A stretch of DNA of 54,011 nucleotides from Planctomycetota bacterium (GTDB lineage Bacteria > Planctomycetota > Phycisphaerae > Phycisphaerales > SM1A02), in NCBI GenBank assembly GCA_022563315.1, contig JADFNO010000005.1, forward strand, positions 1 to 54,011. Direction: 5' to 3'. Made by a program: the position numbers and the translations under genes. Shown in pieces: positions 1-54,011 of this stretch; position 1 is the stretch's first letter, and each line of letters begins with the position of its first letter. A model generated the notes under the pieces. That model was not told where the DNA came from, made no database searches, and saw only the letters and a list, made by a program, of their open reading frames with translations.

Positions 1-1281
1 TCATCTCCGACCCCGCTAAGTCAGCCCTCATCTACGCGCGAAACACCGGCGTGGCTCAGCGGCATCTATGCCGGGGTTTGTCTGTACTTCTTTCTCTCGG
101 CCATCAACGTCATGGGGGCTGGGCTCAAGACGTTGGGCAAGCATAGCGATTGGCTTGAGCGGATCCTGTCGATGGGGTCGAATCCGTTTGCGGCTTTACT
201 CGGCTCGGTGCTCGTTACATCAATCGTCCAAAGTTCCTCGTTCACGACCTCGCTGATCATCACGCTCGTCGCCTCGGGCCAGATGCCGGTGGAGACGGCC
301 ATCTATGCGATCATGGGCGCTAACATCGGCACGAGCGTCACGAACATCATCGTTGCGCTCGGCAGCGTGCGCATCCGCGAGCAATTCAGGCGTGCGTTCA
401 CAGCCGCGCTCGTTCATGACATATTCAACTGGCTGACGGTCGCGATTATATTTCCGTTGGAGTGGATATCGAGCGCTGTACGGAATGACGTCGGCTACCT
501 CACACTTTTCTCGACCAAGCTAACGGCGATGTTGGGGCTTCAACCAGTCCCCAAGCCCAACAGCCCGATCAAAGTAATCACCAGACCGGTCGTGAACGTC
601 GTTGACTGGCTCGGCGAACGAATGCTCCACATTCTTGACTGGTGTGGTGCGCTCCTTTCGAAGCTCCAGTTCCTGGGAATCGACAAGTTCGGCCATTGGA
701 TAAGAGACGGTATCCAAACGAATCCGAATGCCTGGACGGGTTCGATCGTCGCCGTTTTCGGTCTCCTGCTACTCTTTGCAGCGTTGATTCTGATGGTCAA
801 GAACCTCAAGGGCGCCTTGCTGCGGAAGATCGAGGGGCTCTTCACAAGGGTGTTTTTCCGGAACGACCTGATGGCCTACATCGTCGGGACAATCACGACG
901 ATTCTCGTTCAATCCAGCTCTGTCACCACGAGTCTGATTGTCCCCTTAGCGGGGGCAGGGATCGTCAAGCTCAAGCGCGTATACGCTTACACGCTTGGGG
1001 CGAACCTCGGCACGACGGTTACGGGCGTGATCGCCGCCACCGCGAATCCGGTCGCGGGAGCCGTGACGGTTGCGATTGCACATGTGACGTTCAATATCGT
1101 GGGCACCATCATCTGGTATCCGCTCAAGATGGCGCCCATCGGCATCGCGACTTGGTACGGCCGACTCGCTTCCGAATCCAAGCGTTATGCTTTCGGATTC
1201 TTGTTTCTTGCATTTTTTGTAGTACCTGCTCTCGGTTGGCTGCTTACGCAGCTTTTTCTCGGACGCTCGGGTGGACCCTAA
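1..1281 (+). CDS. Na+/phosphate cotransporter family protein, 5' end outside window
   Basis: This is an inner-membrane Na/Pi-cotransporter (NptA/YjbB type, PF02690) that moves phosphate with sodium. The frame is open from base 1, so the true start lies upstream. The protein has the two inverted repeats of the family, each with the diagnostic QSSS motif: SIVQSSSFTTSL near base 220 and LVQSSSVTTSL near base 906. Each is followed by a GANIGT or GANLGT turn. Hydrophobic segments surround both repeats, and a cytoplasmic-looking linker lies at about 600-840. A PhoU-like gene starts 12 bp after the stop, the usual arrangement in which a PhoU domain, fused or adjacent, regulates the transporter. The family call is firm. 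Substrate specificity is inferred from the family. Confidence 0.9.
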   Translation, partial: SSPTPLSQPSSTRETPAWLSGIYAGVCLYFFLSAINVMGAGLKTLGKHSDWLERILSMGSNPFAALLGSVLVTSIVQSSSFTTSLIITLVASGQMPVETAIYAIMGANIGTSVTNIIVALGSVRIREQFRRAFTAALVHDIFNWLTVAIIFPLEWISSAVRNDVGYLTLFSTKLTAMLGLQPVPKPNSPIKVITRPVVNVVDWLGERMLHILDWCGALLSKLQFLGIDKFGHWIRDGIQTNPNAWTGSIVAVFGLLLLFAALILMVKNLKGALLRKIEGLFTRVFFRNDLMAYIVGTITTILVQSSSVTTSLIVPLAGAGIVKLKRVYAYTLGANLGTTVTGVIAATANPVAGAVTVAIAHVTFNIVGTIIWYPLKMAPIGIATWYGRLASESKRYAFGFLFLAFFVVPALGWLLTQLFLGRSGGP

Positions 1282-1293
1282 GGACCTTTAAGC

Positions 1294-1956
1294 ATGTTCA
1301 AGCAGTTACTCTCGGCGTTGAAATCCGGCGATGTGCTCGATCAAGCGTTCTCCGAGTTGGCGGAGATGCTCGATCATTCGCAGTGGATGTTCGTCCGTGC
1401 CAACGAAGTGCTGCGCCGCAAAGTCGAGGCGGACGAGGTCAAGGACTCGCTGATGCGGCGCGACAAAGCGGTCAACGAGTTGCTGCGCTCGATTCGACGC
1501 AAGATCGTCCGTCATTTGACGATCAATCCCGGTGGTGATGTCGCAGCCTGTCTGGCGCTGATGAGCGTGGCCAAGGACGCGGAGCGCTTGGGTGACTATT
1601 GCAAGAACGTGTTTGAAGTGGGGCGGTTCTATACCGAGGACTTCAATGTCCCGCGATACCAGGAGCCGTTGGAAGTTGTCCGCGAAGATGTGGAGCGATT
1701 GTTCGACAAGACGCGGAGTGCGTTCGCCGCATCGGATGACGGGGCCGCCAAGGAGGCGATCAAGGTCGCAGACACGATCGGGGATCGATGCGATGAAGTG
1801 ATCGAGCAGTTGTTGGTCGACACCGCCAGCATCGAGACGCACGAGGCTGTCGCCTATTCACTTCTGGCTCGGCACTACAAGCGAGCATCCTCTCACCTGG
1901 CCAACATCTGCACGGCCGTGCTGGGGCGGATCGAGGACCTCGACTTCAGACGGTAG
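1294..1956 (+). CDS. PhoU-like phosphate regulatory protein
   Basis: A 220-residue, highly charged, all-helical protein with PhoU-family features: two three-helix halves, with ADEVKDSLMRRDKAVNELLR in the first and a repeated pattern around residues 100-200 (DAERLGDYCKNV, then HYKRASSHLANI). PhoU proteins bind metal clusters through E/DxxxD motifs on these helices and restrain phosphate uptake. Starting 12 bp after the Na/Pi cotransporter, it is almost certainly co-transcribed and probably gates that transporter rather than a Pst system, which is not seen here. A short AAGGACCTTTAAGC leader precedes the ATG. The length is typical of stand-alone PhoU. Confidence 0.85.
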   Translation: MFKQLLSALKSGDVLDQAFSELAEMLDHSQWMFVRANEVLRRKVEADEVKDSLMRRDKAVNELLRSIRRKIVRHLTINPGGDVAACLALMSVAKDAERLGDYCKNVFEVGRFYTEDFNVPRYQEPLEVVREDVERLFDKTRSAFAASDDGAAKEAIKVADTIGDRCDEVIEQLLVDTASIETHEAVAYSLLARHYKRASSHLANICTAVLGRIEDLDFRR

Positions 1957-2037
1957 AAGGCCCCGCGGGCGGATCGTGCAGATTCAGTTTGACTCATCGC
2001 CGAACGGGGCCGGAGCCGGTTGGGTACACTCGCGGTG

Positions 2038-3510
2038 ATGTCGCCGACCGAGGACCAACGAGACCCGAGCCAATTGCCGGCCGAGCCGCAGGTTGAGTCC
2101 GCGCCGACCAGTCACGTCGAGGACGTGGCCGAGACCTCGCCGCACGACGAGCGTGTGGCCGCACTCTTGGAGCACTCGATCGACGTGCCGGTGCTGGCGG
2201 AGGCGGTCGAGCAGCAGGAGGCCGCCGACGCCGCTGACACGCTCGAGACGCTGCCCGAGGAGGAGGCGGCTGAAGTCCTCGAACAGATGGACGATCAGTC
2301 CGCGGCGGAGGCCCTGGCGGAAATGCAGGCCCCCTTGGCGGTTCGCGTCATCGAGGAGGAGATCGACGAGGATATTGCCTACGCCGCCAAGCTCATTGAG
2401 CTGATGGCTCCGGATGATGCGGCGGACCTGCTCCAAGAGATCGGCGACTCATACCGTGAAGAAGTGCTCGCGGCCATGCCGCTGGCCACCGCCACCAAGC
2501 TGCGCGAGCTCGTCGGCTACGACCCCGAGACCGCGGGCGGGTTGATGACCATCGACTTCCTCGTGTTGAACGACGATCTGAGCGTGGCGAAAGCCGTCGA
2601 TCGGCTGCGGACCCAGGACTTGCCCAAAGTCGTGCAACACCTGCTCGTCGTAGGCGCGGATAACCGAGTCGTCGGCGCGGTTGGTCTGCGCGATCTCGTG
2701 CTGGGACAGCCGGACCAATCGCTCAGTGAGATCATGAACCCGACGGTCAAGGCGGTCCGCCCGGAGGTTGATCGCGAAGAAGTTGCGCGCGAGTTCGATC
2801 GTTATGACTACTCCATGTTGCCGGTGATTGATCTGGACGATCGACTCATTGGCATCGTGACCGTGGACGACGTGATCGACATCATCCGCGCTGAGCAGAC
2901 CGAGGACGTTCAGAAGACCGTCGGCGCCGGTGCGCACGAAGCGGTCTATTCAGGCGTGATGGAGAAATTCCGCGGACGCTTTCCGTGGCTGATGGTGAGC
3001 CTGGTCATGATGATTCCCACGGCGTGGATCATTCTGGGGTTCGAGGATCTCATACGGCGGGCGCCAATCCTCGCCATGCTCATGCCGGTGATTGCCGCGA
3101 TCGTTGGAAACGCAGGGCACCAGGCGCTGGCGGTCACCCAGCGCGGCCTGGTGCTCGAGGAAGTAAGACGCGAGCGGATTCTCCCGCTCCTGGTGCGCGA
3201 ATGGACTGTCGGACTGATGAACGGTTTTGTGCTCGGGGCGATCATTCTTCTGGGCGTGGGACTGCTCTCCCTGCGTTCAACCAGCGCCTCCTGGTGGCTC
3301 GGCGCGGTCACCGGGGTGGGCACGATGGTCGCCATGAGCGTCGGCACGCTGTTTGGCTCCGTGATTCCCATGCTGATGAAGCGGCTCGGCTTTGATCCGG
3401 CGCAATCGTCCGCGATCTTCCTCATCATGATCACCGACGCGGTTTCGTTCGGGATCATCCTCTCTTTGTCCTTCACCACCTATGAGCACATTCTCGCGCC
3501 CGCTTCGTGA
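2038..3510 (+). CDS. mgtE: Magnesium transporter MgtE
   Basis: A 490-residue MgtE-type Mg2+ channel. The order is an acidic cytoplasmic N domain of helical repeats (EEEAAEVLEQMDDQSAAEAL), two CBS domains (about residues 180-300, with the VVGAVGLRDLV and LIGIVTVDDVIDII strands), and then a C-terminal membrane domain with five hydrophobic segments. The membrane domain carries the family signature MPVIAAIVGNAGHQ and an Asp-containing last helix (MITDAVSFG) expected in the ion pathway. I chose the ATG at 2038. A TTG at 2020 in the same frame would add six residues, and GTG 2035 is also possible. In this family, Mg2+ binding between the N and CBS domains closes the channel when internal Mg2+ is high. 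Confidence 0.92.
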   Translation: MSPTEDQRDPSQLPAEPQVESAPTSHVEDVAETSPHDERVAALLEHSIDVPVLAEAVEQQEAADAADTLETLPEEEAAEVLEQMDDQSAAEALAEMQAPLAVRVIEEEIDEDIAYAAKLIELMAPDDAADLLQEIGDSYREEVLAAMPLATATKLRELVGYDPETAGGLMTIDFLVLNDDLSVAKAVDRLRTQDLPKVVQHLLVVGADNRVVGAVGLRDLVLGQPDQSLSEIMNPTVKAVRPEVDREEVAREFDRYDYSMLPVIDLDDRLIGIVTVDDVIDIIRAEQTEDVQKTVGAGAHEAVYSGVMEKFRGRFPWLMVSLVMMIPTAWIILGFEDLIRRAPILAMLMPVIAAIVGNAGHQALAVTQRGLVLEEVRRERILPLLVREWTVGLMNGFVLGAIILLGVGLLSLRSTSASWWLGAVTGVGTMVAMSVGTLFGSVIPMLMKRLGFDPAQSSAIFLIMITDAVSFGIILSLSFTTYEHILAPAS

Positions 3511-3595
3511 CGCGGTCGGTACAATAGCGTACGCTGAAGATGCCCTCGCCCTGATAGACGTGAGGCAGCCGTGTGTTCAGCAAGCCGGGCCTTCG

Positions 3596-4171
3596 ATGAC
3601 GACAACGACGCGATACACTTCACAAGTTCCAACCAACACGATTCAGGTGTTGATCGATCGCGACCGCATCGCTGCGCGCGTCGAGGAGCTTGCCGCACAG
3701 ATCTCGAGCGACCTAGCGGATGTCCGGTCCGAGGGCGAAATCGTGCTCGTGCCGATTCTGACCGGCGCGATCATCTTCGTGGCCGATCTCATTCGTCATC
3801 TGCCGCACAAGATCAGAATTGAAGTCGCAAGCGTGCAGAGTTATCATGGTCAGAAAGTCAAAACCAAGCGGGCGCAGATCATCGGTGCCCTTCCGAAGGA
3901 CGTGCAAGACAAGCATGTGCTGATCGTTGATGACATTCTTGACTCGGGGGAGACGATCCAACTCATTCGAGATCACCTCTCGCAGCACAATCCCAAATCA
4001 CTGCGATGTTGCGTGTTGTTGCGCAAGCAGCGTGTCTCAGCGATGAACACGCCCTGTGAATACATCGGGTTTGATATTCCCGATGAGTTTGTCGTTGGTT
4101 ACGGTCTGGATTACAAAAGCTATTACCGCAACCTCCCGGATGTATGCACGTTCAAGGGCGATATGCTGTGA
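3596..4171 (+). CDS. hpt: Hypoxanthine phosphoribosyltransferase
   Basis: A 191-residue type I phosphoribosyltransferase that converts hypoxanthine or guanine plus PRPP to IMP or GMP in purine salvage. The PRPP loop VLIVDDILDSGETI (near base 3920) has the two adjacent acidic residues and the catalytic Asp. The downstream FDIPDEFVVGYGLDYKSYYRNLP is the usual HPRT C-terminal purine pocket. The frame is open further upstream and overlaps the end of mgtE, but homology begins only after the ATG at 3596, and the upstream residues look non-coding. A TACAAT hexamer at 3520-3525 could be a -10 element, without a convincing -35. The gene ends in a GTGA overlap with the next one, suggesting translational coupling. 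Confidence 0.9.
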   Translation: MTTTTRYTSQVPTNTIQVLIDRDRIAARVEELAAQISSDLADVRSEGEIVLVPILTGAIIFVADLIRHLPHKIRIEVASVQSYHGQKVKTKRAQIIGALPKDVQDKHVLIVDDILDSGETIQLIRDHLSQHNPKSLRCCVLLRKQRVSAMNTPCEYIGFDIPDEFVVGYGLDYKSYYRNLPDVCTFKGDML

Positions 4172-4764
4172 CTGTGACGCGCGTCAAACCGCCGCGCCGA
4201 ACAGGTACGGCTCCCTGTTTGCAAAGCGTAGGTGATGCACCTGAACTGACGGCGCCGTCGATGTCCGTGGCGTTGCCGGCTGATCTGGTTGATGACGACG
4301 AAGTGGTGATTCTCTTGCTCCGTCCAAGCCCGCTCTTCATTCCTCTTTCGTCACTTGGTAGTTTGCTGGTTATTGCTGTGGTTGCGCTGGCGATGATGTA
4401 TCTTGGGCGATTTATGAGCATCCAGCTCATCGACACGCTGGCGTTCGGGCTGGGCGTGGCCGGCGGATTGGCTTGCCTCGCCTGGCAGGGGCTGGAATGG
4501 TGGAGCCGAGTGTATGTGCTCACCGATCGTCGCATCATTCGGCGAAAAGGCGTGTTGCGCCCGACCGTCTTTGAAGCCAAGCTGCGCGACATCAAACACA
4601 CCAGCGTATTTCGACACCTGCGCGAACAGCTGTTGGGATTGGGAAGCATCGGCTTCGCCAGCGCCGGCAGCGACGTCTTCGATGCGTTTTGGGTGATGGT
4701 TCGCCAGCCGTTTGCGGTGCATCGCACGGTCGTGGAAGCGATCGAGCGCTACGGGCGGCACTAA
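4168..4764 (+). CDS. PH-domain (bPH2/YdbS-like) membrane protein
   Basis: A small membrane protein of about 198 residues. Two hydrophobic segments (FIPLSSLGSLLVIAVVALAM and a second around IDTLAFGLGVAGGLACLAW) are followed by a bacterial PH domain of the bPH_2 type: YVLTDRRIIRRKGVLRPTVFEAKLRDI, the characteristic tDRRli-rkG element, then a GSIGFASAGSD strand. Function in this family is poorly defined. Several members act in membrane stress or peptide resistance. I use the GTG at 4168 because it overlaps the hpt stop as GTGA. ATG 4144 (inside hpt) and ATG 4261 are alternatives in the same frame. The gene is convergent with the next one, with only 22 bp between them. Confidence 0.7.
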   Translation: MTVTRVKPPRRTGTAPCLQSVGDAPELTAPSMSVALPADLVDDDEVVILLLRPSPLFIPLSSLGSLLVIAVVALAMMYLGRFMSIQLIDTLAFGLGVAGGLACLAWQGLEWWSRVYVLTDRRIIRRKGVLRPTVFEAKLRDIKHTSVFRHLREQLLGLGSIGFASAGSDVFDAFWVMVRQPFAVHRTVVEAIERYGRH

Positions 4765-4786
4765 CTGCCACGTCGGCGCGTTTTCA

Positions 4787-5737
4787 CTACGGCCCGGGCA
4801 CACGATCTTCACGCAGCATGTCGATGATCGACTGTCGTCCGTACACGGTCAGTCGTGTGTCACGCTCGATGAGCCGGGTTTCCACGTTCTTGTTAGGCGT
4901 GATTCGAAGGAGTGCGGCGTGACCGCGCGTGAATCCCAACAGCAGTTGCTGATCGAGCGATCCGTCGTCAACGAATACGAGCGAGCGGTCCGCCTCGATC
5001 TGGGCCACAGCAGCGTTGCTGATCGACATGGCGACGGCCAGGACGACCAGCGCGAAGAAGCTCGCGCTCGCGGTGATCGCCTTGAGCCAGCGTGGAATCC
5101 CCAGTCGCAACACGAGCACCGCCCACAGGGCGGCGGCGATGACCATCAACACGTCAAAGGCCGCAACCGTCTGGAGGTTCTCAAGCCACTGGTCGGCGCT
5201 GCCGAGCCTGATCGGCAGTTCGCCGATTTTGTCGTTGCGCACTTGCGACGCGGTCCACCAGAGCATGGCCAGGGTGTTGACGCCGGCCGCGATCGCACCG
5301 ACGTAGCTGAACGTGACCGCCGCCGTCGATGGTCGCGGCCCGCCCGGGGCGGGAACCTTGGCCGCGCTAAGCCCGGCGGCGGGAATCGCGATCAGTGCGA
5401 AGCCCACCATCAGCCAGGACGGATCGATGATGCCGGCGAGAATGATCACCCTCGGCACGGAGAGCAGCATAAGGGTGCCGGTGGCCAGTCCCTCGCCGGG
5501 TTCGCCGAGCAGTTCAGGGATGCGAACCGCGGGTGCGAACCCGAGTCGGAACCCCAGGTGCCCCATCAGCCACACGCCCACCAAGATACCTACCGCCACG
5601 ATTACGCCGATGGTCAGATGAAGGGTCGTCCGGTCCGGCTCGTCCCGTTTGCGCACGGACTTCACCGGCTGGCGGACCAGCAGCACTTTCGTGCGCGTTG
5701 TCCCGGGACGGACGATGGGTCGGGCGAGGTTCGACAT
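4787..5737 (-). CDS. Conserved-looking six-TM membrane protein of unknown function
   Basis: A 316-residue protein I do not recognise by name. It has about 40 polar, Arg/Lys-rich N-terminal residues, then about six hydrophobic segments (near residues 39-59, 86-105, 108-126, 139-161, 191-213 and 220-240), and a soluble C-terminal stretch of about 75 residues with no cysteines or catalytic motif. The C-terminal part (LLRITPNKNVETRLIERDTR) reads like a small beta-rich domain. It lies downstream of moxR on the same strand, with 124 bp between them, so the two may be co-transcribed. MoxR ATPases usually sit beside membrane or vWA-domain partners, and this protein may be such a partner. That role is only inferred from position. 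Confidence 0.6.
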   Translation of the reverse strand: MSNLARPIVRPGTTRTKVLLVRQPVKSVRKRDEPDRTTLHLTIGVIVAVGILVGVWLMGHLGFRLGFAPAVRIPELLGEPGEGLATGTLMLLSVPRVIILAGIIDPSWLMVGFALIAIPAAGLSAAKVPAPGGPRPSTAAVTFSYVGAIAAGVNTLAMLWWTASQVRNDKIGELPIRLGSADQWLENLQTVAAFDVLMVIAAALWAVLVLRLGIPRWLKAITASASFFALVVLAVAMSISNAAVAQIEADRSLVFVDDGSLDQQLLLGFTRGHAALLRITPNKNVETRLIERDTRLTVYGRQSIIDMLREDRVPGP

Positions 5738-5861
5738 GGCAGATTGGGCTCGGTCGACGGATTCTGCCTAGAAGATATCGGCTTGGAGCGGTTGGTGATC
5801 GACTCGATCACGGCCAATTGGGGACCGCGAGTGATTCGCGGAGGGACTGCGGACGGTTCCG

Positions 5862-6794
5862 CTAGGCCGGGCTCGGGACCGTCTCCAGGACCTGCTGCAT
5901 GATTCGGCGGGTGGTGGCGGTATCGCCGGCGTGCATGTAGGTCTTACTGATAACTCGGTGGGAACACACCGGCAGCACGTTGGACACCACGTCCTCCGGC
6001 ACGCAGTAGTCGCGGCCCTTCATCACGGCGGTGGCCCGTGCGACCTGCGAAAGCGCCAGCGCCCCGCGCGGGCTGATCCCGATCTGAAGGTCGTCGTTCT
6101 CACGCGTGGCCCCGGCCAGGGCGACCACGTAATCCACCAGAGCCCGGTCCATCTTCACCTTGTCAACCTGCGCCTGGAGCGCTAATGCCTCCTGGGTGCT
6201 CATCACCGGCTCCAGTTGCTTGAGCGTGGTTCGGGCTGGTTGCTCTTCGATGATTCGTGATTCATCGTCGGGGGCTGGATACCCCAGGCTGATTCGCATG
6301 AGGAAGCGATCGAGCTGGTTCTCCGGCAGGAAGTAGGTGCCCTCGAACTCGTATGGGTTCTGGGTGGCGACGACCATGAACGGCTCGGGCAGGTCGAAGA
6401 CCTTGCCGTCCACGGACACCGTGTTCTCGTTCATTGCCTCCAGAAGAGCTGACTGCGTCCGCGGGGTCGTGCGGTTGATCTCATCCGCGACGATGATGTT
6501 GTGGAAGATGGGCCCGCGCTTGAAGTCGAACGTCTCTTTCTCGCGGCTGTAGACCGAGACCCCGATGATGTCCGAGGGCAGCAGATCGGGGGTGAATTGG
6601 ATACGGGCGAACGAGCAGCGGATCGACTTGGCCAAGGCGTTGGCCAGCACCGTTTTTCCCACGCCGGGCACATCTTCGATCAGGATGTGCCCTCGGGCGA
6701 GCAGACAGACGATGGCTCGATCGACCGCCGCCGTGTTACCCATGTAGACGGAGGTGATGTTGCGCCGTAGCCGTTGAATCGCCTCTTGTGGCAT
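5862..6794 (-). CDS. MoxR-family AAA+ ATPase
   Basis: A 310-residue MoxR (AAA_3) chaperone-type ATPase. Walker A is EDVPGVGKTVLANALA (residues about 38-53). Walker B with sensor-adjacent sequence is IIVADEINRTTPRTQSALLE (about 100-119), followed by the VSVDG beta hairpin and the ATQNP sensor 1. The C-terminal lid domain keeps the ISPRGALALSQVARA element. MoxR proteins assist maturation or metal insertion of partner proteins, usually with a vWA protein. No vWA or DUF58 gene is seen here, which is unusual for the family. A TATACT hexamer on the minus strand (complement of 6821-6826) lies about 27 bp before the ATG and could be its -10 box. Confidence 0.92.
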   Translation of the reverse strand: MPQEAIQRLRRNITSVYMGNTAAVDRAIVCLLARGHILIEDVPGVGKTVLANALAKSIRCSFARIQFTPDLLPSDIIGVSVYSREKETFDFKRGPIFHNIIVADEINRTTPRTQSALLEAMNENTVSVDGKVFDLPEPFMVVATQNPYEFEGTYFLPENQLDRFLMRISLGYPAPDDESRIIEEQPARTTLKQLEPVMSTQEALALQAQVDKVKMDRALVDYVVALAGATRENDDLQIGISPRGALALSQVARATAVMKGRDYCVPEDVVSNVLPVCSHRVISKTYMHAGDTATTRRIMQQVLETVPSPA

Positions 6795-6908
6795 CGTGAG
6801 CGGTTCCGTTGGAGTGTGGCAGTATATGCCGCGGTGAACGACGGGCCGGCGGACGCCGGTGGCCGGATGGCTTCGCGTGGGCGGTCAAACCCAGTACAGT
6901 TGTCGATC

Positions 6909-7826
6909 GTGAACGCGCCAAGCCAGCCGCAGAGCCTTGCGGGCGCGGTCGTCTGCTCGCCGCTCCATTGCCGTGGCTGCGGCTACAACTTGTACGGATT
7001 GTCCGCGGAGGGTCGGTGTCCGGAGTGCGGGCTGGAAATCTGGGAAACGGTGCTGCACACCGTCGATCCGGCAGCCAGTCGCCTCCAGAAGTTGCGCAAT
7101 CCGCGGGCCGTCGGAAACGGGTTGTTCTGGCTGACCCTGAGCCTGTTCGTGGCCGCCGTTATTCTCGTGGCCAGGCCGGTCGCACGTAGACTTGACACGC
7201 TGGATCCGACCGGTCTTCGCGATATCTCGGCCTGGACACCGCTGTACCTCGCTCTTGTCGCTGCCGTCGTGGTGTTGGCCGGTCTGAGAGCGGCCGGCAG
7301 CTTCGGCCCACCCAAGGGTCAGGAGCTGCACGGCTCGATCAAGCGCGATATCCGACTGCTCGTGGCCGGGATGGCCGCCTGGGTCTTGCTGGTTGTCATC
7401 CAAGTCGGACTGGAGTGGAAGGCCGTGCCGGCCTGGGGACTTGGTCTGGCTCGGATCGCCGCTACGTTCGGCGCGATGGTCGGCCTGTTCGGCCTGGACG
7501 GGATCCTTCGGGCCATCGGTCAACGCAGCCGGGCGTTCCGCACGGCCCGTGGCGGCCGACAGGGTGTTCTCGCCATGATCGGCGCTTTGGCGGGCGTGGT
7601 CCTCGGCGAGCTGATGGGCATGGGGTCGGTGATGTCCAGCCGCGCCTGGGGAGGTGGGCTGGCCACGATGGGAATGGTGGTGATGTGGATCAGCACGTTG
7701 ATGCTACTGATCGGCCTGGCGTACCTGGTCGTGAACGGGTGGTGGATTCGCCGGGCGCTATGTCGCCCGCCTCCGGCCCTTGATGAGATTCTAAATCAGC
7801 CTGGTGACGAGGAGTCGACAAACTAG
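6909..7826 (+). CDS. Zinc-ribbon multi-TM membrane protein, planctomycete style
   Basis: A protein of about 305 residues. It starts with a short zinc ribbon, CRGCGYNLYGL then CPECG, a form very common in planctomycete membrane proteins of unknown role. Around seven hydrophobic segments follow, including LTLSLFVAAVILVA, LYLALVAAVVVLAGL, LLVAGMAAWVLLVVIQV, GVLAMIGALAGVVLGELMG and the last near WISTLMLLIGLAYLVVNG. The frame is open back to 6774, overlapping the divergent moxR start. I place the start at GTG 6909 because recognisable protein begins just after it. GTG 6834 is an alternative. A GTACAGT hexamer just upstream may be a -10 element. No function can be assigned. Confidence 0.6.
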   Translation: MNAPSQPQSLAGAVVCSPLHCRGCGYNLYGLSAEGRCPECGLEIWETVLHTVDPAASRLQKLRNPRAVGNGLFWLTLSLFVAAVILVARPVARRLDTLDPTGLRDISAWTPLYLALVAAVVVLAGLRAAGSFGPPKGQELHGSIKRDIRLLVAGMAAWVLLVVIQVGLEWKAVPAWGLGLARIAATFGAMVGLFGLDGILRAIGQRSRAFRTARGGRQGVLAMIGALAGVVLGELMGMGSVMSSRAWGGGLATMGMVVMWISTLMLLIGLAYLVVNGWWIRRALCRPPPALDEILNQPGDEESTN

Positions 7827-7861
7827 TGGGCCAGTCTTGCGTTCGCACGCTGCTAGCCAGG

Positions 7862-7885
7862 GCTAGAAATGTGGAAAATTCTAGC
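7862..7885. repeat. Inverted repeat, operator- or terminator-like
   Basis: GCTAGAA at 7862-7868 is matched by TTCTAGC at 7879-7885 across a 10-nt A-rich loop. It lies between the zinc-ribbon gene and the promoter at 7892-7920. A gcttcttt stretch follows, so it may end the upstream transcript. Its closeness to the -35 box also allows an operator role. Confidence 0.4.
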
Positions 7886-7891
7886 GCTTCT

Positions 7892-7920
7892 TTGCGTAGG
7901 CTCGATACCTGACTTATCTT
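7892..7920 (+). promoter_or_regulatory. Sigma-70-type promoter for the dCTP deaminase-like operon
   Basis: TTGCGT at 7892-7897 and TATCTT at 7915-7920 are separated by exactly 17 bp. The predicted transcription start is about 55 bp upstream of the ATG at 7983. The surrounding DNA is visibly more A+T-rich than the rest of the window. Confidence 0.5.
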
Positions 7921-7982
7921 AAATGATGGACCGTTTGGGATTTGACAGGGTCATCGGTTGTAGAAAGACAGGAGATCGCCGG

Positions 7983-8231
7983 ATGAGTGAGACGTGGCTG
8001 GCTTGCGAAATCGGAGACGGGATGTTTAGCGACGAAATGGTCGTGGTTTTCGACACGGACAAAGGCGAGGTCGTCTCCTTTTTTGTGCCGAGGTCGAGCG
8101 TAGAGGATCTGGGAGAGGCTAAGGGTCGCGTCAGAGTTCGTGTTTTTGAGGATGGGGGGCAAACCTGGGCTGTTCTTCCTAACGAGGTCCAATCGATCGT
8201 TCCTGTGAACCCGAAATTTGTCGCGGCATGA
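7983..8231 (+). CDS. Small protein of unknown function, paired with a dCTP deaminase-like gene
   Basis: An 82-residue acidic protein that I do not recognise. It looks like a single small beta-rich domain (alternating MVVVFDTDKGEVVSFFVP and RVRVRVFEDGG strands), with a C-terminal AVLPNEVQSIVPVNPKFV. I chose the ATG at 7983 because AGGAG at about 7970-7974 sits at proper spacing. The frame is open slightly further upstream without a ribosome site. Its stop overlaps the next start as ATGA, so it is translationally coupled to the dCTP deaminase-like protein and is probably a functional partner. Both genes are less G+C-rich than their neighbours. Confidence 0.65.
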   Translation: MSETWLACEIGDGMFSDEMVVVFDTDKGEVVSFFVPRSSVEDLGEAKGRVRVRVFEDGGQTWAVLPNEVQSIVPVNPKFVAA

Positions 8232-8812
8232 TTCTCTCAAATGTGAGCATCCATAAGGCAATTGACAATGGATGGCTCACCATTGAGCCGGAACCGAGCC
8301 CCAGAACACCCTCAAATGGTGATCCGGAATGTCCGTACAACACCAGCGCAGTCGATCTGCGGCTTGGACGCGAGATCGCTTGGTTTCGGGATGATATGGC
8401 GTTCAGTATCGACCTGAAGCAGGGAGATTTTCGCCGACTGTTTGCCCAGAACTCGGTAAAAAGGGAACTGAACGACGATCAGCCATTCCAACTCATGCCT
8501 CAGAGGCTTGTTCTCGGGAAGACTCTTGAGAAAGTTACGCTCCCGATCATCGACGATGGCACTTGTCTAGCCGCCAGGGTTGAAGGGAAAAGCTCCTACT
8601 CAAGGTGTGGCCTGCTAGTGCATTTCACAGCCCCAACCATCCATTCGGGATTCAGTGGGACAATCACATTGGAACTAATCAACCTCGGGACCATTCCGAT
8701 CCTTCTCCATCCGGAAATACCGATCTGCCAGCTCATCATCGAGCAAGTTGATGGTGTCCCGATCCGTAGAGACAGCCAGTTTCAAGGCCAGACTACGGTC
8801 CACGGGGCTTGA
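8228..8812 (+). CDS. dCTP deaminase-like protein
   Basis: A 194-residue protein of the dCTP deaminase / dUTPase trimer fold. The dCTP deaminase motifs can be read: ARVEGKSSYSRCGLLVHFTA (the Ser and Arg that line the active site in Escherichia coli Dcd), HSGFSGTITLELINLGT (the catalytic-position Glu in TLEL; the usual GW is GF here), and a terminal QFQGQTT in place of the nucleotide-closing KYQGQ tail. It would deaminate dCTP to dUTP, feeding dTTP synthesis, or act on modified or phage nucleotides. The active-site residues are kept, so activity is plausible. The 82-aa partner and local base composition suggest an accessory rather than housekeeping copy. Confidence 0.75.
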   Translation: MILSNVSIHKAIDNGWLTIEPEPSPRTPSNGDPECPYNTSAVDLRLGREIAWFRDDMAFSIDLKQGDFRRLFAQNSVKRELNDDQPFQLMPQRLVLGKTLEKVTLPIIDDGTCLAARVEGKSSYSRCGLLVHFTAPTIHSGFSGTITLELINLGTIPILLHPEIPICQLIIEQVDGVPIRRDSQFQGQTTVHGA

Positions 8813-9143
8813 CCCATCGCGCATTGACGGAATGACGGGGCCTGCCCAAACGCTCGAGCAAGCTGGACCTCGCCGTAACGGCTGGCCCTGGCCCTGCCAC
8901 CTTGGCAGATCGCACCGCCTCGGCCACAGCCGATGTCAGCTTCACCGGGGCTTTGGCGACGGCCTCGTCGCCGCAAATCGTTGATACTACACTGTTTAGA
9001 TGGCATACCCAACCCGCGGCCCTTGGCGCAGGCTTTGAAGATCATGCCCTTGGGATTCGTGGTGAGTGCGCGCCGGCTCGCCGCGGCCCCCTCGAACGTA
9101 TATTGGTAGACCGCTACTCCATCAATACCAGGAGACATGCCAG
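8813..9143. other. 331-bp stretch without a recognisable gene, upstream of groEL1
   Basis: No reading frame here looks like a real protein on either strand. It must hold the groEL1 promoter. TATATT at 9099-9104 is a candidate -10 without a good -35, and TTGATA at 8981-8986 is a -35-like hexamer without a good -10. I looked for a CIRCE operator (TTAGCACTC paired with GAGTGCTAA) and found only a half-like GAGTGCG near 9064, so HrcA control is not supported by sequence. Confidence 0.4.
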
Positions 9144-10823
9144 ATGGTTGTGAAGGAACTGGCCTTCGATGCGGACGCTCGCAAAGCCCTGCTTCGCGGC
9201 GTCGAAAAGCTCTCAGCCGCGGTGAAATCCACGCTCGGCCCACGCGGGCGAAACGCCGTGCTCGACAAGTCCTGGGGCGGACCCACCGTCACCAAGGATG
9301 GCGTGACTGTGGCCGAGGAGATCGAGCTCCGCGACCGGGCTCAGAACATGGGGGCGCAACTCGTCAAGGAGGCGGCCTCCAAGACCTCCGACGATGCCGG
9401 CGACGGCACCACCACTGCTACCATCCTCGCAGAGGCGCTCTTCAAGTCCGGGTTGAGGCGGGTGGCGGCGGGCGTGGAGGCCAACGCTTTGGTGCGCGGC
9501 ATGCAGAAAGCCGTCGAGGCGGTCGTCGCCGAGATCGAGTCGATGGCCACGCCGGTCGCCGACAACATTGCCGCGGTCGCTGCTATCTCTGCCAATAACG
9601 ATCAGAGCATCGGCAAGATCATGGCTGAGGCGTTCGGCAAGGTCGGCAAGGACGGCGTGATCACCGTCGAAGAAGGCAAGAGTCTCGACACCTATGTGGA
9701 GGTCGTCGAGGGCATGCAGTTCGATCGTGGGTACCTCAGCCCGAACTTCATCACCAACGCCGACGAGATGACCGTCGAGCTGCAGAAGCCGTTGATCCTC
9801 ATTTTCGAGGAGAAGATCGACTCGGTGACCAAGCTCGTGCCCTTCCTCGAAAAGGTGATGGACGCCAAGAAGCCGTTGCTCATCATCGCTGAGGATGTGA
9901 CGGGCGAAGCGCTGAGCACATTGGTGATCAACAAGCTGCGCGGTGTGCTTCAAGTGGCGGCGGTCAAAGCGCCGGGCTATGGCGACCGACGCAAGGCGAT
10001 GCTCGAGGATATCGCTGTTCTCACCGGCGCCGAGCCCATCATGAAGGACATCGGGATCGAGCTGGACAAGCTCACGATCAAGCAGCTCGGCCAGGCCAAG
10101 AAGATCGAAATCAGCTCCGACACCTGTACCATCATCGAAGGCGCGGGGGCGACCAAGGACATCCAAGCCCGGATCAGTCAGATCCGAAAGGAGATCGACT
10201 CCACCGACTCGGAATACGACCGCGAAAAGCTCCAGGAGCGCCTCGCCAAGTTGACCGGCGGCGTCGCGCAGATCAACGTCGGGGCCGCTAGTGAGACCGA
10301 GCTGAAGGAAAAGAAGGCCCGGGTTGAGGATGCGTTGCACGCGACGCGGGCGGCGGTGGCCGAGGGCATCGTGCCCGGCGGCGGCGTCAGCTTTATTCGC
10401 GCTATCCCTGCCTTGGAGAAGGTTCGCAAGCAAGTCAAGGGCGATGAGAAGGCCGGCGTGGACATCGTCGCCGAGGCCCTGACCGTGCCCACGCGTGCCA
10501 TCGCCGACAACGCCGGCGAAAAAGGAAGCGTCGTCGTGGCCAAGGTCAGTGAGATGACCGGCAACAAGGGGTTCAATGCGTTGACGCTCAAATATGGCGA
10601 CTTGATTGCCGATGGCGTCATCACCCCCGCCAAGGTTGATCGCACTGCATTACAAAACGCAGCCTCCGTGGCTCGGTTGCTCTTGACCACCGATTGCATC
10701 GTGACCGAAGCGCCCACGGACGACGACAGCGCGCCCGGCGGCCCCCCCCCCGGCATGGATGAGATGGGTGGCATGGGCGGCGGCATGGGCGGCATGCCCG
10801 GCATGGGCGGAATGGGGTTCTGA
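9144..10823 (+). CDS. groEL: Chaperonin GroEL, copy 1, with GGM tail
   Basis: A 559-residue 60-kDa chaperonin that forms the folding chamber with GroES. The N terminus VKELAFDADARKALLRGV, the ATP site [13 protein letters not shown], the GDRRKAMLEDIA element and the C-terminal GGGVSFIRA region are all standard. The protein ends with a Met-Gly-rich tail (repeats of GGMGG, last residues GMGGMGF), the usual GroEL cavity tail. The ATG at 9144 is preceded by AGGAG near 9131, and homology starts at residue 2. Upstream in-frame codons to 9066 are not conserved. A run of ten C occurs at 10742-10751 just before the tail. groES is not adjacent: four small genes intervene. Confidence 0.95.
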   Translation: MVVKELAFDADARKALLRGVEKLSAAVKSTLGPRGRNAVLDKSWGGPTVTKDGVTVAEEIELRDRAQNMGAQLVKEAASKTSDDAGDGTTTATILAEALFKSGLRRVAAGVEANALVRGMQKAVEAVVAEIESMATPVADNIAAVAAISANNDQSIGKIMAEAFGKVGKDGVITVEEGKSLDTYVEVVEGMQFDRGYLSPNFITNADEMTVELQKPLILIFEEKIDSVTKLVPFLEKVMDAKKPLLIIAEDVTGEALSTLVINKLRGVLQVAAVKAPGYGDRRKAMLEDIAVLTGAEPIMKDIGIELDKLTIKQLGQAKKIEISSDTCTIIEGAGATKDIQARISQIRKEIDSTDSEYDREKLQERLAKLTGGVAQINVGAASETELKEKKARVEDALHATRAAVAEGIVPGGGVSFIRAIPALEKVRKQVKGDEKAGVDIVAEALTVPTRAIADNAGEKGSVVVAKVSEMTGNKGFNALTLKYGDLIADGVITPAKVDRTALQNAASVARLLLTTDCIVTEAPTDDDSAPGGPPPGMDEMGGMGGGMGGMPGMGGMGF

Positions 10824-10862
10824 GATCAACGAGCAGCATGGTGCAGGCAACCGGGATTATGA

Positions 10863-10946
10863 ATGAACATTCGCTTCTACCTCGACCCCGAGACCGGCAA
10901 GCCGCTGGCCGCGTACCGACGGCGGATGAAGCGAAGAGGTCAGTGA
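10863..10946 (+). pseudogene. Internally deleted DUF4258 gene remnant, 27 codons
   Basis: An intact but tiny frame that joins MNIRFYLDPETG to KPLAAYRRRMKRRG. From memory of the family, DUF4258 proteins of about 90 residues begin with (M)xIRFYxDPETG and end with TGKPLxAYRRRxRRR, so this looks like the two ends fused after loss of the roughly 60-residue middle. The junction falls on a shared ETG/LTG-K codon context, consistent with recombination between short repeats. The next gene is the small protein that usually follows DUF4258 genes. It is probably non-functional as a DUF4258 domain. Confidence 0.5.
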
Positions 10947-10960
10947 ACTAGGACTTGGGT

Positions 10961-11158
10961 ATGAAACAGAGCCGTTTTTCAGAGGGTTGGGATGAAGAGC
11001 GCGTCCGGCGAATGCTGGAGCATTACGAGAATCTGACGGAAGCGGAGGCGGTCGTCGAGGACGAGTCATCGTTCGAGGATCGCGCCCAGACGGTGATGAA
11101 GGTGCCGGTCGATCTTGTCCCCGCCGTGCGGGAGCTGATCGCCAAGCGCAGCGCATGA
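10961..11158 (+). CDS. Small partner protein of DUF4258 modules
   Basis: A 65-residue acidic protein: a KQSRFSEGWDEERVRRMLEH start, a Glu-rich middle (EAEAVVEDESSFEDRAQTV) and a KVPVDLVPAVRELIAKR end. I recognise this pattern as the companion that follows DUF4258 genes in toxin-antitoxin-like pairs in many bacteria. By analogy it would be the antitoxin-like member. The presumed toxin gene upstream is reduced to a 27-codon remnant, so this may be an orphan. The ATG at 10961 was chosen over TTG 10955. Confidence 0.55.
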   Translation: MKQSRFSEGWDEERVRRMLEHYENLTEAEAVVEDESSFEDRAQTVMKVPVDLVPAVRELIAKRSA

Positions 11159-11189
11159 TGAAACGAAAGCTCTGAAATAGTATCTGCTT

Positions 11190-11612
11190 ATGGGAACCTT
11201 CCACACAACCTGCACCGTCTCGGATCTTCAGCGCGAGAAATCTGTGGCCGTGAAGCAACTACTGGTGGATACTGGCAGTGATTCCACCTGGATTCCGAGC
11301 AAGGTCCTGGAGGGCCTCGGCGTCAAACGTGAAAAGAAGGACTTGAAATTCGTCATGGCGAACGGTCAGGAGATCACACGTAGCGTCGGCTTCGTATTCA
11401 TCGAGGTGGAAGACACCTACACCGTTGATGAGGTTGTATTCGCTGAGAACGGGGATCTCGCGCTCTTGGGGGCGCGCTCATTGGAAGGTCTGAATCTTAC
11501 GGTCGATGCCCCGAACAAGAAGCTGGTCGCGGCCGGTCCACGGTATGCGGCAACCGGTCGCATTCAGAAGGAAGAGTCACCACAGACCACGCGGCGAACC
11601 TCTCCTTCGTGA
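11190..11612 (+). CDS. Retropepsin-like (clan AA) aspartic protease
   Basis: A 140-residue single-domain aspartic protease of the bacterial retropepsin-like type. The catalytic motif is LLVDTGSDSTWIP (residues about 24-36), and the second conserved element is LALLGARSLEGL (about 90-101), matching the LLG.D.L turn of the family. Such proteins act as homodimers. No signal peptide or membrane segment is seen, so it should be cytoplasmic. It sits between the DUF4258 remnant pair and groES, overlapping no real gene. The last roughly 25 residues are polar and probably disordered. Substrate unknown. Confidence 0.7.
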   Translation: MGTFHTTCTVSDLQREKSVAVKQLLVDTGSDSTWIPSKVLEGLGVKREKKDLKFVMANGQEITRSVGFVFIEVEDTYTVDEVVFAENGDLALLGARSLEGLNLTVDAPNKKLVAAGPRYAATGRIQKEESPQTTRRTSPS

Positions 11613-11656
11613 AATCTGTGGTTCCAACAATTGTCAAAAATCGGAGACAACCGCAA

Positions 11657-11947
11657 ATGTCCGTCAAACCACTTGAAGATCGTGTTCTGATCAAGCCGTC
11701 CGACCCGGAGACCAAGACCGACTCCGGCATCTACCTGCCCGAGTCGGCCAAGGAGAAGCCTATTCAGGGCAAGGTCGTTGCCCTCGGGCCCGGCAAACTG
11801 CTGGATAGCGGCGAGCGCGTGAAGCCTTCGGTCAAGAAGGGCGACACCGTCGTGTTTGGCAAATACGCTGGGACCGAGATCGAGATCAAGAACGTCAAGC
11901 ACATGATCATGCGCGAAAGCGAGTTGCTGGGCGTCATCGAGAGGTAA
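11657..11947 (+). CDS. groES: Co-chaperonin GroES
   Basis: A 96-residue 10-kDa co-chaperonin, the lid of the GroEL chamber. It begins SVKPLEDRVLIKPSDPE, has the mobile-loop region around KTDSGIYLPESAKEKPIQG, and ends with the beta strands VVFGKYAGTEIEI and HMIMRESELLGVIE. The length is standard. The ATG at 11657 has GGAGA about 11 bp upstream. groEL2 follows after 144 bp that contain two copies of a structured repeat, so groES and groEL2 probably form the classical bicistron and groEL1 is the outlier. Confidence 0.95.
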   Translation: MSVKPLEDRVLIKPSDPETKTDSGIYLPESAKEKPIQGKVVALGPGKLLDSGERVKPSVKKGDTVVFGKYAGTEIEIKNVKHMIMRESELLGVIER

Positions 11948-11951
11948 CGAT

Positions 11952-11984
11952 GAAGCCGGACCTGACGCAAGGAAGGTCCGGGTC
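11952..11984 (+). repeat. Structured intergenic element, copy A (short form)
   Basis: GAAGCCGGACCTGACG followed by GGAAGGTCCGGGTC. The arms CCGGACC (11956-11962) and GGTCCGG (11975-11981) pair perfectly around a 12-nt loop. It matches copies B (11998-12049) and C (15954-16007) but lacks their inner hairpin. Confidence 0.6.
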
Positions 11985-11997
11985 ATGGGACGAAGAA

Positions 11998-12049
11998 ACC
12001 CGGATCTTCCTCATCCCGACCGAGTCGGGACTCGTCATATCCGGCTTCG
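11998..12049 (-). repeat. Structured intergenic element, copy B (full form, minus strand)
   Basis: Read on the minus strand, the outer stem CCGGAT/ATCCGG encloses ATGACGAG on one side and TGAGGAAG on the other, with an inner stem TCCCGA/TCGGGA and a 5-nt loop. Both internal-loop strands are nearly identical to copy C, while the inner loop differs. One outer-stem pair differs from copies A and C by a compensatory change (C-G to T-A). It lies head to head with copy A between groES and groEL2. Confidence 0.6.
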
Positions 12050-12091
12050 AGAAATTGACTGCTGAACGCTGATAGCTGAGAGCCAACAAAT

Positions 12092-13705
12092 ATGTCCACG
12101 AAACAGATGAAATTCGACACGGAAGCGCAACGCGACTTCAACCAGGGCGTGGCCCAGATCGCGCGGGTGGTCGGCGTCACCATGGGTCCGACCGGGCGAC
12201 ACGTCGTTGTCCAGAAATCGTTCGGTGGACCAACGGTGACCAAAGATGGTGTCAACGTCGCCAAGGAGGTCGAGCTGCCTCAGCCCTTCGAGAACATGGG
12301 CGCGAAGATGATCAACCAGGTGGCCAAGAAGGTCGCCGAGGAAGCCGGCGACGGCACCACGACCGCCACCATCCTCGCCCAGGCGATCTACAGCAAGGGA
12401 CTGGGGCTGGTTGTCGCCGGGGCCAACGCCGTGGCCGTACAGCGCGGCATCAACGACGCCGCCCGTGTGGTTGGCGAAGCGATCGACGAGATGGCGACGA
12501 AGTGCAAGGGCAAGGACGACTACCAGAAGGTGGCCACCGTCTCCGCCAACCACGACGCCGAGATCGGGCGGTTGATCGCCCAAGCCATCGACAGAGTCGG
12601 TGCCGAGGGCGTGGTCGAGGTCGAAGAAGGGAGGACCGCCGAGACGACGCTTGAGTACGTTGAGGGCATGGCCTTCGACAAGGGTTTCCTCAGTCCCTAC
12701 TTCATGACCGATCCCAAGAAGGCCCAATGCGTGCTCGAGGATGTCAACATCCTCATTCACGAAAAGAAGATATCCAACCTCGCCGACTTCCTCCCGCTGC
12801 TGAACAAGGTGGCGACCTCCGGCCAGCCGTTGCTCATCATCACCGAGGACATTGAGAACGAAGCGTTGGCGGCCTTGGTGGTGAACCGACTGCGCGGCGT
12901 GCTGAAAGTGTGTGCCGTCAAGGCTCCGGGCTTCGGTGATCGACGCAAAGCGTTGCTCGGCGACATCGCCGCCCTGACCGGCGGGACGTTCTTCGCCGAG
13001 GATCTCGGCCGAAGCCTCGAGGACATCGAGCTCAACGAACTCGGCCGGGCCAAGAAAATCACCGTCACCAAGGATGACACCACGATCATTCAAGGGGCCG
13101 GCAAGAACAAGGATATCGAGGCCCGCGCCAATCAGATCAGGACTCAGAAAGAGAAAGCGACGAGCGACTATGACCGCGAGAAGCTGGAGGAGCGACTCGC
13201 GAAGCTGGTCGGCGGGGTGGCCATCATCTACGTCGGGGCCGCGACCGAAACGGAGATGAAGGAACGCAAAGACCGCGTGGAAGATGCGCTCCACGCCACT
13301 CGTGCGGCGGCGAAGGAAGGCTATGTGCCCGGCGGAGGCGTCGCCTTCCTCCGCGCTCTCGACGCAGTTGAGCAAGGTCGGCGCAAGGCCAAGGGTGATG
13401 AGAAGCTCGGGTTCGATATCGTCGCTGAGGCGCTGGAGGCGCCGGCCTGGCAGATCGCCACCAACACCGGTGTGGACGGCGACCTCGTGGTCGAGAAGAT
13501 CAAGACGAAGACCGGCGGCCACGGTTTCAACGCGGCCACCGGCGAGTATGAAGACCTCACCGCCGCCGGGATCATCGACCCGGCCCTGGTGGCCAAGACC
13601 GCCTTACAGAACGCCGCGTCAGTGGCCGGGCTCATGCTGACCACTGACGTCATCGTCACCGAACTCAAGGACGAAGACGATCCCGTCGAAAACGCTGTTT
13701 GCTGA
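12092..13705 (+). CDS. groEL: Chaperonin GroEL, copy 2, without GGM tail
   Basis: A 537-residue chaperonin paralogue. The ATP-site [30 protein letters not shown] and [12 protein letters not shown] segments are conserved. It is clearly diverged from copy 1: it begins [19 protein letters not shown] and ends [14 protein letters not shown] with no Gly-Met tail, so the cavity floor should differ. It also carries a [19 protein letters not shown] segment where copy 1 has a different sequence. Its position right after groES suggests this is the GroES-coupled copy. Planctomycetes often carry several GroELs. Divergence and loss of the tail suggest specialised clients. That specialisation is inference. 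Confidence 0.93.
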
Positions 13706-13732
13706 CTCAGTGGGTTTTGGGCTGAGTATTCG

Positions 13733-13786
13733 AGGACCGAGTCGTTGAGGGTGGAGGCAATGCGTCGATCCTCAACACTCGGTCCT
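13733..13786. terminator. Long hairpin between groEL2 and dnaJ
   Basis: AGGACCGAGT (13733-13742) pairs with ACTCGGTCCT (13777-13786), and TTGAGG (13745-13750) pairs with CCTCAA (13770-13775): 16 base pairs with a small bulge and a 19-nt loop. A tgctgcttttg stretch follows but there is no clean U-run. It is a terminator or attenuator candidate separating groES-groEL2 from dnaJ-grpE. Confidence 0.5.
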
Positions 13787-13813
13787 TGCTGCTTTTGCTC
13801 CGACCAGCGCCTC

Positions 13814-13840
13814 ATGCCTGATGCCTAATGCCTAGTGCCT
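13814..13840 (+). repeat. 7-bp tandem repeat before dnaJ
   Basis: Nearly four units of ATGCCTA (ATGCCTG, ATGCCTA, ATGCCTA, GTGCCT) directly upstream of the dnaJ start. The repeats carry ATG triplets, one of which (13828) is in frame with dnaJ. Confidence 0.6.
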
Positions 13841-13848
13841 TCTCTCTC

Positions 13849-14997
13849 ATGCCCACGACGCGCGACTACTACGAAGTGCTCGGCGTTCCGAATAATGCGT
13901 CGGACGACGACATCAAGCGCGCCTACCGCCGACTGGCGATGAAGTATCACCCGGATCGCAACCCCGGCGATTCACAGGCCGAGGCGAAGTTCAAGGAGTC
14001 GGCTGAGGCCTACGAAGTGCTGTCCAACCGGGAGCGGCGGTCGACCTATGACAAGTACGGTCACGCGGGACTGCGCGGCACCCCGGGCCACGACTTCAAC
14101 TCGATGAACGTCGAGGACATCTTCTCGATGTTCGAGGACATCTTCGGCGGGACGCTCGGCGGGCGATCGCGCCGTCGGCAGCGCGGCGGCGTGCCGCGCG
14201 GGTACGACCTCGAAACCGAGGTGGAGGTGACTCTGGGAGAAGTGCTGACCGGCGCCACCCGGGATGTGGAATTCAAGCGGCTCGATGTCTGTCAGACCTG
14301 CGGCGGCGATGGCGCCAAGCCCGGAACCAAGCCCCTGAAGTGTGCGACCTGCGGCGGGCTCGGGCAGGTTGAACAGATCGGCTTCGGCGGCATGTTCCGA
14401 ATGCGGACGTCCTGCCCCAGTTGCCGCGGTCGGGGCGAAGTCATTGCCGCGAAGTGTCCGGATTGCCGCGGCTCGGGGCGCGTCTCGATCAAGCGGAATC
14501 TCAGGATAAAGATCCCGCCGGGTATTCACGACCGCCAGGCGGTTCGCGTGGCCGGGGAGGGCGAGCCGCCTTCACCGGAGCTGAATCAGCGAGGCGAGGG
14601 GATTCGCGGCGATCTGCACGTCGTGGTGCGCGTCGCCGCCCACAAGACCTTCGAGCGCGAAGGCGATGATCTGCTGATCGCGATCCCAGTGGTGTTCACT
14701 CAGGCGGCGCTGGGTGCTGAGATCGAGCTGCCCACGCTTCAGGGGACGACCACGTTGAAGATTCCGCCCGGGACCCAGCATGGTGCGCTGTTTCGCGTCG
14801 ATGGGAAGGGACTTCCCAACTTGCGCGGTCCCGACTGCGGCGACTTGGTTGTGATCGTCCAGTTGATCGTTCCGCGCAAGCTCAGCGAGTCGCAGAAGAA
14901 GTTGCTCCAGGAGTACGCGCACGTGGAAAGTCTCGAGGTCAGCGGCGATAGCCAATCACTTTGGGACAAAATCAAGGATGCCGTCACCGGAACATAG
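13849..14997 (+). CDS. dnaJ: Chaperone protein DnaJ
   Basis: A 382-residue type I J protein, the Hsp70 co-chaperone that stimulates DnaK ATPase and presents substrates. The J domain has the HPD triad ([10 protein letters not shown]) near residue 35 and is followed by a short Gly/Phe/Asp linker ([14 protein letters not shown]). Four CxxCxGxG zinc motifs are all intact: [24 protein letters not shown] and CPDCRGSG. The C-terminal substrate-binding domains run to the end. I start at ATG 13849, where the conserved [11 protein letters not shown] begins. ATG 13828, in frame, would add seven residues from the tandem repeat. dnaK is not in the window. Confidence 0.93.
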
Positions 14998-15034
14998 CCT
15001 TGCATCAGACCCCAGGCAGGTGTTGATTTCGATC

Positions 15035-15619
15035 ATGCCCAAGCGCAAGCAACAACACGAAGAGAAGCTCCAACCGTCAGCCGAGGTGGATCCCGAAGCC
15101 CAGACGGAGCCGGCCGAGATCCTGGAGATCGAGCTGTCTGAAGCCGCGGTCGAGCTCGTTGAGCGCCTCGAACAAGAGCGTGACGAGGCGCTTGCGGCGC
15201 GGCAACGGGCGCTGGCGGATTTCCGCAATTACCAGCGCCGCGCAGCCCAGAGCGAGCAGCGCGCCGTCCAAGGCGGCGCGGCGGGCGTCGTACGTTCGTT
15301 GTTGGCGGTGGTCGATCATTTCGACCTCGCGCTGGGGCAGGACACCGAGCAGATCACCGTCGATCAGCTTCTCGGCGGCGTGCGCATCGTTCGGGACGAG
15401 TTGGTCAAGGCGTTAGAGAGCCACGGCGTGCAGCGTATCGAGCCGGTTCGCGGAGACGAGTTCGACCCCAACCGGCACGAAGCGATGATGAAACAGCCGG
15501 CTGACGACGTTGAGCCGAATCACATCGTCTGCGTGCTTCAGCTTGGTTATCAGATGGGCGATCTGGTGCTGCGGCCCGCCAAGGTTGCCGTCGCGGCGCC
15601 GCAGGATGAGGATGACTGA
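15035..15619 (+). CDS. grpE: Nucleotide exchange factor GrpE
   Basis: A 194-residue GrpE, which releases ADP from DnaK. A polar acidic N terminus leads into a long coiled coil (LVERLEQERDEALAARQRAL, then DFRNYQRRA), and the C-terminal beta domain carries the family signature HEAMMKQPADDVEPNHIV with the closing YQMGDLVLRPAKVAV. The frame opens at ATG 14978, inside dnaJ. I use ATG 15035 because residues before it are not GrpE-like. Only about 40 bp separate it from dnaJ, so the two are probably one transcript. Confidence 0.92.
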   Translation: MPKRKQQHEEKLQPSAEVDPEAQTEPAEILEIELSEAAVELVERLEQERDEALAARQRALADFRNYQRRAAQSEQRAVQGGAAGVVRSLLAVVDHFDLALGQDTEQITVDQLLGGVRIVRDELVKALESHGVQRIEPVRGDEFDPNRHEAMMKQPADDVEPNHIVCVLQLGYQMGDLVLRPAKVAVAAPQDEDD

Positions 15620-15621
15620 GC

Positions 15622-15942
15622 GTGCCGACCTACGAATACCTCTGCCAAGCCTGCGGCCACGAGTTCGAGCTCTTTCAATCAATGAGCGCGTCCGTGAAGC
15701 GCAAGTGCCCGGATTGCGGAAAGCTCAAGCTCAAGCGTCTCATCGGAATCGGCTCCGGCGTGATCTTCAAGGGGTCCGGCTTCTACCAGACGGACTACCG
15801 AAGCGACTCGTACAAGAAGGCGGCCGAGGCGGAGAAGAAAGCATCCGAGCCCAAGATTTCCAAGAAAGGCGACAAGAAGACCGAAGGCAAATCAAAGCCC
15901 GACAAGAAATCGGACCGTGGATCATCAACATCTTCGGATTGA
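15622..15942 (+). CDS. FmdB-family zinc-ribbon protein
   Basis: A 106-residue protein starting at GTG 15622, two bases after the grpE stop. It begins PTYEYLCQACGHEFELFQSM and has CPDCGKLKLKRLI, the two CxxC pairs of the FmdB/CxxC_CxxC_SSSS zinc ribbon. GSGVIFKGSGFYQTDY follows, and then a Lys/Ser-rich disordered tail of about 45 residues. The family was first described as a putative regulator of formamidase genes and is widespread. The molecular role is unknown. Its position in a chaperone operon fits a ribosome- or proteostasis-linked housekeeping role, which is inference. Confidence 0.85.
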   Translation: MPTYEYLCQACGHEFELFQSMSASVKRKCPDCGKLKLKRLIGIGSGVIFKGSGFYQTDYRSDSYKKAAEAEKKASEPKISKKGDKKTEGKSKPDKKSDRGSSTSSD

Positions 15943-15953
15943 TCTCCGCTACA

Positions 15954-16007
15954 CCGAAGCGGGACCTGACGAGTCCCGATGGAATCGGGATGAGGAAGGT
16001 CCGGGTC
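15954..16007 (+). repeat. Structured intergenic element, copy C (full form)
   Basis: CGAAGC, then the outer stem GGACC/GGTCC (15962-15966 and 15998-16002), internal-loop strands TGACGAG and TGAGGAA, and the inner stem TCCCGAT/ATCGGGA (15974-15980 and 15984-15990) with a GGA loop, ending CCGGGTC. It shares sequence and fold with copies A and B 4 kb upstream. It lies between fmdB and rnr. A separate AGCCCG/CGGGCT inverted repeat follows at 16037-16056. Confidence 0.6.
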
Positions 16008-16106
16008 GCCTTGGCGCTGCCCCGGCGTTCGGTGCCAGCCCGGCGCACGTCGGGCTGATTCCTGCAAGTTCGCCACAGCTGTTTCGATCCGAAAGATTAC
16101 TCTCAC

Positions 16107-18476
16107 ATGCCGCTACGTTTTACAAATCGTATCCTTGATCACCTTGGACATTCGCACTACCGACCGTCAGTGCCCAAGGCGATCGCGCGCGATCTCGATG
16201 TTGAGGCCGATGATCGACCGTTCTTCGACGAGGCGATCGAGATGCTCACCGACGACGGCCGCATCGAGATCGGGCGGGATGAACTTGTGCGCCTGCCCAG
16301 CTATCCGGATGAGATCGTTGGTTACTTCCGCCTCAACGCCAGGGGGTTCGGGTTCGTCATTCCCGAGACGCCGTATCGCGATGGTGATCTTTTTGTCCCT
16401 CGCGGGGCGACCCGTGACGCCATTTCCAGCGACCGCGTCCGAGCCAAGGTTGTTCGTCAGGCGTGGCGCGCCAAAGCGAAACCGAGCAGAAGCCCCTATA
16501 CGGGGCGCATCATCGAGGTGCTCGAGCGCGGGCGCGATCACTTCGTCGGCGCGCTCTTTCAAAAAGGCGGGCAATGGTTCGTTGAGCCGGATGGAAAGTC
16601 GCTCTATGAGCCCGTCCTCATTCGAGACCCGCACGCCAAGAACGCCAAGGCCGGCGATAAGGTTGTCATCGAGCTGCTGCACTATCCGGACGAAAAGTAC
16701 GTTCCGGAGGGGGTGATCACGGAAGTGCTCGGGGAAGCGGGTCGCCCGGACGTCGAAACACAGGCGGTGATCGTCGCTCATGGTTTGCGCACCGAGTTTG
16801 AAGATGCCGCGGTAGACGAAGCGCGTGCCGCCGCTCGGTCGTTTGATAAGGAAGAAAAAGGCGGTTTCGCCGATCGTGAAGATATCACCGAGGTCTTCAC
16901 GTTCACCATCGACCCGCCTGACGCGAAGGACTTTGATGACGCCATTTCGCTTCAGTATGACGCCGAGGCTAAGGAATGGACGCTGGGCGTACACATCGCA
17001 GACGTTGCGCACTTTGTTCGGCGAGGGACTGCGCTCGATGAGGAGGCGAGGCTTCGCGGCAACAGTGTGTACCTGCCGCGACGAGTCATCCCCATGTTGC
17101 CGGAGGTGCTTTCCAACGGCGTGTGCTCGTTGCAAGAAGGTGTTACTCGCCTCACCAAATCAGTGTTCATCACCTTCGATCACCGCGGCACCGTGCTTGA
17201 CCAACGACTCGCAGCCACCGTCATTCGCTCAAACAAACGGCTTACCTATCTCGAAGCGCAAGCGCTAATCGATGGTGATGACACTGAGGCCCGCAAGCAC
17301 GCCCGCACCAGCACCGATTACACCGATGAACTGATCGAGGCGCTTCGACAGTGCGACAAGCTCGCGCGTGTTCTTCGCGCCCGCCGGATGCGCGATGGCA
17401 TGATCGTGCTGGCGCTGCCTGATGTGGAGCTTGTCTTTGATGACGAGGGGCATGTAACCGACGCCGTGCCCGAAGACGATGCGTTTACCCACACGATCAT
17501 CGAGATGTGCATGGTGGAGGCTAATGAATCGCTCGCCCGCGCCTTTGATGCGATGGCTGTGCCGATCCTTCGGCGGATCCACCCCGAGCCCGTGCCCGGC
17601 GATATCGAAGAGCTGCGCCTCTATGCCCGCGTCGCGAAAGTCAACCTGCCGGCCGAACCGAGCCGCGAGGATCTGCAACGATTGTTGGAAGCAACGAGGG
17701 ACACGCCCGCCGCACGTGCGATCCACTTCGCGGTGCTTCGTACATTGACCAAAGCATCCTACAGCCCGGCCCTCATCGGGCACTTTGCGCTCGCGTCCGA
17801 TCATTACGCGCACTTCACCAGCCCTATTCGCCGATACCCCGACCTGTCGCTTCATCGTGCGCTTCAAGCGTATTTGGATGCGACGGAAAACGGCCGCAAA
17901 GTCCCCGGCGGGCGCAAGCGGCGCGAGCTCGCCAAGCGGATGTACCAAGATGATCGTGTGCTCGATGAAGCCGCACTCATCGAACTCGGGCGTCACTGTA
18001 GCGAAACCGAGGTCGAAGCGACCGCCGCTGAGCGCGAGCTGCGCGACTTCCTCGTCATGCAGTTTCTTCGAGACCACCATCTCGGCGACGAGTTCACCGG
18101 CGTCATCACCGGCTTGATGGGCAGCGCGGTCTTCGTGTCGATCGAGCGATTCCTCGTCGAGGGCATGGTCAGGTCCACAGATATGCCCCAATCGGGTCCC
18201 GATTCCATCGAGGATCGATGGGTCGCCAACAATCGCACGGGCAGGATCGTCGCGCAACGAAGCGGCGCGTCACTGGGGGTCGGTGACATCGTGACGGTTC
18301 AGATTCTTCGTGTGGATCTCGCATCACGCCATCTTGATCTGCGCATCACGAAGTTTCCGACACAAGACACTTCAAAAACCACAGGCTCGCGATCTCGTGC
18401 TGAAGGTTCAGGCAAACGAACCAAGGGCAAGCGCAAAGGCTACAAGCAAGGCCGCCGTGGGCGTAAAGGCCGCTGA
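16107..18476 (+). CDS. rnr: Ribonuclease R
   Basis: A 789-residue RNase II/R-family 3'-5' exoribonuclease that degrades structured RNA. The order is an N-terminal winged-helix and cold-shock OB domains (GYFRLNARGFGFVIPE near residue 72, the typical CSD strand), the RNB catalytic domain with the four-Asp metal site in DPPDAKDFDDAIS (about residue 270), the signature HFTSPIRRYPDLSLHRAL, and then an S1 domain (FTGVITGLMGSAVFVSIERF). It ends in a Lys/Arg-rich basic tail of about 40 residues, as in RNase R rather than RNase II. It lies at the end of the chaperone cluster, 164 bp after fmdB. Confidence 0.93.
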   Translation: MPLRFTNRILDHLGHSHYRPSVPKAIARDLDVEADDRPFFDEAIEMLTDDGRIEIGRDELVRLPSYPDEIVGYFRLNARGFGFVIPETPYRDGDLFVPRGATRDAISSDRVRAKVVRQAWRAKAKPSRSPYTGRIIEVLERGRDHFVGALFQKGGQWFVEPDGKSLYEPVLIRDPHAKNAKAGDKVVIELLHYPDEKYVPEGVITEVLGEAGRPDVETQAVIVAHGLRTEFEDAAVDEARAAARSFDKEEKGGFADREDITEVFTFTIDPPDAKDFDDAISLQYDAEAKEWTLGVHIADVAHFVRRGTALDEEARLRGNSVYLPRRVIPMLPEVLSNGVCSLQEGVTRLTKSVFITFDHRGTVLDQRLAATVIRSNKRLTYLEAQALIDGDDTEARKHARTSTDYTDELIEALRQCDKLARVLRARRMRDGMIVLALPDVELVFDDEGHVTDAVPEDDAFTHTIIEMCMVEANESLARAFDAMAVPILRRIHPEPVPGDIEELRLYARVAKVNLPAEPSREDLQRLLEATRDTPAARAIHFAVLRTLTKASYSPALIGHFALASDHYAHFTSPIRRYPDLSLHRALQAYLDATENGRKVPGGRKRRELAKRMYQDDRVLDEAALIELGRHCSETEVEATAAERELRDFLVMQFLRDHHLGDEFTGVITGLMGSAVFVSIERFLVEGMVRSTDMPQSGPDSIEDRWVANNRTGRIVAQRSGASLGVGDIVTVQILRVDLASRHLDLRITKFPTQDTSKTTGSRSRAEGSGKRTKGKRKGYKQGRRGRKGR

Positions 18477-18537
18477 GGAGTAGGACTCACTACGGTGGTG
18501 CGGAGGACACTAAGGCGGGGAGGGGGTGACGGGTTAA

Positions 18538-18599
18538 GCCTGACCGGAGCGTTTGACCCTGCGGGGAGGATGAAGGAAGTGTGATCAGGCCCATAGGGC
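18538..18599 (+). other. Possible structured leader before the zinc-ribbon gene
   Basis: GCCTGA (18538-18543) pairs with TCAGGC (18585-18590) around a 41-nt purine-rich interior. The adjoining hairpin GCCC-ATA-GGGC spans 18589-18599 and is mutually exclusive with the end of the first stem. The next ATG is at 18616. I do not recognise a known riboswitch class. Confidence 0.3.
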
Positions 18600-18615
18600 T
18601 GGACAGGATTGGCTA

Positions 18616-19347
18616 ATGATTAACTGGGAATGCCGCCAATGCCAGGAGCCAATGGAAGCACCGGAATCATTGCAAGGGGAACCGCTCGACTGCCCTCATT
18701 GCGGCACCAGTCAAAGAGTTCCTTATGCGCATCGGGATTCAGGACCAGCAAGGGATGACCAAGGCGCCAATGACCTCGATGATTACGACAAACAGATAGG
18801 CGACTACAAACTTCGGGTGGATGGCCAGATTCTTCGTATCGATGGCCCTGATGACAGCGTTGGTAAAGCTATCGGTCAAGACTACCTCGCTGCGCTGCGC
18901 ACAGAAGAAATGTTTGCCGTCGTCCTCACCGGCGAGAGTGAGGAAATTCTGGGCGAAGCACTAGGTGGTTTTCATCGGGGATTGAAAGGTCACGCGACGA
19001 AGAGACAACTGCAGTACGCAGACACGCTGGGTTTGACCTATCCAGAGAATCCGACCAAGGCGTACATCGGGCGTATGCTCGACCAGTTTGAAGAAGTCCG
19101 GTTCTACGTGTGTTTCATTTGTCGCTCGATGATGGATGAGGCACCATCAGATTCCGGCGTTCCCAAAGGCATGATCGATCGCTTCGTTGTTGACCTCTTG
19201 CGCAGCGAGGAGTCGCTGTGGATCGGCGCGCTTCTCGCGCGAAGCCTAGCCAATCATAAAGGTATGAGCCCCTCGACAGATACAGCGCTGTTTCGCGAAA
19301 TAGCCGGTCGATTGAAAACAGTTATTATGCCTTCGATCCGAAGATAA
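18616..19347 (+). CDS. Zinc-ribbon protein of unknown function
   Basis: A 243-residue soluble protein. It has an N-terminal zinc ribbon (WECRQCQEPMEAP ... LDCPHCGTSQRVP), an acidic linker, and then about 170 residues I cannot assign. The middle contains GHATKRQLQYADTLGLTYPE, which resembles the short BRCT-/SAP-like KATxxQLxYAxxLG element seen next to zinc ribbons in other bacterial proteins. The rest is helical. It has no membrane segment. It stands alone, with 139 bp from rnr and 228 bp to acs. Confidence 0.6.
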   Translation: MINWECRQCQEPMEAPESLQGEPLDCPHCGTSQRVPYAHRDSGPARDDQGANDLDDYDKQIGDYKLRVDGQILRIDGPDDSVGKAIGQDYLAALRTEEMFAVVLTGESEEILGEALGGFHRGLKGHATKRQLQYADTLGLTYPENPTKAYIGRMLDQFEEVRFYVCFICRSMMDEAPSDSGVPKGMIDRFVVDLLRSEESLWIGALLARSLANHKGMSPSTDTALFREIAGRLKTVIMPSIRR

Positions 19348-19351
19348 TCAT

Positions 19352-19468
19352 CACCCCTGTCGAGTAGGTGGAGCTATGGCCGTTGTCATCGTCAAAGGGG
19401 GCCCCGACGATGGCGGTGGGGCCGCTGATCGCGACGGAGACGCCGAACCCGTCGTTAGCCGGGCTGAG
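19352..19468 (-). pseudogene. Fragment of an FG-GAP repeat (beta-propeller) gene
   Basis: On the minus strand the translation reads [16 protein letters not shown], then PTAIVGAPFDDDNG, then HSSTYSTG. This is one blade of the FG-GAP/integrin-alpha type propeller repeat (FGxSVAISGxTAxVGAPxDDDNGxxSGxAY) found in large planctomycete surface proteins. There is no start codon, neighbouring blades are missing, and the fragment lies in the gap before acs, so it is a relic of a larger gene or a mobilised exon-like piece. Confidence 0.55.
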
Positions 19469-19575
19469 CGGACCAACGGGCGGGTCCGGCCACCGCGGCT
19501 CACCTTCCCTCTATTGGCGTCCCGGACCATCGGCTAGAGTGTTCGGCGTCCCGATCAGGAACGAGAGGTCCCGCC

Positions 19576-21645
<2,070 letters not shown>

Positions 21646-21766
21646 GGATTCTTCGAGATGTGACATAAACTGGAGAGGCCGCTAAACTTTCCACTGACGT
21701 AACTGTCGTATGTCGCTTTGATCGTTCAGAGAATCTCCTCATTATCACCGCGTACATGCCCTCACG

Positions 21767-22009
21767 ATGAGCAACTACGAACCGCACGAGTGTGATTTCT
21801 GTCCCGGCACCGTCGAGCCTCTTCGCGCGGACAGCGAGCCGATCAAAGTCTGTGGACGGACGGTTCTGATCGACGGTCTAACGATCGGTAAATGCAATCG
21901 ATGCGGCCATCGGTATTTCCCAGCCGACATCGTCAAGAAGGCTGAGAAGGCGGCGCTGGATCCTGACCAGGCTCAGCGCACGGAGACAGTTCCTGTCGTG
22001 GCCGCCTGA
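21767..22009 (+). CDS. YgiT-type zinc-finger protein
   Basis: An 80-residue protein with two CxxC pairs (CDFCPG near residue 9 and CNRCGH near 43) framing a small beta hairpin, the YgiT/MqsA N-terminal zinc-finger pattern. The last part, RYFPADIVKKAEKAALDPDQAQ, is a helix. In MqsA the zinc domain binds the toxin, but there is no HTH domain here and no toxin-like neighbour. It may be an orphan antitoxin-like protein or a general small zinc protein. Confidence 0.65.
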   Translation: MSNYEPHECDFCPGTVEPLRADSEPIKVCGRTVLIDGLTIGKCNRCGHRYFPADIVKKAEKAALDPDQAQRTETVPVVAA

Positions 22010-22013
22010 GTTG

Positions 22014-22030
22014 CGGGAGCCAGGCTCCCG
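22014..22030. terminator. Hairpin between convergent genes
   Basis: CGGGAGCC (22014-22021) and GGCTCCCG (22023-22030) form a near-perfect palindrome in the 40-bp gap between the convergent YgiT-type gene and the HExxH membrane gene. No U-run is present, so termination on either strand is only likely, not certain. Confidence 0.45.
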
Positions 22031-22049
22031 GCTCGTCCTCGCATCCAGC

Positions 22050-22862
22050 CTAGCGATCACCCTCAGCTTGATCGACCGCTTCACCTTCAATCGTCAATCG
22101 CGCGGGATGGCCGAACCACGGATTTGATTTCTGCCCGGCTGGATACTTCTCTTGTAGCAACGCCGTGACATCCTGCATCGTGCCATCAGCGGCAATCCAC
22201 CCGCCGGCGATGTCCGGGTAGTCAACTTGGCAATGCTCGCACTTCTTCGTGCTGTCGAATCGGATCGGGCACCAGAACGACTCGACGTTGCGCAGCATTT
22301 CCGCGGAAAGTGACCACACGCCGGTCATCCAATCGCAATACAGGCACCAAATGAGGTCATAGCCGACCAGCCCTCGGAACTTGTGACGTGACAGATTCAC
22401 CCAATCCCGACTGCGATACTTGGGAAGTCGAACTGTCCACGTGAGGGGGGGGTACACCAGATATTGCCCGAGGCGGATCGCCCAAAAGCCCGGCACAGCC
22501 CATGCGGTCCACCACAGCGCGAAGTGGTTGCGCCATCGGCCGACAAGCTGGTTGATCGTGGAGAAGATGCGCGGCTCCTTGCGCGCCGCGGGATGCGCCA
22601 GCTCATGCAGCGCCACCCAGAGCAGCATGGCCGAGCACTGTCCGCCGATCGCTGCCCCGAGCCCGGCCCAACCTGCCAGTACTGCCCCGACTATTGCTGG
22701 CAACGCTGTAAAGTAAAAGACCACGACATCCAGAGCCGGGGCATGGCACAACCAATCGGATATTCTCCGGCCGGGGCGACCGAGCCTCGCAATGAGATGC
22801 AGAATCCCGGCTCCAAGGAGAAGAGCCGCGATCGTTGCGATGTAAACCAAAAGCGCGTTCAT
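22050..22862 (-). CDS. Membrane protein with HExxH motif, putative metalloprotease
   Basis: A 270-residue protein with three hydrophobic segments in its first 90 residues (NALLVYIATIAALLLGAGIL, then VVVFYFTALPAIVGAVLAG and GAAIGGQCSAMLLWVALH). The last runs into LHELAHP, an HExxH zinc motif at about residue 89-93. A soluble part with CLYCDW and CEHCQVD pairs follows. I know of no named family. The start is ATG 22862, two bases after the aminotransferase stop. TTG 22868 would overlap that stop. It is the last gene of the sulfotransferase/aminotransferase operon, and a membrane protease or a catalytically dead homologue are both possible. Confidence 0.6.
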   Translation of the reverse strand: MNALLVYIATIAALLLGAGILHLIARLGRPGRRISDWLCHAPALDVVVFYFTALPAIVGAVLAGWAGLGAAIGGQCSAMLLWVALHELAHPAARKEPRIFSTINQLVGRWRNHFALWWTAWAVPGFWAIRLGQYLVYPPLTWTVRLPKYRSRDWVNLSRHKFRGLVGYDLIWCLYCDWMTGVWSLSAEMLRNVESFWCPIRFDSTKKCEHCQVDYPDIAGGWIAADGTMQDVTALLQEKYPAGQKSNPWFGHPARLTIEGEAVDQAEGDR

Positions 22863-22864
22863 TT

Positions 22865-23767
22865 TCAAACCACCTGCACGCCTTCACGTGCCGTAAGTTG
22901 GGCGTATAGGGCAGACAAGCGCTTCGTCATTGGGCCGACGGCGCCGTCGCCGATCGTTCGGCCGTCAACGGTGCTGATCGTCGCCAACTCACCCATCGTG
23001 CCGGTGCAGAACATCTCATCAGCACGATAGATTTCAGTGAGCGAGATGTCTTTTTCTTGATGTGGGATGTCGTTTGTTGCACAGAGTTCTAAAACTGTCG
23101 CGCGGGTGATGCCTTCCGGGCAGGCCACGCAATGTGGAGCATACACGATCCCATTGTGAACAAGAAAGACATGCGTCGCGTTTGTTTCGGCGACGAACCC
23201 GCGCACATCAAGCATCAGCGCATCGTCGGCCCCAGCCGCGTTTGCCTCAATTTTCGCCAGGATCGACTGAATAAGGTTGCAATGATGGATCTTCGGGTCC
23301 AGACAGTCCGGCGGAAAACGGCGAACCGAACTTGTGACCAGCGTGAGCCCGCCCTTGTCATAGACCGGCGGCTTGTGTTCAGCGAGGATGATTAGTGTTG
23401 GCCCTGTCTGGTTGAGCCGGGGGTCCATGCCGGATGTGATCTTGACGCCGCGCGTGAGTGTCAGGCGAACGTGAACGCCATCGGTCATGGTGTTGGCGGC
23501 AAGCGTCTTTTTGATCTCGTCCGTGATCTGTTCGTGTGATGGGATCTCGTCAAACGCCAGGGCCAGCGCCGAGCTGCGCAACCGATCAAGATGTTCGTTG
23601 AGTTTGAAGATTCGCCCGTCGTAGAGCCGCAGGCCTTCCCAGACGGCATCGCCGCCTTGCACAGCCGAGTCAAATGGGCTGATCCGGGCTTCATCGCGCT
23701 GGAACAATGTGCCATTGATGTTGATCAAAATGTTGCGATTGGCTTCGTTGAATGGCTGCAACATCAT
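22865..23767 (-). CDS. ilvE: Class IV aminotransferase, branched-chain aminotransferase-like
   Basis: A 300-residue PLP enzyme of the BCAT/D-alanine aminotransferase fold. It would interconvert branched-chain amino acids and their 2-oxo acids. The PLP-lysine region is DPKIHHCNLIQSILAKIEA, followed by GADDALMLDVRGFVAET and the phosphate-binding TRATVLELC; MFCTGTMGELATI closes the site. The start is ATG 23767, six bases after the sulfotransferase stop. The frame is open to 23821, but that would overlap the neighbour by about 50 bp with no homology. The symbol reflects the family, and substrate range is not proven by sequence. Confidence 0.82.
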   Translation of the reverse strand: MMLQPFNEANRNILININGTLFQRDEARISPFDSAVQGGDAVWEGLRLYDGRIFKLNEHLDRLRSSALALAFDEIPSHEQITDEIKKTLAANTMTDGVHVRLTLTRGVKITSGMDPRLNQTGPTLIILAEHKPPVYDKGGLTLVTSSVRRFPPDCLDPKIHHCNLIQSILAKIEANAAGADDALMLDVRGFVAETNATHVFLVHNGIVYAPHCVACPEGITRATVLELCATNDIPHQEKDISLTEIYRADEMFCTGTMGELATISTVDGRTIGDGAVGPMTKRLSALYAQLTAREGVQVV

Positions 23768-23772
23768 CGGAC

Positions 23773-24498
23773 TCACGCTTGCAGACGGATCGTGTAAAGC
23801 CTCTGGTAGAAGGTCATGCATTCATCGTACAGCGTTTGCAGATGCTTCGGTACATGGTCCGATTTCGGAACATACGGCTTGAAGCCGGTTGATTTCTCAA
23901 CGGCGCCGTACCAATGCTTGGCCCAAATGCCATCCGTATCGCGCGGCCCGGCAGGCCAACGCAGCATGGAATCGGTGAACTGAACGCCGACGACTTCGCA
24001 CAGTCGTGTCAGTACTTCACGCGGATGCTCCAGCACATCTCTCGCATCAAGGACCGGGGGCGTTTTGCCTTGCTTGGAGACGAGCTCGAAAATCTCAAGC
24101 TGTTGGGGCAGTCCCGTATCGTCGATTGTCGGATTCGGCACATTCTTGATCAGCGAAGTCAGCATCTCGCGCGGATCGCGAATCAAGAAGCAATTGGTGA
24201 CGTCATTGAGCCAGGCGCGGTCGATCTGGGGCCGCAAGTGATGGGCCATGTGCTTTTGAAAGAAAACGGACTTTTCATGGGGGATGGGCCCGGTCAGCCA
24301 GTCGATCACCTTGCGCCAATCCGTTTCGTGATGCTCGATCACCTCTTGGGCCCCCGGGTGGTCCTTGCCGGTTACCTTGAGGTAGTGTGCATACAGTGGC
24401 TCATCACAGACGACGGTGTCTGCGCGGTTTCCCCACGACCGCATCATGGCGGTTGAGATCGTGCGAGGGCCGGACCACATGGCGAGTCTGATAGTCAT
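23773..24498 (-). CDS. Sulfotransferase-like protein
   Basis: A 241-residue P-loop protein of the sulfotransferase superfamily. The 5'-phosphosulfate loop is MWSGPRTISTAMMRSW (residues 7-22), and the 3'-phosphate-binding strand is NCFLIRDPREMLTSLIK. I start at ATG 24498. The frame opens at 24579, but those residues are hydrophobic and not conserved. Proteins of this type are found next to, or fused with, branched-chain aminotransferase-like proteins, including the plant and algal BCAT-like proteins. The strict six-base spacing here matches that partnership. Substrate unknown. Confidence 0.75.
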   Translation of the reverse strand: MTIRLAMWSGPRTISTAMMRSWGNRADTVVCDEPLYAHYLKVTGKDHPGAQEVIEHHETDWRKVIDWLTGPIPHEKSVFFQKHMAHHLRPQIDRAWLNDVTNCFLIRDPREMLTSLIKNVPNPTIDDTGLPQQLEIFELVSKQGKTPPVLDARDVLEHPREVLTRLCEVVGVQFTDSMLRWPAGPRDTDGIWAKHWYGAVEKSTGFKPYVPKSDHVPKHLQTLYDECMTFYQRLYTIRLQA

Positions 24499-24578
24499 CG
24501 TGTCCACCAATAGCGCATGACGAAAGACATCAGAGGATAATCGCAAAATCAGATAGAACACGCTCGAACCGATTCGCA

Positions 24579-25934
24579 ATGGAAGCTGAGATACTCATTC
24601 AGGCGGGCGTACGGTCGATCGGGGCCCTGGCTCCGGCGCTGGCGGGGTTGGAGGAATGCTCAGCCGAGTTGGCGGCGGCGCAGGCGGGGCTTGAGCGGGG
24701 ACATTTCACCCCGGCTGAGGACGAGTTGCTCCAAACGTGGTTCGCTCGACACCTTACCGCTCGGGCGGCCTTGCTCGAGACCATCGCCGAGCTGAAGCCC
24801 CTTGCCCGCGGCGAGCTGGATGATGTGGATGAGCAGACGCAGTTGCGTTGCTTCGTGTTGGCCTACACAGCCGCCTGCCTGTTGGTTCGATCCGCGCGAT
24901 ACTTGGTAGGGACCTTTGCCACGGACAAGGTTGTGCAGCGCAAGTTCAACGAGGCGGAGCCGCGCTTTCGGATACCCGCCAAGCAATATACGACAATCTA
25001 CAAGTCGTTGACCAGCCCGAGGAATGCGTGGGAGCTGCTTCAATCGATGCGTTTTGCCGATGAACATCGTCAGGCGATCGACGCGTTGCGCAACGATTCG
25101 CAGCTTGGACCCGTGGTCGAGCACCTTAGCGATTCAGAGGAATCGCTTCGCGTGGGTGTGGGCCAATACGCCAAGGCGCGATTGCGGTATCGGTGGCATG
25201 CCCTGCGTAGACGGCGGGCGACAGCGGTTCAGCGCGGGATCTTCGGCGTGGCGGAGGCGTTCGGGCGGCTTATCGCAGACGTTCACAATCCGTGGCACAC
25301 GAAGCGCGTGAATCCATCGGTGCAATCGCAACTGGCCGAGTTACTTGCGCCAGGCGATGTCATTATCACGCGACACGACGATGCGCTGAGCAACCTTGCG
25401 CTTCCTGGGTATTGGCCGCACGTTTCGCTGCACATCGGCTCCGCCTCGACACGCACGCGGCTCGGCGTCCAAGTGGATCAGGATCGTGCGGCCCGATGGA
25501 TTGATCCGGTTCGGGTATTGGAGGCGCGCAAGGACGGCGTGTTGTTCCGCGAGCTTGCGGACACCCTCGCCGTCGACGCGGTAGCCGTCATTCGTCCCCG
25601 ACTGAGCCGGGCCCAGCTGGTCAAGGCCCTTTCTCAAGCGATCACCCACGAGGGCAAGCTCTACAACTTCGATTTCGACTTCTTTCGTGCCGATCGGCTC
25701 GTGTGTACCGAGGTCGTGTACCGCGCCTACGACGGCATCGGTTCGATGGAGTTCTCACTCACTTCTCGAGCTGGTCGTCTGACGCTCTCGGCTGAGGACC
25801 TGCTGGATATGGCCGTAGACAATCGCGGGTTCGAACCGATCGCCGTGTTCGGCACCAAGGACACGACGCATGCGATCACGACCGGCCCGGAGACGGGTAG
25901 AGTGCTGGCCGCCAGTTATCGCCAAAGTAAGTGA
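24579..25934 (+). CDS. YiiX/YebB-like NlpC/P60-superfamily cysteine hydrolase
   Basis: A 451-residue protein with a helical N-terminal half of about 230 residues (RARYLVGTFATDKVVQRKFN region) and a C-terminal YiiX-type papain-fold domain. The domain opens with LLAPGDVIITRHDDALSNLALPGYWPHVSLHIG. The Cys is in RLVCTEVVYRAY and the His in PHVSLHIG, a circularly permuted order typical of this family. Related enzymes cleave amide bonds in peptidoglycan or lipids. No signal peptide is evident. The gene is divergent from the sulfotransferase, with 80 bp between, and GATAAT at 24536-24541 is a possible -10 box. Confidence 0.75.
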   Translation: MEAEILIQAGVRSIGALAPALAGLEECSAELAAAQAGLERGHFTPAEDELLQTWFARHLTARAALLETIAELKPLARGELDDVDEQTQLRCFVLAYTAACLLVRSARYLVGTFATDKVVQRKFNEAEPRFRIPAKQYTTIYKSLTSPRNAWELLQSMRFADEHRQAIDALRNDSQLGPVVEHLSDSEESLRVGVGQYAKARLRYRWHALRRRRATAVQRGIFGVAEAFGRLIADVHNPWHTKRVNPSVQSQLAELLAPGDVIITRHDDALSNLALPGYWPHVSLHIGSASTRTRLGVQVDQDRAARWIDPVRVLEARKDGVLFRELADTLAVDAVAVIRPRLSRAQLVKALSQAITHEGKLYNFDFDFFRADRLVCTEVVYRAYDGIGSMEFSLTSRAGRLTLSAEDLLDMAVDNRGFEPIAVFGTKDTTHAITTGPETGRVLAASYRQSK

Positions 25935-25968
25935 GTGCGCTGCGCCGCAGCCTTCGGTCGTTCGCGCG

Positions 25969-26190
25969 TCAGTTGCGCGGACTAAATATTCGATCACCTC
26001 GCACCGTTGAACGAGCACGTTCTCGCAGATCCAACAGCACGTGGTCAATCGTGCGGGTGGACATATCGAGTACGAGCCCGATCTCTCTGGGCGTCAGCTC
26101 ATCACTATAGCGAAGTGACAAGACGTAACGCTCGGTCTGCGACAATGTGTGTTTGAAACGTTTCACGAAAGAGGCTTCCTTGCCCTGCAT
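25969..26190 (-). CDS. Short sigma-70 region 4-like HTH protein
   Basis: A 73-residue protein in which nearly the whole length is a sigma region 4/LuxR-type helix-turn-helix: QTERYVLSLRYSDELTPREIGLV, then DMSTRTIDHVLLDLRERAR. No region 2 is present and the short N terminus is basic. It could be a small DNA-binding regulator, possibly acting on the nearby palindrome at 26281-26294, or a remnant of a sigma factor. It sits between the YiiX-like gene and the secretion operon, on the opposite strand. Confidence 0.55.
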   Translation of the reverse strand: MQGKEASFVKRFKHTLSQTERYVLSLRYSDELTPREIGLVLDMSTRTIDHVLLDLRERARSTVRGDRIFSPRN

Positions 26191-26280
26191 GTCGAACCTT
26201 CCTTTGTTCGAGCTTGTCCTGAGAGACGCTTGGGGAACCCGCGCTCAGTGTACGCTTCCGTGTATTGGCGTCATCCTCTG

Positions 26281-26294
26281 AGAATTGCAATTCT
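26281..26294. promoter_or_regulatory. Perfect 14-bp palindrome, operator candidate
   Basis: AGAATTGCAATTCT is its own reverse complement and stands out as A+T-rich in G+C-rich DNA. It lies 91 bp upstream of the short HTH gene and about 470 bp upstream of gspF. Confidence 0.4.
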
Positions 26295-26521
26295 GCTTCC
26301 TGGCGGCACGAGGCCGGCTGGGGCGAGATCATCGCCGCTGGCGGCCGGTTTGTAAAGCGCGGATGTCAAATCGGGTGACTTGTCGCTTGGCGCGTTGAGA
26401 CCGGTTCACGAGTGTTCGGCGCATACTCGATGCGTCATTGCAACTTCCGCTGACGACACCGCCCCGTGAGATCGACAAGAGTCGGCGCGATTGGGGCGCT
26501 TCACGATTGAAGAACGCGCAA

Positions 26522-26549
26522 TTGTTGTCGCCGAATATTTTGCTAACCT
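26522..26549 (+). promoter_or_regulatory. Possible promoter of the secretion operon
   Basis: TTGTTG (26522-26527) and TAACCT (26544-26549) with a 16-bp spacer in a locally A+T-rich patch. It would give a leader of about 200 nt before gspF. Match is moderate. Confidence 0.3.
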
Positions 26550-26760
26550 GCCCATGACGGCGGACAACGGCTGCCGGTAACACGCCTTGGGACCACGGGG
26601 TAGGTGCGGGGGTGGCCGGCCGTGCCGTGCCGAGCGGGTCGGAAGCGCATGTTCTGCTGCTGCTTGGGTTTGCGCACATGCGCACCAGGTCGATCAGGCC
26701 AATATGCCTGCAACCGGCCGGCGTTTGGACCCAAGAACCAACAGGCGGACCTACGGCACT

Positions 26761-27945
26761 ATGGCGGCTTTCCAATACATTGCTCGCGATCAGCTTGGGG
26801 TGAAGGTCACCGGCACGCTGACCGTGGTGACCAGACAAGCGGCTCTCATCGAGCTCCAGTCGCGCGACCTTGCGCCGGTGCAGGTGCGCGAAGTCCACGC
26901 CCGGCGTCACTGGCAACGGCGCGTGTCCCCCCGCCACCTGGCGACCGTCTATCGGCAGCTCGCGGACCTGCTGCGCGTCGGCATGCCGTTGCTGCGTGCG
27001 CTGCAATTGCTTGGGCGGGGTAAGTCCAATCCCCGGCTGGCGACCGTCATGACCGCCATTGCCGACGACATCGCTGAGGGCGAGCGACTGGGCGATGCCA
27101 TGGCCAAGCACGAGGATGTCTTTCCTTCGATCCAGGTCGCCATGATCCGGGCCGGTGAGCGCGGCGGATTTCTCGAACAGGTCCTCGCGCGGCTTGGCGC
27201 GTTTCTTGAGAATCAGGCCGACATGCGGTCCAAGGTGCTCGGCAACCTCATCTACCCGGTCGTATTGCTATTCGTCGGTCTGGGTATCGTCATTGCCGCA
27301 CTCGTCTTTTTCGTGCCGAAGTTCAAGGATTTCTACAGCCGCATCGAGTTGCCGCTTCCCACGAAGATCCTCCTCGGCGCGTCCGATGCGCTGACGAACC
27401 ACTGGCTGCTGATCGTCCTTGGATTAGCCGGCGTCGTGGCGGGATGCTGGTGGCTGCGGCGTCAGTCGAGCGTCCAGCTGGCGCTGGCCCGTTGGCAGCT
27501 TCAGATCCCCCGACTCGGGTCGCTGGTTAGCAGTCTGGCGGTGGCCCGGTTCACCCGGATTCTGGGCACGTTGCTGGGCAACGGCGTGCCGATGCTTCAG
27601 GCCATGCAAATCAGCCGCGACGCGGTCGGTCACGTGCTCCTGGCCGAGGCCATCGACCAAGCCCAGGACGCGGTCCGGGCGGGCGAGCCCTTAGCCAAGC
27701 CGCTGGCGGACTGCGGTATGTTCGCAGAGGACGTAGCCGAGATGATCGCGGTGGGGGAGTCCGCCAACAACCTGCCCGAGGTGCTCACGACCATTGCCGA
27801 CACCCTCGAGAAGCGGATCGACCGGATGCTGAGCCTGTTCGTTCGGATGATGGAGCCGATGCTGCTTCTGGGCTTGGCGGGGGTGGTGCTGTTCATTTTC
27901 GTGGCCCTGATCGTGCCCATGCTGCAGCTCAGCGCCACCATTTGA
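26761..27945 (+). CDS. gspF: Type II secretion / type IV pilus inner-membrane protein GspF
   Basis: A 394-residue GspF/PilC platform protein of the inner membrane, which couples the assembly ATPase to pseudopilus growth. Two T2SSF domains are visible, each with the VYRQLADLLRVGMPLLRALQ / ARFTRILGTLLGNGVPMLQA pattern and the AEMIAVGESANNLPEVL element in the second. There are three membrane segments (VVLLFVGLGIVIAALVFFVP, WLLIVLGLAGVVAGCWWL and the C-terminal one). The start is ATG 26761, where MAAFQYIARDQLG, the usual GspF opening, begins. It is the first gene of the operon. The GspE ATPase that normally precedes it is absent. Confidence 0.92.
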   Translation: MAAFQYIARDQLGVKVTGTLTVVTRQAALIELQSRDLAPVQVREVHARRHWQRRVSPRHLATVYRQLADLLRVGMPLLRALQLLGRGKSNPRLATVMTAIADDIAEGERLGDAMAKHEDVFPSIQVAMIRAGERGGFLEQVLARLGAFLENQADMRSKVLGNLIYPVVLLFVGLGIVIAALVFFVPKFKDFYSRIELPLPTKILLGASDALTNHWLLIVLGLAGVVAGCWWLRRQSSVQLALARWQLQIPRLGSLVSSLAVARFTRILGTLLGNGVPMLQAMQISRDAVGHVLLAEAIDQAQDAVRAGEPLAKPLADCGMFAEDVAEMIAVGESANNLPEVLTTIADTLEKRIDRMLSLFVRMMEPMLLLGLAGVVLFIFVALIVPMLQLSATI

Positions 27946-28124
27946 GCCCACCGCAGAAGCATCTTGAGGCGCTCGGGCCGGTACGATTGGTCAGGTGGAG
28001 GGGAGAGAATCAGCCGGCGGCGGCAACGAAGCTGTGGCCGCTGGCGAGCGGTATTGACCCTAGCCGCAAGGTTGGGCCGATTGAAATCAACGGATGGCCA
28101 AGCTGTCGGGAGGACACGAACGTG

Positions 28125-28646
28125 ATGACGACACGACGATACGACAAACACACCAGGCGAGCGTTCACGCTCATCGAGCTGCTGATCGTGATCGCGATTC
28201 TGCTGGCGATCGGCGGTCTGGTGGTGATAAATCTGATTCCGCGCGGCGAGCAGGCCAAGGCCGACCTTCAGCTCGTCCAGTTCGATCTCATTGATGGCGC
28301 GATGAAACAGTTCCGCCTCGACCTGAATCGCTGGCCGACTGAGGAAGAGGGGTTGGCGGTCCTGTGGAATCGCGAACAGCTTGAAGATGAGGAAGACTTC
28401 GAGCGGTGGCGAGGGGCCTACCTGGAGAATGCCATCGTCGACGACAGTTGGGGCAGCGAGTTGATCTACCGCTATCCCGGCGAAATCCGCGGTGAGTCGT
28501 TTTACGACCTCATCTCGATCGGACCCGACAAGGAAGAGGACACCGACGACGACATCACCAACCACGATCGGCTGCGGGACGTGGAAGGCGAGATTGCTGA
28601 GGAGTTCGAGGACTTCACCCCTGCCGGCACCGACGACGGGTCGTGA
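28125..28646 (+). CDS. gspG: Major pseudopilin GspG-like
   Basis: A 173-residue type II pseudopilin. The prepilin signature RAFTLIELLIVIAILLAIGG follows a short basic leader (TTRRYDKHTRR), with cleavage expected before the Phe and Glu at mature position 5. The globular part has the GspG landmarks: MKQFRLDLNRWPTEEEGL, DDSWGSELIYRYPG and a terminal acidic loop (GPDKEEDTDDD) that corresponds to the Ca2+-binding site. An acidic C-terminal tail extends it beyond the usual roughly 145. The ATG at 28125 is preceded by GGGAGG about 11 bp upstream. GTG 28122 is also possible. Confidence 0.88.
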   Translation: MTTRRYDKHTRRAFTLIELLIVIAILLAIGGLVVINLIPRGEQAKADLQLVQFDLIDGAMKQFRLDLNRWPTEEEGLAVLWNREQLEDEEDFERWRGAYLENAIVDDSWGSELIYRYPGEIRGESFYDLISIGPDKEEDTDDDITNHDRLRDVEGEIAEEFEDFTPAGTDDGS

Positions 28647-28652
28647 CCGGCG

Positions 28653-29462
28653 ATGCCTCGCCGCGGACTGACGCTCCTGGAGCTGCTGATTGCGATCGGC
28701 TTAGTGGTCGCCCTCGGCGCGTTGGTGTTCCCCACCATGATGGGACGCCAGCGCCAGCGCACCTTCGATTCAACGATCCAGATCATCCGCGACCAGTTGC
28801 TCCTCGCCCGAGCGCATGCCCAGGCCACCGGCGTACCGGTGGAGGTGATGTATTACAGTGAGGCCCCTCACGTCGAGGCGCGGATGTTCCGACCCGAGCG
28901 CGCCGCCTCGCGCTTCGCCGACGCCGACGGCTCAGCGGCAATGCTCGATTTCCCCGAGGAGCCGGACGAAGAACTGCTGATTCCCGAAGGATGGGCCTAT
29001 CGGCATCTGGCCGAGGGTGTCCAAATCACCAGGACGCCGCCGCAGGAACTTCAAGACGGTGACGACAATCTGTTCGGCTCATTCGACGACGACTTGGGCG
29101 CCTATTTCGATGACGCATCGGCATCACTGGTTCTGGAGCTGCCGCCTTCCACCATCCGCCTGGCGGTTTTTCTACCGGACGGATCGGCGCTTCTTGGCGA
29201 GGGGGTCTGGGTCATCGATGACGATGGCCGGGCACGAAGGATCGAAGTGAATCCTTGGACGGGTCTACCCATCTTCGACGCGACCGCGGTGAACCGTGGC
29301 GCCGTTGAGGTCGCCGATGATGCGGAGGCGGATGACGAGTTCGAGGAGTTTGAGCGCGACGAACAGCGCGATGATGAGGGGGTCGATTCGGAGGATGCCG
29401 AATCCATGTCGGGCGAGGACGACCGCGCCGCTGACCCGGATGAGGAGCCGGGCGAGCGGTGA
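28653..29462 (+). CDS. Prepilin-like minor pseudopilin, GspH type
   Basis: A 269-residue protein with the type IV prepilin N terminus RRGLTLLELLIAIGLVVALG, starting six bases after gspG. The next part (TFDSTIQIIRDQLLLARAHAQATGVPVEV) fits the GspH-type helix and first strands. It then carries long acidic segments and ends in a strikingly Asp/Glu-rich tail of about 50 residues (positions 220-269). It is longer than the usual roughly 170-190 residues because of these additions. GspH assignment rests on gene order and the strand pattern. It ends in a GTGA overlap with the next gene. Confidence 0.75.
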   Translation: MPRRGLTLLELLIAIGLVVALGALVFPTMMGRQRQRTFDSTIQIIRDQLLLARAHAQATGVPVEVMYYSEAPHVEARMFRPERAASRFADADGSAAMLDFPEEPDEELLIPEGWAYRHLAEGVQITRTPPQELQDGDDNLFGSFDDDLGAYFDDASASLVLELPPSTIRLAVFLPDGSALLGEGVWVIDDDGRARRIEVNPWTGLPIFDATAVNRGAVEVADDAEADDEFEEFERDEQRDDEGVDSEDAESMSGEDDRAADPDEEPGER

Positions 29463-29974
29463 TCGCGATCGGCGCCATTCCGAGACCGCCCAAGCGCCGC
29501 GGTGCGTTGTTGCTGGAGGTGCTGCTGTCGATCGCGCTCTTCGCAGGAGCGTCGGCGTTCGCCCTCGGCGCGGCTAGGAGCGTCTTTGACGCGCTTGATC
29601 GGACCAAGCGCCAACAGGAGGCGGTGGACATCGCGCGGTCGAAGATGGCGGAACTGGAAGCGGGATTCATCACAGTGCGCGACTTGCGCTCGGAATGGAC
29701 CGGCGAGATCGGGTCCTACGAGCCGGACCTCGACTTCGACGCGCCGGGCAACGGGCTTCGGTGGATGATCGAGGTTCAGACCTTCCCCAGCGAGTTTGCG
29801 GGACTGAATCTCGTCGAGCTGACTGTCACGGAACTGACGGGCCAGACGAGCGACGATGGTGGTTTCGTGCCGATGAGCTTCACGCTCCGTCAACTCATGC
29901 CGCCGCGCGAGGCCAAGGTCGAGGCGTATCAAGAGGACGAATTGCTCGAGGGTTTGCCGGAGGGTGAGCCGTGA
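29459..29974 (+). CDS. Prepilin-like minor pseudopilin, GspI type
   Basis: A 171-residue protein with a prepilin-like N terminus, RRGALLLEVLLSIALFAGAS (Glu at the conserved fifth mature position, Ala in place of Phe before LLLE), then ARSKMAELEAGF, a classic GspI element. The start is GTG 29459, overlapping the previous stop. Position between H- and J-type genes supports the I assignment. An acidic tail (EDELLEGLPEGEP) ends the protein. It should form the pseudopilus tip with the J and K proteins. Confidence 0.78.
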   Translation: MIAIGAIPRPPKRRGALLLEVLLSIALFAGASAFALGAARSVFDALDRTKRQQEAVDIARSKMAELEAGFITVRDLRSEWTGEIGSYEPDLDFDAPGNGLRWMIEVQTFPSEFAGLNLVELTVTELTGQTSDDGGFVPMSFTLRQLMPPREAKVEAYQEDELLEGLPEGEP

Positions 29975-30795
29975 GCCGACCGCCGATCAACCGGGTTCGT
30001 CGCGGCTTTACGCTGCTGGAGGTGTTGATCGCCATCGGGTTGGTGCTGGCATTGCTGGGGTCGATGTTCACCTTCATGTTCGACCTGCTCTCGTCACGGG
30101 ATCGAGCCCTTCGGTACAGCGCCAAGCAGCTCGCCGCGACGACGCTCATCGAGCGCGTCGAAGCGGACTTGATGACGTGTGTGGTCGGTGACGCCGATTC
30201 GGGTTCCGGCGTCGAGGGTGATACCCAACGCCTGCGCATCCTGACCCGCTCCGTGGCGGCGAGTCTTGCGGAGCGCGGCGTAGGCGATCCGGCTGTCTTC
30301 GGCGATCTGCAACTGACCGAATACAGATTCGACGAGTCCCGACGGCAGATCATGGCCTCGCGCCGGTTTATGCAGACCAACAACACGACCGACCGCACAT
30401 CCGATTTCCCGGTGGGCGGGTCCGTGTACAAGGTGCGTTTCCGGTTCCACGACGGCACGAGCTGGCGCGATACGTTTGACAGCCGGTCGTATGGCCGGTT
30501 GCCGCTGGCCGTGGAGATCGCGGTGTGGTTCGAGCCTTGGCCGGGCGAAGACCCGGACCCGATTCCGTCCCAAGACGAGCCCGATCGTCTGACGTTCGAT
30601 GCCACAGACACGTTCGACGAGCGCGCCTTCGCCGAGCAGAGCGACCTGGAGTTCTACCGCGAGCCGAGGCCCGACCGCATTCGGGTGATTGTGATTCCCG
30701 ATGCCTCGACCGGCGATGACGCGGTGGGGGACGTTGCGATGTCGGGCGATGTTGATTTCGCTACAAGTGCGGCCCCGTCGGAGGCTGGATCATGA
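29971..30795 (+). CDS. Prepilin-like minor pseudopilin, GspJ type
   Basis: A 274-residue protein with the signature RRGFTLLEVLIAIGLVLALLG and GspJ-like spacing, followed by a large, acidic globular domain containing EYRFDESRRQIMASRRFM and VYKVRFRFHDG strands. The start is GTG 29971, in a GTGA overlap with the I-type gene. It ends in an ATGA overlap with the K-type gene. Tip-complex role is inferred from family and order. Confidence 0.8.
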   Translation: MSRPPINRVRRGFTLLEVLIAIGLVLALLGSMFTFMFDLLSSRDRALRYSAKQLAATTLIERVEADLMTCVVGDADSGSGVEGDTQRLRILTRSVAASLAERGVGDPAVFGDLQLTEYRFDESRRQIMASRRFMQTNNTTDRTSDFPVGGSVYKVRFRFHDGTSWRDTFDSRSYGRLPLAVEIAVWFEPWPGEDPDPIPSQDEPDRLTFDATDTFDERAFAEQSDLEFYREPRPDRIRVIVIPDASTGDDAVGDVAMSGDVDFATSAAPSEAGS

Positions 30796-32339
30796 CCGCA
30801 CTGCGATGCAACGACGATCGTGGCTTCACGCTCATCGCCGTGCTGGTGATAATGGGTAGTGCCCTGCTGGTGGGTACGAGCTTGCTGTTCATGGCGCAGT
30901 CCCAAGCGGCCGGGAGCGCCGGCGCCGCCGATGCCGCTCAATCCCGAGCCCTCGCCTGGTCGGGAATCCGGGCCGTGATGAGCACCCTCGACGGCCAGCG
31001 TCAACGAATACTCGACGGCGAGGTCCCCGCCGTTGCAGACGAATACGTGGTGTACGAAACAGACACCCGGCTCGGCGTTGTCCGCCTGTTGCCGGTGGGT
31101 CCAGGCGGCGAGCGTTCCGTACCCGAGGCGGGGAAGCTCGATCTGAACACGGTGGACGCCGAGATGCTTGCGCAGACCGAGTTGATTGACCCCGACTTGG
31201 CGGAGGCGGTGATCGAGTTTCGCGACCGTCGGCTGGGTCGGCCCTTTCAGTCCGTGGCGGAACTGCTGTGGGTGGAGGGCATCACGCCCGAACTTCTGTA
31301 CGGGCCGATCGACGAACTGACCGTGATGGATGAGGCATCGGGCGAATTCGTCCAAGATTCAGTCTCGAGTAGCGCCTTTGACGATGTGCCGCGCGGCCTG
31401 GCTGATATCGTAACCGTCTACAGCTTCGAGCCCGCCCTTCAACGCAACGGCCGCCTGCGGATCAATCTCAACACCGAATGGTCCGAAGAGCTTGGCCGCC
31501 GCGTCGAGGAGCGCTTCGGGCGTGAGGTTCGAGACGTCCTGCGCCGCATCATGGTTGAGGAGGGTAGAACCTTCGACAGCGAGGCGGTGCTGTTTGACGT
31601 GCTTCGCTTCTACAATGTTGATCCGGACGACTGGGGAGAGATCGTCGACACATTTACCGCCGAGTCCGGCGAGTTTCATTTCGGGCGCCTCGACATCAAC
31701 ACCGCCCCGTATGAGGCGCTGGTAGCCCTGCCCGGCCTCGGGCCCGATGAGGCGGCGGCGATCGTGCAGATGCGAGACGGCTTGTCAGCCGACGACCGGG
31801 CCACGATCGTCTGGCCGGCCATTGAAGGGATCGTGCAGCCGGAGGCGTATGACGAGCTGGCCGGTCGAATCACGACTCGGTGCTGGACGTATCGGCTACG
31901 GCTGGCGGCGGGGGAGCTCGATCCCGATGACCCAAGCGGTCCGCTGACAAACCGGGTGATCTACGAAGTGGTGATCGATCTGTCCGCGCCGCGGCCGAGG
32001 GTCGCCTATCTTCGCGATATCACCTTGCTTCAGACCACAGCCATGCTCGCGGCAGGCGCCGCTGTGGACCGGTTCGATGATCGTTGGGATGACGAGCAAC
32101 CCTTCGCGGACGAGGTGGTAACGCTCGACGGAGACGGCTCAGAGGCCGGCGAGTTGGAATCGCTCAGTGATGCGAGCGAACCGGGCTTCGGCGCTGACCT
32201 TACGGATGCCGACATGCCGCCGGCGCCGGGCGGCGTGGCTGGCGCTCGGCGGAACAGGCGGTTGAGCCCCATGGCGGCCAGGTCACAGTCCGCGGCGAGT
32301 GGCCGCAAGCGGATCGGTCGATGGATCAGCGGAGACTAA
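30792..32339 (+). CDS. gspK: GspK-like tip protein
   Basis: A 515-residue protein with a prepilin-like start (DDRGFTLIAVLVIMGSALLV, lacking the position-5 Glu, as in GspK) and then a long alpha-helical body. It has two helix-hairpin-helix style blocks typical of GspK: GKLDLNTVDAEMLAQTELID and, later, GRLDINTAPYEALVALPGLG. The latter is followed by EAAAIVQMRDG. It is about 200 residues longer than Escherichia coli GspK, with an acidic, Pro/Gly-rich, poorly conserved C-terminal 120 residues. It caps the pseudopilus and completes the J-K-I tip. Confidence 0.82.
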   Translation: MTALRCNDDRGFTLIAVLVIMGSALLVGTSLLFMAQSQAAGSAGAADAAQSRALAWSGIRAVMSTLDGQRQRILDGEVPAVADEYVVYETDTRLGVVRLLPVGPGGERSVPEAGKLDLNTVDAEMLAQTELIDPDLAEAVIEFRDRRLGRPFQSVAELLWVEGITPELLYGPIDELTVMDEASGEFVQDSVSSSAFDDVPRGLADIVTVYSFEPALQRNGRLRINLNTEWSEELGRRVEERFGREVRDVLRRIMVEEGRTFDSEAVLFDVLRFYNVDPDDWGEIVDTFTAESGEFHFGRLDINTAPYEALVALPGLGPDEAAAIVQMRDGLSADDRATIVWPAIEGIVQPEAYDELAGRITTRCWTYRLRLAAGELDPDDPSGPLTNRVIYEVVIDLSAPRPRVAYLRDITLLQTTAMLAAGAAVDRFDDRWDDEQPFADEVVTLDGDGSEAGELESLSDASEPGFGADLTDADMPPAPGGVAGARRNRRLSPMAARSQSAASGRKRIGRWISGD

Positions 32340-32416
32340 TCTGGCTTCGCATCGAGCTCGTCGCTCGTTGGAAGCGCCCGAACGGGACTGACGACGTCAG
32401 TGGATAAGGAACGACG

Positions 32417-33994
32417 ATGCCCGCACGGAACGTGATCGCGATCGACATCGGCCGACGCCGGCTTCGCGCGCTCTTGGCAGCGCGGGGTCGCAGCAAGTTG
32501 GTCGTCAAGCGCGTGCTCGTTGAACCGGTCCCCGAGAGTCTGGACACTCAGGACGCGCAAGCCGTGGGCGCTTGGGTCGGGCAATGCCTGCGCGAGGCCG
32601 GATTTCCCAAGGCAAAGGCTACGATTGCGATCTCGCGCGAACGGGTCGGTCTGAAGCGAATCACGTTGCCGACCGTTGACGACGACGAACTGCCCCCGAT
32701 GACTCGGTTGGCGCTGGGGCGCGATCTTCCCTTTGACGCCGATACGGCTGTGATCGACTTCGTCACCTTGGAGCGCGACGAGACGAGCACGACGGTGCTG
32801 GCCGTGGCCATTCCTGGGACCGTCCTGGCGTTCGAGAAAGAGATTGCCGCGGCGGCGGGCCTGGGCATCGAGCGAATCTCGTTGCGCAGCATGGGGTCGG
32901 CGGCGCTGTTGGGCAGTCTCAACGCCCCGCCCGGTGACGGCGCGCTCGCGGTGGACATCACCGGTGAGGGCGTGGAGTTCACCGTGGTGCTGGATGGGAT
33001 GATTCGCTTCGCCCGCGCGGCGGACCTCCCCCCGCTTGGCGACGACACCGGCACCGCCAATGCGGTGGTGACCGAGACCAGGCGAACGTGGATGAGCTAT
33101 CGCATCGTCGAGGACTCCAACGACGTGCACAGCGCCGTCGTCATCGGCGACCGCGAGATCTGTCGCCACGCCGCAGGTCCCATCGGTGAGATGCTCAACG
33201 TTCGAACCGAGGTCCTTGCCGAGCATCCGCTCATCAAGCGCAATCAACAGGATATGGACGGCGTGTGGCCGTTGGCGGGATTGCTGCTCGAGCCTACACT
33301 CGGCGTCCAGTCGATCGACTTCACGAAGCCGCGCAAAGCGCCGGACCTCGCCGCCCGCAAACGCCAGCGCGTCCTTGCGGTGGCGGGGGTGCTGTTCATC
33401 GGGACCTTCGCGGCATGGACCATCGGCAGCACTCGGCTCCAGACCCTTGAACGCTTGGAGGCGACGCTCGCAGAACAGTGCCGAGATATGCTTCCCCAGC
33501 GGCAGCGATTCAAACGCGACGAGTTGAAGCTTCAGCACCTCAGGCTTTGGCAGGAGGCACACGTTGATTGGCTCGACCACCTCGTTCATCTCGGTGCGGT
33601 CGCGCCATCGTCCGATCAACTCGTGCTCGATTCCTGGACAGGAATGCTGGACTTTCGCGGCGTCACCTACGACCAAGGCAAGAAGACGAAGAAGCCGCGG
33701 TGGTACACACCGATGCCGATCAAGATTGTCCTCGATGGCGAGGCGAACAATCGGATGACCGCCGATGCCTTTCGTGACGCGCTGGTGCGAGGCAAGCTGT
33801 ACATACTCAACTCGGCCGGGCCGGACACCGCCGGCGGCCGACGCCTGCCGTACAAGTTCAACTATCGGCTCGCCGGCGCTGCCAACACCCCGCCGATCAA
33901 GAAGAACCCGCCCCGTTCCAACCAAGCCTCGGCCACGCCCGCGCCGGTGGGTGAGGTTGTTGCGCACAACGTAGATGGAGGGCAGGATTCGTGA
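32417..33994 (+). CDS. PilM/GspL-like cytoplasmic-membrane protein with PilN-like domain
   Basis: A 525-residue protein. Residues 1-310 form an actin-like PilM/GspL domain (starting NVIAIDIGRRRLRALLA, then LGRDLPFDADTAVIDFVTLE and GDGALAVDITGEGVEFTVV). Then come a single membrane helix (RVLAVAGVLFIGTFAAWTIG) and a periplasmic PilN-like coiled coil (QTLERLEATLAEQCRDMLPQ). It is in effect PilM and PilN in one chain, the same architecture as GspL, which ties the ATPase to the periplasmic machinery. The ATG at 32417 has AAGGA at normal spacing. It overlaps the next gene as GTGA. Confidence 0.78.
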   Translation: MPARNVIAIDIGRRRLRALLAARGRSKLVVKRVLVEPVPESLDTQDAQAVGAWVGQCLREAGFPKAKATIAISRERVGLKRITLPTVDDDELPPMTRLALGRDLPFDADTAVIDFVTLERDETSTTVLAVAIPGTVLAFEKEIAAAAGLGIERISLRSMGSAALLGSLNAPPGDGALAVDITGEGVEFTVVLDGMIRFARAADLPPLGDDTGTANAVVTETRRTWMSYRIVEDSNDVHSAVVIGDREICRHAAGPIGEMLNVRTEVLAEHPLIKRNQQDMDGVWPLAGLLLEPTLGVQSIDFTKPRKAPDLAARKRQRVLAVAGVLFIGTFAAWTIGSTRLQTLERLEATLAEQCRDMLPQRQRFKRDELKLQHLRLWQEAHVDWLDHLVHLGAVAPSSDQLVLDSWTGMLDFRGVTYDQGKKTKKPRWYTPMPIKIVLDGEANNRMTADAFRDALVRGKLYILNSAGPDTAGGRRLPYKFNYRLAGAANTPPIKKNPPRSNQASATPAPVGEVVAHNVDGGQDS

Positions 33995-34935
33995 ACGGCT
34001 GGCGCCGCATCGTTCTGTTCGTTGGCGTGCTCGCCCTCCTGGGCGGGCTGGGCTACTTCGCTGCACAGAACCTCTATTTCCAAGACAAAGCGCTTCTCGT
34101 GAAAAAGATCGACAGCTACCGCAATTATCTCAAGGGCGCCAAGGCGGAGAGCCGCCGTCGTCGAGAACTCGACGCAGACTTCCAGGAGATCGTGAACCGC
34201 ACGCTCGGGGCTGATCTAGAAACCGTCGATCACCAGCTTCGCACCCGGCTCAACCGCATCGGCGAGGAACTGGGGATTTCCGGCCTCAGCGTCGGGACCG
34301 GACAGGCCCGTAAGCTTCAGTCCCCTGCTCGCAGCGAGTTCGGACGCCGAACGAATCGGGCGCTTCGAGATGAGATCGATTTCGTCGAGCTGGAAGGTTG
34401 GATCTCCGGCGAGGCGACCTTCGAGGCCGCACTTCGCCTGGTTCACCGCATCGACGCTGAGCCCTGGCTGAAGCATCTGGATCAGGTTCGCCTGCAGCCC
34501 AAAGACAACGGGGACCGCTTTGGGGTTATGGTTCGGCTGACGACACTGTTCCTGCCCAAACAAGTGCCGAGCGAGCCGATGCTGGCCGCCTATGACGCAA
34601 GCGCCTTTGACCCATATTTAGCCCTGACCCGCAGCAACCTCTTTCGTGTGCCGCCCCAGGGGGAAACTTCCGGGCCGCCGACACCCGCCGCCGTGGTCGC
34701 CACCGCACAGGACCAATGGACGCTGACCGGCGTGGCCTCGGGGCCTGATGGTCGTGAGGTTTGGCTGCTCAATCTACAAACAGGTGAATCCCGAAGGCTC
34801 GCTGTCGGTGAAACCTTGCGGGACCTGGTGCTCGTGGGGGCCGTCGGTGAGACGGCTGAGTTTCGCCGCGACCAGCAGCGATTCACGGTTTCGGTCGGGC
34901 AGCGGTTGAGCCAACGATCCCCCATCCAGCCCTGA
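33991..34935 (+). CDS. GspM/PilO-like protein
   Basis: A 314-residue bitopic membrane protein. A short cytoplasmic N terminus is followed by one membrane helix (RIVLFVGVLALLGGLGYFAA), a coiled coil (KKIDSYRNYLKGAKAESRRRRELDADFQEI), and then two ferredoxin-like halves (about residues 75-190 and 210-314). That order is that of PilO/GspM. The C-terminal half (WTLTGVASGPDGREVWLLNL) resembles the PilP/GspC homology region, so it may stand in for the missing GspC. That last point is a suggestion. Start GTG 33991 overlaps the previous stop. Confidence 0.68.
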   Translation: MNGWRRIVLFVGVLALLGGLGYFAAQNLYFQDKALLVKKIDSYRNYLKGAKAESRRRRELDADFQEIVNRTLGADLETVDHQLRTRLNRIGEELGISGLSVGTGQARKLQSPARSEFGRRTNRALRDEIDFVELEGWISGEATFEAALRLVHRIDAEPWLKHLDQVRLQPKDNGDRFGVMVRLTTLFLPKQVPSEPMLAAYDASAFDPYLALTRSNLFRVPPQGETSGPPTPAAVVATAQDQWTLTGVASGPDGREVWLLNLQTGESRRLAVGETLRDLVLVGAVGETAEFRRDQQRFTVSVGQRLSQRSPIQP

Positions 34936-34984
34936 GTCCCCTTCGTTTCAGACACACCTCCTGCTTTTCCTGGAGTAATGGAGA

Positions 34985-37900
34985 ATGCGGCCAATGACCC
35001 TGCGTGTAACTGCCGTGCCGATGTTCACAAGTCTGATCCTGACATTTTCCGTGGCGAGCACTGTCCACGCCTGGCAGAACGATCCCAGCTCTGCCGACGA
35101 GGTCCCGCCACCGGCTGTACAAGCCCAGGATGCGACCAATTCGGCCCCCAACACGGCCGCCGACGAGCCGGCGTTGATCCGCTTCAATTTCAAGGGCGCG
35201 ACGCTCGATCAGGTGATCGATTTCTTCTCGCGCGCATCCGGGCTGCCGGTGATCAAGGAGACCGACGTTCCCGATCGTCGTCTGGACTACTTGGATCCCA
35301 AAGGCTACACGGTTCCCGAGGCTTTGGAAGTGCTCAACACGATTCTCCAGGCGAACGGCGTGATGCTGCGTGTCTCCGAGAACATGCTGTACCTCCAGAA
35401 GTTGACCGAGATGCAGCGCGAGGCATTGCCCCTGTTTGTTGGACAAGTGCCGCAAGACGTTGCCCCCAACGAGATCATCACCGTTGTTTTCCCGCTGAAC
35501 ATCGCGATGGCCAAGCCGCTGGCCGAGAAGCTCGCCATGATGGTCGCAGAATACGGCTCGGTGGCCGCGATGGAGCAGCAGAACTCGCTGGTGATCACCG
35601 AGACTGCGGCCCAGGTTCGCCGACTTCTCCTGATCGTTCAAGAGCTCGATCGCGAAAACCCGGAAGACACCGTCGAGATCTTCCCCATCAAGCACGCCAA
35701 GGCCAAGGATCTGATGGAGCCGCTCAAGGCCCTCATGAGCAAACGCATCGAGAGGTACGTCACCGATCCGAAAGGGAAACAGGTCAAGACGACCGAGGAG
35801 AGCATGCCCGGGCTCAGCATCTCCTTCGACGAGCGCACCAACACGATCATTGCCAAAGGCGTTCGGGCCCGGATCGAGAAGTTGCGCGAGACGATCGCGC
35901 TGCTTGATGTACCGGCGATCGGCCCCGGAAGCGGCCGAACCGTCCGAACCTTCCAGCTTGTGCAACTTGCCCCGAGTCAGGTGGTCACCCGACTCAACCA
36001 ACTGTACGCAACGCTGCCGGAGGAGCAGCGACCGGCCATCATCCCCCTTGATGAAGTTGGCAAGATCACCATCGTCGGCACCGATGCGGCGATGGCCGAA
36101 GCCGAAGCCCTGCTCAGCGAGATCGACGGCGGTATTACCCGAACACCGCAACCCCAGCGCAGTATCGCCGCCATACCTCTGCAATACGCTGATCCGAACG
36201 CATTAGCCGACGCGGTTCGCAGTTTGCTCAACGGCCGACAGGCCATCGCCACCAAGCTCGTCCCGGGGCCCGACGGCCGAACGCTTATCGTCTCCGGCCT
36301 CGTTGAAGATGTCGCCGCTGTCAAAGCGCTGCTGACCGTGCTGGACACGCAGGTCAAAATTGATCGCCAAGTGCGCTTGTCGCGACTGACCACACCTGAG
36401 CCGGCCGTGACGCTCCGACGCGCGCGCGAGCTCTATGACGAGCAGGTCGATACCAACGAACCTCGCTGGCAATTGGACGTTCGGCTCGATAACGAATCTC
36501 GTGTTCTCACCGCGATCGGATCATCTCAAGCGCTCGATCGCTTCAATGACGTCCTCCAGATGGTCCAATCGAACACCGTCGTCGACCGCCAAACCCGTCA
36601 ATTCGTCATCGCCAATACCACGCCCAGCCGGATGGTCGCGCCGTTGACGTCACTTGTTCGCCAATTGCTTGAGCCTCATGACGGCATGGAGTTTGTTGCG
36701 CCGACCATCGAGCCGATCGATCAACTCGATACCCTGGTTGTAACAGCGCTACCCACGCAGTTTGAAACGATCGAGTCGTTGATCAAGACGCTCGATGAGC
36801 CAAGCCCCGATGATTTCCAGTTCCGCGTGTTTGCGGTCGCCGGCTTGGATCCGCACCAGTTGATGCAGAAGACGGACTTTGTCTATCAACGCCGCATCGA
36901 GGGGCTTGATCCACAGGAGATGCCCCCGCCGAACGTCGAGTTTGATTCGTTGACCGGCAACCTGCTTGTCTCAGGCAAAAGCGCATCGGTGCGCACCTAC
37001 GAGCAATCACTCACCGAAGCGCGGCGACTGCTTCCGCCGGTCCGAACCGGTCGGCTTATGCCGCTTCGGAACGCCAAGGCATCGGAAGTGCTCGGCCTGC
37101 TCAACGAACTTATTGCTACGACCTCGCCGATTGATCCATCTCGCACTGTGCCGGCCCCGACGATTGAAGTCATCGAGCATACCAACAGTCTCTACGTCAT
37201 TGCAGAACCGTCGCAACACCAAATGATCGATCAACTTCTGCAACAGCTCGACACGCCCGACCGATTTGATCGCCAAGTTCGTCTTCTGAGATTGACCGCA
37301 CGAACGCCGGACGAACTACTCGTCCGCACACGTGCGCTGTACGAAGAGCAAGTTGACGTGGACGAGCCGGAGTGGGAACTCACCACGCGGTTCGACTCAC
37401 AGACGCGCGAGCTGACGCTCATCGGATCGTCTGCCGCGATGGATCGCTTCTCCAATGTCATGCGAATGATCGAATCCAACGCCGTCGTCGATCGTGAGAC
37501 ACGGCAGTACGACATTCTCAATGCCACCCCCAGCCGAATCGTCTCTCCGCTTTCGTCACTCGCCAAGCAAATGCTCCAGCCGCGCGACGGCACAGAATTC
37601 ATCGCACCGACGCTGGAGCCGATCGATCAACTCGATCTGTTGATCGTTACGGCTCTGCCTGAGCAGTTTGCCACGATTGACTCGCTGATCTCCACACTCG
37701 ATGAACGGAGTCCCGATGATTATCAATTCCGTGTCATTGCCCTGAGCGGTTCCGATCCGCAGCAGTTGATGCTAAAGGCGGATTACATCTATCAGCGGCG
37801 AATCGAGGGACTTGACCCTCAAGAAATGCCCGCGCCGACGGTCGAGTTTGATTCGTTGACTGGAAATCTACTTGTGTCAGGCAATAGCGCGTCAGTGCGC

Positions 37901-40900
37901 ACATACGAACAATCGCTTGGCGAGGCTCGACGACTCCTTCCCCCAGCCCGGACCGGTCGGCTCATTGAGCTGCGCAACGCCAAGGCGTCGGAGGTGATCG
38001 GCCCGCTCGAAGAACTCATCGCTTCGACCGCACCGGTTGATCCGTCGCGAACTATCCCCGCACCTACCATCGAGCTGATCGAGCGGACCAATAGCCTTTA
38101 TGTCGTGGCTGAAGCTGCGCAGCTTCAAATGGTTGAGCGGTATGTCAAGCAGCTCGACACGTTCGAGCAGACGGTACTGCCGCCGCTTCGACTCATTCAA
38201 GTGCGGGCTGCGGATGCGGCGCAACTAGCCGGGATGTTGCGCAAGCGTTACGACGCGCGACCAGCTGAGCAACGGCGCGAGATACCTGTGACCATCGACG
38301 CCGATGCCGCGACCAACACCCTGATCGTCACCACACACACCGAGATCTTCGACGAGATCAAAGAGTTCGTCGATGGCGTAAACCGCTCCGGAGACGCCCA
38401 GGCTGAACGCGAAACGATGATCTTCCCGCTGAAACTCGCGCGAGCGGTGGATCTAGCCAAGGCGATGGACAAGCTGTATCCACAACCGCCGATGCCGTTG
38501 GATCGGCGTGGTCGTCCCTTGCCGCATCTGCAAGAACCCAAAGAAGTGCATGTCAGCGCCGAGCCCGCGACCAACACGTTGATCATCGAAGCACCGGCGG
38601 AGCGACGCGCTCAGTTTGAAGCGCTCGTTGAGCAGTTGGATCGTGTCGAGTTGCCCCCGACCGCGGAGCTTCGCACCTATCACATCGAACGCGGCGATCC
38701 GACGCAGATCGCGCGCACCCTCTCCGATCTGGCTCGCCAAGGTGTGATGAGCGCGCAGCCGACCGACGGCTCCAAGGCCGTGCAGGTTATCATCCAGGCC
38801 GAACCCATCAGCAAGACGCTGATCGTCGCCGGCGATGAAGTCACCTTCGCCAAGACCGAGCAAATGTTGAAGGATCTCCAGGCCGTTCCCGTGCAGCGAT
38901 CACTGCGCGTGATCGAAGTCACAGGAGCCGATCCACAGGAACTGGCCGATCGCGCGCTGCGGCTCTACAAAGAGCAAACCGCCGACATCCCCGATGCGAC
39001 CGGAGTCAGCGTCGAGGTTGATCACGATAACGCTTCGTTACTCGTCGTGGCGGAGGATGAGGCGATCTTCCGCTTCACCGCGATCCTTAACCAACTCCAA
39101 CAAAGCATCGGCCCGCCGCCGGAGGTCCGTTTGATCGCGCTGGAGTATGTGGATGCCACCGAGGTCGTCGAGTTTGTCACCGGTTTAGCGGAGAGTGAGC
39201 TTTCGACGATAGGCGGTCGGCGTGGTCCGCCTCCGGTGCTGTATGCCATCGAGCGCACCAATTCCGTTTTGATCGCCGCCCGCCGTGAACAACACGAGAT
39301 TATTCGCGCACTTATTCGGAGTCTCGATCAACCGCAAACGCAGGACATGCCGCCGCTGCGCATTCTCCAGCTTCGCAATGCTGATGCTGTGAATCTGGCA
39401 ACAGCGTTGATGCGTCAATACAACCAACGGCCGGTCGAGGAAAAGCAAGCCAAGCCCGTCAACATCGCGGCTGATCCACAGACCAACACGCTCATCATTG
39501 CCGCGCACCCGGAGATGTTGCCGCAGATTCAGGCCATTGTCGAGGAGCTGAACCGCGCTGACCGCATGGATACCGAAGGGCGAGAGATTCGTATCTTCCC
39601 ACTCAAGATCGCTCGTGCTCAAGAGCTGGCCAAAACGATCGACGAGATGTATCCGCAGCCGCCGATGCCGCGCGATTCACGCGGGCGACCTCGCCCCGAT
39701 CTTCAGCTTCCGCGTGAAGTCGTCGTTCGCGCGGATGTGCAGACCAACTCGCTTATCGTTGATGCATCAAGTCAGCGCATGGCCGGGTTCGAGAAGCTCG
39801 TCGAGCAACTGGATCGGCAAAAGATCGTCGAGGACACGGAGATCAGGACCTACCAGGTGATCTATGCCGACCTCAATGGATTGGCCAAGACGCTGCGTGA
39901 TCTGGCCGCGACGACCCAATTGGGTTCAGCGGCGCGCGATCGTCGTGTGCCGATCAACATTACCACCGAGCCGGTCTCCAAGACGCTGGTCGTGTCCGGC
40001 CCAACCGACATCTTCGAGACGGTCGAGAAGTTGCTTCGTGATCTTGACGTGCACCGGGCCGGTCCGGCAACGTCACTTCGCTTCTTCAAGCTCCAGAGCG
40101 CTCGGGCGGAAACACTTGCGCCAATGCTGCGGGAGATCCTCGTCGCACGAATGCGCGAAGACGTGCCCGAAGCCGGCAACGACATCGCATCATTGCTCAA
40201 CGTCAGTGCGGATCGAAAGACCAACACGCTGATCATCTCAGCCCCGGAGGCGATCATGCCCGTGGCGGAGGAGACGATTCGCCAGCTCGACAGCGGAACC
40301 GCTTCCATCGGCGATCCGATCGTGCGCATCAAGCCGCTCACGTTCGCCGATGCACGCGAGGTGAGTCAGGCGCTTTCCCAGGCGATCCGCAGCCTCATCA
40401 GTAAGGCGACGGGCGAACCGATCGATGCCAAGATCCTGACTTCGCCCGGCGCGAATGCGTTGATTCTCGTCGGTTTGGAGGCCGATCTGGAAGAAATCGA
40501 GAAACTGATCGAGCCGCTTGATGCCCGCCCGGCGATGGACGCCATCGACGCGCGCACGTTCAAGCTCACCTACGCCGACGCCGCCACGATCGCACCGGTT
40601 GTCGATCGCCTGTTGACCGATCAGCAAGAGACCGATCCGCGCATCATCATGGAGCGCATTCGCAGGAGTCGTGGCCAGATCGATCTCACGCCGAAGGTTC
40701 GGGTGGAAGTCGATCAACGAACCAACAGTTTGATCGTGTCCGGCCCGCAGCAGACGGTTGCCCTCGCCGAAACCCTCATTGCCCAGCTCGATCAACCGGA
40801 TGAGATGTCGCAGCGCACGATTCGCACCTTCACGCCCACAAACGCCGATCCCATCGCCTTATCGCAAACCGTACAGCGCGTTGTTGAGTCGGGCAAGCCC

Positions 40901-43900
40901 AGCGGTCGGCGAACCACGCTGCAACTGATTACCGATCCACAAAGCGGTGCAGTTGTTGTGGCAGGAACCGAGGAGGAAGTCCAGGAGGCTCTTGCACTGC
41001 TTGAGGAATGGGATGGTCATGCGCTCAGACCTCCGCAAATGGATTTGCAAGTCATCACGCTTAAGCATAGCGATGCGGCGGTTGTCGCCCAAGTGGTGAA
41101 CCCGATGCTGCGCGATCAATCGCGGTGGCCAAGCGATCTGAAGGCGATCGCCCGCGCGCGGATTCCCGTAGGTCAGCCGACCGTTTCAGCCGACCGTTCG
41201 ATGAATCGCTTACTCATTAGCGCACCCAGTCAACTCATGCCGATCGCTCGGCAACTCATAGCTCAACTCGATCAACCGAGGCCGGGCGAATCAGCGGTTG
41301 ATGTTCGAATCTTCAATCTCACGCAAGCGCAAGCGACGGACGTCGCCGCTGCGCTGCGTAGCGCCATGGAGGCCAAGGCGCGCAACGTGCCCGGCTCCCT
41401 TGCCGCCACGATCACTGCCGAGGCATCCAGCAATTCGGTGCTCGTCACCGCTACGCCCGCGCAATTGATCGAAATCGAATCGATCATCCGGTCGCTGGAT
41501 TCAGGGACGGCGCTCGATCAGGTGCAGGTACGGACCGTTTTCTTGCAGTATGCGCGGGCCGAGTCTGTCGCACCGGTCGTTGAGCAACTTCTTGCTCCTA
41601 AGAGTGAAGTGAACGTCAACCTGCTGCCGACGTGGCTTCGCGCTCAGATTATTCAAGCCGAGATGCGGGATGGTGGTGAGCCGCAGGTGCGCGTCGCGGC
41701 CGATGTCAGACTCAATGCGGTGGTGATCTCAGGTCCGCCGGCGTTGCTTGATGTCGCCGAGCAGATGGTCGCGCAGCTTGACGTCGATCCAACAGCGCTT
41801 GACGGCGCCGTCACAAGATCAGTGCGCGTGCTCACGGTTGACAATGCCGACGCGACCGAATTGGCCATGAATCTGCGGGCGATCTTCGACGAGCAGGACC
41901 AGATCGATCCGCCGCCGACGATCCGCGTTGATACCGCGAGCAACAGTTTGCTGGTACGGGCCACGGACGAGCAGTTCGCAACGATCGAGCAAATTGCAAT
42001 GCAGATCGATCAGGCGACGATTGCGACCTCGCGCCAAATGCAGATGATCACGATCGACCCGAGCAAGGCGAGCGCGGCTGAAGTAGCGCGAACGCTTCAG
42101 CGCATGCTCGGTCGCCGGGGCGGGAGCAAAGTGCAGGTCATTACCCTGCAGCAGCTTCTGGAACGTCGCCGATCGAAGGGGGGGGAACCAGACCCGCCGG
42201 GCCCTAGTTCAGCGCTGCCGATGCCCGTTTGGCCGGCCATCGCAGCGCAGATTTTCGCTGTCCAAGATGATGCCGCCGCCAAAGAACTTGCCAACGTCGT
42301 GCCGGACGCGATCGCTGAGCTGAGCGATGTAACGATCGCCGTTGATCCGGAAACGAACAGCCTGATCATCATCGGTTCGCCGCGGGCTATTGAACGCATC
42401 ACGCAGCTTGTGCGGCAACTGGAGTCGCAGTTGCCCGCCGCCCCCAGCGAGATTCGCTACGTCGGTCTGCCGCAGGTCGTGGACGCACCAGCCGTGGCGA
42501 GCCTTATCAATCAGACGTTGCAACGGATGACCCCTGTCGGCGGGCAGCGCGGCGATCTGCGCCGACGTGTCTCAGTCATTGCGGACGCGACGAACAATGC
42601 GCTCATCGTCGCGTGTAGCGACATCGACTTCGAAGTGGTCGGCGATCTCATTGCAGCCCTTTCGCAATCTGTTGCGGTCGACGAGATCGTCGTCAAGATC
42701 TACCCGCTGCGGACAATCACTGCGGAGCGCGCGGCCGAGAGCGTGCGTCAAATGATCGCCCCCGATGCCCCGAGTCGCCGCCGCGGTCGACAGGCCCAGC
42801 GCATGCGCGATCTTGCGCTGACGCTAATGGTCGATGGCCAAACGATCGAAGCGGTGTTCGATCCGAATCGCGTTCGTGTTTCCGCCGACGCGCACACAAA
42901 CTCACTGATTGTCATCGGTCCGTCCGAGGCGATCACGTTCGTCGATCAGTTCATTGAGCTTCTCGATCAGACGCCGATCAACGTGCAGACCACGCTGAAG
43001 CTGTATCCGCTTCAACATGCACGTGGAAAGGATATCGAGCAGGTATTTCGCCGCATCTTCCGGACGAGATTCCAGAGCATGCGAGGCCAGCTTGGTCCGG
43101 CTGCGATTCAGCCGGAGTTCTCCGTCGATCAGCGCACCAACACGTTGCTTGTCACCGCTGCGCCGGAACAACTGGCCGAAATCGACGCGCTGCTTGAGCA
43201 GCTTGATCGTAAACAAGGGGGCGATCGGCATCCCTTGCGGCTCATTGAACTCAAGGCGGCGCAACCTCAACAGGCGGCGGAAATTCTAGAGAAAGTTGTG
43301 ATCGGTTCGGACCAGAATCGCCGCGCAGAAACCATGATTGTCCATGACAACGCGACCGGCCTCCTGCTGGTGCGCGCCGCAGATGATGTCATGGCCGAGA
43401 TCGACGAGCTGCTCAAGGAGATCGACCGCCCACCCACCACGCAGTATAAGGTGCGCACGATCGTGCTGGAGCGCGCCGATGCGTCAGCGGTCGCGACTGC
43501 GTTGCAGCGATTGTACGATGATCGCGCCAAGATCGCTTCATCCGGGAGAGGTCGTCGAGAGCAGTCGCGGCGCGTCTCGATCATCGGCGACCGCAACAGC
43601 AACACGATTCTGGTTGCTGCGAACGACGACGATTATGATGAGATCAAACATCTCGTTTCACAGTTCGATTCGCCACAGGCGGCGCAAGCGCTTGAGTTCC
43701 GTGTCTTTGAGCTGAAGCACGCCAAAGCCGAAGAGATCGAGAGCACGGTTCAGCAACTCGTCAACGATCTGACGTACAACCAGCAGCCGTTCTTTTTCTT
43801 CTTCGGCAGCCGGTTCGGCGGATCGCAAGACCAAGCGAACCGCGACTCCGTAGCCGTGCGCGCCGACCAACGCCTCAACGCGCTCATCGTCACAGGCAAG

Positions 43901-46900
43901 GGCGACAAGTTTGCGCTGGTCGAGAGCCTGATCGAAGTGCTCGATGCGCCGCCACCTGAAGGCGAGCAGCGTGTCGTCAGGCTCTATCAACTCAAGCATG
44001 CTGATCTTCAAGTCGTCGCCGACGTCGTTCGCGAGTTGTTTACTGACACGAATCGCGCTCAACGCTGGTGGCAGCCATCCGATCCGCACGAACTGAAGGT
44101 CCGCACGGACGAGGGCAGCAAGACCCTCATCGTCTCCGGCTCGGTCAAGGAACATGCGGACGTCGCCGAGCTGATCGCCAGTATCGACGCTCAGGTCGCC
44201 CCGGCAGATCAGCAAATGCAAGTGCTGCCCGTCGAGTTCGCCCGCGCTGTCGAGCTGGCGCGGACGTTCACTCGGTTTCTGGCCGACCGGGCTGAGGCAA
44301 CCAACGCCGCCCCGCCCACCGCGACGATCACCGCGAGCGACTCTGCCAACTCATTGATCGTCTCGGCCAATGCGGACGACTTGGTCTTGCTCAAGGATCT
44401 GCTGGCGCGGCTGGATCAGCCGGACGTCTCGGGCGACCGGATCATCGAGATCATCGCGCTCAAAGACGGCGATGCGGAGGAATTGGCTCGCATAATCAGC
44501 CAGCAATTCGAGCGGCGCGGCGGTCAAGGCGTTCGCGTCACCCCCGATGTGCGCACCAACAGCCTCATCATCAACGCCCCGAAGATTCAGTTTGCTCAAG
44601 CTCAGGCGCTGATTGCCGAACTCGATCAGCCCAAGTTCAGCGATGAGACCATCATTCGAACTTACTCACTGGAAGGCGCGCGCGCCGAGGAGGTCGTCCG
44701 AATCCTCTCCGATGCCTTGGGACTCGATGCGCGCGGCGAGACGCACGGCAAGACAATCAAACTGGACGACGATTCTCCGGCGGTCGAAGTGAATGCGAAG
44801 ATCGTCGCTGACGAACGATCCAATAGTCTCGTCGTAACCGCCACCGCTGAATCGTTCCCCGTGATCGAGTCGCTGATCAACGAACTTGACAACGTTGAGC
44901 CCAAGAGCCCGTTTGAATATCGCATTGTCCCATTGGCGCATGCGCTCGCAATCGATGTTTGGTTCACGCTTAACGAATTCACCCGCCAACGAGGCAGCGA
45001 TCGACGTGAGGAAGCGCGCATTGACTACAACGTCGTCGAGAACCGCATCATCGTGGCCGCGACGCCCGACCAGATGGAGCAGATCCTTCAGATCATCGAG
45101 CAGCTCGACCAGCCGACCGGGCCCGATCGAATCAGAGAGTTCGTGCCGTTGCAATTCGCCGAGGCCGAGAAAATCCAGGAAGCGTTATCGTTTTTCTACG
45201 GACGGCTTGCGCCTGGTGCCGAAACTCCATCGGAGCGAGATGTACAGATTGTCGCCGATCCCGCGTCGAACAGTCTGGTGATTTCCGCGAGCGAGCAAGA
45301 GTGGGTGAACATTCGCGCTCTGCTGGAGAAGCTGGATAACGAGGAGTACGACGCGTCGCTGCAACTGCGCGTTATTCCCCTGATGTACGCCGATGCGACA
45401 TCAGTCGCTCGTGCGATCAACGGTGCGTTCCAAGGTCAAATCGAGCGCGGCCGGCGAGGTCAGCAATCCACACGACGCGAAGCGCGGCGCGGTGGCGGTG
45501 ATGAGCAGCGCCGTGATGAACCGGCTCCCACACTGCTGGTCGAGGCGGAAGTATGGGTTCGCGCTGCCGCCGAGCCGCAGACCAACTCCGTCATCATCTC
45601 CGCCAGCCGACAGAACATCCGCAAGATCGAACAGATCATCGAGCAGTTGGATGTCGCCGACTACGCCAAGCTGCCGCCGCCCCAGATCATTCCCGTGACC
45701 TCCGGCGACCCCATGAAGCTCGCTGAGTCGCTGAACCGACTCTATGACCAGGCGACGGGCTCACGCGGACGAAGAGCGCTCCGCATCGTCGGCGATTCAA
45801 CCTCCAACACGATCATCGTGCGGGCTGAAGAAGATGAGTTCGCCCAGATCAGGACGCTGGCCGCTGCTCTCCAACAAGAGGCGTCCAATCAAGGTCTCTC
45901 GATCCACGTGCTGCGACTGACGGCTGCGCCGGCCGCCCGTGTCGCCGCCGCCATCACCGAAGCGTTCCAGGCCAAGGCGTCCCAGGCAAATCAACCGCTG
46001 GCCATCCAAGTCGATGCGCCTGGCAATAGCCTCGTGATCGCCTGCACCGCGGCCCTGTTTGCTGAAATCGAGCAAACAGTCAATCAGCTCGATGCGCTGA
46101 CGCCGCCCGCAGGGCATGGCATCTTCATCATCGAACTGCAAAACATCTCGCCGGACGCGGCAACTCAGATCATCGAGACCATCGGCCTGGACAAGCCCCA
46201 GCCGGACGACTCGGTCTCGCGTCTCGTGACCGAACCGATCAAGGTTGCCACGCTTCAAGGGCGCAACGCCATCATCATCATCGCCAACCCGATCGATCGC
46301 GACACGATCGTTGGACTCCTCAAGGCGATCGACAGCGATCCGCAGCATGCTCAGTCTGAAATGCGTGTTCTCAAACTGCGCAACGCCGAGGCCGAAGCGC
46401 TCGCGAATATTCTTCGCCAGATACTGTCACCGGCAGATCAACAAACGAACACTCCTTTAGCGCAAGCGATTCAAGAGCAGGTGCGCCGGCTTTCCATTCG
46501 ACGTAACGGCCCGGATGCCGGCGGAATCCAACTCGATCTCACCAAACCCATCCGCATCATTGCCGACACCTCGCTCAACGCGCTCGTGATCAGTTCCACG
46601 CCGCAGAATGTCTACGCGCTGACGGAGATCGCCAAGATGTTCGATCAGCTGCCCATCACCGACGCGGTGACGGTGCAGTTGTTCCCGTTGCAGAACATCG
46701 CCGCCGAGCAGTTCGCCCGCATTATCGGTGAGTTATTTGACCAGGGTAAGCAGCTTGGCCGCATACCCGGCACCAATCTGGAAGGCTTGCCCGAAGGCGC
46801 CGTCGGGCCCGCTCTGCTCGATGAGATCGCTATCAGCGTGGACGAACGAACCAACACGGTTATCGTGGCCGGCAAGGAAGAGACGGTGGCGCTGGTGGAA

Positions 46901-49900
46901 GTTCTCGTGCGACGCATCGATGCCGATGTGGCCGCCGGTTGGATTGAACCACGCATCCTCGTGTTGCGTTACGCCGATGCCAACGACTTGGCTGAAACCC
47001 TCCAAGCGATTCTCATTGAAGGCATCGGCAATCTGCCGCAGTCCACGCCGCTGCAACGGCAGATCGGGCGCTTGCGCATGGCCCGTCTTGAAGAAAACGG
47101 CGGACGAGTGATCGAGTCGGACATTTTCGTCCCCATGACTCACCTGGTGATCCGCCCGGAAACGCAGCTCAACGCGCTGATCCTCGTCGGCACGCCCATG
47201 AACCTTGAAGTGGTCACCGAGCTGGTGGCCATGCTCGACATCGAAGCCGCCGCGCCGGGGGCAGCCGTGCGCATTTATCCCATCGAGCATGCCTCAGCGA
47301 GTCGGTTGGCCACGACCATGGTGCGCCTGTTCGATCAACAGATCCAAGCTGACATTATTCGTGAAGAGGATCGTGTCGTCGCCCAAGCGGACGAGCGCAC
47401 CAACACGCTCATCGTCACCACCAGCCCGCGAAGCTTCATCGTCCTGGAGCGCCTGCTCCAAACGCTCGATGCCGAGATCGCCCCGCAGTTCAGCGAGATT
47501 CGGCGAATCAAACTGAAGAACGCATCGGCGTCGCGTTTGGCTTCCATCGTCGGTGAACTGATGGATGCGAGACTCGAGCGGCTTCGCAAGATCGAGCCGG
47601 AGACGGCTGACCTCCAACAGGCAACGATCATCGACGATCCCCGCACCAACAGTCTGATCATCGCCGCCGGTCAGGAATCCTACGAGGTGATCGAGCGTCT
47701 CGTCGCCGATCTGGACGCGTCGGATCTGGGGGAGATCGGCCTGCTGGACGTGCTGACACTGACCACCGCCAACATCGAACGAATCGCCGAGACAATCAAC
47801 GACATCATGGAGCGGCGTTACGCTGACATGCCCGCCGAGATCAAGCGCAGCCAGCAGCCGCTGGTGATGACTGATCCCCGCACCAACAGTCTGCTGGTGG
47901 CGGCGAACGTCGAGGACATGGCCGCAATCCGGCAGCTTGTGGCGAAGCTCGAAGCGGTGCCGATGAATCCGGCCGTCGGCCTGCACGTCCTTCCCTTAGA
48001 GGGCACGCGGGCCGAGTTGTTGGCTCCCCGCCTCGAACAGTTGATGCGCGAACGCCAGCAGTCGCTCGGCGAAGCCGCTACGTCCATGGACCGCGTATCG
48101 ATCGAGCCCGACACCGCCAGCAATAGTCTTATCATCGCCGCCAGTGAGGAGAACCTTCAAGTCATCCGCGATCTGATCGACGCCTTGATCGGTGCTGAGG
48201 CGGATGCGGTCGGCGGTTCGACATTCGAGATCCTGCAACTCGCGAGCAGCCGCGCTGTTGATGTCGTGGACATGCTCCAGGATATGTACGTTGAGGAAGT
48301 GAACCGTACGCGCGGCCCAAACACCATCCGCGTCACGGCCGACGAGCGCCTCAATGCGGTGCTCGTCAATGCGCCGCCCGCAGATGTCCGCACGATCAGA
48401 AGGCTTGTGGCCCAGCTCGATGGCGCTCGGCCAGGGTCGGTCGTCGAGATAAAGTACATCCCGTTGAGTTCCGCAAATGCTCTTGAGACCGTCAGTCTCA
48501 TTGAGAACATTCTCAGTGGGCGAGGCATCGGCGCTCGACGTCGATCTCAACAGGCGACGGTGCTCAAATATCTCCGCGAGGTCGCCACCGACCAGATCGA
48601 CGACGAGACCGGCGAGCCGATGACCGAGATGGAGGTCAGCGCCGCCATCCGCGAATCGATCACGCTGACGCCCGATCTGCGCACCAACACCGTGATCATC
48701 TCCGCGCCGAAGGAGTCGATGGGCATGATCGAGCAGATGATCCGCGATATGGATGCCTCGTCCACCGGTTCGCAGAACGTTCGCATTTTCAAGTTGGTCA
48801 ACGCCGACGCCGTTGCCATGGCCCAGATTCTGACCGACTTATTCAATCTCAGCAATCGCGGGAACCTGTACGTCCTCAAGCCGCGCGAGTACCCGCCGGG
48901 AGAAGGCGAGCCCGCCCGATTGCCGGGCCCCGATGGCGAGCGCATCTACGCCGGGCTTGAGAATACCGAGCTGACCGCGGTGCCCGATGACCGCCAGCAG
49001 CTTTCCATCACCGTTGATACGCGGACCAACAGTCTGCTTGTGTCCGGCACGCCGCAGTATCTCGACCTTGTGGGGGCAGTGGTCGCAGAGCTCGACGCAC
49101 TCGAGGCCAACGAGCGCGAGGTCTTCGTCTATCAACTTCGGAACGCCGTAGCCGGTGAAGTCGCACGAGTCCTCTCGCAGTTCATCGAGACGGAGCAAGA
49201 CAAACTCATCGCGACGATCGGCATCGACCAACTCGGCTCCGCCGCCCGCCTGTTGGAGCGCCAAGTTACGATTGTCGGCGACGATCAATCCAACACGGTG
49301 CTCGTCAGCGCCAGCCCACGCTATATGCAGCGCGTCAAAGAGATGATCAGTGAACTGGATGTGGATCCGCCGCAGGTGCTCATTCAAGTGCTGCTCGCTG
49401 AGGTTACGCTCGACGACACCGACGAGTGGGGGTTCGATTTTTCCGCCAATCGCACCCAAGGCGATGTCAACATCAGCGGCGGATTCAGCTTGGCCAGCGC
49501 CTTCGTTACCGGCATGGGCGTGCCGAACCTCTCGATCTCCGGCACGGATTTCAACCTGTTGCTCCGCGCACTTCAATCCCAGGGCCGATTGCAAGTGCTC
49601 AGCAATCCCTCAATCATGGCCGCGAACAACCAGCCCGCCCGTATTCAGATTGGCGAAACCATCCGCCTGCCCGAGAGCACATCCTTTAATCTGGGAAGTC
49701 AGCAGTCTTCGGTCGTGCCGGAAGACATCGGGATCATCCTTGAAGTTACACCCTCCATCAATCCCGACGGATACGTCCGCATGACCATCACGCCGGAGAT
49801 CTCCGAGCTGAGCGCACGCACCACGCAGATCTCGGAGGATTTCTCATCCCCCATCATCACGCGTCGCACCGCCACCACGACCGTCACCGTCCGCGACGGC

Positions 49901-50245
49901 CAAATGATTATCTTGGGGGGCCTGATCTCCAATCGATTTGAGCGCCGCGACCGGAAGGTCCCGCTGCTTGGCGACATCCCATTCTTCGGCGCGCTGTTTC
50001 GTAGCTCCACGGAGACCAGCAAAAAGACCGAGCTACTCATCGTCCTCACCCCCCACGTCATCATGAGTCCCACCGAAATCGATCGCGTGGACCAGATCAC
50101 CCGCGACGAGATCGATCGCCTCTCGCTTCCCGACGAGATCAAGCAGCAGATCCGAAAGAACATTCTGGACGGGACCGGTGGGCTGTACGACGCCGAAGGC
50201 AAACGAATCGACACACCCAATGCGTCTGAAAAGGACAAGGAGTAA
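34985..50245 (+). CDS. Giant secretin (GspD-type), 5,086 residues, about 56 N domains
   Basis: An outer-membrane secretin channel of a type II secretion/type IV pilus-like system. The order is: signal peptide (residues 1-29, ending TVHA), Pro/Ala linker, N0 domain (about 62-139, FNFKGATLDQVIDFFSRASG), then an unbroken array from 157 to 4793 of about 56 N1-type secretin_N domains. Each has roughly 70-85 residues, typically an (R)xxxLxxADA helix, a TNSLIV strand and a closing xxLIxxLD helix. One pore domain follows at 4795-5028 (VLIQVLLAEV, RLQVLSNPSIMAANNQPA, MIILGGLISN, VPLLGDIPFFGALFR, ELLIVLTPHV), then a 55-residue tail. Several N domains carry long loops (residues 2350-2486, 3457-3563, 4597-4710). 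Ordinary secretins have one to a few N domains. The frame is intact for 15.26 kb. Start ATG 34985; ATG 34994 is also possible. Confidence 0.95.
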   Translation: MRPMTLRVTAVPMFTSLILTFSVASTVHAWQNDPSSADEVPPPAVQAQDATNSAPNTAADEPALIRFNFKGATLDQVIDFFSRASGLPVIKETDVPDRRLDYLDPKGYTVPEALEVLNTILQANGVMLRVSENMLYLQKLTEMQREALPLFVGQVPQDVAPNEIITVVFPLNIAMAKPLAEKLAMMVAEYGSVAAMEQQNSLVITETAAQVRRLLLIVQELDRENPEDTVEIFPIKHAKAKDLMEPLKALMSKRIERYVTDPKGKQVKTTEESMPGLSISFDERTNTIIAKGVRARIEKLRETIALLDVPAIGPGSGRTVRTFQLVQLAPSQVVTRLNQLYATLPEEQRPAIIPLDEVGKITIVGTDAAMAEAEALLSEIDGGITRTPQPQRSIAAIPLQYADPNALADAVRSLLNGRQAIATKLVPGPDGRTLIVSGLVEDVAAVKALLTVLDTQVKIDRQVRLSRLTTPEPAVTLRRARELYDEQVDTNEPRWQLDVRLDNESRVLTAIGSSQALDRFNDVLQMVQSNTVVDRQTRQFVIANTTPSRMVAPLTSLVRQLLEPHDGMEFVAPTIEPIDQLDTLVVTALPTQFETIESLIKTLDEPSPDDFQFRVFAVAGLDPHQLMQKTDFVYQRRIEGLDPQEMPPPNVEFDSLTGNLLVSGKSASVRTYEQSLTEARRLLPPVRTGRLMPLRNAKASEVLGLLNELIATTSPIDPSRTVPAPTIEVIEHTNSLYVIAEPSQHQMIDQLLQQLDTPDRFDRQVRLLRLTARTPDELLVRTRALYEEQVDVDEPEWELTTRFDSQTRELTLIGSSAAMDRFSNVMRMIESNAVVDRETRQYDILNATPSRIVSPLSSLAKQMLQPRDGTEFIAPTLEPIDQLDLLIVTALPEQFATIDSLISTLDERSPDDYQFRVIALSGSDPQQLMLKADYIYQRRIEGLDPQEMPAPTVEFDSLTGNLLVSGNSASVRTYEQSLGEARRLLPPARTGRLIELRNAKASEVIGPLEELIASTAPVDPSRTIPAPTIELIERTNSLYVVAEAAQLQMVERYVKQLDTFEQTVLPPLRLIQVRAADAAQLAGMLRKRYDARPAEQRREIPVTIDADAATNTLIVTTHTEIFDEIKEFVDGVNRSGDAQAERETMIFPLKLARAVDLAKAMDKLYPQPPMPLDRRGRPLPHLQEPKEVHVSAEPATNTLIIEAPAERRAQFEALVEQLDRVELPPTAELRTYHIERGDPTQIARTLSDLARQGVMSAQPTDGSKAVQVIIQAEPISKTLIVAGDEVTFAKTEQMLKDLQAVPVQRSLRVIEVTGADPQELADRALRLYKEQTADIPDATGVSVEVDHDNASLLVVAEDEAIFRFTAILNQLQQSIGPPPEVRLIALEYVDATEVVEFVTGLAESELSTIGGRRGPPPVLYAIERTNSVLIAARREQHEIIRALIRSLDQPQTQDMPPLRILQLRNADAVNLATALMRQYNQRPVEEKQAKPVNIAADPQTNTLIIAAHPEMLPQIQAIVEELNRADRMDTEGREIRIFPLKIARAQELAKTIDEMYPQPPMPRDSRGRPRPDLQLPREVVVRADVQTNSLIVDASSQRMAGFEKLVEQLDRQKIVEDTEIRTYQVIYADLNGLAKTLRDLAATTQLGSAARDRRVPINITTEPVSKTLVVSGPTDIFETVEKLLRDLDVHRAGPATSLRFFKLQSARAETLAPMLREILVARMREDVPEAGNDIASLLNVSADRKTNTLIISAPEAIMPVAEETIRQLDSGTASIGDPIVRIKPLTFADAREVSQALSQAIRSLISKATGEPIDAKILTSPGANALILVGLEADLEEIEKLIEPLDARPAMDAIDARTFKLTYADAATIAPVVDRLLTDQQETDPRIIMERIRRSRGQIDLTPKVRVEVDQRTNSLIVSGPQQTVALAETLIAQLDQPDEMSQRTIRTFTPTNADPIALSQTVQRVVESGKPSGRRTTLQLITDPQSGAVVVAGTEEEVQEALALLEEWDGHALRPPQMDLQVITLKHSDAAVVAQVVNPMLRDQSRWPSDLKAIARARIPVGQPTVSADRSMNRLLISAPSQLMPIARQLIAQLDQPRPGESAVDVRIFNLTQAQATDVAAALRSAMEAKARNVPGSLAATITAEASSNSVLVTATPAQLIEIESIIRSLDSGTALDQVQVRTVFLQYARAESVAPVVEQLLAPKSEVNVNLLPTWLRAQIIQAEMRDGGEPQVRVAADVRLNAVVISGPPALLDVAEQMVAQLDVDPTALDGAVTRSVRVLTVDNADATELAMNLRAIFDEQDQIDPPPTIRVDTASNSLLVRATDEQFATIEQIAMQIDQATIATSRQMQMITIDPSKASAAEVARTLQRMLGRRGGSKVQVITLQQLLERRRSKGGEPDPPGPSSALPMPVWPAIAAQIFAVQDDAAAKELANVVPDAIAELSDVTIAVDPETNSLIIIGSPRAIERITQLVRQLESQLPAAPSEIRYVGLPQVVDAPAVASLINQTLQRMTPVGGQRGDLRRRVSVIADATNNALIVACSDIDFEVVGDLIAALSQSVAVDEIVVKIYPLRTITAERAAESVRQMIAPDAPSRRRGRQAQRMRDLALTLMVDGQTIEAVFDPNRVRVSADAHTNSLIVIGPSEAITFVDQFIELLDQTPINVQTTLKLYPLQHARGKDIEQVFRRIFRTRFQSMRGQLGPAAIQPEFSVDQRTNTLLVTAAPEQLAEIDALLEQLDRKQGGDRHPLRLIELKAAQPQQAAEILEKVVIGSDQNRRAETMIVHDNATGLLLVRAADDVMAEIDELLKEIDRPPTTQYKVRTIVLERADASAVATALQRLYDDRAKIASSGRGRREQSRRVSIIGDRNSNTILVAANDDDYDEIKHLVSQFDSPQAAQALEFRVFELKHAKAEEIESTVQQLVNDLTYNQQPFFFFFGSRFGGSQDQANRDSVAVRADQRLNALIVTGKGDKFALVESLIEVLDAPPPEGEQRVVRLYQLKHADLQVVADVVRELFTDTNRAQRWWQPSDPHELKVRTDEGSKTLIVSGSVKEHADVAELIASIDAQVAPADQQMQVLPVEFARAVELARTFTRFLADRAEATNAAPPTATITASDSANSLIVSANADDLVLLKDLLARLDQPDVSGDRIIEIIALKDGDAEELARIISQQFERRGGQGVRVTPDVRTNSLIINAPKIQFAQAQALIAELDQPKFSDETIIRTYSLEGARAEEVVRILSDALGLDARGETHGKTIKLDDDSPAVEVNAKIVADERSNSLVVTATAESFPVIESLINELDNVEPKSPFEYRIVPLAHALAIDVWFTLNEFTRQRGSDRREEARIDYNVVENRIIVAATPDQMEQILQIIEQLDQPTGPDRIREFVPLQFAEAEKIQEALSFFYGRLAPGAETPSERDVQIVADPASNSLVISASEQEWVNIRALLEKLDNEEYDASLQLRVIPLMYADATSVARAINGAFQGQIERGRRGQQSTRREARRGGGDEQRRDEPAPTLLVEAEVWVRAAAEPQTNSVIISASRQNIRKIEQIIEQLDVADYAKLPPPQIIPVTSGDPMKLAESLNRLYDQATGSRGRRALRIVGDSTSNTIIVRAEEDEFAQIRTLAAALQQEASNQGLSIHVLRLTAAPAARVAAAITEAFQAKASQANQPLAIQVDAPGNSLVIACTAALFAEIEQTVNQLDALTPPAGHGIFIIELQNISPDAATQIIETIGLDKPQPDDSVSRLVTEPIKVATLQGRNAIIIIANPIDRDTIVGLLKAIDSDPQHAQSEMRVLKLRNAEAEALANILRQILSPADQQTNTPLAQAIQEQVRRLSIRRNGPDAGGIQLDLTKPIRIIADTSLNALVISSTPQNVYALTEIAKMFDQLPITDAVTVQLFPLQNIAAEQFARIIGELFDQGKQLGRIPGTNLEGLPEGAVGPALLDEIAISVDERTNTVIVAGKEETVALVEVLVRRIDADVAAGWIEPRILVLRYADANDLAETLQAILIEGIGNLPQSTPLQRQIGRLRMARLEENGGRVIESDIFVPMTHLVIRPETQLNALILVGTPMNLEVVTELVAMLDIEAAAPGAAVRIYPIEHASASRLATTMVRLFDQQIQADIIREEDRVVAQADERTNTLIVTTSPRSFIVLERLLQTLDAEIAPQFSEIRRIKLKNASASRLASIVGELMDARLERLRKIEPETADLQQATIIDDPRTNSLIIAAGQESYEVIERLVADLDASDLGEIGLLDVLTLTTANIERIAETINDIMERRYADMPAEIKRSQQPLVMTDPRTNSLLVAANVEDMAAIRQLVAKLEAVPMNPAVGLHVLPLEGTRAELLAPRLEQLMRERQQSLGEAATSMDRVSIEPDTASNSLIIAASEENLQVIRDLIDALIGAEADAVGGSTFEILQLASSRAVDVVDMLQDMYVEEVNRTRGPNTIRVTADERLNAVLVNAPPADVRTIRRLVAQLDGARPGSVVEIKYIPLSSANALETVSLIENILSGRGIGARRRSQQATVLKYLREVATDQIDDETGEPMTEMEVSAAIRESITLTPDLRTNTVIISAPKESMGMIEQMIRDMDASSTGSQNVRIFKLVNADAVAMAQILTDLFNLSNRGNLYVLKPREYPPGEGEPARLPGPDGERIYAGLENTELTAVPDDRQQLSITVDTRTNSLLVSGTPQYLDLVGAVVAELDALEANEREVFVYQLRNAVAGEVARVLSQFIETEQDKLIATIGIDQLGSAARLLERQVTIVGDDQSNTVLVSASPRYMQRVKEMISELDVDPPQVLIQVLLAEVTLDDTDEWGFDFSANRTQGDVNISGGFSLASAFVTGMGVPNLSISGTDFNLLLRALQSQGRLQVLSNPSIMAANNQPARIQIGETIRLPESTSFNLGSQQSSVVPEDIGIILEVTPSINPDGYVRMTITPEISELSARTTQISEDFSSPIITRRTATTTVTVRDGQMIILGGLISNRFERRDRKVPLLGDIPFFGALFRSSTETSKKTELLIVLTPHVIMSPTEIDRVDQITRDEIDRLSLPDEIKQQIRKNILDGTGGLYDAEGKRIDTPNASEKDKE
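36362..37267 (+). repeat. Four-domain module of the giant secretin, copy 1
   Basis: Residues 460-761, 302 residues, four N domains. The next 303 residues repeat the same order of four domain types. Diagnostic pairs: RARELYDEQVD versus TRALYEEQVD, RIEGLDPQEMPPPNVEFDSL versus RIEGLDPQEMPAPTVEFDSL, and IDPSRTVPAPTIE versus VDPSRTIPAPTIE. Confidence 0.85.
37268..38176 (+). repeat. Four-domain module of the giant secretin, copy 2
   Basis: Residues 762-1064, in direct tandem with copy 1 at an offset of 906 bp. The two copies are plainly homologous in protein but diverged in DNA, so the duplication is old and not an assembly artefact. Confidence 0.85.
38177..38896 (+). repeat. Three-domain module of the giant secretin, copy 1
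   Basis: Residues 1065-1304, exactly 240 residues. It shares PPLRLIQVR, YPQPPMPLDRRGRPLPHLQ and PISKTLIVAG with the copy beginning 1,170 bp later. Confidence 0.8.
39347..40066 (+). repeat. Three-domain module of the giant secretin, copy 2
   Basis: Residues 1455-1694, also exactly 240 residues, with PPLRILQLR, YPQPPMPRDSRGRPRPDLQ and PVSKTLVVSG. About 150 residues (two N domains of another subtype) lie between the copies. Confidence 0.8.
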
Positions 50246-50253
50246 CAACTATC

Positions 50254-50826
50254 GTGCAGCAACGCTCGCGCATCCATTTTCGATCGAGACTGTTCCTGCC
50301 GGCAGCAGTCGCAATGTTTATCCTCGGTTGTCGAACGACGCACGTCGAATACGGCAGCGTCCGACCCTTGCCGCCCGATCCCAAGCCTGCCAAACCCGTT
50401 CCAAGCGGCGCCAAGGCCAACGCCATGGCCCTGGCGGTCGAAGGCAAGCCCGCCGACACCGACGGGAACGGCTATCCGGACACGATCGTCGTTTCCATGT
50501 ACCTGTTCTCGCTGCCGCATGCCGCGCCCATGTTCGAGGATGGAACGTTTGTTTTCACACTGCAAGGTAACGGCGACGCGGATGCCGACGACGCTCATTC
50601 CCTCGGACAATGGCGACTCGACGCTAACCAAGTCGAGCGTGGCCGAACCATTTACGGCCCAACCCACCTGGCTCGACTCAGTCTGCTGGACATCGGCAGT
50701 GATCGGTACCCGCTCATGAGCGCCAATCTCCACTGCCGATTCGAGCCGGCGGACGGTCGCGATCCCATCTCGCCCCGTGGTGTGCATTGGGTGCAACTGG
50801 GCCGGTTCCAAGCCGCCCGGCGGTGA
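50254..50826 (+). CDS. Lipoprotein downstream of the giant secretin
   Basis: A 190-residue predicted lipoprotein. Basic start QQRSRIHFRSRLFLP, hydrophobic stretch and lipobox FILGC at residues 22-26, then a Pro-rich linker and a beta-rich domain with DTDGNGYPDT, an acidic loop that could bind Ca2+. Start is GTG 50254, with AAGGAG about 11 bp upstream and only 8 bp after the secretin stop, so it belongs to the same operon. By position it may be a pilotin or an outer-membrane partner for the secretin tail, but it has no sequence likeness to known pilotins that I can see. Confidence 0.65.
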   Translation: MQQRSRIHFRSRLFLPAAVAMFILGCRTTHVEYGSVRPLPPDPKPAKPVPSGAKANAMALAVEGKPADTDGNGYPDTIVVSMYLFSLPHAAPMFEDGTFVFTLQGNGDADADDAHSLGQWRLDANQVERGRTIYGPTHLARLSLLDIGSDRYPLMSANLHCRFEPADGRDPISPRGVHWVQLGRFQAARR

Positions 50827-50838
50827 GGGGAAGAAGAA

Positions 50839-50902
50839 GGCATCGAGGCATCAAGGCATCAAGGGATCAAGGGATCAAGGGATCAAGGGATCAAGGGATC
50901 AA
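50839..50902 (+). repeat. 8-bp tandem repeat array
   Basis: Eight head-to-tail octamers: GGCATCGA, two of GGCATCAA and five of GGGATCAA, followed by a partial unit. It lies 12 bp after the lipoprotein stop. The gradient of variants at one edge is typical of slippage expansion. Confidence 0.9.
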
Positions 50903-50933
50903 GGGAGAAAAAGAAGGCATCAAGAAATGCTAG

Positions 50934-50953
50934 CCGCGGATGCATATCCGCGG
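50934..50953. repeat. Palindromic hairpin, family member 1
   Basis: CCGCGGAT - GCAT - ATCCGCGG: an 8-bp stem with a 4-nt loop. The same arms recur at 53006-53025 in opposite sense of the loop (ATGC). Confidence 0.7.
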
Positions 50954-50974
50954 GGGGAAGCGTAGTAATCGCAG

Positions 50975-51002
50975 AAAAAACCCACGGATTGCGATCCGTG
51001 GG
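50975..51002 (-). terminator. Intrinsic terminator of the crystallin-like gene
   Basis: On the minus strand, the stem CCCACGGAT/ATCCGTGGG (9 bp, 4-nt loop; 50981-51002) is followed at once by six T. It lies 36 bp past the stop of the gene at 51038-51544, a textbook Rho-independent terminator that also belongs to the hairpin family of this region. Confidence 0.75.
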
Positions 51003-51037
51003 CGTCGGGTGTTTGGTTTGAACGAGCAGACTGCGCG

Positions 51038-51544
51038 CTACTCGCGATCACGATCATGATCACGGTCGCGGCGGCGATGCCTTGGGCCGTTGAAACCCTC
51101 GAGGCAGATCGCGGCCAGGCGGTCGTTGAAGCCGTTGTCGGACAGGCGAAAGTCCTGGCCTTGGCCCCAAATGACGTATTGTCGTTGAGGATAGCTTCGG
51201 CTGGTGCCGTAGAGGATGGCGATCGTGCCTTCGGGGAGATTCCACTGAATTGACGACGTTCGGCTCCCCACGCGGCCATGCACGGGCAACAGTTTGTGTC
51301 GTGGCTGGTCGTGGACGTTGAGCACCTGCACTTTGCCCCCGAAATCGTTGTTTTCATAGAGAACGATCATGCCTTCGTGCACGGGGTTGGAGCAGAGCTG
51401 TGCGTGCAGTGGTTGATCGCCGTGCTGATGTCTTCCAAGGCGCTTACCTTCTGCGGCTGAGGAAGGCGACATCGCGGCGAGCGCGGCGACGGTGGCGCAG
51501 ATCAGTCCGGTACGTATGATTCGGCGAGGGGTGGGGAACGTCAT
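51038..51544 (-). CDS. Secreted beta/gamma-crystallin / peptidase inhibitor I36-like protein
   Basis: A 168-residue exported protein. It has a basic start, a hydrophobic signal (TGLICATVAALAAM) with a likely cut after SSAA, and then two crystallin-like half motifs: MIVLYENNDFGGKVQVLNV and, after SSIQWNLPEGTIAILY, QYVIWGQGQDFRLSDNGFND. The second ends in the short helix DRLAAICLEG. The tail is Arg/Asp/His-rich. Such domains bind Ca2+ or inhibit proteases. The ATG at 51544 is set by a strong AAAGGAG seven bases upstream. The frame continues to 51619 without a ribosome site. It is transcribed away from the PL14-like gene and ends at a clear terminator. Confidence 0.7.
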   Translation of the reverse strand: MTFPTPRRIIRTGLICATVAALAAMSPSSAAEGKRLGRHQHGDQPLHAQLCSNPVHEGMIVLYENNDFGGKVQVLNVHDQPRHKLLPVHGRVGSRTSSIQWNLPEGTIAILYGTSRSYPQRQYVIWGQGQDFRLSDNGFNDRLAAICLEGFNGPRHRRRDRDHDRDRE

Positions 51545-52016
51545 GGGTCTGCTCCTTTGGGCGATTGCGGTCACGAATCTGTCGCAGCCGCAGTTCCGTT
51601 GATGAACAGATCGATCCAAGCGGCGCTTCAGTCGAGTCGGTTTGTGAGGCTTGGGGCGGTCGCGGATCGATTATGAGGCCTGTTGATGCAAATAGAGCTC
51701 GATGGCGGTGGTCGGTGCGATTCTAATGATGTAGTGCGTGTATTTCATGTTGCGCGCGAGGCGTAAGCGGGATTTACCGGACAATCAGACCGCGCAAATT
51801 TTGCGGGCCGGCAGAGGCGGCTGGTCACCGGCGGCGCGTGGCTTGGGCGGCTTGAAGATCGCACAATTGACGGAAGGTAAGCGGACTGAGCGTGTCCTTG
51901 AGCGCTGGTGGGAGGTGTCGATTGCTGGTAGGGTTAGGCGCATGTTCGAGATGAGAATGGTGTGTCCAATCGCATGCAATGGCCGTGCGTGATGAATGGA
52001 GGGCGTGGATATCGCC
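51545..52016. other. 472-bp divergent region without a gene
   Basis: Short frames here on both strands do not look like proteins. The region must hold the promoters of the divergent crystallin-like gene and lipoprotein gene, but I see no strong -35/-10 pair or repeat. Confidence 0.4.
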
Positions 52017-52883
52017 ATGGTTGATCAGCTGATTCGAACGGCAATCCTCATCAGCGTGTGCGTGAGTCTTTCCGGCTGCAAAGTCGGTCAGCGGGTCATC
52101 GAGCATCTTCCGCCGCGGGGTGCAGCGGATGAGGTGATCTACGCGACGGACTTCGAGTCGCCGGTGTGGTATTGGGAGCTTGGGGCGGCGAAGGCGCCCA
52201 TGAACACGATGACGGTGGACGCCGATCCGCAGAATAAGTTCAAGCCGTTCGACGGAAAGGCCTTGCGTATTGCCATACCCAAAGGATCGCATAAGGGACT
52301 GGCGGAGCTGAGCTTTTTTTTCGACGATCAAATCGGCTCCGAGCCGGAGGAAATATATTTTCGGTACTACCTGCGGTTCGGTGACGACTGGAAAACGGTG
52401 ACGAGCGGCAAGCTGCCGGGGATTGTGGGCACGTATGGACGGGCTGGGTGGGGCGGCCGGCGCGCCAATGGCAAGAACGGCTGGTCGGCGCGCGGGTTGT
52501 TTTCCACGACGACCGACGACGGCAAGGTTCAGATCGGTGTGTATTCCTACCACGCGGATATGAAAGGCAAGGTCGGCAGCGCGTGGGAATGGACCAATGG
52601 CAAGCGCGGGCTTCTGAGGCGCAACCAGTGGTACTGCATCGAGCAGTACGTCAAGCTCAACACACCCGGCAAGAACAACGGCGTCGTGCGGGGATGGGTC
52701 GATGGTAAGCCGGCGTTTGTGAAGAAAGACATTCGCTTCCGCGACGTGCCGAGCTTGAAGATCGAGCGTGTGTGGCTTGAGGTGTACCTCGGCGGCTCCA
52801 AGACGGCGGCGAAAGATCATCATCTCTATATTGATGATGTCGTCATTTCGCGCAAGTACATCGGACCCCGCCCCCGGAAGTAG
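52017..52883 (+). CDS. Lipoprotein with polysaccharide lyase 14-like domain
   Basis: A 288-residue predicted lipoprotein. It has a signal with lipobox SLSGC at about residues 16-20, then a jelly-roll domain of the PL14/alginate-lyase-like type: YATDFESPVWYWELG, FFFDDQIGSEPEEIYFRYYL, LPGIVGTYGRAGWGG, GVYSYHADM, WYCIEQYVKLNTPGKNNGVV and a closing LYIDDVVIS. Related domains cut or bind acidic polysaccharides. The catalytic residues of true PL14 lyases cannot be confirmed by eye, so binding only is possible. ATG 52017 fits the signal peptide best. GTG 52005 and ATG 51996 are in frame, and GGAGGG lies at 51998-52003. Confidence 0.7.
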   Translation: MVDQLIRTAILISVCVSLSGCKVGQRVIEHLPPRGAADEVIYATDFESPVWYWELGAAKAPMNTMTVDADPQNKFKPFDGKALRIAIPKGSHKGLAELSFFFDDQIGSEPEEIYFRYYLRFGDDWKTVTSGKLPGIVGTYGRAGWGGRRANGKNGWSARGLFSTTTDDGKVQIGVYSYHADMKGKVGSAWEWTNGKRGLLRRNQWYCIEQYVKLNTPGKNNGVVRGWVDGKPAFVKKDIRFRDVPSLKIERVWLEVYLGGSKTAAKDHHLYIDDVVISRKYIGPRPRK

Positions 52884-52981
52884 CCCTACCCCCGTACATA
52901 ACTGTCGTCTTGGCCCTGTTTATTGAGTCCTGTGAGTGCAATGATCCATGGCTACGTTCAGTCGATGCCGATCTCTCCCAG

Positions 52982-53001
52982 CCGCACATGAATATGTGCG
53001 G
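52982..53001. repeat. Palindromic hairpin, family member 3
   Basis: CCGCACAT - GAAT - ATGTGCGG, the same size and layout as the other hairpins of this region. Confidence 0.6.
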
Positions 53002-53005
53002 GCGC

Positions 53006-53025
53006 CCGCGGATATGCATCCGCGG
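53006..53025. repeat. Palindromic hairpin, family member 4
   Basis: CCGCGGAT - ATGC - ATCCGCGG. It is the reverse complement of the hairpin at 50934-50953, 2 kb away. Confidence 0.7.
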
Positions 53026-53153
53026 CTGGTACGACTGACCTCGCCGAACATTACGAATACAGGACTCAAGAGCCGCGAGCCGCAGGCGAGCGCTCAAGAC
53101 AGTTTACCGAGACGACCCCGGTAGAGCTGGGGACGAACGAGGAGAAATGAAAA

Positions 53154-53224
53154 CTGGGGATATAGGACTTGAACCTATACTAACTGATCCAGAGTCAGCC
53201 GTGCTACCATTACACCAATCCCCA
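53154..53224 (-). tRNA. tRNA-Gln (anticodon CUG)
   Basis: The minus strand folds into a complete cloverleaf of 71 nt: acceptor TGGGGAT/ATCCCCA with discriminator G, D arm GTGT-AATGGTA-GCAC, anticodon arm GCTGA-CTCTGGA-TCAGT with anticodon CTG, variable TAGT, and T arm ATAGG-TTCAAGT-CCTAT. The U1-A72 acceptor end and G73 are usual glutamine identity features. CCA is not encoded; a TTTT stretch follows the 3' end and may help termination. Confidence 0.95.
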
Positions 53225-53305
53225 AGTGTCGCGTGGTTCAGCATCCGCGAACCGGCACGATTGTATATCGTCGCCGGGAAGGATCAACTACACCACTGAG
53301 GCCGC

Positions 53306-53713
53306 ATGAGCGAGATTGATATCACCTTGGAATGGCTGACCGGGCGGTTCGCGGTGTGTCGGTTCGATCCTTCTGCGTCGACCCCCGGATGGGCGCTGGC
53401 GGGTGGGGGGTTTGTCAGCATCACGCATAGCGAACGGGAGCTGTCGATTGTCGCCGCCGAGTCGATCGTACCGGCCGAGGTGACCGCCGAGCGCGGCTGG
53501 GCGGTCATGCGCGTGGTCGGGAAACTGGATTTCTCGATCGTGGGCGTATTGGCAATGCTAACGACCGCCCTGGCCAAGGCGAAAATCCCGTGCTTCGCGA
53601 TCTCCACGTACGACACGGATTACATTTTGGTGAAGCAGGTCGACGCGGATCGAGCGGAACAAGCGATAGGAAATGTAGCGCAACTCCAGAAGCGTTCGGA
53701 AGATTCTCTCTGA
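53306..53713 (+). CDS. ACT-domain protein
   Basis: A 135-residue protein of the stand-alone double ACT-like type (ACT_7/CASTOR-like). The N-terminal half has GRFAVCRFDPSAS then FVSITHSERELSIVAAE. The C-terminal half is a ligand-binding ACT fold: RGWAVMRVVGKLDFSIVGVL, AKAKIPCFAISTYDTDYILV, and the last helix DADRAEQAIGNV. Proteins like this usually sense an amino acid. No partner enzyme is adjacent. It starts at ATG 53306, 82 bp past the tRNA on the other strand. Confidence 0.8.
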   Translation: MSEIDITLEWLTGRFAVCRFDPSASTPGWALAGGGFVSITHSERELSIVAAESIVPAEVTAERGWAVMRVVGKLDFSIVGVLAMLTTALAKAKIPCFAISTYDTDYILVKQVDADRAEQAIGNVAQLQKRSEDSL

Positions 53714-53751
53714 ACGGAACTGAAGTTCCCAAAGACTAATGCAGTCCCGAC

Positions 53752-53922
53752 ATGTCTGTAGCATCCGACGAATCAGCAGATCCGATCATCTACGAGCCAC
53801 CGTTTGGGTATTGGTTGGCCGGACTGCTTCATGCTGCGCTACTCTCATTGGTCTATGGAGTTGTGCTGCCATCAATCGCAGCATTCACCTTTGCGGTGAC
53901 GGGCCTAGGTCGTGTCCCGTAA
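53752..53922 (+). pseudogene. Small membrane-protein gene truncated by an IS element
   Basis: The frame starts MSVASDESADPIIYEPPFGY and enters a membrane segment (WLAGLLHAALLSLVYGVVLP). It then runs into the edge of an IS5-like element after FAVTG and stops seven codons later. The 5' part reads like a real gene, so the remainder was probably displaced to the far side of the insertion. Function unknown. Confidence 0.5.
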
Positions 53923-54011
53923 GTATATTCTGAAGTATCGCTGGATCATGGCGAGCTTGAGCATCGCCAGGAAGTTCACAGCTGTTTTCTCGTAGCGCGT
54001 CGCGATGCGCC
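53905..54011 (-). mobile_element. IS5-like transposase C terminus and element end, partial
   Basis: On the minus strand the last codons read RIATRYEKTAVNFLAMLKLA then MIQRYFR, the well-known C terminus of IS5-family DDE transposases, with the stop at 53905-53907. The element edge appears to be at about 53908 (GTCGTGTCCCGTAAG). The bases at 53905-53908 are CTAG, which fits the CTAR target preference of the IS5 family. The remainder of the transposase lies beyond the window. Confidence 0.7.

Follow-up and report, generated by a model that had tools for sequence, protein, structure and literature searches.

The window, by which we mean the whole 54,011-nucleotide stretch of DNA that was analysed, contains at positions 34985-50245 of the forward strand one open frame of 5,086 codons with an ATG start and no internal stops. 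Its predicted product, which we refer to as the giant GspD, is a protein of 5,086 aa (~559 kDa, pI 4.8). The gene is preceded on the same strand by a series of type II secretion genes. These begin with gspF, encoding the inner-membrane platform (26587-27945; PF00482, E 1.5e-55, and TIGR02120), and gspG, encoding the major pseudopilin (27942-28646; PF08334, and TIGR01710 above its cut-off). The minor pseudopilin genes follow: gspH-like (28653-29462) and gspJ-like (29971-30795), each with profile matches, gspI-like (29459-29974), with a weak profile match, and gspK-like (30792-32339; PF03934 and PF12836), whose product carries helix-hairpin-helix motifs. The series is completed by a pilM/gspL-like gene for a cytoplasmic and inner-membrane protein (32417-33994; PF11104 and TIGR01175) and by a gspM/PilN-like gene (33991-34935), whose product has a linker rich in Pro and, at its C-terminus, a GspC/GspB-like (HR-like) domain. 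We presume that this last protein is the partner of N0, with the caution that its HR-like domain was read by eye and has weak profile support: orthologues of the protein gave only weak matches to the PilN, T2SSM and T2SSB profiles, and a profile search of the domain against solved structures returned nothing significant.

Directly after the giant gene, starting 8 nt 3' of it, is a gene for a small lipoprotein with an ILGC lipobox (50254-50826, forward strand). It had no match in Pfam or NCBIfam, its position is kept in three families of giant loci (f1, f2 and f4), and it is possibly a pilotin or accessory protein. The order gspF-G-H-I-J-K-pilM-gspM/C-gspD is found again at giant loci in other families, and split and short forms of gspD have most of it around them as well. 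The source genome encodes three more secretins, in frames of 884, 887 and 926 aa, and nine full-length or nearly full-length ATPases of the T2SSE/PilB/PilT type, these ATPases all being on other contigs and none in the giant operon. Elsewhere in the window, two cpn60 chaperonin genes lie close together (9066-10823 and 12092-13705), followed by dnaJ.

Within the giant protein, residues 1-29 (34985-35071) form a likely signal peptide, with a basic start, a hydrophobic core and a V-H-A cleavage site, identified by eye without a signal-peptide program. An N0 domain follows at about residues 64-157 (35174-35455), where the match to TIGR02517 places model position 1 at residue 67. The array proper extends over residues 166-4795 (35480-49369), beginning with N1 (residues 166-225; 35480-35659), the counterpart of the N1 domain of ordinary GspD and, of the 56 position profiles, the one that best matches the first N domain of short relatives, and ending with N56, the pore-proximal, N3-like domain (49121-49369), assigned by the iterated model and the position profiles. 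Between these lies a four-domain block duplication, N5-N8 (36371-37261) and N9-N12 (37277-38167), whose members are 54-80% identical domain by domain. The boundary of N44 and N45 (46103-46120) is near the place at which the homologous array of family f19 is split into two genes. A single pore domain closes the protein (PF00263, E 1.9e-50; 49568-50062).

To count the domains we relied on two approaches. Pfam searches of the protein in five artificial slices gave 6, 11, 10, 12 and 9 individually significant stretches of PF03958 (Secretin_N), or 48, with some domains missed at slice edges or as divergent copies. A hidden Markov model iterated on the giant protein itself identified exactly 56 contiguous domains, all with E < 1e-9. 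The linkers between them are 4-12 aa long (median 6), and domain lengths reach 129 aa owing to inserts in a few domains. Because 5,086 codons remain open and 56 domains are recognisable in them, chance is excluded as an explanation of the frame.

AlphaFold models of two segments agree with these assignments. Residues 60-390 (N0-N3) were modelled with a mean pLDDT of 83 and matched the N0-N1-N2 regions of PulD and XcpQ in Foldseek; residues 1458-1772 (N18-N21) were modelled with a mean pLDDT of 81.5 and a pTM of 0.34, without fixed inter-domain orientation. Both models match N domains of PulD, XcpQ, ExeD and GspD in the PDB. We note that only monomer segments were covered and that pTM values of 0.34-0.59 are uninformative on stacking. 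As to family, the C-terminal (pore) slice scores 443.7 bits against the GspD equivalog TIGR02517, above the cut-off of 351.35, and 235 bits against the PilQ profile TIGR02515, below the cut-off of 284. The solved pores closest to it by sequence are GspD proteins (PDB relatives 5wln, 6hcg and 6i1y), and Pfam scans of the giant protein revealed no AMIN domain.

The initial annotation had read from the DNA a signal peptide, an N0 domain, about 56 consecutive N domains and a normal C-terminal pore, in the right place of an otherwise ordinary secretion operon. Profile searches bear this out: 56 domains by the iterated model, 48 Secretin_N stretches rather than a handful by Pfam, one pore, and an operon order from gspF to gspD supported by Pfam and TIGRFAM profiles, though weakly for gspI and gspM, while the modelled segments fold as known secretin N domains and only the signal peptide still rests on inspection. 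On the basis of the pore, the N0 domain and the operon position after gspF..gspM, we identify the giant as the GspD that serves this type II secretion system, and we are highly confident that it functions as such.

We then asked how the domains relate to one another and to those of other giants. Paralogous domains within the protein are on average 26% identical, whereas orthologous positions in most of the family are 52-77% identical, a pattern that rules out interchangeable, homogenising repeats. Three relatives (L050, L051 and L057) have 52 domains each, all of them reciprocal best matches with domains of the giant and nearly all in order. A fourth, L055 (G012), has 56 domains and aligns with the giant over the whole length with no gap as long as 15 aa, so that the four-domain duplication is common to both. 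Taken with the likeness of N5-N8 to N9-N12, the 52-domain relatives indicate that 56 is an ancestral 52 plus one four-domain duplication. As judged from these alignments, the 52 positions of the array are each conserved between genera.

Comparison of the giant with that of G066, a genome of the same genus, yielded pS of 0.139 and pN of 0.011, and all 51 covered domains had pN/pS below 0.38 (median 0.05). Against G012, with 75.8% identity over 5,065 aligned residues, all 56 domains had pN/pS below 0.36. By this measure every domain covered is under purifying selection, and this result, together with positional orthology, rules out a pseudogene or a neutral expansion of repeats. Arrays of distant families also keep domain order (z of 3-15 versus shuffled order), most clearly at positions 40-56 of the position-specific profiles; aligned pairs in these comparisons are monotonic by construction, and the weight of the result rests on the shuffles. 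A patch covering N39-N41 (44654-45346) differs between the giant and G066 with pS of 0.34-0.78, versus 0.14 overall, as if replaced by recombination.

The giant of the window is not a one-off. Giants were looked for within Planctomycetota only, and the relatives that have names are metagenome-assembled genomes with the label Planctomycetota, Phycisphaerae or Phycisphaerales. A single frame longer than 2,000 aa with a giant-type pore is present in 51 of the 198 class genomes sampled, at lengths of up to 6,169 aa. The giant genes that were extracted encode 20-62 N domains (30-56 even within one family), the largest being that of G274, with 62 domains in 6,165 aa. Genomes with giants include some that consist of a single contig (G009, G032, G160, G201, G237 and G269), and single-contig genomes carry 50-52 largely colinear domains. 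Outside the class, no frame longer than 1,430 aa was found among the matches listed for the phylum sample, and two Verrucomicrobia loci encode ordinary secretins of 856 and 895 aa. From this survey of predicted proteins, the giant secretin is a trait of the class Phycisphaerae, with 20-62 domains that are at times divided over two or three genes.

Several further observations arose from the survey. In family f1, most genomes in which a giant was detected measure 3.0-4.9 Mb and the others 1.9-2.8 Mb; the query missed diverged giants of genus g14, and kinship was not corrected for, so that we do not claim a link with genome size. One planctomycete secretin, L104 (G543), has 8 N domains in 1,295 aa, and frames like it, of 1,242-1,430 aa, are present in several closed genomes outside the class. 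Two giant genes, L062 (G165) and L054 (G066), are interrupted, each running on in an overlapping frame that brings no new signal peptide; these look like frameshifts, whether real or due to sequencing error, and are to be kept apart from the natural splits described below.

Short relatives point to the place at which the array grew. Among the 56 profiles, profile 1 is the one preferred by the first N domain of all 15 short relatives whose N-terminus is complete, by a margin of approximately 6-26 bits. The last N domain of most three-domain forms has profile 56 as its best match or among its top three, and the middle domains prefer middle profiles. Because N1 and the pore-proximal end match those of ordinary GspDs, N0-N1 and the pore-proximal end are taken to be ancestral, and the array was inserted between them. 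In a tree of pore sequences, one clade (97/98) unites giants and split forms with the long-branch planctomycete L104, and the short forms of the same class fall outside it. Independent origins of giants in distant families are not favoured, given this single pore clade (L104 included) and the shared order of the C-terminal domains.

In families f19 and f21 the array is divided among two or three neighbouring genes, whose products have signal peptides of their own (loci L110, L111, L112, L113, L114, L116, L117 and L118). The f19 locus specifies two proteins that both start with a signal peptide, as read by eye: an upstream protein of 2,601-3,066 aa without a pore, which has 23-25 N domains and usually a basic tail, and a downstream protein of 1,552-1,842 aa with 13-17 N domains and the pore. 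In f21 (G263), there are three proteins with 9, 13 and 14 domains. Most upstream chains at these loci have a C-terminal tail rich in Arg, such as RRGRRR. Forms of 1,500-1,850 aa in f17, f19 and f21 might be taken for shorter secretins or intermediates, a reading that we reject because the upstream genes hold the rest of the array. The pore tree has split forms sitting among unsplit giants and suggests that they arose by fission, although it is unrooted.

The position of the breaks is informative. When aligned with the window profiles, the first f19 protein reaches position ~44 and the pore protein covers ~45-56; with the order of the proteins swapped, the score falls to the shuffled level. The break falls within an N domain: in almost every pair, model positions 1 to ~30, with the first strand and helix, close the upstream chain, and model positions ~32/46 to 70 open the downstream one. 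Scored singly on a one-sequence scale, the half domains reach only modest values (E ~1e-6 to 5e-2), but these are consistent over pairs. Because the split is inside a domain and the order of the pieces is kept, end-to-end association is implied, and the simplest reading of these predicted chains is that two half domains meet and that the array segments stack end to end.

Together these observations lead us to propose that the protein is the GspD of a type II secretion system and that its periplasmic middle, made of N2/N3-type ring domains, has multiplied to give 56 N domains. Secretins are 12-19-mers in which the N domains form stacked rings (PMC5745081). Assembled via the pore, 12-15 chains of 559 kDa would make a complex of 6.7-8.4 MDa, in which each N domain would form a ring, as in GspD and PilQ, and the rings of N0 and the 56 N domains, about 57 in all, would lie on top of one another and enclose a channel. 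The N0-N1-N2 region of XcpQ is 80 angstroms high for three domains (PMC5646246), from which we derive about 27 angstroms per ring and, for ~57 rings, a tube of about 150 nm. The pore would sit in the outer membrane, N0 at the far end would engage the GspM/C-like inner-membrane protein, and pseudopilus and substrate would travel inside the tube, which would bridge, at least locally, an enlarged periplasm.

We consider it likely, although by no means certain, that the giant GspD builds a continuous tube of stacked rings; this is an inference, made without data on oligomers, rings or expression. The domain count and the short, constant linkers support it, as does the addition of length between two ends that are both predicted to face a membrane. 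By analogy, the PilQ of Thermus thermophilus offers a precedent for a long tube: its six stacked rings, 350 angstroms long and described as "exceptionally long", span most of a wide periplasm (PMC5745081). The fuller proposal, that a secretin tube of ~150 nm and 7-8 MDa bridges a greatly widened periplasm, and that in some lineages it is made of two or three separately exported chains joined via a split N domain, is plausible but falls somewhat short of what we would call probable.

What is known of the periplasm leaves room for this proposal and also constrains it. We take Poriferisphaera to belong to the Phycisphaerae. A cultured Poriferisphaera strain has cells 0.4-1.0 um in diameter and a polar flagellum, and thin sections with a labelled periplasm are all that we found for the class (PMC10945688). 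The periplasm of planctomycetes can be greatly enlarged and convoluted, as has been demonstrated for Planctomycetia (PMC5394234). The flagellar L-ring protein FlgH is encoded in 17 of 17 tested genomes that bear giants or split forms. Its presence implies ordinary membrane spacing at least at the flagellum, and a straight tube of 150 nm would therefore fit only where the periplasm is locally wide. Because domain number varies from 20 to 62, and from 30 to 56 in one family, no single fixed length is needed.

FlgH also bears on the alternative that we regard as unlikely yet the most serious, namely that the extra N domains build no stacked rings but are flexible beads on a string, filling the periplasm around a short channel of the ordinary type and serving, for example, as a tether or as a surface that binds polysaccharides or enzymes. 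Such an arrangement requires no wide periplasm, and FlgH attests to ordinary spacing in giant-bearing cells; variable domain number and the lack of fixed orientation in the N18-N21 model (pTM 0.34) are likewise compatible with it. Linkers as short and constant as these (median 6 aa) are not expected of beads, however, nor are domains conserved by position expected of interchangeable ones. Moreover, the far end still has N0 and N1, which make the contact with the inner membrane, the array being inserted between N1 and the pore, and arrays that are split inside a domain must reassemble in register.

It is also conceivable, although we think it improbable, that the rings do stack but that the tube is tilted, bent, lodged in membrane invaginations or flexibly jointed, and so does not span the periplasm radially. 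FlgH in the same genomes, the hinges between the rings of PilQ (PMC5745081), the inserts that lengthen a few domains to as much as 129 aa and the convoluted periplasm possible in planctomycetes (PMC5394234) all point this way. Nothing decisive stands against it, and it differs from the radial tube only in geometry.

We give very little weight to a polyprotein that is cut after export into an ordinary GspD and free N-domain fragments. Some families do encode the array as separate proteins, but linkers of 4-12 aa leave scant room for processing sites, the natural breaks are within a domain rather than between domains, and domain order is conserved end to end. An artefact, be it of assembly or of decaying duplications, might be suspected from the 298-contig assembly that holds the giant and from the apparent frameshifts in the G066 and G165 genes, but it is refuted by colinear giants in many genera, including single-contig genomes with 50-52 largely colinear domains, by purifying selection on all covered domains, and by an average likeness of only 26% between domains.

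If the ring-stack tube is real, it is by far the longest secretin channel known, and cells of Phycisphaerae in which the rings stack would span an unusually wide space between inner and outer membrane. At most about six N rings are present in the structures and papers that we found; the giants show that a tenfold extension of the periplasmic part is possible. The existence of a class-wide family with 20-62 position-conserved N domains makes a question of long standing, namely the width of the planctomycete periplasm and the way in which machines cross it, testable, and the arrays broken inside a domain constitute a natural test of N-ring stacking. We found no description of a giant secretin in the literature searched, which did not cover most subscription papers.

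The giant is best understood beside its known relatives. With GspD, PulD and XcpQ it shares the pore, signal peptide, N0, N1, N domains of the ring-building type and operon position; those proteins normally have three Secretin_N domains (N1-N3) in about 650 aa, whereas the giant has 56 in 5,086 aa. Short GspDs of the same class (685-837 aa with 3-4 N domains, such as L091-L099) have close pore sequences, an N1 that is the counterpart of the giant's, and a related operon with gspF, gspG and gspK, and with pilM in several; unlike the giant they have no array and form a separate clade in the pore tree, and some genomes carry both. The Planctomycetia secretins of 1,242-1,430 aa (class name inferred), exemplified by L104 with its 8 domains, are a case from the same phylum in which the N array is modestly longer than usual; their pore has a long branch and an unsure placement. 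Type IV pilus secretins provide the other comparison: a survey of 197 secretins of type IVa pili found mainly 0-3 AMIN domains, N0 and N3 (PMC7545093), and T. thermophilus PilQ (N0-N5, 757 aa) has the longest described N-ring stack that we found. PilQ belongs to a system for pili and DNA uptake and has six rings versus about 57; the giant has no AMIN domain, its profile scores favour GspD, and its operon has GspF/G/H/I/J/K rather than a pilMNOPQ setting. The initial annotation had put the excess of N domains at an order of magnitude, which holds against the six rings of PilQ (PMC5745081), and had suggested a new architecture of outer-membrane channel. Of that suggestion, inference gives good support to a very long tube, which has not been demonstrated; a new kind of secretin is not what we find, as pore, N0, N1 and operon are ordinary and the protein is a GspD variant. 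By the features tested, all of them read from sequence, the giant is a member of the GspD family, and what is new is the number of its domains.
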